Source: Tubulanus polymorphus (Eukaryota > Nemertea > Palaeonemertea > Tubulaniformes > Tubulanidae). Taken from it: DNA of 64,000 bases. The notes under the pieces are model-generated. The model saw only the letters and a list, made by a program, of their open reading frames with translations. It was not told the origin of the DNA and did not search any database. Location: contig NC_134032.1 in NCBI RefSeq assembly GCF_964204645.1, positions 10,596,275 to 10,660,274 on the forward strand, in the 5' to 3' direction. Below are positions 1-64,000 of this stretch, one piece after another; positions within the stretch are counted from its first letter, which is position 1, and every line of letters starts with the position of its first letter. The translations under genes were made by a program, and so were the position numbers.

Positions 1-1
1 G

Positions 2-571
2 AAACTTGTGTTCGTCGGATTCCAAGAGGGTGCAATTAATTTCAACCCGACGTATAAGTTCGACAAGGGCACCGACACGTACGACACGAGCTCGAAGCAG
101 CGTAAACCGGCATGGACCGATCGGATCCTGTGGAAGGTCGTCGAGAACAAGTTCAACAAGGTGAAATCGTTGTTGTACCGTTCGCATCCCGGTTACAAGA
201 CGAGTGATCACAAACCGATCAGCGGCGAATTCGAGATTACCGCGATGAAAAACGCCCCCGAATTACCGGTGATATTCACACCCATTTCGTTGCCGCGCAG
301 CGGTACCCTGGCGTCGTTCGAGGTGTCGTACCATTGCGACGCTCGGCGCTTGGAGACGTCGACGCGCGATTGGTTGGGGCTGTATCGTAGCGATTTGAAA
401 CACGCCGACGCCTACGAGACGTGGGTTTGGGCGGAGACGGGAGCCGACGACGTTTCGGTGACGTTTACCGAAACGGAGAATCTTTCCGGCAAATTTAGGG
501 TCGCGTATTTCAACCGCGTGAAAAACTGTCTGGTGGGCTACAGCAACGTTTTCGAAATTGGACCGAAATAA
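2..571 (+). CDS. INPP5K: Inositol polyphosphate 5-phosphatase with SKICH domain, C-terminal part
   Basis: The reading frame enters from the left edge, so this is the 3' end of a gene, ending at TAA 569-571. The first ~75 residues carry hallmarks of the type II inositol 5-phosphatase fold: FQEGAINFNPTYKFD, then RKPAWTDRILWK, then SDHKPI. Family knowledge says these motifs help bind and hydrolyse the 5-phosphate of phosphoinositides such as PI(4,5)P2 and PI(3,4,5)P3. The remaining ~110 residues form a SKICH-like beta domain (DWLGLY near its middle, FRVAYFN and GYSNVFEIG at the end). A SKICH domain C-terminal to the phosphatase is the INPP5K (SKIP) / INPP5J (PIPP) arrangement, where it aids membrane targeting. 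There is no long C-terminal tail, which fits INPP5K better, but the N-terminus that would decide is outside the window. No intron is seen in this part. Confidence 0.85.
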   Translation, partial: KLVFVGFQEGAINFNPTYKFDKGTDTYDTSSKQRKPAWTDRILWKVVENKFNKVKSLLYRSHPGYKTSDHKPISGEFEITAMKNAPELPVIFTPISLPRSGTLASFEVSYHCDARRLETSTRDWLGLYRSDLKHADAYETWVWAETGADDVSVTFTETENLSGKFRVAYFNRVKNCLVGYSNVFEIGPK

Positions 572-594
572 CATTTTCTGAGTCTGCATTCCAC

Positions 595-645
595 ATTGGT
601 TCAAGCCCATCGGATTATGAAAGCTTACCACTAACGATTAGTTAA
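595..645. repeat. Short dispersed hairpin repeat, copy 1
   Basis: This ~50-bp segment starts 24 bases after the phosphatase stop and is closely matched at 8853-8908. Each copy has inverted ends (TTGGT..aAGC at the left, GCTTACCAC.AA at the right), so it can fold into a stem. It probably lies in the 3' UTR of the phosphatase. It could be a small MITE or a SINE fragment. Confidence 0.55.
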
Positions 646-3420
646 TTATGCCTCTTCCAGACTGTGGACATTTCGCAGTGACAATTATATTTTGGGAAAT
701 TAAATACTGTTTTGCCCTATCTATTGGTATAGATATCACGGTGCTTGAAAAATTAGCTCCTGCAGATTTGGACCATCAAAAGGGTGATTGTCTGTTAGAG
801 TCACTGCTCACTTGGCGCCAACATTTTCGGAGAAGGAAATTTGCTCAATCTAACTCAAATTGAATTGTATATAAGGACGAATTTGTTGCCATGTTCATGT
901 TTTTCATCGGTTCCCGCAGGAGCGTTGTTAAGTACTTTTACTGTAATGAGGTTTCATCTGGAAAAATTTGCAATGTTTCAATAATGCGAAAATAATTACT
1001 TGCGAAATGTTATAATGACGTATGTTGTATTTCCCATGTGATATGTTTAAACATGTCTCATAATGCATATCGTTGTTTAAGTCGCGGATATGGAACTTGT
1101 GAGGTAAATGTATACTTAGATTAGATTTTAGAATGTTTTTCTTAATGGCTAAATTTTCAGTACCCAGTTTCTAGAAAAATATAACGTTACTTCTCTATAT
1201 TATATGGTATGAATTTATTTGGCCTTTTACCTCCTAGTTCAGCAGTTTCATGATTTTTCTGAACGCTAATCGGAAATGAACGAGAATTTGTTTACGAACT
1301 TAAACCGAGAACTATGGAACTAGGCCCCAAAAAAAGACGCAGCAAAAAAAATAGGAACTGCTTCGATGTCTGTCGTATAACCAGTTTCGTAAACCTTCCC
1401 CCAAAAATTGCAAAAGTATTCAAATACCATTCAGTCATCCCGTTCTGTATTCAGTTCTTCATTCAGGTAGATTTGTATAGCTTTGTATTTCTATGTGTAT
1501 ATAATGATAGATCGATCGATAAAAACCAGAAAAAACATCGATCCAAAATGTTATTTCGTGCCCTCCAGACACAAATGGGGAATATGCCATGTGTTGCCAT
1601 TTTAATGATTTTTCTCTTCGTGTATATACTCGTGTGTACTAAACGTATGTTGTTATTTCACGTGCTGCTCTTGCCTCGAATCTACGTTCATAAGTAGTCG
1701 GACGATTAGCTCGTGGACTCCAAAACGGAGCCCTGTGACATGTTCCTTTCGTTTTAGAGCGAAGTACTGTTTTCATATTGACGACCTCCATAACGCGTTC
1801 AAATCGTTCCCGTAAAACAACCGTTATCGACTTGACTCAACCATTATTATTTTAATCGTTGAACTTAGGAACAAGTTTTTGAAGTTATTGTGAAATACAG
1901 TCAGTTATAACTCCATCGTTTTTAATGCTGTTACTCACATAACGTCGAAATTTTTTGGAGAACAAATTTGCCTAATCCAACTCAACTTCAATGTTATTAT
2001 CTTCTTTAAAAAAATGTTTGATATATCTTCTTTGCAAATTCTTTATAATGCCACGTTCTTCAGTGGTCCCAACAGTGGTATTATAAAGGACTTAAACTGT
2101 ACTAGAAACTGACTTAAGTGTATCCCATTTTGGGCTTTATGTGTGTTTTGTCAATATTTCTTGGTAATTAATTTCTTATTGATCAACCTAAGCAATGAAT
2201 GTGACTGCAAACTACTTATGTTTGATTTGTAATAATTTGGTAATTAAGAATTTCCTATGTCCTTTAATACGCATGTTCCATTTCGGGCTTTAACAGTGGT
2301 TTATCCTGATTACGATTAATCTGTTAATTTCTCAATTCAATTAATACGTGCTGGAACTACTGGTGTTAAATTAGAATAATAATTTGGTAAATCACTAACT
2401 AGGTTATTTCATTAATGAATACTTGATAAGGTTTATTGCTAGAAAAGGCCGAAAAAAAATAATTATGTAAAAATATGGGTAAAATCGGAAATAACTAAAT
2501 GATTTCATAATTTCTGTTGCCATATTCTCTTTTACTAATAAGTATTAATTAGTTTGTTTTGATTTCTAAAACGTTTAATCTTTCACTGATTATTTGAATG
2601 TCGAAATATTAGGAAAATTGCAAATGTGATATGCATATGATTGAAATGTTTTAATGCTGGTTCTGGTTTGAAAAAATCGCGCCTAGTTTAGTTTGACCAC
2701 TCGGCCTTAGTTCGCTGCTGTATAAAGAAAAAGAAAAAAATATATATGCAATTTTTCCTGAGTTGAAAAAAAAACATTTTTGCTGTCAAATTATATCTTT
2801 CATCTGAATCAGGAATGAATTTTTTCGAGCTGGCTGGCATTAGTGTATGCGTCATTTCCCCTGAGAACTATACGACTTCAGAGGACTGGATGGGGCCCAT
2901 AGCCAGGAATTTACAATCTAAGGGCAATTTTCCATCGGAAAACGTTTCTGAAAAATTAAAACATCAAGAAGATTTCAATAACCATTGGTTGTAACATACG
3001 GAAAGATATTTCAATCCCTTGATGATCTTTCCACACAGCCACGCCGCCCCCCTTTCCTCCACACAGTGTAGAACAGAATTAGAAACTGGGATATTTTTCT
3101 CTGAAAGAATCTTTACGCAATTGTTGTGGCGTAGAAACCGTCTCGGAATCCAGAAGAAAATTGCCTTAGATTCTGGTGGCTGTAGTTTTAAATGGGTAAG
3201 TTCGTCATCAATATTGACCCTGATAATTTTTGGTTTGGTTGTAGAAGTGACTTTTCTTTGCTGCTAGCTTTAATAAACCCCAGTTATTATTAGACTTCAG
3301 TTCGTAGAAACTTTGTACTTTATACACATTTTATTCCAAACTCTAATCAAAGATTATTTTTTTTAAATTTTTCCCTCACCCTGTTGTTGATAAAAGAATG
3401 TGCAAAAAACACTGAGCACT
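646..3420. other. Intergenic region
   Basis: AT-rich DNA between the phosphatase and HACD genes. The ORFs here (for example 1314-1697 and 3019-3267) lack recognisable domains. The missing 5' exon(s) of the HACD gene should lie in this stretch or in 3708-4341; I searched for the expected N-terminal 'LYNxxQxxGW' type sequence before a donor and did not find it. Confidence 0.5.
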
Positions 3421-3707
3421 CAGGGGCGGATCCAGAGGCCAATTTTGAAGGACTTGTCACTTTTCAAAAGGGACTTTGATGTCCAGAAAGGAAATATTAG
3501 TTCCACTACCGCACTGAGGGCTAATTTCAAAGAACTTGTTTCATCTCAAAAGATAAGATAAGCACTTTGATGTCCATACGGCGAATATTAAGCGTAACAC
3601 ACTGAAATGCACCAATTATCTTTGTTGACAAAAAAATGAAAAAGAGCGCTAAAAAAGTTCTTTTGAACTTGTACAAGTCTCATATGTCCCCGTGGATCTG
3701 CCCCTTG
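3421..3707. mobile_element. MITE with CAGGGGCGGATCCA-type terminal inverted repeats
   Basis: A 287-bp element. The left end is CAGGGGCGGATCCAGAGG; the right end read in reverse complement is CAAGGGGCAGATCCAC. CAGGGGCGGATC ends are typical of non-autonomous hAT-like elements. There is no transposase ORF. The flanking bases do not give a clean 8-bp target duplication, so the copy is old. An element with similar ends sits at 60992-61263. Confidence 0.6.
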
Positions 3708-3873
3708 CACTGCTAGTATACTATTAGGATTATGAATGGTAGACTCCGCCTTTGATAGTTGCGCCGAGACTGGCAAAATATTAATGGTTAAGACAAATAC
3801 GGGTATAGATTTTCTGATATTTTGCAATGACAAATACTAAGAGAGAGATCTGTAGAGAGATCTGAGAAATCTG

Positions 3874-4078
3874 TTTATTATTCTACTGATTTGAACTGAT
3901 TGCTGGATAGACCGGTACTGCATATTAGCAGAGTACCGTACGTGCAGTTTTTCAAAAGTAGTCAAGTTATCTTTTTATTACTCGACAGGTTTGAACCGAT
4001 TACCGGATAGACCGGTATTGCTAAATTGGCGGAGTGTACTGTAAACGTAGTTTGTCCTAAAAGTAGGCAAATTATTTT
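3874..4078. repeat. Two-copy ~103-bp degenerate tandem repeat
   Basis: Two diverged units lie head to tail (about 3874-3972 and 3973-4078). Both contain TTGAACyGATT followed by GGATAGACCGGTAyTG and end in AAAAGTAGkCAAr. Nothing coding is seen in them. Confidence 0.6.
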
Positions 4079-4199
4079 TTGTTAACCACGGCATATTTAA
4101 ACAAAATATATACGCTCAAAAGAACGATAACCACACTCAAACGTGGTGAATGTATAATAAGATAAAAACCCACTATTTACAGATTAAAAGAATTTAGAA

Positions 4200-4310
4200 A
4201 CAAGTATTTATTTATTCAATCTAAAATATATATATAAGACACGACGTTTCGATCTCACCCTAGAGATCATCATTAGGTGTGACACCTCCGAATTCGCTGA
4301 CTGCACAATT
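4200..4310 (-). mobile_element. Penelope-like terminal repeat remnant (tentative)
   Basis: The plus strand reads GACACGACGTTTCGATC, then GAGATCATCATTAGG. The 'ACGTTTCGA ... GATCATC.T.AGG' pattern is common at terminal repeats of Penelope-like elements. On the minus strand it gives TGATGA, a short stem (ATCTC/GAGAT), then CGAAAC, resembling a hammerhead ribozyme core, but the C expected before UGAUGA is A here. No reverse transcriptase is nearby. The call rests on motif resemblance only. Confidence 0.35.
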
Positions 4311-4341
4311 GTTAAGTTTAATTTCTAAATCGTTTCTCTAG

Positions 4342-6745
4342 ATGGTGTAAGTTATTCGGGCGAGTCGTCAGACATTATCTGGACGATGGCCGACACGATC
4401 AGTTGTACGCGAAGATAGAACTGGATTTGAAGATATTTCAGACCGGCGCCGTTTTAGAGGTAAGAAATACCATTCGAAACTCAGGTGTGTCTTGATAAGG
4501 CTGAAAAAATGATACCTTGTTTCTCCTAATCAGCCGGGCCATTTTGAACACAGAAATAAAATTTGTATAAATCAGTTCATTTCTGCTGGGTCTGTTATGC
4601 TTTGTTTGATCATGATTTAAAAAAAAACAAACTTATATACCGGGTAGATAGGCAGCCGGCTGGGTCAACTTTTAAGCTCATCAGAAATGAGAAACTAGGT
4701 ACCAATTTTTTCAACCTGAAAAGGAGATTTGTATTAAAATGATTTTGATTTTCTAAAATCACGCATTACATGTTTATATTTTGTTTCAGATTATTCACTG
4801 CGCCATCGGCATTGTCCCGTCGTCTGTGGTTTTGACGGCGTTTCAAGTCTTCTCGCGCGTATTTCTGACCTGGGGAGTCGTGCATAGCGTTAAACAGGTG
4901 CGTGTATTTAGCCCGATACCATTCTCAAATGTTGTTATACCGGATCACCGAAAGCATAAGATTCCGCTCAAGTTGGATGTGGTCAACCATTAGAATTTGG
5001 ATGTTTGTGAAATATATAGTGAAAATTGCTGAAGTCATTGTAGTTGGTACGATCAATATATTGACCACTTACCCAAATGACAAAACGCACTTAGAAAATT
5101 GAATTGCAAAAATGAATTGTGACTTGAAAATAGAGAAGACTTATCAGATGCATGAATGACTATAACATCTATCTCGGATAACACTCAAATTGGACAGATT
5201 TTGATGCTCCCAAAAGGTCCGACTTGAGCGGGGTCTGTTGTACATCTAAGTTGATTTATCAGTTGATTAATTTATATGACGCTCAACTTTTAAGATCGAA
5301 ACCCATTGTTTACAAGTCTGAAAGATCGAAAACGAGATTAATTTACAAAGAATTAAAATCAAAAGTTAAACGACTTTTTTTCCTTTTAGAGTCAAGAGTC
5401 AGTAGGTGTGGCTCTGTTCGTGTTTGCGTGGACAGTGACTGAGATGATTCGTTACAGTTTCTACGTGTTCGGTTTGATCGGTCGAGTTCCTTACCTTCTG
5501 CAGTGGTGCAGGTAAAATCAACAATTCCTCCATAAAACATGGCTGCACGTTCTTAGAATCTCCTTATGACATTGCCAAATTGCTCCTGTAGACACTTGCA
5601 GACGCTGCTTCCATGAATCCCCCTACAACAGCAAATTCTCCCTTTTGACTCTTTAAAGACCCCAATTGTAAAAAAAAAACTTTTCATAAATCCCCATAGG
5701 ACATCGTCAAATTGGCTCGACAGAATTTTCAGTAAAGATGGCTTCCACCATAATACCCCTCATGATATCGAAATTGCTCCTATAGAACCTTTTTCAGATG
5801 TTTTACATTTTCATTGTAGGTATACTTTCTTCATAGTTCTCTACCCGATTGGAGTTACGGTAAGCGTCAAACCGGGAAACTGTAAAACAACCTGTAAAGA
5901 TGCTTCAAAATGAAGCCTTTTTATGCAGCATCTTCAAGGATGCTTCAATGTTCCTTTTACTTTGTATTTTTTATTATTATATTACTATTATTATTTACTT
6001 TCAGGGTGAATTATTGACGATCTATAGCTCTCTGTCGCACGTGAAGCGTACAGCTTTATACAGCATTGATTTACCGAATCAAGCGAACGTTTCATTCAGT
6101 TATTATTACTATTTACTTTTCATAATGATCTCCTATTTACCAGGTAAGAATCAGCAAGAGCACCTCTAATGAGTTCCCTGATTGGAGATAATCAGTTTAA
6201 GTCTATCATAAATAACGCCAATGTTGAGACCAATGAATAAGATGGTGTTATAGCGAATTTGGCCTTTACGGAAAAAAAGGTATTTCCATTGAATTTGAGT
6301 AAGTAAGATTGTGCAAATTTGTTCTCGGAAACATGTTGGCATAAAGTAAGTAGTGGTGTAAAAAGAATTGCCTTATAACGGACTTTGACTGTATTTTAAA
6401 GTGCCAACACTTGTGAAATCCCTGAAATATCAACAGTCCCAACTATTCTGAAGAATCCCTGATTCTCAACTCCGTGATATATTAAGTCTCAGCACTTCCG
6501 TATTCCTCGATTCTCTCAACTTGGTGAAATATAAACAGTCTCGACGCTATCATTGTTTCCTGATTCTCACTTGAGTTAAGTTGTTACATGCGAGCAACTA
6601 AGGCAAGAATCAAATACATACAATTTTTCTATATTCCCGTAATTTGCATATATTTTCAGTGTTTCCTCAACTTTATGGTCACATGTTAAAACAACGCAAG
6701 AAGGTGATCGGTGGAGGAGGCGCAGTGAAAGCAAAATCTGCATAA
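4342..6745 (+). CDS. HACD2: Very-long-chain (3R)-3-hydroxyacyl-CoA dehydratase, 5' exon missing
   Basis: Visible exons: 4342-4459, 4790-4897, 5390-5511, 5820-5859, 6005-6143 and 6660-6745, all GT-AG with consistent phases, ending at TAA 6743-6745. HACD enzymes are ER multi-pass proteins that dehydrate 3-hydroxyacyl-CoA in the third step of fatty-acid elongation. Diagnostic stretches are FQTGAVLE, then [20 protein letters not shown], then the TEMIRYSFY helix, and LYPIGVTGELL, which carries the catalytic Tyr and Glu seven residues apart; the intron after 5859 separates them. '[14 protein letters not shown]' closes the last membrane region, followed by a short basic tail ([10 protein letters not shown]...KAKSA). 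[12 protein letters not shown] places it with HACD1/HACD2 rather than HACD3/4. The first listed exon starts with one base of a split codon before Trp, probably the conserved Gly-Trp, so at least one upstream exon exists but was not found. Confidence 0.9.
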
Positions 6746-7017
6746 ATTAACGCCGGATATATAAGATTCAAATACGTTAATGTAACTCGTGTAAATTTTA
6801 CATATCGTAAAAGGCTATTGATAGAACAAAGATAAATGTAGCTTTACATAGTTCCGCTTTTAAAGAAACTATAAGAATTCTCAGTTTTATATTGACATAC
6901 AGACACTTAATGAATAATACATGTAGTTCATGTGTCTGATGAATGCGAGAATGATTCAAATAAATTAGCACATGTATGTGAAAACTTATTGTTGTTGAAA
7001 TGTGTAATGCCTTTGGA

Positions 7018-7321
7018 TCTAGTGGATAGAGTCGACCCCTGATCATGATCCATCTTCCCTCACAGGAATATCGAATTTGATGGTATCGCCTCTGTGACCA
7101 TGCCTCTGGCAGAGGTCATGGGCTCGTATCAGAGTTGTAGGTACTGTAAAAACGATATTCTGTTATGAAAATCTAGTATTCAATGTTTACAAAATAACGT
7201 TATTTTAGATCTTAGGTAGAGATTAGAGATAATTTAAAATCTGTAGAAGCAAAAACAGTACAAATCTCATTTTCTAACAGATCATTGTTTTTACAGTACC
7301 TACAATTCTGACATGAGGTCC
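7018..7321. repeat. Inverted repeat with tRNA-SINE-like arms
   Basis: Arms of about 53 bp (7120-7172 and 7269-7321) are imperfect reverse complements, sharing TTGTAGGTACTGTAAAAAC. Left of the first arm, CTAGTGGATAGAGTCG resembles a tRNA A box, and GGGCTCGTATC in the arm resembles a B box, about 100 bp apart. It may be two inverted SINE pieces or a MITE. Confidence 0.4.
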
Positions 7322-7445
7322 CGATGGCTTTTAAACAGTTCTACAAAACATTAAATAGGAATTTCACAAATTTACTTCTTTATTTGAATAATCTATCGTA
7401 GTTTCAGTAATGTTTCCAGAATTTTTTCAATTGAGTCCGCCGGCT

Positions 7446-7697
7446 AATGATGTCAGAATTTTACCGTCAAGTGCTGCCCCTCTATATATGATTAGCGGTG
7501 ATCACGTGAACTAAGTTTACCGTACAAAATTCTTACTGTGGCATGCGAATAATGGTGAAAGTTGACCATGTTGAATGGAAATAATCTGTATGAATCACAT
7601 GCCACAATAAGAATTTTATGCAGTCGAGTTAGTTCGCATATTTACCGCTTATAGTAAGTATAGAGGCAGCACTTGACAGTGAAAATATCTGACTCAT
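7446..7697. mobile_element. Foldback MITE (~250 bp)
   Basis: The two ends pair over roughly 100 bp: TGTCAAGTGCTGCC on one arm matches GGCAGCACTTGACA on the other, and CTTAyTGTGGCATG near the centre also pairs. There is no ORF. Ends read AATGA(T)GTCAGA and TCTGACTCATT. Confidence 0.65.
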
Positions 7698-8852
7698 TAT
7701 GCACATCGTTGAAAAAATACTAAATTTTGGACAACGAATGTATTCTAAAAAGTAGAAGAGAGCATGTTCCACAACTTTGCGGGGTAAAAGTGCAGATCCG
7801 CACCTCCCGTGATTGACGCACTCTATCTATTGTTATGCAATCTTTCTAGATAGAAAATCCTCCAAGGAATCCAATGGTTCACTTGATTTTATGATTTGCC
7901 CATCGGAAAGTTGTTTTATAGGTTTAATAGGTTTATAAGTTTTTGGCAGCATTTCAGAAGATGCTCCAAGTAATTAAAAAAGCCTGTCTCCCCTCAATTG
8001 AATCAAGGAGTTTTTATGAAAATCTGTCTATTGACGGGATTCTGTGATAACAGCATGAATGATGATAGTCAGTAACCTGTCTGTGGTTTAGTTTCACGAT
8101 CGGATATTTTCACAAACCACAGTCAGGAATGGGAAGGTCATTTTTGTATGAAATCTTCGTCAGCCAATTTGACTGACGAGTAATTTGCCTGGCATTTCAT
8201 TGTCTCTTAAGATATCCGTCTAATTTTTGTTGTAATCGACGCACAACAGATTCGTAGTTTGTCTGATACCTATAACACCTCACCTGACGATCTTAATCCA
8301 TGTGCAAATCGGCCGTAAAGTGAGAGTAAATTTCCGTAGAGTCAACAGCTGCCATTTTGAAAATTACTGGAGGTGCTGGCACCTGTGGACTGAGGCCAGA
8401 ACAACAGCACAAACTAACAAAGCGAAACGACGAAATTGAAAAATATTAAGAAATCAACACTTATTCACATTTTTCTTTTACCAGAATTTATTATTTTAAT
8501 ATTAATTAAGGAAAACACGAAGATTTGAAATATAGGTTGGAAAACCATCAAAAATAAAAATTGTCGTTTCGTCTTGGAAGTTTTATATAAATCCTTGTAG
8601 GTCCCCTTGTCTTATCATGCCACATGTGCAATACAGAGAAATGGCGGCCAATGGCGAAATTTGTGGAGAAATTAATTAATTTCTCAAAATAATGTTGATT
8701 AATCACTCGAAACATGCATAAAATTGGATTATTTCGAAAGGTTCCTGTGTAAGTTTGTGAAATAAGCCATTAATTGTGGACTGAAGTGGATAGAAAGTAT
8801 ATTTTTGAAGTGTTACTTTTTTCAACCGTGTTTTGGCCCTTGTCATCCCTAA
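7698..8852. other. Intergenic region
   Basis: AT-rich, with no supported gene. A small stem (CTGTGGTTT...AAACCACAG) lies near 8080-8125. Nothing else is recognisable. Confidence 0.5.
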
Positions 8853-8908
8853 CGTTGGTATAAGCCCATCCGATTATAAAAGCTTACCACCAACGATTAG
8901 GTAACTAA
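8853..8908. repeat. Short dispersed hairpin repeat, copy 2
   Basis: Matches 595-645. Here the arms are better preserved: CGTTGGTATAAGC at the left and GCTTACCACCAACG at the right, giving a ~44-bp hairpin. Confidence 0.55.
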
Positions 8909-9689
8909 CTAGAATGATGATTAATCATGAATACGTGGTATAAGTGGGTTTCCCCAATGACTCAAATAGACCGCTTTCCTCGTGCATGATGTGAGTTAGT
9001 TATCTCGGGGTGCATGAACTGTCCGTGACTAATAAACTAATTTCATTAGTAAATGTTTACGCGGTTTCTATGATATGAAGACATGTATTGGTGTGAATCT
9101 TTAACTGAAGAGCTATCGGTCGGTATAAAATTATAAATTATTCTAGAATATTCCAGAAGGAAAAAAAACAGTCGGCCTATAAATTCGGAGGTAGCTGTTG
9201 GGAATCAAGTAGGCCTAATTTATTTCAATGCCTTATTCAGTTCCTCGACCACTATATTTATTGTTCAGCTGACTACTGGCGTGTATTCAACTCGGCGGTG
9301 GAACCTTTCATAATGTAAACCCATTGAACGATAGAGAGACACAATTGCGGTTTTTCAGAGTTGTTGATATCATTCTGACACGCGCTATTGATTACGTCAC
9401 CGGTTGACCACGGTGTACACAAGCATAGGCCATTCACCTCAGCTTACTCACACTGTGAACATGCTACCGTGGATTCTCCTCCTGGCGATTTTCGCTGCGC
9501 TACCACTCCTGCTCCTGTTCCTGCTTCCTGGGGAACGACGTCTATATGTTTTATGTGTTACTGTTCGTCTCTGTGCTGTCCTGTACTGTTCCGTGTTTAT
9601 TAATCCGTTTTATTTTTCAGGGTCTAATCCGTTTTATTTTTCAGGGCCGATTTCTCTGTCGAATTTCAACGTTTGCTGGAACAAAACTA
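8909..9689. other. Unassigned region with a hydrophobic ORF
   Basis: An ORF at 9404-9904 (+) begins with a strongly hydrophobic stretch (MLPWILLLAIFAALPLLLL), then runs into a decayed reverse-transcriptase fragment. It is probably fortuitous. At 9600-9646 a 22-bp block ending TTTTATTTTTCAGGG, which looks like a splice acceptor, occurs twice in tandem. Confidence 0.3.
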
Positions 9690-9900
9690 ATGCCCGAAAG
9701 CGTCAGCTCTCCGTCGCCGGTCATGTGTCAAGGATGTCAGACAAAGAGTCGGTCAGGAAATGGCTACCCTCTACACGCCCTCATATGGAACACGAAAACC
9801 AGGATGACGAGGCCTCACTCTCCCCACGTATCAACAGAGTGTGTCTGTTGACGTCAATGATGAGCAAGTCAGTCGGATTGCACAGGTTAAAAGTGGAGTG
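9690..9900 (+). pseudogene. Decayed non-LTR reverse transcriptase C-terminal fragment
   Basis: Translation with frame jumps gives AGHVSRMSDKESVRKWL, an R..GHV.RM pattern. In the neighbouring frames come pieces resembling 'LYTPSHGTRKPGRPR' and 'NRVC.VTS'. This layout (GHVxRM, G.R..GRP, then a helical end) is the extreme C-terminus of many RTE/BovB-like LINE polyproteins. Frameshifts separate the pieces, so it is inactive. A second copy in inverted orientation is at 10240-10490. Confidence 0.55.
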
Positions 9901-9922
9901 GTAAAGCTGGACTGTCTACTAG

Positions 9923-10235
9923 TATTCATTGATTCCTTTTCAGGAATTGCTTCGGGTAAAGATTTAGTCTTGTCTTCCTTTGCGTTCTAGCATTCATTGA
10001 TTCCTTTTACGGGATTGCTTCGGGCAGGGATTAAATTCCCTGTCTTCCTTTGCGTGCTAGGATTCATTGATTCACTGCGGGATCGCTTGCATGCCAGCAT
10101 TCATTGATTCCTTTTAAGGGATTGCTTCGGGCAGGGATTAATTTCCCTGCCTTCCTTTGAGTGTTAGTATTCATTGATTCCCAGTGGGTTGCTTCGGACG
10201 GGATTAAGTCTTGCCTTCCTTTGGGTGCTAGTGCG
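9923..10235. repeat. Minisatellite, ~70-bp unit
   Basis: About five units start with ATTCATTGATTCCtttt and carry GGGATTGCTTCGGGCAGGGA and CTTCCTTTGyGTGCTAG. Starts are near 9923, 9991, 10061, 10099 and 10168; the third unit is truncated. It sits exactly between the two inverted reverse-transcriptase fragments. Confidence 0.75.
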
Positions 10236-10239
10236 GGCA

Positions 10240-10490
10240 ATCCAGTTGCGCTGCCCTACTTTTGGCTTGGGCAATTTGATAGGTTTGTCAGTTACTGACG
10301 TCACCCGGCACACCCTGTTGGTAAATGGTGAAAGTAAGGCGTCGTCATCCTGGTTTTCGCGTTCTGTGTGAGGGCGTGTAGAGGGCAGTATATTCCTGGC
10401 TGGCTCTTTGTCTGGTGTTCTCGGCATGTGGCCGACGACGGAGAGCTGTAAAGCTTTCGGACATTAGTTTTGTTCCGTACCAGGTTTTCA
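10240..10490 (-). pseudogene. Decayed non-LTR reverse transcriptase C-terminal fragment, inverted copy
   Basis: On the minus strand the ORF reads TPDKEPARNILPSTRPHTER and continues with TNRVCRVTSVTDKP, clearly homologous to the plus-strand fragment at 9690-9900. The two differ by substitutions and indels. Another frame holds CPLHALTQNAKTRM. No intact domain remains. Confidence 0.55.
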
Positions 10491-10518
10491 TCGCTCTTCT
10501 CTTTTTTTTTCATTTCAG

Positions 10519-10823
10519 GACTCCCAAGATGAAGAAGATGCTGAAGGCGACTACAGAAGATGGCGAAAAAAGAACACTGAACTCAGCAATATTGAAAGTT
10601 AAGTTGATTTACACATGTAAATTACGACGTATGATACAGAAAGGATTGTGTAACTACAGAATATCGTTCTTTTACTCATTTCAAGTTAATCCAGAAAGGC
10701 CCATTTAAAATCTGCCCACCAGAAGTGCCCACAAAAGACTCCACGTTGAATGAACCAAACGTCGAAAGTCCTGCCGCAACCAAACCTGGCAGTCTCATCC
10801 TGCATGGCAACAGGAATACATAA
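10519..10823 (+). other. Exon-like open segments of unknown protein
   Basis: A good polypyrimidine tract plus CAG precedes 10519. The segment 10519-10597 is open and charged (DSQDEEDAEGDYRRWRKKN). A second open segment at about 10685-10823 reads KGPFKICPPEVPTKDS and ends in TAA. The donor after 10597 would be weak (GTTAAG), and the phases of the obvious junction do not join the two frames, so they may be a broken gene or chance. The function is not recognised. Confidence 0.25.
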
Positions 10824-10944
10824 AGCTAAGTTGATTTTTCATATCTGGGGTAGAATGCATAGGCACTGGAGAGGAAAGAGACGCTGGTCAAGCTCACCAT
10901 CTCCGCACTACTTTATTGAAGCTCTGTGGCCGGTAGTAAATTGA

Positions 10945-13967
<3,023 letters not shown>

Positions 13968-14344
13968 ACTATATATATATGAATTGACACATTAATTATG
14001 ATCACTGATATTCGAAAGGATTTTCTGCTCACAAGATTCTGCTCTTTTTTTCAGCTATACTACTAATCAACTAGTAATAAAATCTACAAAATGATCTTCA
14101 ACCTTGTAATATAGATATTCCAAATCTCGATGTATTAAAATAGGCAGTCAACTTAATTGACCCCAATCAGTCGCTTGCCGGTTCAGTCTGGTCGGAAGAT
14201 TAATTGAATGAACCAGAACTGAATTTCCCAATTATGTGCTCGGATTTAAAGAAAAAGAAATTTATGTAAAATCGACCGCCGATCACACAACTATATCTGT
14301 ACTTCGATTTCCGATTTTGAAAAAAAACTTAAAACTACAACAAA

Positions 14345-14510
14345 ATTTAAAATTAGACAAAATTGCGACCTTGTAAACTTTCGGACTATTTACATGAAAA
14401 AAAAAGACCAAAGAAATGTAAAGTAGACAAAATTATCTTAAACCTTGTAAACTTTCGGACTGTTTACACGAAAAAAAGAGCAATGAAATGTAAAATTAGA
14501 CAACCAACTT
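14345..14510. repeat. Two-copy ~74-bp tandem repeat before the array
   Basis: CCTTGTAAACTTTCGGACT followed by GTTTACA.GAAAAAAA occurs at about 14370 and 14443. It leads directly into the first splice-donor-like site of the array at 14550. Confidence 0.65.
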
Positions 14511-14549
14511 GGGAGACCTCACCGATAATGAACCCGGCAATCACAGAAG
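14500..14549 (+). other. Putative leading exon end of the exon-like array
   Basis: The sequence CCGATAATGAACCCGGCAAT, then CACAGAAG before GTAATA, is homologous to the 3' end of every module exon in the array (GATAACGAACCCAACAATCA, then TAAAAG before GTAACT). It ends at a GT at 14550, but the upstream part is unrelated to the modules. If the array is transcribed, this is the natural first exon. Confidence 0.35.
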
Positions 14550-17500
14550 GTAATATTTCGAATTATTGCAATAAGTTCTGAATGAAATATTTTGTCATTA
14601 CAGGATATCTATTTTTGATCATTGCAGCTAAATTTCAACTATGAGAAAAAACCCAGCTTGAAAACAACTACTCGCCCAAAATGGACCAACTTGAACAGCG
14701 CACAGATGGGCCAACAGAATTGAACTCATTAACGCACAAACTTTAGATGATCCACGCCGATAACGAACCAAGCAATCATAAAAGGTAACTTGATATACAT
14801 GAAATTATTACGATTACTTCTTATTGAAATATTTTGTCATTAAAGGGAATCTTCTTTTGATCATTAAAGCTAAATTTCAACTATGCGAAAAAACCCAGTT
14901 TGAGAACAACTACTCATCCAAAATCGGCCAACTTGAACAGTGCACAGATGAGGCCAACAGAATCGAACTCATTAACGCACAAACTTTAGATGATCCACGC
15001 CGATAACGAACCAAGCAATGATAAAAGGTAATTTATTATACATGAAATTATTACGATTACTTCTTATTGAAATATTTTGTCATTAAAGGGAATCTTCTTT
15101 TGATCATTAAAGCTAAATTTCAACTATGCGAAAAAACCAAGTTTGAGAACAACTACTCGACAAAAATCGACCAACTTGAACGGCGCACAGCCAACTAGGA
15201 TCGAACTCATTACCAATCAACTAATAAGATAATCGCCGATAATGAAACCAGTCATCATAAAAGGTAACTTGATATACATGGAATTATTACGATTAATTCT
15301 TATTGAAATATTTTGTCATTAAAGGATATCTTCTTTTAATCATTGCAGCTAAATTTCAACTATGAGAAAAAACCCAACTTGAGAACAACTACTCGCCCAA
15401 AATCGACCAATTTGAACAGCGCACAGATGAGGCCAACAGAATCGAACTCATTTACCAACCAACTAATAAGATAATTGCCGATAACAAACCCAACAATCAT
15501 AAAAGGTAACTTGATATACATGAAATTATTACGATTAATTCTTATTGAAATATTTTGTCATTAATGGATATCTTCTTTTAATCATTGCAGCTAAATTTCA
15601 ACTATGTGAAAAAACCCAGTTTGAGAACAACTACTCGTCAAAAATCGACCGACTTGAACGGCGCACAGCCAACTAGGATCGAACTCATTAACCAATCAAC
15701 TAATAAGATAATCGCCGATAATGAAACCAGCCATCATAAAAGGTAACTTGATATACATGAAATTATTACGATTAATTCTCATTGAAATATTTGGTCATTA
15801 CAGGATATCTTCTTTTCATCATTGCAGCTAAATTTCAACTATGCAAAGAAACCCAGCTTGAGATCAACTACTCGTCCAAAATCGGCAAACTTGAACAGCG
15901 CACAGATGAGGCCAACAGAATTGAACTCATTAACGCACAAACTTTAGATGATCCCCGCCGATAACGAACCAAGCAATCATAAAAGGTAACTTGATATACA
16001 TGAAATTATTACGATTAATTCTTATTGAGATATTTTGTCATTAAAGCATATCTTCTTTTGATCATTAAAGCCAAATGTCAACTATGCGAAAAAACCCAAC
16101 TTGAGAACAACTACTCGTCAAAAAACCAACCAACTTGAACAGCACACAGCCAACTAGGATCGAACTCATTAACCAATCAACTAATAAGATAATCGCCGAT
16201 AATGAAACCAGTAATCATAAAAGGTTACTTGACATACATGGAATTATTACGATTAATTCTTATTGAAATCTTTTGTCATTAAAGGATATCTTCTTTTAAT
16301 CATTGCAGCTAAATTTCAACTATGCGAAAAAACCCAGTTTGAGAACAACTACTCGTAAAAAATTGACCAACTTGAACGGCGCACAGCCAACTAGGATCGA
16401 ACTCATTACCAATCAACTAATAAGATAATCGCCGATAATGAAACCAGCCATCATAAAAGGTAACTTGATATACATGGAATTATTATGATTAATTCTTATT
16501 GAAATATTTTGTCATTAAAGGATATCTTCTTTTAATCATTGCAGCTAAATTTCAACTATGCAAAGAAACCCAGCTTGAGATCAACTACTCGTCCAAAATC
16601 GGCCAACTTGAACAGCGCACAGATGAGGCCAACAGAATTGAACTCATTAACGCACAAACTTTAGATGATCCCCGCCGATAACGAACCAAGCAATCATAAA
16701 AGGTAACTTGATATACATGAAATTATTAAGATTAATTCTTATTGAGATATTTTGTCATCCAAGCATATCTTCTTTTGATCATTAAAGCCAAATGTCAACT
16801 ATGCGAAAAAACCCAGTTTGAGAACAACTACTCGTCAAAAAACCGACCAACTTGAACGGCACACAGCCAACTAGGATCGAACTCATTAACCAATCAACTA
16901 ATAAGATAATCGCCGATAATGAAACCAGCAATCATAAAAGGTAACATGATATACATGGAATTATTACGATTAATTCTTATTGAAATATTTTGTCATTAAA
17001 GGATATCTTCTTTTGATCATTGCAGCTAAATTTCAACAATGAGAAAAAACCCAGTTTGAGAACAACTACTCGTCCAAAATCGACCAACTTGAACAGCGTA
17101 CAGATGAGGCCAACAGAATTGAACTCATTAACCCACCAACTTTAGATGATCCACACCGATAACGAACCAAGCAATCATGATAGGTTACTTGATATACATG
17201 AAATAATTACGATTAATTCTTATTGAAATATTTTGTCATTACAGGATATCTTCTTTTGATCATTGCAGCTAAATTTCAACTATGAGAAAAAACCCAGTTT
17301 GAGAACAACTACTCGTTAAAAATCGACCAACTTGAACGGCGCACAACCAACTAGGATCGAACTCATTACCAATCAACTAATAAGATAATCGCCGATAACG
17401 AAACCAGCAATCATAAAAGGTAACTTGATATACATGAAATTATTACCATTAATTCTTATTGAAATATTTGGTCATTACAGGATATCCTCTTTTAATCATT

Positions 17501-20500
17501 GCAGCTAAATTTCAACTATAAGAAGAAATCCAGCTTGAGATCAGCTTCTCGTCCGAAAAACGAACAACTGGTACAGCAAACAGATGAGGCCAACAGAATC
17601 GAACTCATTTACCAATCAACTAATAAGATAATCGCCGATAATGAAACCAGCAATCATAAAAGGTAACATGATATACATGGAATTATTACGATTAATTCTT
17701 ATTGAAATATTTTGTCATTAAAGGATATCTTCTTTTAATCATTGCAGCTAAATTTCAACTATGCGAAAAAACCCAGTTTGAGAACAACTACTCGTCAAAA
17801 ATCGACCAACTTGAACAGCGCACAGATCAACCACTCGTCTAAAATCGACCAACTTGAACAGCGTACAGATGAGGCCAACAGAATTGAACTCATTAACCCA
17901 CCAACTTTAGATGATCCACACCGATAACGAACCAAGCAATCATAATAGGTTACTTGATATACATGAAATAATTACGATTAATTCGTATTGAAATATTTTG
18001 TCATTACAGGATATCTTCTTTTGATCATTGCAGCTAAATTTCAACTATGAGAAAAAACCCAGTTTGAGATCAACTACTCGTCAAAAATCGACCAACTTGA
18101 ACGGCGCACAGCCAACTAGGATCGAACTCACTAACCAAGCAACTAAAAAGATAATCGCCGATAACGAACCCAGCAATCATAAAAGGTATCTTGATATACA
18201 TAAAATCATTATGATTAATTCGTATTGAAATATTTTGTCATTACAGGATATCTTCTTTTGATCATTGCAGCTAAATTTCAACTATGAGAAAAAACCCAGT
18301 TTGAGAACAACTACTCGTAAAAAATTGACCAACTTGAACGGCGCACAGCCAACTAGGATCGAACTCATTACCAATCAACTAATAAGATAATCGCCGCTAA
18401 TGAAACCAGTCATCATAAAAGGTAACTTGATATACATGGAATTATTATGATTTATTCTTATTGAAATATTTTGTCATTAAAGGATATCTTCTTTTAATCA
18501 TTGCAGCTAAATTTCAACTATGAGAAAAAACCCAACTTGGGAACAACTACTCCCCCAAAATTGAACAATTTGAACAGTGCACAGATGAGGCCAACAGAAT
18601 CGAACTCATTTACCAAACAACTAATAAGATAATTGCCGATAACGAACCCAACAATCATAAAAGGTAACTTGATATACATGAAATTATTAAGATTAATTCT
18701 TATTGAAATATTTTGTCATTAAAGGATATCTTCTTTTAATCATTGCAGCTAAATTTCAACTATGCGAAAAAACCCAGTTTGAGAACAACTACTCGTAAAA
18801 AATTGACCAACTTGAACGGCGCACAGCCAACTAGGATCGAACTCATTACCAATCAACTAATAAGATAATCGCCGATAATGAAACCAGCCATCATAAAAGG
18901 TAACTTGATATACATGGAATTATTATGATTAATTCTTATTGAAATATTTTGTCATTAAAGGATATCTTCTTTTAATCATTGCAGCTAAATTTCAACTATG
19001 CAAAGAAACCCAGCTTGAGATCAACTACTCGTCCAAAATCGGCCAACTTGAACAGCGCACAGATGAGGCCAACAGAATTGAACTCATTAACGCACAAACT
19101 TTAGATGATCCCCGCCGATAATGAACCAAGCAATCATAAAAGGTAACTTGATATACATGAAATTATTAAGATTAATTCTTATTGAGATATTTTGTCATTC
19201 AAGCATATCTTCTTTTGATCATTAAAGCCAAATGTCAACTATGCGAAAAAACCCAGTTTGAGAACAACTACTCGTCAAAAAACCGACCAACTTGAACGGC
19301 ACACAGCCAACTAGGATCGAACTCATTAACCAATCAACTAATAAAATAATCGCCGATAATGAAACCAGCAATCATAAAAGGTAACATGATATACATGGAA
19401 TTATTACGATTAATTCTTATTGAAATATTTTGTCATTAAAGGATATCTTCTTTTGATCATTGCAGCTAAATTTCAACAATGAGAAAAAACCCAGTTTGAG
19501 AACAACTACTCGTCCAAAATCGACCAACTTGAACAGCGTACAGATGAGGCCAACAGAATTGAACTCATTAACCCACCAACTTTAGATGATCCACACCGAT
19601 AACGAACCAAGCAATCATGATAGGTTACTTGATATACATGAAATAATTACGATTAATTCTTATTGAAATATTTTGTCATTACAGGATATCTTCTTTTGAT
19701 CATTGCAGCTAAATTTCAACTATGAGAAAAAACCCAGTTTGAGAACAACTACTCGTTAAAAATCGACCAACTTGAACGGCGCACAACCAACTAGGATCGA
19801 ACTCATTACCAATCAACTAATAAGATAATCGCCGATAACGAAACCAGCAATCATAAAAGGTAACTTGATATACATGAAATTATTACCATTAATTCTTATT
19901 GAAATATTTGGTCATTACAGGATATCCTCTTTCAATCATTGCAGCTAAATTTCAACTATAAGAAGAAATCCAGCTTGAGATCAGCTTCTCGTCCGAAAAA
20001 CGAACAACTGGTACAGCAAACAGATGAGGCCAACAGAATCGAACTCATTTACCAATCAACTAATAAGATAATCGCCGATAATGAAACCAGCAATCATAAA
20101 AGGTAACATGATATACATGGAATTATTACGATTAATTCTTATTGAAATATTTTGTCATTAAAGGATATCTTCTTTTAATCATTGCAGCTAAATTTCAACT
20201 ATGCGAAAAAACCCAGTTTGAGAACAACTACTCGTCAAAAATCGACCAACTTGAACAGCGCACAGATCAACCACTCGTCTAAAATCGACCAACTTGAACA
20301 GCGTACAGATGAGGCCAACAGAATTGAACTCATTAACCCACCAACTTTAGATGATCCACACCGATAACGAACCAAGCAATCATAATAGGTTACTTGATAT
20401 ACATGAAATAATTACGATTAATTCGTATTGAAATATTTTGTCATTACAGGATATCTTCTTTTGATCATTGCAGCTAAATTTCAACTATGAGAAAAAACCC

Positions 20501-23500
20501 AGTTTGAGAACAACTACTCGTCAAAAATCGACCAACTTGAACGGCGCACAGCCAACTAGGATCGAACTCACTAACCAAGCAACTAAAAAGATAATCGCTG
20601 ATAACGAACCCAGCAATCATAAAAGGTATCTTGATATACATAAAATCATTATGATTAATTCGTATTGAAATATTTTGTCATTACAGGATATCTTCTTTTG
20701 ATCATTGCAGCTAAATTTCAACTATGAGAAAAAACCCAGTTTGAGAACAACTACTCGTAAAAAATTGACCAACTTGAACGGCGCACAGCCAACTAGGATC
20801 GAACTCATTACCAATCAACTAATAAGATAATCGCCGCTAATGAAACCAGCCATCATAAAAGGTAACTTGATATACATGGAATTATTATGATTTATTCTTA
20901 TTGAAATATTTTGTCATTAAAGGATATCTTCTTTTAATCATTGCAGCTAAATTTCAACTATGAGAAAAAACCCAACTTGGGAACAACTACTCGCCCAAAA
21001 TTGAACAATTTGAACAGTGCACAGATGAGGCCAACAGAATCGAACTCATTTACCAAACAACTAATAAGATAATTGCCGATAACGAACCCAACAATCATAA
21101 AAGGTAACTTGATATACATGGAATTATTATGATTAATTCTTATTGAAATATTTTGTCATTAAAGGATATCTTCTTTTAATCATTGCAGCTAAATTTCAAC
21201 TATGCAAAGAAACCCAGCTTGAGATCAACTACTCGTCCAAAATCGGCCAACTTGAACAGCGCACAGATGAGGCCAACAGAATTGAACTCATTAACGCACA
21301 AACTTTAGATGATCCCCGCCGATAACGAACCAAGCAATCATAAAAGGTAACTTGATATACATGAAATTATTAAGATTAATTCTTATTGAGATATTTTGTC
21401 ATTCAAGCATATCTTCTTTTGATCATTAAAGCCAAATGTCAACTATGCGAAAAAACCCAGTTTGAGAACAACTACTCGTCAAAAAACCGACCAACTTGAA
21501 CGGCACACAGCCAACTAGGATCGAACTCATTAACCAATCAACTAATAAGATAATCGCCGATAATGAAACCAGCAATCATAAAAGGTAACATGATATACAT
21601 GGAATTATTACGATTAATTCTTATTGAAATATTTTGTCATTAAAGGATATCTTCTTTTGATCATTGCAGCTAAATTTCAACAATGAGAAAAAACCCAGTT
21701 TGAGAACAACTACTCGTCCAAAATCGACCAACTTGAACAGTGTACAGATGAGGCCAACAGAATTGAACTCATTAACCCACCAACTTTAGATGATCCACAC
21801 CGATAACGAACCAAGCAATCATGATAGGTTACTTGATATACATGAAATAATTACGATTAATTCTTATTGAAATATTTTGTCATTACAGGATATCTTCTTT
21901 TGATCATTGCAGCTAAATTTCAACTATGAGAAAAAACCCAGTTTGAGAACAACTACTCGTTAAAAATCGACCAACTTGAACGGCGCACAACCAACTAGGA
22001 TCGAACTCATTACCAATCAACTAATAAGATAATCGCCGATAACGAAACCAGCAATCATAAAAGGTAACTTGATATACATGAAATTATTACCATTAATTCT
22101 TATTGAAATATTTGGTCATTACAGGATATCCTCTTTTAATCATTGCAGCTAAATTTCAACTATAGGAAGAAATCCAGCTTGAGATCAGCTTCTCGTCCGA
22201 AAAACGAACAACTGGTACAGCAAACAGATGAGGCCAACAGAATCGAACTCATTTACCAATCAACTAATAAGATAATCGCCGATAATGAAACCAGCAATCA
22301 TAAAAGGTAACATGATATACATGGAATTATTACGATTAATTCTTATTGAAATATTTTGTCATTAAAGGATATCTTCTTTTGATCATTGCAGCTAAATTTC
22401 AACTATGAGATAAAACCCAGTTTGAGAACAACTACTTGTCAAAAATCGACCAACTTGAACGGCGCACAGCCAACTAGGATCGAACTCACTAACCAAGCAA
22501 CTAAAAAGATAATCGCCGATAACGAACCCAGCAATCATAAAAGGTATCTTGATATACATAAAATCATTATGATTAATTCGTATTGAAATATTTTGTCATT
22601 ACAGGATATCTTCTTTTGATCATTGCAGCTAAATTTCAACTATGAGAAAAAACCCAGTTTGAGAACAACTACTCGTAAAAAATTGACCAACTTGAACGGC
22701 GCACAGCCAACTAGGATCGAACTCATTACCAATCAACTAATAAGATAATCGCCGCTAATGAAACCAGCCATCATAAAAGGTAACTTGATATACATGGAAT
22801 TATTATGATTTATTCTTATTGAAATATTTTGTCATTAAAGGATATCTTCTTTTAATCATTGCAGCTAAATTTCAACTATGAGAAAAAACCCAACTTGGGA
22901 ACAACTACTCGCCCAAAATTGAACAATTTGAACAGTGCACAGATGAGGCCAACAGAATCGAACTCATTTACCAAACAACTAATAAGATAATTGCCGATAA
23001 CGAACCCAACAATCATAAAAGGTAACTTGATATACATGAAATTATTAAGATTAATTCTTATTGAAATATTTTGTCATTAAAGGATATCTTCTTTTAATCA
23101 TTGCAGCTAAATTTCAACTATGCGAAAAAACCCAGTTTGAGAACAACTACTCGTCAAAAATCGACCAACTTGAACAGCGCACAGATCAACCACTCGTCTA
23201 AAATCGACCAACTTGAACAGCGTACAGATGAGGCCAACAGAATTGAACTCATTAACCCACCAACTTTAGATGATCCACACCGATAACGAATCAAGCAATC
23301 ATAATAGGTTACTTGATATACATGAAATAATTACGATTAATTCGTATTGAAATATTTTGTCATTACAGGATATCTTCTTTTGATCATTGCAGCTAAATTT
23401 CAACTATGAGAAAAAACCCAGTTTGAGAACAACTACTCGTCAAAAATCGACCAACTTGAACGGCGCACAGCCAACTAGGATCGAACTCACTAACCAAGCA

Positions 23501-26500
23501 ACTAAAAAGATAATCGCCGATAACGAACCCAGCAATCATAAAAGGTATCTTGATATACATGAAATCATTATGATTAATTCTTATTGAAATATTTTGTCAT
23601 TAAAGGATATCTTCGTTTAATCATTGCAGCTTAATTTGAACTATGCGAAAAAACCCAGTTTGAGAACAACTACTCGTCAAAAATCGACCAACTTGAACGG
23701 CGCACAGCCAACTAGGATCGTACTCATTAACCAATCAACTAATAAGATAATCGCCGATAATGAAACCAGCAATCATAAAAGGTAACTTGACATACATGGA
23801 ATTATTACGATTAATTCTTATTGAAATATTTTGTCATTAAAGGATATCTTCTTTTAATCATTGCAGCTAAATTTCACCTATGCGAAAAAACCCAGTTTGA
23901 GAACAACTACTCGTCAAAAATCGACCAACTTGAACAGCGCACAGATCAACTACTCGTCCAAAATCGACCAACTTGAACAGCGTACAGATGAGGCCAACAG
24001 AATTGAACTCATTAACCCACCAACTTTAGATGATCCACACCGATAACGAACCAAGCAATCATAATAGGTTACTTGATATACATGAAATAATTACGATTAA
24101 TTCTTATTGAAATATTTTGTCATTACAGGATATCTTCTTTTGATCATTGCAGCTAAATTTCAACTATGAGAAAAAACCCAGTTTGAGAACAACTACTCGT
24201 AAAAAATTGACCAACTTGAACGGCGCACAGCCAACTAGGATCGAACTCACTAACCAAGCAACTAAAAAGATAATCGCCGATAACGAACCCAGCAATCATA
24301 AAAGGTATCTTGATATACATGAAATCATTATGATTAATTCTTATTGAAATATTTTGTCATTAAAAGGATATCTTCTTTTAATCATTGCAGCTAAATTTGA
24401 ACTATGCGAATAAACCCAGTTTGAGAACAACTACTCGTCAAAAATCGAACAATTTGAACAGTGCACAGATCAGGCCAACAGAATCGAACTCATTTACCAA
24501 CCAACTAATAAGATAATTGCCGATAACGAACCCAACAATCATAAAAGGTAACTTGATATACATGAAATTATTATGATTAATTCTTATTGAAATATTTTGT
24601 CATTAATGGATATCTTCTTTTAATCATTGCAGCTAAATTTGAACTATGCGAAAAAACCCAGTTTGAGAACAACTACTCGTAAAAAATTGACCAACTTGAA
24701 CGGCGCACAGCCAACTAGGATCGAACTCATTACCAATCAACTAATAAGATAATCGCCGATAATGAAACCAGCCATCATAAAAGGTAACTTGATATACATG
24801 GAATTATTATGATTAATTCTTATTGAAATATTTTTTCATTAAAGGATATCTTCTTTTAATCATTGCAGCTAAATTTCAACTATGAGAAAAAACCCAACTT
24901 GAGAACAACTACTCGCCCAAAATCGAACAATTTGAACAGTGCACAGATGAGGCCAACAGAATCGAACTCATTTACCAAACAACTAATAAGATAATTGCCG
25001 ATAACGAACCCAACAATCATAAAAGGTAACTTGATATACATGAAATTATTAAGATTAATTCTTATTGAAATATTTTGTCATTAAAGGATATCTTCTTTTA
25101 ATCATTGCAGCTAAATTTCAACAATGAGAAAAAACCCAGTTTGAGAACAACTACTCGTCCAAAATCGACCAACTTGAACAGCGTACAGATGAGGCCAACA
25201 GAATTGAACTCATTAACCCACCAACTTTAGATGATCCACACTGATAACGAACCAAGCAATCATAATAGGTTACTTGATATACATGAAATAATTACGATTA
25301 ATTCTTATTGAAATATTTTGTCATTACAGGATATCTTCTTTTGATCATTGCAGCTAAATTTCAACTATGAGAAAAAACCCAGTTTGAGAACAACTACTAG
25401 TAAAAAATTGACCAACTTGAATGGCGCACAGCCAACTAGGATCGAACTCACTAACCTAGCAACTAAAAAGATAATCGCCGATAACGACCCAGCAATCATA
25501 AAAGGTATCTTGATATACATGAAATCATTATGATTAATTCTTATTGAAATATTTTGTCATTAAAGGATATCTTCTTTTAATCATTGCAGCTAAATTTGAA
25601 CTATGCGAAAAAACCCAGTTTGAGAACAACTACTCGTCAAAAATCGAACAATTTGAACAGTGCACAGATCAGGCCAACAGAATCGAACTCATTTACCAAC
25701 CAACTAATAAGATAATTGCCGATAACGAACCCAACAATCATAAAAGGTAACTTGATATACATGAAATTATTACGATTAATTCTTATTGAAATATTTTGTC
25801 ATTAATGGATATCTTCTTTTAATCATTGCAGCTAAATTTGAACTATGCGAAAAAACCCAGTTTGAGAACAACTACTCGTAAAAAATTGACCAACTTGAAC
25901 GGCGCACAGCCAACTAGGATCGAACTCATTACCAATCAACTAATAAGATAATCGCCGATAATGAAACCAGCCATCATAAAAGGTAACTTGATATACATGG
26001 AATTATTATGATTAATTCTTATTGAAATATTTTGTCATTAAAGGATATCTTCTTTTAATCATTGCAGCTAAATTTCAACTATGAGAAAAAACCCAACTTG
26101 AGAACAACTACTCGCCCAAAATCGAACAATTTGAACAGTGCACAGATGAGGCCAACAGAATCGAACTCATTTACCAAACAACTAATAAGATAATTGCCGA
26201 TAACGAACCCAACAATCATAAAAGGTAACTTGATATACATGAAATTATTAAGATTAATTCTTATTGAAATATTTTGTCATTAAAGGATATCTTCTTTTAA
26301 TCATTGCAGCTAAATTTCAACTATGCGAAAAAACCCAGTTTGAGAACAACTACTCGTCAAAAATCGACCAACTTGAACAGCGCACAGATCAACCACTCGT
26401 CTAAAATCGACCAACTTGAACAGCATACAGATGAGGCCAACAGAATTGAACTCATTAACCCACCAACTTTAGATGATCCACACCGATAACGAATCAAGCA

Positions 26501-29500
26501 ATCATAATAGGTTACTTGATATACATGAAATAATTACGATTAATTCGTATTGAAATATTTTGTCATTACAGGATATCTTCTTTTGATCATTGCAGCTAAA
26601 TTTCAACTATGAGAAAAAACCCAGTTTGAGAACAACTACTCGTAAAAAATTGACCAACTTGAACGGCGCACAGCCAACTAGGATCGAACTCATTACCAAT
26701 CAACTAATAAGATAATCGCCGCTAATGAAACCAGCCATCATAAAAGGTAACTTGATATACATGGAATTATTATGATTTATTCTTATTGAAATATTTTGTC
26801 ATTAAAGGATATCTTCTTTTAATCATTGCAGCTAAATTTCAACTATGAGAAAAAACCCAACTTGGGAACAACTACTCGCCCAAAATCGAACAATTTGAAC
26901 AGTGCACAGATGAGGCCAACAGAATCGAACTCATTTACCAAACAACTAATAAGATAATTGCCGATAACGAACCCAACAATCATAAAAGGTAACTTGATAT
27001 ACATGAAATTATTACGATTAATTCTTATTGAAATATTTTGTCATGAAAGGATATGTTCTTTTAATCATTGCAGCTAAATTTCAACTATGCGAAAAAACCC
27101 AGTTTGAGAACAACTACTCGTCAAAAATCGACCAACTTGAACAGCGCACAGATCAACCACTCGTCTAAAATCGACCAACTTGAACAGCGTACAGATGAGG
27201 CCAACAGAATTGAACTCATTAACCCACCAACTTTAGATGATCCACACCGATAACGAACCAAGCAATCATAATAGGTTACTTGATATACATGAAATAATTA
27301 CGATTAATTCGTATTGAAATATTTTGTCATTACAGGATATCTTCTTTTGATCATTGCAGCTAAATTTCAACTATGAGAAAAAACCCAGTTTGAGAACAAC
27401 TACTCGTCAAAAATCGACCAACTTGAACGGCGCACAGCCAACTAGGATCGAACTCACTAACCAAGCAACTAAAAAGATAATCGCCGATAACGAACCCAGC
27501 AATCATAAAAGGTATCTTGATATACATGAAATCATTATGATTAATTCTTATTGAAATATTTTGTCATTAAAGGATATCTTCGTTTAATCATTGCAGCTTA
27601 ATTTGAACTATGCGAAAAAACCCAGTTTGAGAACAACTACTCGTCAAAAATCGACCAACTTGAACGGCGCACAGCCAACTAGGATCGTACTCATTAACCA
27701 ATCAACTAATAAGATAATCGCCGATAATGAAACCAGCAATCATAAAAGGTAACTTGACATACATGGAATTATTACGATTAATTCTTATTGAAATATTTTG
27801 TCATTAAAGGATATCTTCTTTTAATCATTGCAGCTAAATTTCAACTATGCGAAAAAACCCAGTTTGAGAACAACTACTCGTCAAAAATCGACCAACTTAA
27901 ACAGCGCACAGATCAACTACTCGTCCAAAATCGACCAACTTGAACAGCGTACAGATGAGGCCAACAGAATTGAACTCATTAACCCACCAACTTTAGATGA
28001 TCCACACCGATAACGAACCAAGCAATCATAATAGGTTACTTGATATACATGAAATAATTACGATTAATTCTTATTGAAATATTTTGTCATTACAGGATAT
28101 CTTCTTTTGATCATTGCAGCTAAATTTCAACTATGAGAAAAAACCCAGTTTGAGAACAACTACTCGTAAAAAATTGACCAACTTGAACGGCGCACAGCCA
28201 ACTAGGATCGAACTCACTAACCAAGCAACTAAAAAGATAATCGCCGATAACGAACCCAGCAATCATAAAAGGTATCTTGATATACATGAAATCATTATGA
28301 TTAATTCTTATTGAAATATTTTGTCATTGAAGGATATCTTCTTTTAATCATTGCAGCTAAATTTGAACTATGCGAAAAAACCCAGTTTGAGAACAACTAC
28401 TCGTCAAAAATCGAACAATTTGAACAGTGCACAGATCAGACCAACAGAATCGAACTCATTTACCAACCAACTAATAAGATAATTGCCGATAACGAACCCA
28501 ACAATCATAAAAGGTAACTTGATATACATGAAATTATTACGATTAATTCTTATTGAAATATTTTGTCATTAATGGATATCTTCTTTTAATCATTGCAGCT
28601 AAATTTGAACTATGCGAAAAAACCCAGTTTGAGAACAACTACTCGTAAAAAATTGACCAACTTGAACGGCGCACAGCCAACTAGGATCGAACTCATTACC
28701 AATCAACTAATAAGATAATCGCCGATAATGAAACCAGCCATCATAAAAGGTAACTTGATATACATGGAATTATTATGATTAATTCTTATTGAAATATTTT
28801 GTCATTAAAGGATATCTTCTTTTAATCATTGCAGCTAAATTTCAACTATGAGAAAAAACCCAACCTGAGAACAACTACTCGTCAAAAATTGACCAACTTG
28901 AACGGCGCACAGCCAACTAGGATCGAACTCATTACCAATCAACTAATAAGATAATCGCCGATAATGAAACCAGCCATCATAAAAGGTAACTTGATATACA
29001 TGGAATTATTATGATTAATTCTTATTGAAATATTTTGTCATTAAAGGATATCTTCTTTTTATCATTGCAGCTAAATTTCAACTATGCGAAAAAACCCAGT
29101 TTGAGAACAACTACTCGCCCAAAATCGACCAACTTGAACAGCGCACAGATGGGGCCAACAGAATCGAACTCATTAACGCATTAACTTTAGATGATCCACG
29201 CTGATAACGAACCAAGCAATCATAAAAGGTAACTTGATATACATGGAATTATTTCGATTAACTCTTATTGAAATATTTTGTCATTACAGGATATCTTCTT
29301 TTAATCGTTGCAGCTAAATTTCTACTATGAGAAAAAACCAAGTTTGAGAACAACAACTCGTCCAAAATCGACCAACTTGAACGGCGCACAGCCAACAAGG
29401 ATCGAACTTATTAACCAATCAACTAATAAGATAATCGCCGATAACAAACCCAGCAATCATAAAAGGTAACTTGATATACATGAAATTATTACCATTAATT

Positions 29501-30514
29501 CTTATTGAAATATTAGGTCATTACAGGATATCTTCTCTTAATCATTGCAGCTTAATTTCAACTATGAGAAAAAAACCCAGCTGGAGAACAACTACTCGCC
29601 CAAAATCACCCAACTTGAACCGCGCACAGATGAGGCCAACAGAATCGAACTCATTTACCAACCAACTAATAAGATAATTGCCAATAACGAACCCAACAAT
29701 CAAAAAGGTAACTTGATATACATGAAATTATTACGATTAATTCTTATTGAAATATTTTGTCATTACAGAATATCTTCTTTTAATCATTGCAGCTAAATTG
29801 CAACTATGCGAAAAAGCCCAGTTTGAGAACAACTACTCGTTAAAAATCGACCAACTTGAACGGCGCACAACCAACTAGGATCGAACTCATTACCAATCAA
29901 CTAATAAGATAATCGCCGATAACGAAACCAGCAATCATAAAAGGTAACTTGATATACATGAAATTATTACCATTAATTCTTATTGAAATATTTGGTCATT
30001 ACAGGATATCCTCTTTTAATCATTGCAGCTAAATTTCAACTATAAGAAGAAATCCAGCTTGAGATCAGCTTCTCGTCCGAAAAACGAACAACTGGTACAG
30101 CAAACAGATGAGGCCAACAGAATCGAACTCATTTACCAATCAACTAATAAGATAATCGCCGATAATGAAACCAGCAATCATAAAAGGTAACATGATATAC
30201 ATGGAATTATTACGATTAATTCTTATTGAAATATTTTGTCATTAAAGGATATCTTCTTTTGATCATTGCAGCTAAATTTCAACAATGAGAAAAAACCCAG
30301 TTTGAGAACAACTACTCGTCCAAAATCGACCAACTTGAACAGTGTACAGATGAGCCTAATAGAATCGAACTCATTAACCCACCAACTTTAGATGATCCAC
30401 ACCAATAACGAACCAAGCAATCATAAAAGGTTACTTGATATACATGAAATTATTACGATTAATTCTTATTGAAATATTTTGTCATTACAGGATATCTTCT
30501 TTTAATCGTTGCAG
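14550..30514 (+). repeat. Array of ~65 exon/intron-like modules (~237-242 bp)
   Basis: Each unit consists of an 85-bp intron-like spacer (GTAACTTGATATACATGAAA to CTTCTTTTAATCATTGCAG) and a 151-158-bp exon-like block starting CTAAATTTCAACTATG and ending CAATCATAAAAG. The spacer begins with GT in every unit inspected (GTAACTT, GTAACAT, GTTACTT, GTATCTT) and ends in AG after a pyrimidine-rich tract (usually TTGCAG, sometimes TTAAAG). Several block types are interspersed: one with ATGAGGCCAACAGAAT, one with a 5-bp shorter GCCAACTAGGAT, one ending ACTTTAGATGATCC, one with an extra ~43 bp, and one strongly diverged. In one frame a block reads KFQLCEKTQFENNYSSKI and then a glutamate/glutamine-rich helix. 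Block lengths are not multiples of 3, and joining one block to the next gives AGC TAA at the junction, so a continuous chained protein is not supported. Copies at 16499 and 18939 (and linked units) repeat at 2,440 bp. Confidence 0.85.
25590..25746 (+). other. Representative module exon, open in one frame (157 bp)
   Basis: The acceptor is ATCATTGCAG ending at 25589; the donor GTAACTTG starts at 25747. From the third base the block is open for 51 codons: KFELCEKTQFENNYSSKIEQ, then a polar helix-like stretch, then NKIIADNEPNNHK. Short heptad-like spacing of hydrophobic residues suggests helix or coiled-coil potential. A close copy lies in the unit at 28311-28517. No family is recognised. Expression is unproven. 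Confidence 0.35.
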
Positions 30515-30930
30515 CTAAATATCAACTATGAGAAAAAACCCAGCTTGAGATCAACTACTCATCAGAAAATCTACAAGTAGATGAATACTGATTGACCCAT
30601 TTGCTGATGAAAACTGCAGAAGCCCAGATTAGAAGTTGAGGAGCCAGCAACAGATTAATCACTCAACGATTCTTCTACAAATGGTGGTTGATTTCTATAA
30701 AATATTTTATCAGGAGCAGCAGAGACTATAGTGAAACTTATAAACACTGATTTGAGCGACAAAACTAATGGATTATCTCATAAACACTGATTCAGGATAA
30801 GCACTGTTTTAAAAGCAGCAAAGACAACAGTGTATCTTATTAGGAGCAGCATAAACAATAGCGCATCTTATAAACACTGAGATCCAGGAGCGGCAAAAAC
30901 AATAGCGGATTTCTGCCGTAAAGAATTGAT
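30515..30930 (+). other. Putative terminal exon and small repeats closing the array
   Basis: The last module begins normally after GTTGCAG at 30514, but after about 65 bp (near 30575) it changes to unique sequence with no donor at the expected place. It then runs into four imperfect short repeats (GGAGCAGC.., ACAATAGyG, CTTATAAACACTGA) between about 30710 and 30910. It could be the last exon of a transcript spanning the array. Confidence 0.3.
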
Positions 30931-31181
30931 TTTTTTACTTATCACCCTTTTTCAAACCAGTCTGATATAGTGTTTTAAAGGAAATTATTTTATAATGTTT
31001 AATGCAATGTTAGAGTCTAATCAAAGCTAAGCTCCATTAATTCACGATGTTGGTATTCGATCCTTGGATGATAGAGAAGTCAAGTTAGGTTAGTCACTAG
31101 GGGTAAATGGTCGCGTCGAGCGCCTTGTTTTGGCTGCAGGTCTGTTGAGTTAACTCCTAAACTGAGATATAGTTTCAACAT
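30931..31181. other. Unassigned spacer
   Basis: No gene, repeat or regulatory signal recognised. Confidence 0.5.
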
Positions 31182-33276
31182 GATATTGTGAGTTTAATCT
31201 TTAAACTTTACCATAGTTAAACATAGTCAACTATGGCTATTTGTCCGTGTAGGTATCACATAGTTAGGAAACATAGAACATAACGTTAGACCAGTGTTGA
31301 TGTACAAATATTAAGTATTTGCTGAATTGTAGATGTATTAATTTGATGGATTTATATTTTCGAAGGCCCATGTAACTGATTTCACAATTGAATCGTATAT
31401 GTCGATTTTCACATTTATTTTTAACTTTGAGCCTCCATTAATCTGTTTGATGATCATAGCTACTTATTTGAAATCAAAAGCTTTATTTGAAAGGAGACCA
31501 TTATTTACATTTGAGAGGTAAAGCTAGGAATAACAAAGTTATAGCTAGGACTAATTTTGAACGTTTTAAACATTGTTTATAGCTGTTTGAACTTTTTTTA
31601 TTGTAATGGGTAAATCCATATCACGAGATGGCTCTCATGAATAATCACTTAGCTTCAAATTGGGTGTATAATGATTATTAAGGAGTGGCAGTGAATCGGT
31701 AGTGCTTTTCTAAAATGGGCCCAGAAACTTTACAGTGAAAAAATGCCTGCAGTTGTAAATAGAGGAGTATAAATAATACGCAATACAAACTACGAGTAAA
31801 TAAATTAATAAAAAAATAAATTAGAAAAAACCAATAAATAATAAGTAGTAAATAATACAAAATACAAGTACATACATAAATAGATAATATTAAAAAATAG
31901 ATAAAAATCATAAACAACAATACAAACAAACAACAAATTAATATTCTATTTACATGAAAAGGCATTTTTTCAAATATCTATCAACAAGGTTCTTCATTTA
32001 TCGAACAACCTTCCCTAAGTATAGCAAAAACCCTAGATCTTTTCTGTTGTTATTCAAAGCATTCTATCGGACTCAGTTATTATAATGAACAAAACAAATA
32101 ACCATAAACCTTAACTAAATCGAACACACTTAAGAAAATAACTGATATGATAGAATGCTTTGAATAACTGTGATGAAAGATCGACCATCCTATGAACTAG
32201 CTGCGCTCAATCACTGCTGTGACTGTTGATATTGTGAGTTTAATCTTTAAACTTTACCATAGTTAAACATAGTCAACTATGGCTATTTGTCCGTGTAGGT
32301 ATCACATAGTTAGGAAACATAGAACATAACGTTAGACCAGTGTTGATGTACAAATATTAAGTATTTGCTGAATTGTAGATGTATTAATTTGATGGATTTA
32401 TATTTTCGAAGGCCCATGTAACTGATTTCACAATTGAATCGTATATGTCGATTTTCACATTTATTTTTAACTTTGAGCCTCCATTAATCTGTTTGATGAT
32501 CATAGCTACTTATTTGAAATCAAAAGCTTTATTTGAAAGGAGACCATTATTTACATTTGAGAGGTAAAGCTAGGAATAACAAAGTTATAGCTAGGACTAA
32601 TTTTGAACGTTTTAAACATTGTTTATAGCTGTTTGAACTTTTTTTATTGTAATGGGTAAATCCATATCACGAGATGGCTCTCATGAATAATCACTTAGCT
32701 TCAAATTGGGTGTATAATGATTATTAAGGAGTGGCAGTGAATCGGTAGTGCTTTTCTAAAATGGGCCCAGAAACTTTACAGTGAAAAAATGCCTGCAGTT
32801 GTAAATAGAGGAGTATAAATAATACGCAATACAAACTACGAGTAAATAAATTAATAAAAAAATAAATTAGAAAAAACCAATAAATAATAAGTAGTAAATA
32901 ATACAAAATACAAGTACATACATAAATAGATAATATTAAAAAATAGATAAAAATCATAAACAACAATACAAACAAACAACAAATTAATATTCTATTTACA
33001 TGAAAAGGCATTTTTTCAAATATCTATCAACAAGGTTCTTCATTTATCGAACAACCTTCCCTAAGTATAGCAAAAACCCTAGATCTTTTCTGTTGTTATT
33101 CAAAGCATTCTATCGGACTCAGTTATTATAATGAACAAAACAAATAACCATAAACCTTAACTAAATCGAACACACTTAAGAAAATAACTGATATGATAGA
33201 ATGCTTTGAATAACTGTGATGAAAGATCGACCATCCTATGAACTAGCTGCGCTCAATCACTGCTGTGACTGTTGAT
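31182..33276. repeat. Perfect 1,046-bp tandem duplication
   Basis: Unit 1 is 31182-32227 and unit 2 is 32228-33273, with the junction GAT repeated at the end. I saw no differences between the copies, including an identical 95-codon AT-rich minus-strand ORF in each that I regard as non-coding. Each unit contains an inverted repeat of about 31 bp (TTATTCAAAGCATTCTATC and its complement) around a ~55-bp loop at about 32044-32170 and 33090-33216. This is a very recent duplication or an assembly duplicate. Confidence 0.9.
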
Positions 33277-33572
33277 TGTTATACGGGGGTAGACACTTAC
33301 TATCTAAAATCTGGTACATACATTTTTAGAAAGAATGTAAAACAGCTATAAACTTAAGTTATTGATGTTATTGATTAGTTACCGATTGTATGATTATGTT
33401 GATGTTTTTGAAGCTGCCAGAAAGAAACATCAGAATACTTAGTATTTAATGCCAAGGTGCTTGGACATCTTTAAGTCAGGGCAAAATTCTAGAAAGTAAT
33501 GATTAGTTGATACTTAGATTTCCAGAGTGAATCTGTATGTTCCATCTCTAGTTTAAATGCTCTATGTTGGAG

Positions 33573-33608
33573 CATAGAACTCAAATCAAATTGATTTGAG
33601 GTCTATGG
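33573..33608. mobile_element. Mini-hairpin insertion, copy H2
   Basis: A 36-bp hairpin, arms CATAGAACTCAAATCAA and TTGATTTGAGGTCTATG, flanked on both sides by TTGGAG (33567-33572 and 33609-33614). The paralogous repeat near 35117 reads TATGTTGGAGACTT with no insertion. Confidence 0.65.
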
Positions 33609-34703
33609 TTGGAGACTGTTATTGTAACACATAGCCGAACACATGTTTGGAAATTAGGAACTTGCATGATGATTCCTCGTTTAAGATATAATTGTTGTGT
33701 GAATAAAACGATGTTCATTTTCATCATTCATGTTGAAACTTTTAAGTTGTTAATTTCTATAGCAACAATTCCACTGTGGTGGTTCATAAATTACTGATAG
33801 AATAGAAGGAGCAGTTTCTTGATAGGCTATCTCGAGGATACAGTGCTAATTGGTCAATTGTCCTAGCTTAGTTTAACCGCATCTGTGTGGGGCCTGTAAT
33901 ATCTGGACAAGAAGAATTTCTGATCTTAATATAAAGTTGTATTTATATCTACTATCAAGTTGAATAATACAAATTAAGAAGTTGCCGTAGCTTCGTCAGT
34001 CAAACCATATTTATGAAGATACTCGATTTATCTTAGATCATCACGAAGAAAAACCTTTATAATAGTTTGCAGGGTTTGATCTAAGGATTAAAATGCCAGT
34101 TGACCTTGGGGCAAGCATATGTGATATCACTTGCCCCCCTCAAAAATCAACTTGCCCTATACATGAGTAGTCCAATTGAGACACAATCATCCCTTGCATC
34201 GAGTGGGATAAAAGCTTTGAGATATAGAATTACACAAGCCCGGTGGACGAGTGATTGTGATAAACTACATTTCCTAATGAAAATATACTTGTCCCGGGAA
34301 ATTGGACTAGTGCTTAAATCAGACCCTGCTTTGTTTCTAATGTAACATTTGTGAAATAAGCTAGTTGATAATTAAGGAAATCTCTCAGACGAGGAAATTT
34401 TTGGCAATGTTTTTAGTTTTCTTGTAATAACTAAGATTAATTAGTTTACCTAACGCTTTCCAGAGTGAGTGAATTTGTAGGTTTTATGTTGAACTGTTTT
34501 CTAAATAACTCATTTAACGGGCTATAATTGTTGTGTAAGAATAAAATGATATACATGTTTCGGCATTCACACTGTGCTGCTCATCAATGGTTCATAAAAT
34601 ACTATTTTCATTAAGGCCCTCATGGAATAGAGTCGCAAAATAGAGGAGCAGTCTCTTGATAAATGAGGATATATGAACAGTATTAATCAGTAGATTATGC
34701 TAG

Positions 34704-34723
34704 CTATGGACTCTAAAACCATT
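34704..34723. mobile_element. Half mini-hairpin, truncated copy
   Basis: CTATGGACTCTAAAACCAT matches one arm and loop of hairpin H1 but the second arm is missing. The paralogous position near 33863 lacks it. Confidence 0.4.
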
Positions 34724-35739
34724 GTTTAACAATTTATATATGGGTTCTGAAATATCTGCACAAGAAGCACCTCAAAAAGTTAGTTATTGAATCTTAACTT
34801 AATTGTAGCAAAGCCATTAATTATTAGTAATTGCCCTAGCTCTATTCAAATTGGCAGTTGAACAATACTCGATTTATATAGTCTTGCTGAATGCATAGAA
34901 GAGAATACCTCCAAAATACTTTGCATTAAATGTAACATTTGAGAAAATTGCCAATTTGATAATGTCTTGAAACCTCAAGGCAAAGGTGGCAAAACTAGCT
35001 ATCTTGTAAAATAATGTTAATGAAAATTAAATCAAAGACTGTTTAGTTAAACTTATCTTAAGCTTTCCTGATTGAATTTGTGGTTTTATCTCCGGTTACA
35101 ATGTTTTTATGTTGGAGACTTTTTTGAAATACAGGTCACGTTTTTGTAAATGACTGAGGCACTTCCTCCAGTAGATGTACCTGTCATTTAGGTATAATTG
35201 TTTTTGTGGAGATAAAATGACATGTTCGTGTCAATTGTTCATTAAACATTGATTTATTAAGGTCCTATCGAGTTGAGCTTTTTCTTGATAAATGAGATGT
35301 CCTCAATCGATGTCATTTGAAAAGTTGACATGATAGATTCATATTTCATGAAATATAACAAAGTGTCGGTTATATTGACCTCATGAATTGTCAAATTCAT
35401 AATCTCAGACTAGTCCAATTTTCGGTTTTTTATGGATCAAAGTCTATAATTCTTAGTGTATTTTTGTTATTTTCCTATTGATGCAAATTGTATAAATCAG
35501 CTGTAGTGGAAATGTATCGTAGATAAAGAAAGACTTCTAAATACCTTACGTGTAACTAGTACAATTTCATACATAGTAATATAAATAAAATTACTATTAA
35601 AATTTGAGAAAATAAGCTAAAAGTTAATAATATGATATGTGAAAATAAAATGATGTAAGAATGTAAATCAGATTGATTACTTAATCCTACGCTTTCCAGA
35701 GTATTTGGCCAGGTTTATCTCTGGTTTTAGTGCGGGGAG

Positions 35740-35768
35740 CCATGGACTCACGGTTTAAGAGTCCATGG
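35740..35768. mobile_element. Mini-hairpin insertion, copy H3
   Basis: Arms CCATGGACTC and GAGTCCATGG around a 9-base loop. It is the first of three hairpins lying almost end to end. Confidence 0.6.
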
Positions 35769-35775
35769 TTGTCGG

Positions 35776-35805
35776 CCATAGACATTTCTGGTTTAGAGTC
35801 TATGG
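35776..35805. mobile_element. Mini-hairpin insertion, copy H4
   Basis: Arms CCATAGAC and GTCTATGG around a 14-base loop; followed by TTGGA before the next hairpin. Confidence 0.6.
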
Positions 35806-35810
35806 TTGGA

Positions 35811-35855
35811 CCATGGGCGTATATAAGCTCTCGTTTATAGTTTATACGCCTATGG
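35811..35855. mobile_element. Mini-hairpin insertion, copy H5
   Basis: Arms CCATGGGCGTATA and TATACGCCTATGG, 13 bp with one mismatch; flanked by GTTGGA on both sides (35806-35810 region and about 35858-35863). Confidence 0.6.
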
Positions 35856-36321
35856 TGGTTGGACTAGTTGTTTTTGAAAGTCCGTGTTTGAGGAACTTAC
35901 ATTAAAATTCCTCGAGCACAAACCTGGCATTTTGTATAATTGTTGTATATATGAGAATAAATATGATTGATTTTGAAATTTGTCATTCGTTTAGTTAAGC
36001 AACAAGTGTTACTAAAATGAAGCACCACTAAAAACGAAAACTATATGCACCCGAGAAAACCGACCAGGCAATTTACGTTTCCGTCAGAGGTGGCACAGAG
36101 CGCCCCAAGTGATGATTTCGAGTATCTTCGGACTTCTTTTTAGTCATTCATAGTTCTAATACCCGAAAGTGCATAGGCCTTCGTTTTAGTAGCACATAGT
36201 TTTTAGTAACACCCCCATTGCACTGCCCTGCTATAAATTAACTGCTCATTTTCACGAACCCAGGGCCACCTTCTGAGTTAGTCGACTATAGTCGAACTAA
36301 ACGAAACCGAATGTCCATTAG

Positions 36322-36569
36322 CAGGGCCGTCGCGGCCCACTTTTTTGCTTAACAAAATTTGTTCAAAAGCACGCTGTACCGCGTAGCAGCTCGTCGTTCT
36401 CTGTACTAAGTGGTTGGCTCACGACTTCTCATGCTTCTGTGAATGAGACCGTGAAATGGCCCCAAAACATATCTCCGGCGATTGAATTTTCAAATTTTTC
36501 AAGGGGAGGGCCCCAAACCACCCTTCAGAAATAAGCCTCGCCACTGAAAAATTCCCTCCGACGGCTCTG
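36322..36569. mobile_element. MITE with CAGrGCCGTCG ends
   Basis: A 248-bp element: left end CAGGGCCGTCGCGGCC, right end in reverse complement CAGAGCCGTCGGAGGG. ATTAG lies immediately outside both ends, a likely target duplication. hAT-like ends; no ORF. Confidence 0.6.
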
Positions 36570-36672
36570 ATTAGTCATTCGGTTATTAGTTCGATCCGAC
36601 CACTAGTTGACTAGATACGAAAACCGAATTTGGTCCTGGCAGTTGAGTCGGTTGCTGTTCCCAGGAAACCTT

Positions 36673-37260
36673 TTATTTAACACGCGAGGCGCGCTTTTCA
36701 CTACACGCACAGATCGCAGCTTCCATTTTATGGGTAGATTTCTTGAAGACCATATTTTCACTCTCAATCTGCTTAATTTGATTTGAAAGAATATCGATAT
36801 TTTTTAAGTTCGTATCCAATAGTCTACTATGGGTCTCGATTTTTTCTCTGATGTCAGCTATGCATTTATAGCTTTCTTTTGCAGAAACGTCTTGATGTAT
36901 TTTGGTAATCCGGGATTCTAAAATTTCTATAGCGTTAAAGAATATTTCTCTCATGTTCTTTATCTCCAACCATAGACGTATGTATCTAGTTTATACGTCC
37001 ATGCTCCAACTTAATGGTCTCCATCTCTTGAAATTTCTGCTCAGTTTGAAAATCAGTCAAACATCGACTACACAGATATCTAACCGGCAGATTCTCTGCA
37101 TTTTCAGCTGCGTTGGAGCAGTTATTACAAATTGACTGACTGCACTTGGAACACTGGACGATCTCTTTTTCAAAATTAAACAGACGGTTACATGAAGAAC
37201 ACGGTACATAATTTCACATATCATAATACGGTACATAGTTTCCCCATTCATCATCTTCTT
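36673..37260 (-). pseudogene. Decayed zinc-finger plus coiled-coil ORF (LINE ORF1-like?)
   Basis: Read on the minus strand, an acidic leader (LEEDDEWGNYVP) is followed by a C8 zinc-finger pattern, CSSC x12 CSKC x4 CNNC and a final CSRC, at about 37202-37060. A ~98-residue, charged, helix-rich coiled-coil region follows (36969-36673), ending in KRASRVK and a stop. A small duplication near 37205-37230 adds a stop before the finger. A 40-bp insertion (hairpin H6 plus TTGGAG duplication) splits finger from coiled coil; the two sides are in frame once that insertion is discounted. Zinc finger plus coiled coil is seen in ORF1 of some non-LTR retrotransposons, but TRIM-like or other cellular proteins are possible. 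It is not intact. Confidence 0.5.
36970..37003. mobile_element. Mini-hairpin insertion, copy H6, inside an ORF
   Basis: Arms CCATAGACGTATG and TATACGTCCATG, flanked by CTCCAA (36964-36969 and 37004-37009), the same six bases (TTGGAG in reverse) as at H2. The insertion shifts the reading frame of the minus-strand zinc-finger/coiled-coil ORF by 40 bp. Confidence 0.7.
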
Positions 37261-37739
37261 CTAGTGTTGAAGCACAATCACTGTCCAGTTCTGCTAGACC
37301 TAGACTCTCAGCAAACAGCAGAGCATCTCATGAATTTGCCGTTTTTATCACAGCCCTTTACCTTAGTTGCCATGGTTTCCCTTGTCTGAAATGGTTGCTA
37401 AGTTGCTTGGATGATTTCCCATGGATGAATCCCACCACTTTTTAAACACTCACAGATTTAGTAAATATCAGCGGATTATCAATCATTCCAGTAATCAATC
37501 ATTCCAGTGCGATTTTGACATTACTCCTAGTTTCGCTTATTCGATGAGACGCCATTTTAACCCGGAAGTAACTCGATACTGACATGTTTGACATGCATCG
37601 AAAATGTAAAATGGAGGATGGGATCAACCGGTCTCTAACTGAAAGTAGACCAGTCTACTCTCCCACTGTACGCGGGTAAGTGTAGTCACTATATAGTGTA
37701 TTGTGCGCCGGAGCAGCGCGCGGCAGCGTATGCTACACG
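37261..37739. other. QPRT upstream region
   Basis: Between the decayed ORF and the QPRT core promoter. No gene supported. GC content rises toward the promoter (GCGCGCGGCAGCG near 37715). Confidence 0.4.
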
Positions 37740-37746
37740 TATAAAA
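37740..37746 (+). promoter_or_regulatory. TATA box candidate for QPRT
   Basis: TATAAAA lies about 170 bp before the QPRT start codon, next to a short GC-rich stretch. The position suits a 5' UTR of ~140 bases. Inferred from sequence only. Confidence 0.4.
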
Positions 37747-37912
37747 AGACTTTGGACTGTTTGTTATCCATTGCACTCGTATAGATAGCAGGCAAATCAA
37801 TAGTTTTTAGCGAGAGAACTATGAATATTCGGTCAAATTCCGAAGTTGAACACACTCCACATACGCTGTGTAACGCCATTGAGTTCTATCGCCAAAACGC
37901 AGTGCTTCTATA

Positions 37913-39633
37913 ATGGCGGAGAGCTCGGTTTGTGTATATAAGGACGTTCTTCATCCCGTTCTTATTCAAGATCTTGTGAGGCAGTGGCTGAGAGAAGACA
38001 CCGCCAGTTTCGACTATGCAGGATTCGTCGTCGGTGAGAAGGTTGAACGCGCTGTGCTCCTCTGTAAAGGAGACTGCGTGCTGGCCGGGGCTCCTTTTGT
38101 CGAGGCCGTCTTCACAGAGTTGGACTGCAAAGTCGAATGGTTACGCGAAGATGGCGACGTCCTAGCCCCGCCTTGCCACGTGGCCTACGTCACGGGAAAA
38201 GTGCGTAATTTATTGATAGGCGAGCGGGTGGCTTTGAATTGTTTGACGCGCACCAGCGGCGTGGCTACCTACGCCCGAGCCCTGCGCGAAGTGGCCGTCC
38301 GTCAGAACTGGCCCGGAGAGGTTGCCGGCACTAGGAAGACAACCCCAGGCTTTCGGCTACCCGAGAAATACGCGCTACTAGTCGGCGGGATATCAACTCA
38401 TCGCTATGATCTATCCAGTATGATTATGCTGAAAGATAATCATATTTGGTCAGCTGGTAACATCACACAGGTAAGAGTATGATCTAAGTAATTATCTGGA
38501 CCTCATTGCAGATGGTCGTGAGTCAGAGTTGACTCAAAAGTGTTTGATATTAGTTCATTTTCGATGAGTTAACTGAGTCAGAGCTATAATAACTCCTCAC
38601 TGCAGGTAACACCCGCCCGGGTAAGAGTATGATCTAAGTAATCATGTAGACCTTATTCCAGATGGTCTTGAGTTGGAGTTGACTCAAAGTTTTTGATATC
38701 AGTTCATTTTCAGTGAGTTAACTCTCAGAGTTATAATAACTCCCAACTGCAGGACTGGGTCCTGATGATTGATTACCCCAATGTATGATCGTTTGCTTCG
38801 GCCAGTTACTTACCTATCGGCTAAGGAACCTTAGTGTCCGATGTACCACAGTTGGTACACAAGGAGATCATTGTGATACAACCACGCTGCCTGGGTGAAA
38901 TCGGCTATTGATGACTGAAAATAAATTCCCCTATAACTTGCATATATTTCGGTGAAGGCATTTTTGTGTTATTCTCATCGAATTGAAAAACCAGTTATAA
39001 TTGTTTTTTTTTTATTAACTCCATTGGTTCCTTGTTTTTCGAAGGCTGTAAAAGATGCCAGGAAAGTCGGCGGATTTTCCACTAAAATCGAAGTCGAATG
39101 CAGAAGTTTAGCGGAAGCGGAAGAAGCGATCAAAGCCGGAAGTGAGATCGTAATGTTAGATAATTTCGATTGTGCGGTAAGTAAAGCTCAACGGTGTTCT
39201 GGAAACCTCGGAACCCACCGCCCCCAGATCCTCCCCTGGTGATGGTCGCTTGATGTTAAAATTTGTTTACATATTGAAAAGATGGTAGCCTCCACAAAAG
39301 TCCCCTTCTGTGGCATAATCGGCTGACATCATCTGATGAAATCAAGGTACGTAGCTGCCTCCTTATCTATTATCTTCATGTTTTCCTCCTTTTTTTCTTT
39401 CATTTCAAAAGGCTTTGCACGAAACTGCAAAAGTGTTGAAATCCAAATACCCGCATACAATCATTGAGGCAAGTGGAGGTGTCACCGAACAGACTATAGC
39501 TGGCTATATGGGTCCACATGTCGACGTTATCTCGCTTAGTAAAACTACTCAAGGTTACCAGACGATCGACTTCTCCTTCAAGATTCTCAAGGACGGGAAA
39601 GATCCGCACAATCCTCTTGTGACGAAAAACTGA
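37913..39633 (+). CDS. QPRT: Quinolinate (nicotinate-nucleotide) phosphoribosyltransferase
   Basis: Three exons: 37913-38470, 39045-39176 and 39412-39633, all phase 0 with GT-AG introns, giving 303 residues, close to the human enzyme. It makes nicotinate mononucleotide, CO2 and pyrophosphate from quinolinate and PRPP, the entry of the kynurenine route into NAD synthesis, in the cytosol. Diagnostic sequence: [16 protein letters not shown], then [20 protein letters not shown] with the substrate-binding Arg/Lys, [40 protein letters not shown] and GPHVDVIS. The start is the first ATG after upstream stops and matches the family's N-terminal length. The donor of intron 1 and the exon end before it are partly duplicated 150 bp downstream. 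Confidence 0.95.
38456..38755 (+). repeat. 150-bp tandem duplication of exon end plus splice donor in QPRT
   Basis: The block starting GGTAACA.C and GTAAGAGTATGATCTAAGTA at 38456-38605 recurs at about 38606-38755. The second copy has a perfect donor (GTAAGAGTATG at 38621) after altered exon-like bases. Both copies contain TGACTCAAA and GAGTTAACT. Confidence 0.8.
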
Positions 39634-39815
39634 TCCAGGGCCTCTGGATATCGAGGACTCACAGGGTGGTGTTATAGTGGAATGCCGAATACCTGGATGT
39701 CATTAATACCTTCGATTTACGAGTGCTCCCAAAACATCTCACTTACAGACTTGTAACCCTACGAATATTTGGAAATATATATCACACTTTGATTTATAAA
39801 ATTCAGAGACGGTTT

Positions 39816-40150
39816 TTATGATTTTGGCAAAGCGCCAGTTTCAAGGATCTTGGGTGTTGCATCTTTCATGCCTTCACCTGACCATAGAGCATGACAGTGC
39901 ACATATGTATCTCCCTTACGAAGTTGTGACTCAAGTGAACGGTAGTTGTAGTACAGTACATCATTTACCCTCGCAATCTTGATCTGCCCAATTAGATGCC
40001 TGACTTCATTTGATTTATATGTATCAATCATACGAACATTCGAGTCAAAATAGAAATAAACCGACAATGATTTCTCTATCAATACGATCTTTTTATTATG
40101 CTTAAACCAAACAAGATATTTCAGACCAATTTCCGAATATATAAAAGACA
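39816..40150 (-). other. Open exon-like segment of unknown protein
   Basis: An open frame of 111 codons on the minus strand follows a good acceptor (TTTTTTCAG at 40151-40159). It has a balanced composition: FYFDSNVRMIDTYKSNE near the middle, RKGDTYVHCHALWSGEG late, and a stop at 39816. It ends about 180 bp from the QPRT stop and lies downstream of the EF-hand gene on the same strand, so it could be an alternative last exon of that gene or an independent fragment. No family is recognised. Confidence 0.3.
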
Positions 40151-40262
40151 CTGAAAAAACATGGAAATTAATCTTGAGATAAATAATCTATAGACTAAAA
40201 GTGTTGTACAGGTAAGACCAGTTTCACGTCATATTTATTATCATTTTACCAGTAGTGATTGA

Positions 40263-40272
40263 TTTATTTATT
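40263..40272 (-). promoter_or_regulatory. Polyadenylation signal of the EF-hand gene
   Basis: On the minus strand AAATAAATAAA lies about 70 bases after the EF-hand stop codon. Confidence 0.5.
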
Positions 40273-40339
40273 TCATAAAAGTTTCGTAAGTATTTTGTGG
40301 TAGCATGACGTAATTAAACTTAACAAATCCACGCCAAAT

Positions 40340-41968
40340 TCAACAGTTGTCGGGTACATATGACTCAACCTCTCTGTAGAATTTTGCCAAGCCCTTATCA
40401 ACTTTCGTTGCAAGTTCCGCCGAAAGATAATTCTTAAATTCTTCAAACGATAATTTGCCATCTGCGTTCGTCTCGCTTTTCTCGATTCGTCTTTTTTCGT
40501 CTGTCCCCACTCGCTTACCGATTTGACCAAGATACGACAGATAAGAATCAATCTCCTTTTCATCCAGGTGTCCACTTTCATCTTCATCGAAATTGTCAAA
40601 AATCCTTCTCGAACGTTCAACGATTGTTTTACTGAAATATAATACGAAATGCCCAGTGCAGTTATTTCAGAATGTAGCCTAAATGCCACCACCGTTTTTG
40701 GAAATAAATACGCATAAATATACAGTTTGATATATCAAAAACCCCAACTCCAAATAGGAAAATCCATCTAAAATGGTTTATACGCTGAACCTAACCCTTT
40801 TCGGACATGGCCAACTAAGGGCTTTTGACTACCTCGGCTTGTTCTGATGGGAGATCTCCCCGTAAGATTGTTTAACAATTCTGATGCTCAGATGGCTCCT
40901 GAGTGTGATTTCTAAACGTCAATGTCAATGAACTATGATGGCCGATTCGGGCCAAAAAAATCCTAGACGTTACACATTTCTTTTTTACAGACGCTTAAAA
41001 GTCGTTTTATCGCGCAATAAAACAAAAATTGTACGCGTTAAAACGAGAAATCAACCACGATAAAACGGTATATTTTCGTTTTATTGCACGATAAAACGAA
41101 AAATAATCGTTTTATCGCGTGCCACGTCAAAACGAAAAATAGCGCGATAGAACGAGAAGTGCCGTGATAAAACGAGAAAAAGTCGTTTTATTGCACGATA
41201 AAACGACTTTTAGGCGTCTCAAAGAAAAATTTTGCAACGTTTGTGATTTTTTTACATGGCCCGAATCAGCTACCATACTTAACAAAATTGATGAATATTT
41301 TATATGTATTTTGTTGTACATTTATCGTACTATTACGCGTAAAGGAAAGCAGCAGGCGTGCTAACCAGTAGACCAATAGAACTAGTTAACTTGGCCATTC
41401 ATTATTGTACTTAATGCGTAACAGTAGAACGTTTCTGCTTAAAACATTTCTTCCGAATTGGAAATGAGCGGAACTTGATTTTACGTTGAGGGTTCGTTCG
41501 AAACTCCCCCGGCCCGCGGACCTGAGCATAAATGACCTTTTGATGATTGTAAACGTTTTGATATTCTTCTCCTTTAAATTACTCTGCACATCCCATAGAA
41601 ATGGAAGAAAAGTAATAAGGTTTAAGAAAAAATAACAACCGCGATGAATTTATACCTGAACCAGTCGTGTGCGAAATCGTTCAGTGACAACATTCCACCA
41701 TTACTGCTACATTTGTACGTCTCACCCAGCCGCTGAAAATAAATCCATTCGTCACATCATTTGCTTTGCATTTCTGATAATAGATATCGATTTCTGATTA
41801 ATAAACAATATAGCAAAAGAAAATGTACAAATTAATCATCCTTAATCGTCTTACGCTCAGGTAGTCTGAATCTTGTATGTAACGGGACAATGTCGTTAAC
41901 GGAATGCAGGAACTTTCCTTTCCGTCATACGCCGTACAAATTCCTTTAAGATTTCTCCAAACTGCCTC
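40340..41968 (-). CDS. EF-hand calcium-binding protein, 5' end unresolved
   Basis: Minus-strand exons 41968-41855 (38 codons), 41732-41656 and 40631-40340, with matching phases and GT-AG introns. The last exon encodes RRIFDNFDEDESGHLDEKEI, a canonical EF-hand loop (D-x-D-x-S-G-x-L-D-x-x-E). About 40 residues later comes SETNADGKLSFEEF, a second, slightly variant loop. The protein ends in REVESYVPDNC and a stop at 40340. Upstream, the middle exon (CSSNGGMLSLNDFAHDWF) and the 38-codon exon (GICTAYDGKESSCIPLTTLS) resemble further degenerate EF-hand halves. This gives one to two functional Ca2+ sites in a calbindin/calmodulin-like fold. The exon holding the start codon should lie above 41968 and was not found; an ATG at about 42032 is in the wrong frame. 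The exact family and partners are unknown. Confidence 0.75.
40934..41277. mobile_element. MITE, TATGrTrGC family, copy 1
   Basis: A 344-bp element. Its left end TATGATGGCCGATTCGGGCC and its right end in reverse complement TATGGTAGCTGATTCGGGCC are inverted repeats of about 30 bp. Inside are about ten short palindromic units CGTTTTATCGyrCGATAAAACG. It lies in an intron of the EF-hand gene. Copy 2 is at 59282-59490. Confidence 0.75.
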
Positions 41969-42332
41969 CTGGGTCTAGAAGGGAGCTGATAATTGTCAAA
42001 AATATCCTCGAAAATATTGAAGTAGTCCATATTCTTTCTTCGAATCTGAATAACACGAGAATCAATCCGCTGTCGTGCTCGAGTTCGAGTCGAATGTGTC
42101 AGGGTTACGCGGTGTATTGACCACCGACTGACATCGGGGCAGGTTTAGACCCATCCCTCGTGCCATTAGGTTTTTCAGTTCAAACCCGGCCTAATCGCTT
42201 TGTATTTATATACAGGCATATACGTATTCTATACGCATTCTGAACCTGAACGGTGAAATCCGAACATAATCAACGATAGATTTCGTCTTTCAAAACACGG
42301 TTTCTTGCACGAAAAAGAAAAGATTTCAGTTA

Positions 42333-42548
<216 letters not shown>

Positions 42549-42807
42549 GTGTTTTATATAGCGCTAAATCCAGCTCATGAAAGAAACCACTCGGAGCGCT
42601 TCACGTAAAAGCCTCATTAAAGATGAAATGTTTAAGTTGCCTCCTGAAGATCGCCAAAGATGTTTTAGATCGGAGGTCTCCAGGAAGCTGATTCCACAGG
42701 GTCGGGCCATTGATGGAAACGGCTCGAGAACCGAAAGACTTTCTATTGTATCTAGGGACTGTAAGTGAGATAAAGGCAGAAGAACGGAGAGGACGGTTTA
42801 ACCACAC
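42549..42807 (-). pseudogene. Non-LTR retrotransposon 3' end (RT C-terminus)
   Basis: The minus strand encodes RYNRKSFGSRAVSINGPTLW, then NQLPGDLRSKTSLAIFRRQL and a short helical end KHFIF. This 'R.SF..RA...GP.LWN.LP..LR....L..F...LK..LF' signature is the extreme C-terminus of CR1/jockey-type LINE polyproteins. It is followed by GCGCTATATAAAACACTTA and the ATT tail, the usual 3' terminus. Only the last ~65 codons are present, as expected for a 5'-truncated insertion. Confidence 0.75.
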
Positions 42808-45800
42808 TAAATGTCACTGATAATTGTTATACATATTTCATCTATAATTTGTATTTCTTTATTGTTTTATGTCTCCATCTTATTACTCATTGTCCTCTGA
42901 GACTGTTTGTCTGTGTCAGAATGTGTTAATTGTTGTTTGTCTCACTGTCATGTCACTACTCGTCACCTTTGTTTTTGTATCATTTTCCATGTCTCAACCT
43001 GTCTGAATCTGTGTTATATAAATAGCTATGCGTAAAAATTAAGTCAGTTCCAGTTTTGGTATTCCAAACTGATAGTTCGCTCGTTACTCTTTCGCTCTGT
43101 TCCGGATTTCCGACGTCGACCATTCTTCGAGAATAGGACTGAAAATAGCTTTGCTAAAACGGCAAGGGACATGAATATGAATGAGGTCACAGAGAAAACT
43201 ATAGATATTAGATAGTCACAGAGATATCATTAACACAGAGATTTTATGTTATAACTTCGACACCAATAAACAACAACTTTCAATCTAGTCTTGTTCAACG
43301 CTTTTTTTGCAATGATAATCGGAGACATTAATGATACCGGTACACGATTTCCAAGTAAAAATATGTGTGAATGTACGCTCTGGGAGCACCGAAAAGATTA
43401 TTTTGTTCCCAGGAAAAACATTTCGTTCCCGAGAAAAGAAATATTTATTTGTCACCATGTCACCTCACCTCCGGAGCTCGTATCTATGGTGACATAAATG
43501 TATTCATAAAAAAAGTATCAAAAAAAAATTGTGGTCAGAAAAAAGGGCACTCGGAACATTTTTAGCGGGAGGGCTGCGCATCCGCCCCTGTGTGATTGAG
43601 CTGTCTTCGGCGCGGAAACACCCTTCATTTCATAATCATAGTGGCACAGCTTTTCCAGTTCTGATCGATGCTCAGTCTCCCCAGGCGAGAGCAGCGCAGT
43701 GCTGATACCTAACTACACCGCGTGCACGCAGCATGCGCCGCCTGCTCTCCTCGCTTCGCTCACTGTCTGCTGCCGGTTGTCGCAGACGATAATGTAAACT
43801 CACCAGATGTTCCCGAGCGATAAATATATATATACCGCATCATATATTCATACATGAAATATAAAATGGCTTCTAAACAAAGCCTGATTTAATACGAGGA
43901 ATATCTATAGTCTTATAGTGCGATATAATTAGGAATAGAATGATAAATGGACCCGCAGCAGTGGATGCGACCGGCGGCGCGCTGACAGTTTAATGATGGT
44001 TTTTCAAGGTCGTCTGAGCCGCAGACGACACTAGATCTAGTAAGTACAGCAGCCGATATAGTTTCACGGCATTAATTGTTCGTAACGCTATCTGTGTCGT
44101 TGAAATCGTTGACTGTTTCATTACATGTCCGCAGTAATCGAAAATTAACATTGCGTTTGTCATTTATTCTCACTTCGGTATTAAACCGAAACTGGTTTAT
44201 TGCATGTTATTGATACCTTTGCGTACACTATAAGACTATATACGCTAGGATACCTACGTTTGGACCAGTTTTATCTTAAGATTAGAATTTCTGCCGCTAT
44301 ATACGTAGGCCGACCCCAGTCTGTGAAATTGCATCCTGATGATTAGGTTAGTTGTGTATGAAATGTTGGCGGCTAATCTATTGACACGCGTTTATGTCTA
44401 GCTGGGGACTTAGAAAGGGCAGTTCTTTTTACCAAAAAAAAAGATTTTCTCCATTCAAAAATGTGCATAAAATGCACAGTTGTCCAAACGTGAACTGTTT
44501 GCCTCCTAGACGGCTTAACCATTAGAAATCCAAGCCTGCCTGAGTCACTGGCTGCGGTGACCATTTAGCTGGGGTAACAAATAAAGCAAGATTGAAGGCG
44601 TCAAAATGCTCTATTTCACGAAAATGAATACCCTATACCATTATGTTAATAAAAGAGTTTCTAAACAAATTTCCAGAATGACTTTCTAAATCTAACTGAG
44701 GTCGTGAATTCTCGTTTCATTGAAGCTTGTATAGAAAGCATATTTACCGCACAGGCTAGGCAGTGACGGTTGTTTATGTACGCGTTAAGATATAATCCGC
44801 AATTTTTTTACGAATAGACGAATACGTATTCTTCTGCTAAAGGACATACTGAGTCACTGTAGTCGTACGAAAATGTCACTGAAAGTTCAGAGCTGTGTCC
44901 GTGTGGTGCACTGAAGCTTTCATTCAGAGCTTGGAGCTTGGAGATTGACGAGAAAGGTGGAATGCCTGGATACTGATTCATACTCACCACATACCCCCAA
45001 GGCCAATTACTTTTGAGGCTGACACTGGTTTGTCCTTGGGGAGCGCTCAAGCATGTGGAATTGGTTTCTGGGGCCCAAGATGTCATCGACCGCTCACATT
45101 TGAAATACCGTCTCTTGGTTCAATATCGTGGATCGATATCGTTGCCGACACTCCTTAATGCCACTGACAAACGAACAACTGAAGACTCTGCTCTGGCTAT
45201 CGAGTGCTTGTCGTCGGTAAAGATGATAAGCCTGTGGGGTAAGCTCTTTGTTCGACGACGGACGAACACTCCCCGGTTCCGCTCTCCCAGTGGGATCAAA
45301 ATCTAATCAGACCCGATGGATAGGGAATCTATTGGGCTAATGGTAAATGTCGGGAACAGTCTGAACAACGTGGCTATACCTCCATAAATCCTTCTTTAAC
45401 AGCGAAATGAATGGATTCATTGAGGCGGCCATCCTTCCTGGAATTATTAGAAGGATCACATCGGTAATATTGTGGCTATGCTGGAAAAATTGGAAGAATG
45501 TCTGACGATAACACGACGGGATTCTATGAAAGCCAGCTCTTTTGAAGTGTTTTTCTGAAGCAATCAATTTGATGTGAACAATATTGGTGTCTATAAGGGG
45601 TTGTTTCACGATGCCACTGGTTGTAAATTTTTTTTTTTAAGTAATTACGTATGTGCCTCCCCGTTGAAAACATGTTCCTAAGCGACACTTCTATACTCGT
45701 CTGGGACTAATTTCATTGCGCCATCAAGCGCCGCCGAAAAAAAATGGTTAAAGATTTATGATCTTGTGTGACTATGAAAGCTCTCCGGATTAAAGCTGTC

Positions 45801-46027
45801 AACGATAGAAAAACGTTTTAACCCAGGGTTCGGCGCATTGGCCACATTTATAGTTCGAATGACAAATGATGAGACACGAACCTACAGACTATTGAATCAT
45901 ACCGTCCCAGGGACTACATACGGGTAATTCCCCCGAGCGTCTGCGACTGAGATCCCTGGGATCCCGCTCTACCGGCAAACAAAGGCAGTTATAAAAAAAA
46001 CATGCCAATGACTGGCGGTATATTACA
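42808..46027. other. Region without a supported gene
   Basis: Mixed sequence. A GC-richer, CpG-containing patch at 43560-43790 could be a promoter, possibly of the EF-hand gene, but no exon was found. On the minus strand, 45337-45609 has an open frame ending PGRMAASMNPFISLLKKDLW, faintly like the seventh helix of a rhodopsin-type receptor, and 44808-45086 is another open frame; both lack supporting exons. Confidence 0.35.
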
Positions 46028-46410
46028 ATGATTGAAAACTGCATCGAGGGACATATTAAACTCGCACAACTCTATGGACTTTCCGGAGTCGGAGTGAAAA
46101 GAAACCCACACTCCTATGGAACTGGATCCGGAGCGAAATTAGACCCGCATACATGTATTAACTGTGAACCTGGGTTCAGAGTGAAATTAAACCCACACCC
46201 CTCTGGAACGAACTGGACCCAGAGTCAAATCAAACCTGCAAAACTGTGGAACTGGGTTCAGAGTGAAATTGAACCCACGCAACTGTGGGACTGGGAACTG
46301 AGTCAAGTCCACATAACCGTCGAAATAGATCCAGTATGAAATTAAACCCATACATCCGTCGAACTGGATCCAGAGTCAAATTACACCCGCACAACCGTGT
46401 TGAAATCAAA
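46028..46410. repeat. Minisatellite, ~45-bp unit, locus A
   Basis: Seven or eight imperfect units of the form CTGTGGAACTGGrTCCAGAG followed by TsAAATTAAACCCACAcAA. The same unit appears at 62870-63475 and in degenerate form near 51300-51440. The in-frame ORF across it is a by-product. Confidence 0.75.
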
Positions 46411-48052
46411 CTGCCACTATTAGCAACTAATCGTCACTTCACCGGATCGTTGAAATAGTCGAGAATAAGAAATTTGCGATGAGCAGCTATCATTAGCAGC
46501 TTCTTATATCCTAGATATGTTCAAATGGGAGAGACTGAGCCCAGGTATAGATACTGAATTCTGTAACGAAAGAACGGCTAGATAAATGTTGAAAGTGAGT
46601 TTTTCCAATTTGTACTTGATAAGCCACACTTAGAACTAGGGGAGGAGGTGTGCCAGTATCTACACTTAATAGACACAACAAAGATACTTATACAAACAGT
46701 ACACACACACACACATATATATATATTTATAACGAGGTATGAATACGTAGCGGGGGAGGGATATATGTAAACTGCTTTTTCCTCGCAGATACAAGGTGGG
46801 TGTTGTGGGTGTACTTTCACTGTAACCGGGGTGGTCCAGTGGTCGTTGAATGGTCCAAGGGTCCATTATGGGTCCAAATCGTGCTAGTGCTGCAGGGTTT
46901 CTTGGTCGACACGGTTCTTTTTCGACTGACCCCGTATGAAAGTTTAAAAGAAGCCCCAGACCTGACAACGATGCCCTGAGATGGTGCTAATTGGGTCGAA
47001 GAAAGTCGGCATTGTTAACTGGTAATTAGCCGTCCATCTGATGAACGAATTTCGACAAAGCTTATCAAGGTTTTTTGGAATTCGTGGAAATGGGAGTCGT
47101 AATTATAGTTACCGCACTCCACTCGCAGTGGTGCGCAGCCTCGAAAAGTTCCCTTAACCGGAAGTGGGCCCAAAATCTCGCTCAGAGTATCGATAAGGCT
47201 TGCACACTTCCGGGAAATTATTGCAAAAGAAGGCGTCTGGTGATGAACAAATATATGAATATGTAGATATCTATGATCAGCGCGTAGCGATACCAATATA
47301 CTGACGATAAATCAGATTTGTTCTACTTTCAGGTTTCCATGGTAACTGATGATATTCCGTGTGCAAAAAGTGCGCGGCACCCGGAGCAATTTTACTTCAA
47401 ATGTCAAACCTTCCTGTCCTCTTCTTCGAATTGGCGCATAACGTTCAAACGGGCTTGCGATTGGTGGACTGATATCTGACAGTCGCAGCGGGCGAAATCG
47501 TCTGCTTGTTTATCGATCGAACTTTCGCTTTTCGGTTTCAACGGACGCAACATCACGTGGGATTAATTTCATATGAATATATTCATAGATATGCGCTACA
47601 ATTATCTAGAGACGGATGTTTTACTTTCAATTAAAAATTCAATTAAACACTGAACCAGTGATATATATGCGGGTGTACGAAAATGAATTCAACACGTAAT
47701 GCGTGATAAGCCTATCATCCATTTTTCCACGCCCTATAGACCATATAGGTTCTCTTTACATTACTACTAGGTGCAACGACAATATACGATAAAAGTAGCG
47801 TGGCGTGAAAAACTGTTCTAGAAATTCTGGATTTTCTGACTATATGTGGACGGCCAATCGGCGGATCGTTCAAAGTTTCTGTGGATTTTTCGCTATGCGG
47901 ACGGGAAATGTACGGGGAAGTTCGAATCCCATTTGCGTGACGTGAATTCATTAGGAATAACTTATTCCCGATAATCGTTTTCTTTAAACAAGTTCCAACT
48001 TGTGTTTTGGATGATGAATCTAAGTGATAGGATATCATGTGTGTACGGCTCA
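46411..48052. other. CLCA upstream region
   Basis: No gene supported. A short (CA)n(TA)n tract lies at about 46701-46730. The 123-codon minus-strand ORF at 47715-48086 has no recognisable features and overlaps the CLCA start. Confidence 0.45.
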
Positions 48053-51000
48053 ATGATGAAAGCGGTTGGACTGGTCGGTCAGACAACTTGCTTGTTGTTA
48101 GTCGCCTGTTGTTTCTGTTTCGGACTGGTCCGCGCAGCCAGTCGTCAGGGTATAACGCTAGAAAACAACGGCTACCGCGGTGTACTTATCTCCATCCATA
48201 GCGACGTCACGGAAAGCCAGGCTCTGCTGGATGCGATCAAGGTACGTAAGACGGTCACGTGGGATGTTGCCTGCCGCTAATTGGCCCAGTGTTGCTCAAA
48301 ATTACCTTAACTGTAATTTGAATCGCAAAATAACTTTATAAAAACACTTTCAATGATTTCAAGACATATGAATCAAATAATTTGTTTTATTGAGTTGAAA
48401 CAACCTTGAAACAATCTTGATAATGTTCTTACTGTGTAGCCCAAACGCACCCGATATAGCGAAATAAATAAAAAAAAAATTTCATAATTCAAAAAGGTTT
48501 TTCCCTGCCGTGTACGTTGGCCTAGGCAGTCAACGTAGGTCAATTACAATTTCATTTAGCTGCATCCTCAGCCTCTTCCATACAACTTACTGCGGAACTG
48601 GTGATTCAAGCGTTTGCGACCGATTAAGGCCTAGGGTTGCCGTCGAGTCTCGCTCGGCTGTCCTCCACAACAGACGAGATCTACCGCATCTGCTCGCAAA
48701 TAATCATTATTAACCATCCTTGCTTCCCCATATAGCTAGATTATTAGCTATTCTCGGATCTATATCGGTTTGTCTGATTAACTCGTTTATTTGTGCGGAA
48801 AGAATTACATCGATTCGGAAAACCTCCGCGCAACCGAGCATGTACATTTAACATAGCTACCAGCCGATTGCTGGGTCCAGTTTCACAAAAAAACGATTGA
48901 TTAACTGAATTGATGGAGAAATCGAATTAGGAGTTCGATTTTTTATGAACTTTGGTCCTGGGGCCTCTTCCATAGTCGAGAGACTTCATTCCAAGAATGG
49001 TTACAAATCTTAAGTCTGGTCTTGAGCTCATAGATTGGCTTAAGAAATAAGATGATCTAAGCCATGAAAGTATATATGGAACCGGCCCCTGGCAATAGAA
49101 AATCATTATTTTAAAAGTAACTTGATAATTTCAATTGTGTGTAGGATCAATTCACCAAAGCTTCGAAGATACTTTACAAGGCGACGAGAAAGCGAGCTTT
49201 CTTCAAAGAGATAACGATCCTAGTGCCGCCGAACTGGTCCGACCGGCCCGATTACGGTAAAGTATCCACCGAATCACACCAAAGGGCGCAGGTAGTCATC
49301 GAAACGCCGTCTGGCGGTGGAACTCACGGACTGCCGTATACGAAAACGTTCCGCGGGTGTGGAAAACCCGGAAAACTGATCAACATTCCACCGGATTTCT
49401 TCCTGAATCCGGCACTTTACGTAAAAACTCTCGGCCCGCAAGGTACGCAATGCAAAATTCTTAAAATTCAATTTTATCCATATCTTAGTCTAGTACCTAG
49501 CCGTCGTTCTACAAACAACCGCAGGGAACCGCTAACAACGACTGGTAGTGGTATTTAGACTAATCCCTATTCATGAGAAAAAGTTATTTTCAAATCTATC
49601 AAAATTCGTGAAAATCTACTTTCTCTCCTCTGTCTGAATTAATTCATTTGCTATTTTAACAAATGGTTAATTGGTATGAATTGCGGTAGTGTAAACATGT
49701 AATTTTGGTCAAGCTATTTCAGGAAAAAAGGATTTACCAAAAGAAAATGTGTTACAGTGTAACACATTCAATGTGTTACACTGTAACACATTTTCTTTTA
49801 AATAAAATAAAAATTAAAAAAAAATAAAAATCTTACAAAGGGTGTAACTTAAAGTTACACCCTTTGTAAGATTTTTATTTCTTTGTTTACTTTGAGTTAG
49901 TTCTTTTGCTGTATAAGCATTTTGGAAAATGAAAACGTCGCAATGTTCTCAAATTAAATCGTACATTAATTATTAACAACGAGGAAAATCTATTTAAAAG
50001 GTCGAGATAATACACAACTTCCGTGTACGACGATTAGGCAGAAAATTCCTCTTTTCATCGTGAGATTTTCTGCGTTTCTATTCTTGGACGCAGATTAGAT
50101 TGTATTAATCTTTAGTTAAACAACGACGAAAAGCTATTCGGAAAATGATCTATTGTGGGGTTCGATGTTCCGCGAAGATGTTGTACACGGTTCAATGTCT
50201 TCAACTGCAGACATTCGAAAACTATTTTCTTGTGGTGGTGAAGATAAAACGATAAGTCATTATTAAAAACACTCTAGAAAATTATGTGTTATTCAGAATA
50301 ACATGAAACTCGGTTTGCAGGTTGTTATTTACGTATGCACTGAACACAAAAATGATTAAACAAACTTTTATTTACGTTGATGAAGAACTGTTAACTGAAG
50401 TATTAAGGTGGCAATGGTCACCGACCTCGTATAGTCCGTGAGCTGGATGGGCTCACCTGGCATACCCCGTCACTTTTCGATGTTTATAGGCAACCACTAC
50501 ACTTACCGGGTATTCTTGCAGAACCTGTTCTCTAAATGTCGTTAATCGGCCATATTAGTAGGGAGCGTCCGGTGGATTAAGAGAAAATATCTATTTTTTT
50601 CTGTGAAAAAAATTATAATAACGAGATCCCTTTTCTCGTAATCCAGGGGCCATGTGCTCAAAATTTGGTTAAAGATAACCGGCCGATAAATACCATAATA
50701 ACAATGAACTTTCAATTGTCATTATGCCAACCATCCAACGGTTAACTCGTCCTGGGAACATACGTACGTGGCGTTCTTTTTCCTCGTTGAACACTCTATA
50801 GGCGATTTGTTGATGTTATACAGGGCTAAACAGAGGCGGCGTCTCATTTGCACATGTCTATATACTTCAATTACTTGCGGACGATCTTTTTCTAATTCAT
50901 CGGTATCATTTTTCTGCAGCTAAAGTCCTGGTACACGAATGGGCCCACTTGAGATGGGGCCTTTTCGACGAGTACGGCGACGAACCGAACTACGAGTTTT

Positions 51001-54000
51001 ACTTCAGCAATCTACGAGAAACCCAGGAGGCGACGCGTTGCACGTCTCAGATCAAAGGCGAAATCATCAAGTGTCTGCTGCCCGATATCAAATGCAGTAT
51101 TTGTCGCAACGTCGACCCGATCACCGGAACCTACGACACCGGATGCAAGTTTTATCCATTCCTCAGTTCGCCTCAGTCAGGAGTCACCGGTTCGTTCATG
51201 TACAGACAATATGTTAATGAGGTAAATACGGCGACCAATGAAACCCGCTCAAACCGTTGACCAATCAAAACTATTACCAACGTGAAAAAACAGGGTTTGA
51301 AGCCACAACTGCGCAATATTGGGGCCAAAACTGTTCTTATGATCTGTAACGATGTAACTGGGTTCAAATCTGCGGGACTGGCTATAGTGAAATTATATGA
51401 TTGGTTATACAAGTGTGGAGCTGGATCCATATCTATGGAACTTAGACCGGTCTAAACTAGACCGGTCTAATTTGGAACGGTTTTTTTGTCCGTGTGAACG
51501 CTTGGTCCGGTCTAAATTGGACCGGACCAAATTAAGACCGGTCTAAATTTCGTTGTGTGAACGCATCTAGTGAAGCAGGGGGTATAGATGTAAAATCGGG
51601 ATTCGAAACAATGGTAATGGGGTCCGGACCCGTAGAACTTGGCCCAGATCTAAATTTGACTATTTTCAGAGATGTTTAAAAAAAATCTTACATCCTATTT
51701 CTAACCAGATTGTGGAGTTTTGTGATAACGATCCGTCGAACCCGTCCACATTACACAACGTCGAGGCTCCCAGTAAACAGAATCGATTGTGTAATCACCG
51801 CAGCTCCTGGGAGGTGATGCTCACTACGGACGACTTCAAACGCAACCGTAACCCTGCCAGACACCTCGACGAGCGGGACCTAGTGCCGACTTTCAGAATC
51901 GTGAAGGATAAAATGCACCCGTTAGTTTTGGTGGTAGATGTGTCGGGCAGTATGCAGGTAAAACACTTTCGTGCGCGCTATTTATTGTGAGCACAATTTG
52001 AAGTTCTAGATTTGTTGAATGGTAGATATCGCATCTGATTACTTAATTCTTCGTTATCAACTGCTGAACACAATCTTAAATTCTTCGTTTTGATTCTTTC
52101 TAATGCTATATATCGTATTTGAGCCCTCACGAACCTAAAAAGCAGCAGGAATGGTTAGGAGGTTTGGGTATTTTTGATGTCGTAGGGGAATTTTCGTAGG
52201 CAGCTATCTTTCTGGAATGAGGGTCTATAGTAATAATTTAATGATGTCACTTGGGGATTGATGATGTGATAAGGTTTTTACAGCCATATTTTCTGAAAGT
52301 GTCTATAGGGAGAATTAAATGAGGGCATGGGGGCTCATGTAAGCATTTAATGCGCTGTGATAGGGGGGATAAATTGAGGCAGCCATTTTTCTGTACGAGT
52401 TCATGAATAAAAAGATTTTCTTCTCAATTTCTTTTCGCAGAGTGGTGAGAAGTTCATCAGACTGCGCCAAGCAGCAGAATTCCTGATCCGCAACGCAGGA
52501 AACAACAGCGAAATCGGAATCGTCGAATTTTCCGCCTTGTCGAATATTCTGAGTTCACTACGAGTAATCAACTCGGAGGAAGATCGCGAACTTTTACTCG
52601 CGTCTTTACCCAGTGTGCCAGGGGGAGCCACTAGTATCGGCAGCGGATTACGCTCTGCGATGAACGTGAGTCAACGAAACCGTAGATATCGTCAGTTATC
52701 GTTTCTTTTTATTTGTACATTTTCGATAGTTTCACTTAGAAATATCTGACCGAAACCCACAACTACGGGGCCTAATGATAAATGCTGATGAAGTTTTTCA
52801 AAAGTTCAATAGTTTCACTTAGTTATCGTTTTTTTTTTATTTGTACATTTTCGATAGTTTCACCTAGAAATATCTAACGGAAGCACAAATCTACGGGCCT
52901 AATGTTAAATGCTGATGTTGTAGTTTCAAAAGTTGGTTTGTTTATAAGTGACAAAGACTGTCTTTTCCATTTAGTCATTATTTGCCCATTGACTGGTCTC
53001 AGGCCCGTGCTGTGGCAGTAATACCGATATTTACATAAATCATGTTTTCATCTTTTTGAAATGTTCAGTATCTATTTCTTATGTTTCACAGTTATTACGT
53101 CATAAACACGATGATATAAGCGGTTCCGAGTTGGTACTGTTGACAGACGGAGTTGAGAACACCGACCCACTCGTCGAAACCGTTCTTCCTGACGTCCTTG
53201 AGGAAGGGGTCATAGTTCACTCGTTTGCCTTCACCGAGTCTGCCGACTCCCATATGCGCATGCTCGCCGAGACGACCGGTTAGTATTGACCCTTAGACCC
53301 TCTATTCCTAATAGTGATACTCATTTTATGGGGAAAATGAAAAAAAAATATTTCAACTTCCTTAGGGTCTTACAGAGCCACCAACTGCTCCTGATTTTCA
53401 GTATTTGTTTCTGTTTTATAACTGGAAATACTGATTTAATTTGTTTGATGCATACAAAAATATGAAAGGTGTTACTAGAGGTTTTGCTGTTGATTTACTG
53501 ATTAATTTGAACATTTTCTTTCATATTTCAATGAAATATTAGGCCTACTGAAAAAAATCAATTTGTTGCTGATAGTACTTTTCAGAGGTTGGCAGCAAAA
53601 AAGAAACAAACCGTTAGTAGGCTATTGCAATAAGCCTTTTTACAGTTTCCAGGCGCCATTTTTGGGTACCCGCCGAGTCCGCATTGTTGAATTTTTTGTT
53701 CCAATTTTTCCCCGTTTAATACTTTTATTTCGTTCATATCTCTGGATTGGATAAAGATAGAAACAAAATGAAAATATCGATGAACTCAGCTGATATTCTT
53801 TTAAATTATATTACTCAATCATGAAGTTAATGCAACAATGCGCGCTGGTGAAGTTATAAACATTGATATCGTCTTCCCGATAATTCAACTTGAATTATTG
53901 CTCATCTCATTCTTACAAATTTTAATCTAAATTCTTTTAGTTTTCAGGATCAATAGACACCTTTATGTGGTCTTATATTCTTTTTACCGTTTTCAATTAT

Positions 54001-57000
54001 CCGTATTAGTTTTTAAGTAATTGCGAGTCAAACTTCCACGTTACGTGTTATATTTCAATTACTTGAATCATCGGAATTCTTCTAGGTGGGATGTTTTTCT
54101 TCGATCGGAATCAAGGCGACTCGGTGGCGCTGATGGAAGGCTTCGTTGATTTAACCAAACGAACGCAAAACAATGACCCGGATGGGCAAATTCAAATGGT
54201 ATGATGTCACCCAAAATGGCCGCTGTAGATTTCTAAATCCTAGGTTCTTGCACAATGAAGAAAACGTTTTGTAAGAAATGACATCGTATCGATGTCGGAA
54301 TTAATGTTTCTGCATTAAAAGAAATTTGCAGCAAATTACGTTTTAGCATTTCCACATTTTCAGTGTTCATAAACATATTTGAAAATTAACTAACCCTTAC
54401 TCGACTTCGAAATGTGTAACCGAGTTTAGTTGTGCTAGATCTTGTGCTACGTATTTAGCAGTTTCTTTGACACATTTCTGTATATTTCGTATTTATAGTT
54501 GTTCGTCAAATCGAAGGTCCTCTATTCCGAAGAGCTCTGGCAGGAGGTCGTGACCGCCGACCGGGCAGACGGTCGTAACCTCCTTATTTGGGTGGCATAT
54601 TCACGTTTCATGCAACCGAAACACGTGACCATCACGTCACCGTCTGGCTACGTCGTCGAATTGAAAAGCTGCGAGCACGAGAAGGATTTCTACTCGATCC
54701 GGTGCTCGGTACCGGACCCGGCTGAGGTAGAATAGATTTCACGAATTGATAGATTGATAGATTAATAGAATTACTACGTCTGTGTTGTTGCGATTATATA
54801 AGATCCAACGTTGTAAGCAAAGTTACCATTAATATTGCCCACATCCTCGCTTGCCATGGTTTGATTGCCGCTCGCCAAATCTCACGCCAACACAAACCGT
54901 GGCCGTAAACCCTTCATTGGTCTATTACATTGTCCAAGATTTCTTGGCCGGACATGTAAATGAACATTTTCCATATTTAGAAATTTCATAAATCATCAAT
55001 TCTGAAATTTTGTTCAATGGCTAACTACTACTATATAATTATTTTGTAACGGGAAAAAATCCTTGAAGCCAGCTTAAACTTGTTCCATCTTTATAGCCCG
55101 GTGAGTGGACGATATCCGTACAGAACCCGAAAGTTTTCATCGGTCAGAAAATCACCATAACCGTGACGTCAACCGCACGTCGCGATGACGCGGAAACGGT
55201 TCTCGTCGAAACCGAATTGTCGACGACGAAAACAACATGGCCGCCGGATCTGGTGATCTACGCCGAAGTTACCAGAGGTGGCCGACCGGTGCTGGGCATG
55301 GATGTGAAAGCCGAGATACAACGTCCGTTCAAGGAACCCCTGGTTTTACAGCTGAGAGACGACGGAAATGGTAAATTGTCCACGTGAGAATAAAACAGGC
55401 CAGAAAATTCGCTGGAATTATCTACAAAAATGAGATTAATTTCCTGTGCACAAGAAAAAAACATTGAAAAGAATCTGGTGATAGAAAATGTAAATACATG
55501 TATTCTGGGAAAAATCACCCAGAAAAATGTATCCTAAATGAACTAAAATCAAACCCCGTGTTTTGTTTGCGGTAGGTGTTGTGAGTTTTTAACGTAGGCC
55601 TACAAATTGAATTTAATCAAATCACTCAATTAAATAAATAGAGAGGAGATCCTCCCTATTTCAGGGTAAAAAGTCTCCTAGGAAATATATGCATCCTACT
55701 CACTGTTTCAGTGAAAAATCTCGTGTTAGAATCGAGCCCACGGAGCCATCATCGCGTAGCAATAACGTGACATTTAGTCGTACGTGCCAAACTTGTTTGT
55801 ACCAGATAATTGTCTAAATCTGACCTATTTGGTCGATCTGAAGATCGCGCATTAGTGGTCTGTGAAAGAACATCGGTAAGGACTCGCCTTTTGACGAGTA
55901 CTCTCTCTACCAGAGGCTGGTGATCATCTAAAATGATGATTACAATATTGCAGAGGTGCCACGATCACAATGAGCATATATCAATACCGAAATCTAATTC
56001 TATAGGAAAAGGTTATTAGGAAATAAGAATGACACGGAATGTTCAAAATATCTTTCTGAATAGTTTTTGTTATCTCACAGAAAATTGATTTTCTATGAGG
56101 AATATCTTTACAGAGAATTTTCTGGCTCAACCATCATCAATCAATAAATTGTTCAAACTGAATACTTATCTTGCATTTGTGAATAGTTTATAGTTCTACG
56201 GTCGATTGCTCAGTTTTTTACTGCATTTTCTTGTGACTTTTGAAGATGAAGATGTAACTGTAATTAATTCGTTTGTAATACTCTGGCTTTTTAAGGTGGT
56301 GATGTAACGAAATATGACGGAGTTTACTCCAGATATTTTACGGATGTTACTGGTACGGGTCGTTACGGAGTTAGTATCAAGGCAATGCCGCCGCCTAACG
56401 GAACTGTCGTTATGAAAACGACTAAATTCTACCCTTCAGCGCCGGAGAAGGTCGACCCCGATAACCCGGGTATGTAGGCCTAACAGTATATTGGGATATG
56501 TTAAAAAGTTTAAAATCTGCTGAAAAGTTTAAGAGTACAATTCAGGTTGCTTTTTGTAGTTAAAGGTAGATGACCTATTTCATAGATTTTCAGCAATTAC
56601 TTCAAGATACCTATTCATTTGAATCAATATGCAAATAAATAAGAGATTTTATTCCAGTGCTGCCGCCTATCATCAAAATAGAAAGGTACGAGTTAGTTCA
56701 AATGAACGCCAGTAGGGTGGTGACCCCGGGGGCGTTTGAAGTAAAGGACGGAACTTCGAGGAAAGTAACCAAACCGCTATCGTTGGACAAATGGCTGGAA
56801 CGGATGCCCGACGGGCATAAAGACAAAATGTCGCCGGCCAGAATAACGGATTTGATGGCGATAAAGACGTCGGAGAAAAACAGTACAGTCAGACTACAGT
56901 GGACGGCTACAGGCGATGACTTCGATCAGGGAACAGGTAACTATCCGGTGCTCACTTCTTAAAACTTTCGTGAGAATTAGCTGATAAGAGCTAGTAGACG

Positions 57001-57653
57001 GAGAAACGAGGTATCATTTCTTTAGCCCAATTATTTGAATAGAATTATTTGTTTTTCTTTTCTAATTTCTAGCCACAAAGTACGAGATTTACACCGGAAA
57101 CTCGTTCCAACATTTATACAAAAACTCTTCACGCGCGAACTTAGTGTCGCCAGAACAAATCCTCGAAGGGAACCTCAGCGCGCCCTCTATCGCCGGCGAA
57201 ATGGAACACGTGACTATACAGGTACGACGCGTAGGCGGCGTCAAGTCGACGCACGCGTTCAAAGTTCGTGCGGTCGACGACGCCGGAAACGTCGGTGAAT
57301 TTTCGAACATCGTCTCGGTCGGTTTGGGTTCGGTTCCCGATTTATATCGCCATATCCGGGCCGTGTTCGACATGGCCGAGAACAGCACATCGATCGAGGC
57401 CAGCTACCAGGCGTTAGAGTCGAAAATCGCTGAACAAAATACTCACAAATTCCGCGGATTGGAATTCTACCCATACAATCCGGCCGGGTTACTGCTCGGA
57501 TTGTTCTTTCCGATTATCGTACTCGTGGTGTTAGTCGCTATATTCCACTACCGCAAAACCGGAAGTTTGACGGCGTCGTGTAGTTACATTTATCAGCAGA
57601 CGAACACTAGCGACCTTGACCCGGTTACGCCTGACGTTGCGAATACCGTCTGA
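48053..57653 (+). CDS. CLCA: Calcium-activated chloride channel regulator (CLCA) family protein
   Basis: Twelve exons join in phase: 48053-48241, 49145-49442, 50920-51221, 51709-51957, 52441-52665, 53092-53278, 54086-54198, 54499-54726, 55097-55370, 56296-56469, 56658-56936 and 57073-57653, for 1,032 residues. A signal peptide (TTCLLLVACCFCFGLVRA) starts it. The N-terminal CLCA domain holds the metalloprotease motif VHEWAHLRWGLFDEYGDEPN (HExxH). Next is a von Willebrand A domain with MIDAS residues DVSGSM, the Thr of GGATSIG, and LLTDGVENTD. A beta-rich/FN3-like region follows (PLVLQLRDDGNG, AVDDAGNVGEFS). Near the C-terminus a single hydrophobic segment, GLLLGLFFPIIVLVVLVAIF, precedes a short cytoplasmic tail. 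CLCAs are secreted or membrane-anchored, self-cleaving zinc proteases that modulate Ca2+-activated chloride channels. The start could be the upstream in-frame ATG at 48011, but 48053 puts the signal peptide at the N-terminus. Confidence 0.93.
49739..49799. repeat. Perfect 61-bp palindrome in CLCA intron 2
   Basis: Arms of 30 bp around one central base. The arm begins AAAAGAAAATGTGTTACAGT and itself contains a small palindrome (TGTTACAGTGTAACA). Confidence 0.9.
49822..49880. repeat. Perfect 59-bp palindrome in CLCA intron 2
   Basis: Arms of 29 bp around one central base, beginning AAATAAAAATCTTACAAAGG. It lies 22 bp after the previous palindrome, in an A-rich spacer, and is unrelated to it in sequence. 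Confidence 0.9.
51300..51440. repeat. Degenerate minisatellite, ~45-bp unit, in CLCA intron 3
   Basis: Three or more decayed units with TGTGGAGCTGGATCCA and AACTGGGTTCAAAT, similar to the arrays at 46 kb and 63 kb. Confidence 0.45.
51442..51570. repeat. Palindromic ACCGGTCTAA cluster in CLCA intron 3
   Basis: Five or six copies of the near-palindrome TAGACCGGTCTAA or TTGGTCCGGTCTAAA lie in alternating orientation. TCCGTGTGAACGC and TTGTGTGAACGC mark two similar half-units. It resembles a small foldback element. Confidence 0.65.
52680..52945. repeat. ~129-bp tandem duplication in CLCA intron 5
   Basis: AGTTATCGTTTCTTTTTATT to GTTTCAC.TAGAAATATCT and AATGCTGATG occur twice, starting about 25 bp after the exon 5 donor. 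The donor itself is not duplicated. Confidence 0.75.
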
Positions 57654-58515
57654 TCGACAGAAGCAATAGTGATTTCCGCGTTGTTGTTGTTTTTTTGGTA
57701 TATGAAAACGTAATTGTGACGAAAGCTGTGATATGTAAATTTGACTGGTGGGGCCGCCTCGAATTCAGATAACCTGTAGTGCCCTCTGATGGGCATTACA
57801 TTAACACTAGGGGAAGTATGAATGGAGCTCTGTACAACGTAATTGTTCGTGTGGATGGCGTTTAGATTGAATGTTGAAAAAGTCAGATGGTTTGCATAAG
57901 CTTACAATATGAGGCGCTGACCTAGTTGAGGAGCCATATATCGAACGAGTTACCAGTGACAGTAAGATCGAGGCATTATGACAAGGATTAATCGATTAAT
58001 ACTTGACCCAACCGTGAACTGAGATCATTGCCCAATTTGGTCAAATGTCATTCTTTTTTAATCGTGAAAACATTATCCACAAATGGCGAGATTACTTAAG
58101 CCCTGTAACACATGCCCGTGACGTCATATCGGAAGCGTTTTTGCGTCGTTGTGTGGCGCAGATGAAATTATTTTACTCAAGATTTACAGGGTATCTTCAC
58201 TTACATGAGACATAGAATGTGAACAATTTGTACGTCTTTAACTTATAGCGGGCTTAAAATCGTATTGCGAGTTGGACTTTCAGAATAATACATACATTCG
58301 ATTAAAGTTTAGTGTAATATGTATAATTAGTGCCAAACTGTTCGTCTGTCTGTCTGTCATCGCTGTCTACAAGAATAACGAAATGGCGCATCGTGAACCT
58401 ATAACACTATAATTTTGAAAAAGATGTTTCTCGAATATCTTATTAACTGTATGAAATTATGTTTTATGTAGCAAAATCGTTTCGGTTTTATTTGTTTTTA
58501 TCATCGGGACAGCGA
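57654..58515. other. CLCA 3' flank
   Basis: Includes the probable 3' UTR of CLCA. A short (GTCT)n run lies at about 58342. No further gene seen. Confidence 0.4.
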
Positions 58516-58800
58516 AAGGTGTTCCCCATCTTCCGTGTCTCAGTCTTCGCCGGGCGCAAGAGTTCCGCCTTCTGTATTTTCTTTTTTCCGCGTGCCAGGG
58601 ATCTTGGTCCCTAATGACTGACTCTTGTAAATTTCACCCAGTCCTGGCAGTGGTTGCCTCCGTCGCTCTACGATCCGAGAGTTCCCACGAAGGCAAAGTC
58701 AGATTTCTCTCGGCGGGCCTTTTAACAAGTTTTTTCGACCACACCTTTCACGGCGTCCTTAACACCACTATTCCGGATGACAGATCCTCGTCTCACGGGA
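58516..58800. repeat. Long direct repeat, copy 1 (~270 bp)
   Basis: Over 90% similar to 59632-59905: TCCCCATCTTCCGTGTCTCA to CACTATTCCGGATkA. Differences include small indels. Origin unknown; possibly a fragment of a larger transposable element. Confidence 0.8.
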
Positions 58801-58929
58801 GGGGTGCATAAATCAAAAAGGTATTCTGGCCTGTACGCCCCAGAAATCCATTGAAATCAGCGATCTCGCGTACAGCTCTCACTTCCGCTGACCACCAAAT
58901 CTGACTACCAGGGGCGCCTCAATTACTTT

Positions 58930-59281
58930 TTCAGACTTGAAAATAAAAATAAAGATATAGATTCGTTTGTCATAGTGAGCGACACAAATGTGGTACTTGC
59001 CATGATTTTGCAAACGTCTGTGAGGACTTTAGGAGATGTATATGGTGTTACCAATGTAGCCTCTTGGAGCCAGTGCAATGCATACATTCTTTGCGGAACC
59101 GAAATAAGAACCTACGAAGCAGTACAAGGCAGATCTTTACAAGGATTCAATTGGTCAATTTTGGTAGAAACACTATTTACAAATGACTTCGAAAGTTTAT
59201 ATCAGAAAATCAAGAGAGTCAATTTTTTATTGGATCTTAAAATCTCAAAAATTTTAAAAATCTCAACGATGCAGGGACATT
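58930..59281 (+). other. Open segment of unknown protein, truncated by a MITE
   Basis: After TTTTTCAG at 58934 the frame is open to 59307: DIDSFVIVSDTNVVLAMILQ, GDVYGVTNVASWSQC, NDFESLYQKIKRVNFLL. The composition looks protein-like. The last residues come from the MITE at 59282, so the original C-terminus is lost. It lies between the two copies of the ~270-bp repeat and may be part of the same transposon. The family is not recognised. Confidence 0.35.
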
Positions 59282-59490
59282 TATGGTGGCTGAATAGGGC
59301 CAAGTAAGAAAACTTCGTGCAATACGCCACGCCACGTATCGTTTACGGTTTTTATGTCGCACAAAAGCGAAAATCACCAAGCAGAAGCGAACCTTCGTTC
59401 CTGCGTCTGTTTCGAAGGGAACTCGACTGTCAAAATGTTCGTTTCATCGTTCGGAAAATGTTTCTTACATGGCCCTAATTAGCCACCATA
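59282..59490. mobile_element. MITE, TATGrTrGC family, copy 2
   Basis: A 209-bp element with ends TATGGTGGCTGAATAGGGCC and, in reverse complement, TATGGTGGCTAATTAGGGCC. The ends agree with those of 40934-41277, while the interior is shorter and keeps only traces of the palindromic units. Confidence 0.75.
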
Positions 59491-59631
59491 TCCAATGCAT
59501 GAAATACAAGAGCAGCGCGAGGATTTTTGGCAGGGCACAAAAGTAATCGCGAAGGGCATCCCGACGTGGCGAAGTTTTAGCTTGTTGGGTTCTCTTTGCT
59601 TTCACGCCTGCCGAGGTGGTGGCTCAGACGT

Positions 59632-59905
59632 ATTCCCCATCTTCCGTGTCTCAGTCTTCGCCGGCCAAAGAGACTCCGCCTTCTGTATTTTCTTTTTCCT
59701 CGTGCCAGGGATCTTGGTCCCTAATGACTGACTCTTGTAAATTTCACCCAGTCCTTGCAGTGGTTGCCTCCGTCGCTCTACGATCCGAGAGTTCCCACGA
59801 AGGCAAAGTCAGATTTCTCTCGGCGGGCCTTTTAACGGAAGTTTTTTCGACCACACCTTTCACGGCGTCCTTAACACCACTATTCCGGATTATAGATCCT
59901 CGTTA
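59632..59905. repeat. Long direct repeat, copy 2 (~270 bp)
   Basis: Second copy of 58516-58800, in the same orientation, 1.1 kb downstream. Confidence 0.8.
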
Positions 59906-60991
59906 GAAGGTCTCTGTAACGATTTATTAGAATTGATTGAATCTAGCTGGAAATAAGCTTTGTTTCCATCGAAAAATGAATGAAGTTCGCCCCCAAATTA
60001 TTGGGTTGAACGGTGACAGTCTGCGGAGTTCCTCCTAATTAACCGGAGACATCCCTCACCGCATCCGTATTAAATAAACGGATAAACACCGGATGGTGGT
60101 GCCCTCTGCGGATGGTGCCCTGGTAAGCGAATTATGCGGAAATGAATGACGGGGAAAACCGCTATCGAAAACAATGAATTAATTCGCCTGAAATTACTCG
60201 GATTAGACTTAAAACATTAACTGAAATTGATGAGGATTAAATGGTTAGTAGATTAGCGTTAAAAGTTCTTTTAATTATCGTTTGAATTGTCGACAATTTC
60301 TGGGTTTGCTTCGAAATTCGAATTGACATTTTTATTGGGGGCTTGCGTTGCGGCCGCGGGTATTGCGTAATGCTTGTTTTTGCGTAAATCATGAGTCCAT
60401 TGATTTAAATTCTAACGATAAATGTCATCATTTATATCAACATATGTAGAAAACTGGAACTATATAGGGACCATTTATTTATTACGTAAATTCCGATTTT
60501 TATCGTCGCATTGCTGGATCGGTAGTTTGTGGTTTCACTTTCTTTCAGGAATTCCTGGTACAATAGACATATTAGCGATCTTACGTGTCTTGGATGCCTC
60601 TGCTTCTTAGCGTTGCAGATGTTGGGCAACAGGTCTTTCAAATCGAGATAGTACCTACAATCATTCGACGACCCCCTCCTCCGGTAAAGACTTACTTATA
60701 TGCATCAGACATAACCCACCTCCCGCAAACAAATGATCCCATTGAGACAAAAAATCTCTTAAGAAATAGATTTCGTCAGTGTTTTGTTGTGGACATATTC
60801 TTGATGTTTTCATTTTTGTTGCTTCCAGTTTTTGACGGGTATCGAATTTGGTTAAATGAATCGAGCAGAACATAAAGGAGTCTGATGCCTCCGAAGTAAG
60901 GTAAGATATACCGCTACATGACACAAGAGTCTTTGTAGCAACGATAATCCCAAATTCACAGATGACCCCTTGCACTCGCGCTCCCGGTTTT
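59906..60991. other. Region without a supported gene
   Basis: ORFs here (for example 60585-60875) show no domain. Nothing else recognised. Confidence 0.45.
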
Positions 60992-61263
60992 CAGGCGCGG
61001 ATCCAGATGCCTTTTTTTCTGGGCCAATTTTTTTGAAACATTTTTTATATAGTTTCACAGTTGCCATAATGTAGGAAAGAAGTCCAAGGATGCCCTGAAA
61101 AGTCACTAAAATCAGTAGATTTTCCAAAATTTCTTGGTGGAGGGCCCAGACCGCTGTAGTACAGTCTTTCCACCTTCAGTGCTCGCACAGTCCTGTTTAT
61201 GAAAAGTAGTTGCCCTTTTTCCCACACCCCGTCCCCCTTTGAAGAAATCCTAGATCCGCCCTG
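60992..61263. mobile_element. MITE with CAGGsCGGATC-type ends
   Basis: A 272-bp element: left end CAGGCGCGGATCCAGATG, right end in reverse complement CAGGGCGGATCTAGGATT. T-rich flanks (GGTTTT and GTTTTT) may be remnants of a target duplication. Same general group as 3421-3707. Confidence 0.6.
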
Positions 61264-62689
61264 GTTTTTTTCACAGGTTCACAGTAGAAATATCTTTAAG
61301 GCTTTTTACTGAGGTGAAAACTGTTCTAGTTGTTTAGGTTTTCTCATGATAATTTGCTCTCATCTGATTCGAACCATATTTTCTCGAATCTAAAAAACCA
61401 CATCGGATATTTTCCGACAGTCCGACAACCGACCACAAAATAGGATGAGAGTAAAAATGTTTGTCTGCGGTAAGTAGGAAGGTAAAACCGTCACCGCGCT
61501 GCTGTGTGGTCACCTTTTGTCTGTTATCTACACGTACTTCCTATATTTCTCATGTTATGTTCGCTCATAAATCAGGCATCTGTTATAAGAGTATTTCTCT
61601 TCTGGTTGAGCTTAGAAATAACGCTAGTTTTTCCATTATGAGTACAGCCTCCTGGCTAGCCCATTGTCCTTTCCCCATTTTAAAAATTATCTGATGCTGT
61701 ATTTATAAAATTGTAAAAATCTTATTGTAAAAAGAAATAAAGAAATATCATTATTATTCTACTACTGCCTGTCATCACCTGCTCTCCGCGCGATGTGTCT
61801 TCCGTAATTTCCTAAATAATTAGAGCATCTGAGTGTATTATGCATGAATGTGTCTGGTGAGGATTTTGCCTCGCGAAATGAATTATGAATTCAAATAAAA
61901 AACATTCGCTCATTAACTCTGAAATACTGAGATCAACGTTAGTCAGAGATAGATTCCCCCCTGAAATTGTACCATTTTTTGTAAACAAAGCGCCTTTAAA
62001 TGATCGGGTACTTAAAATTTTGGATTATAAGTTCTTTTTGTCGATAGAATTTTGGGATTTCATTATTTCACAATCAGTGAGAATTCGTACAATCTGTCAG
62101 CGTTTTCGATATGAATATTTTTCTACGAAAACGTGAATTTTTTGCGGTATTTATCGTTCGTAATAACCATAACGGACGAAATTTCATCGACATCGACCCG
62201 ATTGTTATTGAATCGAAGACGAACCCGTTAGGCCTATCATTCATGATTATGAATTCACGCGCAGTAGGTGGGCGGGCAGGCGGTCGTCTATAGAACGAAA
62301 TTCTACGTACGTATTACAGCCCGATAAAATTCAAGCGCGCGGCTTTATTTATAAACATACCAGTACACTGACAGTACAAGCGGTGATTGTTGTTTTCAGC
62401 GCGTCTGCTGCTAGGAAAATATGACTGTGCGATCTCATTATCAACGCGGCCACATTACACCCTGTATCTATTAATGCGTTAGACGACTGAGCTTCGCCTG
62501 GCTGCGGCGAGTGAGTTCTCCATTCATTCAGACACGACGCGACGAGATCCATTCAGAACGTCGAACGTCTAAGCAGTAAGAGTCGACTCTCACTACTCTC
62601 TCTCTCCGTCTGACGAAGAAGACTTGTTACTAGTTGATCGGACTATAGGACTAAATCGATTCATTTTAGATTACGTTTTAATTACGGTT
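61264..62689. other. Upstream region of a gene leaving the window
   Basis: No ORF with a recognisable domain. From about 62330 the sequence becomes GC-richer with several CpGs and a CTCTCTCTCTC tract at 62600, suiting a promoter and 5' UTR for the ATG at 62690. Confidence 0.35.
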
Positions 62690-62740
62690 ATGGATTTCGG
62701 TTGTGATAATTGCTGTCGACAACGTTGGCATCGGTTGAAG
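62690..62740 (+). CDS. Probable first coding exon of an unidentified gene
   Basis: ATG followed by 17 open codons (MDFGCDNCCRQRWHRLK) and a strong donor, GAAG then GTATGTTT, at 62741. The upstream ~300 bp look like a 5' UTR/promoter. The cysteine- and arginine-rich start is not diagnostic. No acceptor-linked second exon was found before the window end, so the intron would be longer than 1.2 kb. Confidence 0.4.
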
Positions 62741-62869
62741 GTATGTTTACAATCACCCCAGTTTCAAAGGGGGAACATGTTTATAGTACGTTTGTTTTGA
62801 ATCGATGAAAGTGAAATTTCAAAAAACTCATACCGATGGAATTAGGTTTAGGGCGAAGGGTTCGGAATT

Positions 62870-63475
62870 GTGGAATTTGGCCCAATAAACTCGCTCGATT
62901 TGGATCCGACTGTCAAATTTAATACATAAAACCGTGAAACATGATACGGAATTGGATTAAACCTATATAGGCCCAATTATGGAACTGGATCCAGAGTCAT
63001 TATAAAATCTGTAAAATCGTTAATCTGTAGTCAAGTTTAACTCATACATCTGTGGAACTGGAAAACCACATTACTGTAGAATCGGGTCCAAAGTCAAATT
63101 AAACCCACACAACTGTGGAACTGGGTCCTGTGTGATATTAAACCGACACTACTGTGGAACCGGGTCCTGTGTCAAATCAAAAACCACATAACTGTAGAAC
63201 TGAGTCCAGAGTCACATTAACCTGCTCAGAGTTATATTAACCTGCTCAATTTCAAAGCAGGGTCTCCGAGTCAAATTAAACCCACACTACTGTGGACCAG
63301 TAGTGATTCAAATTAAACCCTGGCAACTGTGTAGAACTGGGTCCAGGGTCGAATTAACCCGCTCAATTTCGAAAGAAAGTCGAATCGAACCCAACTGACT
63401 GCGGAACTACCTGTTGGCCCTCTAATTCAAATTAAAACCGCAAAACAGTGGGATTGGGTCCTGAAAAACTCGCCC
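62870..63475. repeat. Minisatellite, ~45-bp unit, locus B
   Basis: About a dozen imperfect units, CTGTGGAACTGGGTCCwGrG followed by TCAAATTAAACCCACAcAA, the same unit as at 46028-46410. Confidence 0.75.
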
Positions 63476-63552
63476 ACTCTTGTGATAAAACATTCTGTGG
63501 TTTTGCTGTTCACGATTTTTTCGAATAACATTGTACTATACAACAATGCTGT

Positions 63553-63556
<4 letters not shown>

Positions 63557-63609
<53 letters not shown>
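63557..63609. repeat. (TA)n microsatellite
   Basis: About 53 bp of TA; the poly-(Tyr-Ile) ORFs on both strands are artefacts. Confidence 0.95.
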
Positions 63610-63610
<1 letters not shown>

Positions 63611-64000
63611 GCACGATTAATTAGATTCCAGGATGAATTGACCACAATTTCATACATTTCTCGTAAACCGACATTTTTTCTAACTTCCTCAATAATCATA
63701 ATAAACCGGACACAAAGTTTAAACAGTTGGCTGCCACGCGTAAATTTAAATTCATTTGGATGAGAAAAAGCCGGTTTTACGTGAATTCGTATTTTAGTTC
63801 CCGGTACTGATACGGCGATCGTGGTCCCGTCACCGACAAAACAAACCATCATCTATTTTATACGACAACGGCGCGCGTTATTTTTTAAATTATTTCAATT
63901 TTCATCTATTCACGGAACTGATGATAATGGCTGACGTCAAAACAACTTATTATCCATGTTTTTTATAACGTGAATATTCAAATAGAGAATTGCGGTTATT
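63610..64000. other. Unassigned right edge
   Basis: No gene or repeat recognised. Confidence 0.4.

Follow-up and report, generated by a model that had tools for sequence, protein, structure and literature searches.

A dispersed repeat of Tubulanus polymorphus carrying a tandem array of putative non-coding exon–intron modules

Tandem amplification inside dispersed sequences is known from genes as well as from mobile elements. The NBPF/Olduvai genes likewise lie in dispersed segmental duplications, those of human, and have exons amplified in tandem; the NBPF exons are protein-coding, unlike the blocks of the array described here in the palaeonemertean Tubulanus polymorphus. In the foldback transposon Tetris of Drosophila virilis, the internal tandem repeats of a dispersed element are reportedly a source of satellite DNA. 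Tetris is a DNA transposon, whereas neither a terminal structure nor a transposase was found in the partly covered copies of the repeat studied here. The nearest parallels appear to be the long non-coding RNA Firre, for exons made from local repeats, and the satellite-bearing Helentrons of the oyster, for architecture. Firre is a non-coding RNA, as is proposed for our array, in which many exons are composed of repeated sequence: the exonic local repeat RRD is reported to overlap 7 of the 13 human exons and 11 of the 23 mouse exons (PMC4820808). Firre is one X-linked locus with spaced repeats and a proven RNA, whereas the array reported here, with its predicted RNA, has a whole exon–intron module in direct tandem, more than 60 times, on a dispersed repeat. 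The Cg_HINE Helentrons of the Pacific oyster contain satellite arrays with monomers of ~140–180 bp, reportedly 29 at most, and resemble our repeat in that variable-length tandem arrays lie dispersed between common flanks, with flanks and array always co-oriented (PMC7492417). Cg_HINE has subterminal inverted repeats and a 3′ palindrome, while in the partly covered copies of the present repeat, which is about 28 kb or more in length and has host-gene exons in some copies, no common ends were found. As no end structure was found in these partly covered copies, we do not assign the repeat to the Helentrons. A limited literature search returned no published description that we recognised as this array.

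The window, i.e., the whole stretch of 64,000 nucleotides that was analysed (G000:C8:10596275-10660274), was compared with the genome searched (267.8 Mb, 77 contigs). Tandem Repeats Finder detected periods of 243 and 479 across 14561-30571. An internal anchor was located in 66 copies, from 14582 to 30469, with a spacing of 236-243 bp, except where the 7 units enlarged by 43 bp raise it to 286 bp. The 65 blocks measure 151 bp (16 blocks), 158 bp (15), 157 bp (12), 152 bp (11), 201 bp (7) and 153 bp (4), those of 201 bp being the ones with an internal 43-bp repeat, and 64 of the 66 intron-like segments are 85 bp long, the other two 78 and 86 bp. AG and GT are both present in all 65 aligned window units. 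The first donor GT occupies 14550-14551 and the final acceptor ends at 30514; a second AG sits 24 bp upstream of the acceptor, and the leading segment is related to the 3′ half of the blocks. With 65 tandem units at a mean pairwise difference of ~10%, the array is not a product of chance. The first-pass annotation had described a ~16-kb array of about 65 exon-plus-intron modules, bracketed by a leading segment with a homologous donor; its coordinates, count and indel sizes all hold, and the bracketing donor is confirmed. The features are collected in Table 1.

Table 1. Positions of the features in the window.
Feature	Position	Strand	Basis or remark
PTPLA/HACD-like gene exons	4790-4897, 5390-5509, 6005-6139		
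Window copy of the dispersed repeat, ~28.7 kb including private insertions	7937..36633	+	Homology limits against fetched copies, ~90% identity
Insertion of 845 bp, private to the window copy	8067..8911	.	Absent from five fetched copies covering the site
Leading exon-like segment, 3′ part, up to the first donor	14504..14549	+	Same layout in other copies, such as L025 and L017
Array, 66 intron-like segments alternating with 65 blocks	14550..30514	+	Repeat finder, anchor search, unit alignment
Last exon-like block, continuing into the flank common to other copies	30515..30930	+	Flank homology
Tandem duplication, right side of the repeat	31181..33276	.	Two identical 1050-bp copies (31181-32230, 32227-33276)
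QPRT gene	from 37883		

The array is not a single-copy gene; it belongs to one copy of a dispersed repeat that measures at least about 28 kb. The window repeat sits between a PTPLA/HACD-like gene and the QPRT gene, whose introns mark the sequence as eukaryotic. Its strand is defined as that of the TXNL1 exons (see below) and of the splice-like signals, and its limits are the points where homology to the fetched copies ends, other copies extending further on both sides. At least 78 matches, clustered on contigs C6, C8, C9, C10 and C11, were obtained with a 481-bp array query (8 of 215 candidates scored), at least 63 with the left flank, 14130-14552 (40 of 1254 first-look candidates scored), and at least 42 with the right flank, 30572-31140 (40 of 188 first-look candidates scored). 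With ≤3 mismatches allowed, 620 places match a 24-base pattern that includes the acceptor, vs 1 place for the reversed pattern. The annotation had read the layout as one transcription unit, with a last block running into unique sequence; the array and flank matches contradict a single locus and the uniqueness, and the repeat is much larger than the array (Table 1).

By means of left and right flank matches on the same contig and strand, 11 copies (window included) were paired by hand. Their flank-to-flank distances are about 1.9, 2.8, 3.1, 3.4, 3.6, 3.9, 5.5, 16.0, 19.0, 20.7 and 33.3 kb, and in some copies may include foreign insertions. A dispersed array of variable length between common flanks, which is a feature of the Helitron/Helentron type, is present here. 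Divergence is even along the whole repeat (~90% identity), without exon-like peaks of conservation. The left limits vary among copies, as do the right limits, and the limits continue past each other; no end common to the fetched, partly covered copies was found. Inspection by eye of L009-L038, again with copies partly covered, gave no transposase or Rep/helicase-like ORF of ≥130 aa inside the repeat. Either segmental duplication or the movement of an element with a captured TXNL1 may account for the spread of the repeat. One locus, L025 (G000:C1:23384900-23392000), has one intron and, in place of the 243-bp array, an expansion of another minisatellite of ~45 bp, GGAGCAGCAGAGACAATG.

Several smaller features were recorded along the way. 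The private insertion is flanked by the 10-bp direct repeat GAATGATGAT (8057-8066 and 8912-8921), and its end, 8852-8907, resembles 593-648, beside a 5-phosphatase exon. The 1050-bp duplication looks recent in the window, since L009 has one copy of the segment. An inverted repeat of 181 bp and 79.6% identity is formed by 9678-9856 and 10296-10476, in which the reading RQLSFAGHVSRMSDKESVRK resembles the end of a LINE reverse transcriptase. Six other loci share the ORF at 9461-9901 (MLPWILLLAIF...), which has no Pfam match. At the right end of the repeat, several copies have a ~160-bp palindrome-rich piece (window about 36270-36633), which is a high-copy repeat in its own right (40 of 838 candidates scored). 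A short high-copy insert with the ends CAGGGCCG...CGGCTCTG and ATTAG on both sides occupies 36322-36570; for part of this insert there are many copies, 92-95% identical. Two minus-strand ORFs lie at 36676-37213, a region with about 9 further copies: one contains a coiled-coil-like stretch without Pfam match and the other a PHD/FYVE-like zinc finger below the Pfam cut-offs. They are perhaps a retroelement ORF1. Outside the repeat, the minus strand of L031 (8892-9899) has a 336-aa ORF that resembles a tyrosine recombinase but has no Pfam match.

Some copies carry TXNL1 exons with their introns, left of where the window copy stops, and in the orientation of the array. In a copy on C6 (L063), three pieces match the PITH domain, and for one L063 piece the best match among solved structures is thioredoxin-like protein 1; a similar piece was recognised by eye in a copy on C11 (L062). 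The last TXNL1 exon, following TTTCAG, reads VAGKKGESY or VTGKKGESH and then a stop in L031 and L033, and reads on without a stop there in L049. We take GKKGESH to be the TXNL1 C-terminus. The stretch preceding this last exon was matched at no fewer than 23 places (hand count with a short unrelated repeat excluded; 40 of 342 candidates scored).

The idea that splice columns are more conserved than unit interiors found no support when it was tested on the window units. Of the 242 columns aligned from the window units alone, 113 are invariant. The donor region shows no greater conservation than the remaining intron (p = 0.33), and conservation is slightly higher in the intron than in the block (p = 0.04). 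A unit-profile search of the window and 28 fetched loci, in which three arrays are represented by two loci each, gave 413 hits, 361 of them ungapped. Among the ungapped hits, AG is intact at 361/361 and GT at 344/361. All but one of the 17 GT losses occur in a single array, L013 (G000:C8:246500-256400), where 16 units read GGAAACT and thus carry GA, not GT, at the donor. This shows a change that has spread through one array. The statement of the annotation that the donor GT survives in all variant forms seen holds for the window (65/65 units) and does not extend to L013, which can be regarded as a natural loss-of-donor case within the family.

Mapped on a tree of 301 units, the four splice letters show no changes at A or at either G, and 4 at T; of the 30 G columns, only the 2 splice columns are free of change. 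Comparison with base-matched random columns gave P = 0.001 for four sites and 9e-5 for eight sites. The same test gave P = 1e-5 with the window and L013 left out, P = 0.0008 for the six most divergent loci and P = 0.07 for close loci including L013. The six most divergent loci have no AG/GT mismatches vs a mean of 22.5%. Their variable positions are acceptor −4 (72%) and donor +5 (68%), and in a wider divergent set the donors are often GTAAGT and the acceptors often TTTCAG. Splice sites tolerate variation at positions such as these, and the pattern is the one expected of working introns. In most arrays the majority of the introns measure 85 bp, whereas the blocks vary in length. In L037 (about 7600-7940), it was seen by eye that the last intron holds a ~245-bp insert with its intron-like ends kept and the exon border unmoved, and that it has a stronger donor, GTAAGT, and the acceptor TTTGTTTCAG. 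Across copies, AG and GT behave like splice sites. The exon–intron reading in the first-pass annotation is partly supported: the behaviour of AG and GT across copies speaks for it, the window-only test and the dispersal of the repeat against it.

Over the family's history, the constraint on the splice letters appears well supported; for the present day the support is weaker, because a decoy GT is as intact (282/299) as the splice GT (283/300), rare variants at the four splice letters are weakly depleted (1 vs 6.1 expected, P = 0.04) and L013 persists without GT. In the divergent set, 38 of 226 columns are without mismatch, so the four splice letters are not alone, and the C following AG is also conserved. 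Genome patterns with free dinucleotides retained AG and GT in all of the places listed (100 of 337 and 100 of 301), and control dinucleotides were likewise kept (99/100 and 100/100). A crude splice score of the site pair is equalled by 3% of shuffled units. No closed exon–exon junctions were found in the genome with a pattern that is a poor detector, having 620 places at ≤3 mismatches; among the 100 of these 620 places listed, the 4 with <3 mismatches resemble ordinary acceptors (TTAAAG, TTACAG).

The relationships among units throw light on the growth of the arrays. The nearest relative is within the same array for 208 of 301 units (shuffled mean 31.5). In the window, a unit and its nearest relative usually stand 10 or 16 units from each other and differ by 0.4% in the median, whereas direct neighbours differ by 11.5% on average. 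Hence the arrays seem to grow via duplication of many-unit blocks, separately in each copy, with local homogenisation.

The blocks do not code for a protein. In the three frames, 17, 0 and 2 of the 65 window blocks are open. Block lengths are not uniform modulo three, and joining the blocks gives open stretches of at most 103 aa in the window and at most 111 aa in any one array; an open frame through the repeated exons, as in NBPF, is absent. The annotation had judged a chained protein unlikely, and we concur. Some units read as a coiled-coil-like peptide, e.g., KFQLCEKTQFENNYSSKIGQLEQCTDEANRIELI, which could suggest coding exons of a repetitive coiled-coil-like protein. The peptide has no Pfam match, and the frame, length and Pfam evidence largely refutes this proposal, which we consider very improbable. 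Rfam at gathering thresholds and ARAGORN gave nothing, and the RNA fold of one unit has z = -0.97. The AATAAA sites in the right part of the repeat are not specially conserved. Spaced modules with CTTTCCAG or TTTCCAG and AATAAA downstream were observed at 33490-36000; they are perhaps tandem alternative terminal exons.

Three further readings of the array deserve comparison. The reading as a non-coding exon–intron unit whose long non-coding RNA is spliced today, or was until recently, has in our estimate an even chance of being correct. The array might also consist of fossil introns. In that case a large mobile element or a recurrent segmental duplication would have taken the exon–intron pair away from a once-spliced gene, and the pair would now spread as satellite DNA alone, GT and AG being kept by source-copy constraint and local homogenisation and not by present splicing. 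The ragged ends of copies on many contigs, the even divergence along the repeat, the local turnover of arrays, the weak depletion of rare variants and the persistence of 27 exon-sized blocks in L013 without GT all agree with this scenario. Nevertheless, an AG intact in every ungapped hit and the lack of any AG/GT mismatch in the six most divergent loci exceed the expectation for relics, and we regard fossil introns as the main rival, though less likely than not. The likeness to splice sites could be accidental if TTGCAGC and AAAAGGTAA surround another motif, such as a protein-binding, recombination or replication site. The invariance of further columns and of the C after AG would fit such a motif, as would the AG 24 bp upstream, which a functional acceptor would not normally have so near; two separated sites at the right spacing, which vary where splice sites permit and towards a better consensus in older loci, argue against it, and we find it improbable.

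Returning to the spliced non-coding unit, the sequence patterns suggest transcription of the + strand, splicing, and a constraint acting through splicing. The array would be the amplified middle of a non-coding multi-exon transcription unit, located in some copies downstream of TXNL1 exons and presumably spread with them as a large repeat. One unit would comprise a small non-coding exon of about 150 nt and an 85-nt intron, and the predicted order is the leading exon ending at 14549, the 65 tandem exons and the last exon from 30515. This module was probably amplified by multi-unit block duplication through unequal exchange, separately in each copy. If the unit is transcribed, the equivalent introns would be removed and a long repetitive RNA with a variable number of exons would be produced. 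We put forward, tentatively, the more extended proposition of a family of non-coding genes, whose body would be a satellite of complete exon–intron modules with spliceability kept by selection despite sequence drift, and which would travel on a large repeat, in some copies with TXNL1 exons, with from one or two to probably more than 100 modules per copy.

Satellite DNA is generally regarded as non-genic. Should these arrays prove to be spliced, one RNA molecule could contain tens of near-identical exons, the number of which changes by unequal exchange. The arrays would then offer a natural test of splicing among dozens of equivalent sites and would show how a repeat can spread yet keep its introns. 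If they are fossils, the family shows an exon–intron pair turning into a satellite.

Follow-up and report, generated by a model that had tools for sequence, protein, structure and literature searches.

Several described systems resemble parts of the locus reported here. FIRRE, in the accounts of PMC4820808 and PMC7734150, is a non-coding RNA in which a block of about 150 nt, the RRD, recurs with each copy forming an exon of its own. The LCR16a/NPIP family, as outlined in PMC7419210, is an interspersed duplicon that retains introns, has variable flanks and contains a gene with a variable tandem repeat. HINE elements of the Helentron type are described in PMC7492417 as a dispersed left flank, a tandem array and a right flank. 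Ordinary satellite DNA likewise consists of head-to-tail units of mixed types.

The window, a stretch of 64,000 nucleotides from the nemertean Tubulanus polymorphus, contains a tandem array that compares with each of these systems. As in the published descriptions of FIRRE, a block of roughly 150 nt recurs, here with AG and GT at all 65 blocks, which we predict to be exons. The likeness is one of layout, set by description rather than by sequence comparison, and FIRRE as described is a single X-linked mammalian locus with proven transcripts, whereas here 65 tight units of about 240 bp lie between dispersed flanks and were read from DNA alone. LCR16a, in its published outline, is a primate duplicon with a protein-encoding VNTR, and families of its kind consist of transcribed genes that are often under positive selection; in contrast, the repeat here straddles an exon-intron boundary and has kept no reading frame. 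HINEs as described have defined ends, subterminal inverted repeats and a 3′ palindrome, whereas here we found no fixed ends, and the copies contain exons with introns. Unlike ordinary satellite DNA, the unit encloses a whole predicted intron between two partial exons. We read the whole as a satellite with introns, its blocks being predicted non-coding exons of optional use, and among open-licence papers we found no printed description of this repeat.

Anatomy and origin of the unit

The array comprises 65 complete units, with blocks cut at the acceptor, followed by a last exon (Table 1). Block lengths fall into six classes of 151 (16 blocks), 158 (15), 157 (12), 152 (11), 201 (7) and 153 nt (4; n = 65), and all 65 spacers measure 85 bp except one of 86 bp. 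Tandem Repeats Finder reported periods of 243 (14561–23192, with further rows) and 479 (14561–30571) for the window, consistent with head-to-tail tandem units of satellite type, each of which likely represents one exon and one intron. An earlier note on this DNA had described an array of about 16 kb with about 65 modules, a donor GT in every variant, block indels of 1, 5 and about 43 bp and a leading segment that ends in a homologous donor. The unit count, the dinucleotides (AG as well as GT at 65 of 65), the length classes and the leading GT agree with that description, and its exon-plus-intron anatomy is upheld as a prediction from sequence. The loss of a donor that it proposed for the last block is not required: two copies that lack the array, on C12 and on C1 (L018), consist by eye of a leading exon joined through a single intron to a last exon of the same type as in the window.

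Table 1 Features of the array and of its carrier duplicon in the window.
Feature	Position	Strand	Remarks
Duplicon left part, window copy	7937..14054	+	Interrupted by a high-copy repeat of ~850 bp at 8066-8911
Candidate upstream exon (predicted)	10519..10597	+	Acceptor TTTCAG kept in 6/6 aligned copies; frameshifting indels between copies
Leading exon (predicted)	14055..14549	+	AG 14053-14054; donor GT 14550-14551 (read from sequence); last ~50-85 nt match 3′ part of blocks
First intron (predicted), from the leading donor up to the first acceptor	14550..14627	+	
Array of 65 composite blocks (151-201 nt), each with an 85-bp (once 86-bp) spacer	14628..30514	+	AG and GT at all 65
Last exon (predicted; 3′ end provisional)	30515..30930	+	Acceptor AG 30513-30514 (read from sequence); first ~60-100 nt match 5′ part of blocks
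Duplicon right part with direct duplication of ~1046 bp	31181..33276	+	31181-32230 and 32227-33276 100% identical in window copy
Duplicon right part, degenerate repeats	33280..36245	+	AATAAA at 33702, 34540, 35584, 35644, 35956
Palindromic MITE-like high-copy repeat, ~164 bp	36246..36640	.	Split by an insert of ~255 bp at 36322-36575

Long near-identical arrays are hard to assemble, and this array is of that type; copies falsely expanded during assembly would account for its length. Adjacent units differ, however, with a mean identity of 0.83 at lag 1, and the same anatomy was found at 20 sampled places; we consider this explanation very improbable.

Local alignments reveal that block starts, over about the first 60–100 nt, match last exons, while block ends, over about the final 50–90 nt, match leading exons. 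All 12 alignments (three units against two leading and two last exons) scored above the best of 200 letter shuffles, ten of them clearly and two, both to leading exons, by only 1–2 points (46 vs 45 and 43 vs 41), and two of the block-exon alignments extend further with gaps. The predicted unit is a last-exon start joined to a leading-exon end and an intron, in line with the exon-derived satellite that the earlier note had offered as an alternative. Since the block is a composite of both exons, the array probably goes back to a tandem duplication across the 85-bp intron, in which the breakpoints would lie inside two exons and the duplicated segment would consist of part of one exon, the intron and part of the next. 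Breakpoints that fall inside both exons would also explain why the chained blocks lack a reading frame, and the founding transcription unit would have been non-coding or decayed. The copy without an array on C12 has a leading exon that is similar to a unit, and for that reason it may represent an array that has contracted. Identity is 0.858 within arrays (585 random pairs) and 0.852 between arrays (5393 pairs); units are thus barely more alike within than between arrays, and the unit sub-types are therefore likely older than the dispersal of the duplicon, with arrays that grew or shrank afterwards.

Dispersal of the carrier duplicon

The genome searched comprises 267.8 Mb in 77 contigs. For each flank query (left, 13990–14560; right, 30560–31790) the best 40 candidates were scored, and matches within 45 kb of each other, the window included, were merged into place clusters, such that flanks more than 45 kb apart would count twice. 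The left flank fell into 37 place clusters and the right flank into 40, window included in both, which does not fit the unique flanking sequence claimed previously. Both searches combined gave at least 61 place clusters, and at least 77 with a far-left query, on contigs C1–C12, with both flanks together in 16 clusters among the matches listed. Arrays of the unit also recur on several contigs, and the acceptor-type pattern had 352 genome matches with at most three mismatches vs 3 for a reversed control. Of the single transcription unit with cassette exons proposed in the earlier note, the exon-intron anatomy is supported, but not the single-locus gene.

The window copy has sequence in common with the others between 7937 and about 36.6 kb. 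In some other copies the left part extends further, and on both C12 and C11 it enters a TXNL1-like gene. The exons of this gene, upstream in the C12 copy and separated there by introns, match Thioredoxin and PITH in Pfam (of six exons, four score above the curated cut-off and two below it), a layout that we take to be that of TXNL1; the C11 copy aligns with the C12 copy. At L067 (C11:10412000-10421900) the TXNL1-like copy has the active-site motif WRPC, not CGPC, by eye, and an inserted tandem repeat of about 92 bp; it is likely a decayed duplicate. Left breakpoints vary among the 13 left ends compared, and right-tail groups vary among the 14 right ends compared, past the palindromic repeat. 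As in a core duplicon, then, interspersed copies keep their introns (the TXNL1-like exons on C12 and C11, and the array intron in the subfamily 2 described below) and variable flanks surround a common core.

A central tandem array between two conserved modules at many places is also the layout of a mobile element, and oyster HINE elements are reported to bear such arrays (PMC7492417, in the part that describes them). An inert satellite carried within a dispersed element, for example a non-autonomous Helentron-like one with central tandem repeats, would have inherited its splice signals without selection on them; we regard this as somewhat unlikely. Elements of this class insert at TT and leave the target site unduplicated. 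Its ends argue against it, in that no common terminus, left or right, was found among the copies compared and the breakpoints differ between them. The palindrome near the right end, which recalls the HINE-type end, is an independent high-copy repeat (best 40 of 818 first-look genome candidates scored) that occupies the same spot in the right ends compared, with tails that diverge beyond it. A fixed transposon end near 36640 was accordingly ruled out, the apparent end being this nested palindrome, and we prefer "duplicon" to "transposon" because no common terminus was found. The palindrome (36246–36321 and 36576–36640) is a possible breakage site of the duplicon. Processed retrocopies were rejected as well: ten left-flank matches that begin near the leading-exon acceptor seemed spliced, and at the nine such loci fetched a deletion (~13610–14056) is present and the alignment continues through the following intron, as it would not in spliced copies.

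Within the duplicon, the duplication of about 1046 bp is either very recent or an assembly duplication. The five AATAAA sites in Table 1, putative poly(A) signals, are a raw count out of 13 such motifs in 30561–36640. Seven duplicon ORFs had no Pfam match, TMEM18 appearing only at E 0.095, below the cut-off, and Rfam at gathering thresholds gave no match in the window. The nested repeat of about 850 bp has 41 other matches listed at 96–100% identity (best 40 of 3006 candidates), and by its sequence is a recently active element. A pair of inverted repeats of about 180 bp (9678–9856 and 10296–10476, about 80% alike) flanks short tandem repeats and is perhaps an old nested element.

Other features of the window were noted in passing. 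A QPRT-like protein is encoded beside the array; over 98% of the query it is 100% identical to a T. polymorphus protein. On the minus strand, fragments in 36676–37213 read as a zinc finger of PHD type (Pfam E 1.8e-4, under the cut-off) and, by eye, as a coiled coil; they are possibly a LINE ORF1 remnant. The ORF at 50814–51260 encodes a CLCA N-terminal domain (Pfam E 8.6e-22) of the calcium-activated chloride channel family, that at 57066–57653 has no Pfam match, and those at 58455–58811 and 59547–59906 have a long identical peptide stretch in common, a local duplication.

Splice dinucleotides across arrays

The earlier note proposed that splice-site columns be compared with the rest of the unit. 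A first set of 181 units, 65 from the window and 116 from 14 other arrays, was drawn from 254 profile hits, from which duplicates, incomplete units and hits at the loci of the window itself had been removed. AG is present in 181 of these units and GT in 180, the sole exception being GC. Of 57360 dinucleotide pairs of the unit, 64 are equally conserved, a rank of 0.11%, and 22 of 242 columns are invariant; this rank and those below are not probabilities, as the units share ancestry. A replication set of 84 full units from five further arrays, with 13 partial units dropped, kept AG in 84/84 and GT in 68/84, and the conservation of the donor was not repeated in it (rank 0.44). This failure arose because one array amplified a GA donor: all 16 exceptions are GA and lie in 16 of the 26 units of L068 (C8:249000-255480). 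The L068 array, with its change from GT to GA, offers a natural splice-dead control. When the sets are combined, with the first set included, 265 units in 20 arrays retain AG in 265 and GT in 248, with an array-level rank of 0.28% for the pair, 1.7% for AG alone and 8.8% for GT alone.

A more diverged subfamily provides a further comparison. Nine loci of subfamily 2 (L073–L081) were compared, and the eight others align to L077 at about 90–96% in their longest stretches. The region with the leading-exon acceptor is deleted and the array is much more diverged, yet the array intron is kept. A profile search in three of these loci hit 30 introns, of which 20 were full and 10 partial. GT and AG are present in all 20 full introns, nine of which are distinct, at 68% mean identity (rank 1.8%), and the partial introns listed retain, by eye, whichever dinucleotide they include. 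Donors here are often GTAAGT rather than GTAACT.

The proposed excess of conservation at the splice columns therefore held in the first and combined sets and in the diverged array, and failed for the donor in the replication set. The amplification of a donor-dead unit in one array is what an inert element would allow. In the combined set, moreover, variation reaches fewer arrays in spacer columns (4.4 and 3.0) than in block columns (6.6), which also suits such an element; constraint or youth is therefore not confined to the splice sites. Against this stand the acceptor, lost in none of 265 units, and the persistence of GT and AG at 68% identity. A genome search for the junction that splicing of two blocks would create gave no exact match among those listed, the best having one mismatch.

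Reading frame, RNA fold and a model of array growth

The array has no kept reading frame. Of 181 units, 46 are open in one forward frame, 1 in another and 10 in the third, block lengths fall into all three phases (90, 62 and 29 units), and the shares of synonymous variants by frame (0.28, 0.21 and 0.21, vs 0.22, 0.20 and 0.18 expected) carry no codon-position bias. In-silico spliced window blocks are interrupted by stops in every frame (233, 255 and 235), in agreement with the earlier view that a chained protein is unlikely; their longest open run is 103 codons, and on neither strand of the array does a stop-to-stop ORF reach 110 aa. In the consensus block one frame does read, by eye, like a coiled coil (KFQL*EKTQFENNYSSKIDQLEQ...), which would suit a protein-coding gene built of dozens of cassette exons, or one whose terminal exons are mutually exclusive. 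That frame is, however, the one open in 10 of 181 units, and predicted upstream exons 1–3 drew nine database candidates among proteins of similar length, none at E <= 0.001. A protein-coding array was rejected on the stops in all frames and the unkept frame, and coding by such a gene is very improbable.

A functional lncRNA with repeated exons, in which the block would act as an RNA domain shown repeatedly to a protein, fits the retained splice sites, the unkept frame and the predominant block length of 151–158 nt, close to the 156-bp exonic repeat that is described as making up seven of 13 human FIRRE exons (PMC4820808; length from PMC7734150). The flanks, at many places rather than one, speak against it, as do blocks that vary more than spacers and the RNA stability of five blocks, which is not unusual against shuffles (z −0.92 to +1.55). 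We consider this reading improbable.

With moderate confidence, we explain the array as a satellite of a composite block and an 85-bp GT...AG spacer, likely derived by tandem duplication across an intron, whose units would be splice-tolerant optional exons. The unit anatomy, the match to two exons, the lost frame, the dispersal of the flanks and the near-complete retention of the splice dinucleotides are what the data support directly. Against this explanation count the donor result that the replication set did not repeat, the conservation outside the splice sites, the lack of an exact match to a block-block junction among those listed and the ordinary RNA stability of the five blocks. The duplicon would be transcribed, the introns would be removed from the transcript and the blocks would serve as optional exons. 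Arrays could then range from none to the 65 units counted, and unit number would vary freely because the RNA would stay intact however many units were included or skipped. More tentatively, the satellite may be splice-competent, in that its units would keep a working donor and acceptor and dozens could accumulate in a transcribed, genome-wide duplicon with the mature RNA unaffected; splicing, rather than heterochromatin, would make such a satellite tolerable. Judged from sequence, splice-tolerant growth is the most likely mechanism, and an inert element with inherited signals its main rival.

If the units are spliced, a satellite can inhabit transcription units, and a unit equipped with intron boundaries of its own would multiply without effect on the transcript. 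The 20 sampled arrays, one with mostly dead donors, offer a test bed for whether splicing governs array growth. Even if the array is inert, it would be a clear case of a satellite likely begun by an intron-spanning tandem duplication and spread by an invertebrate duplicon.
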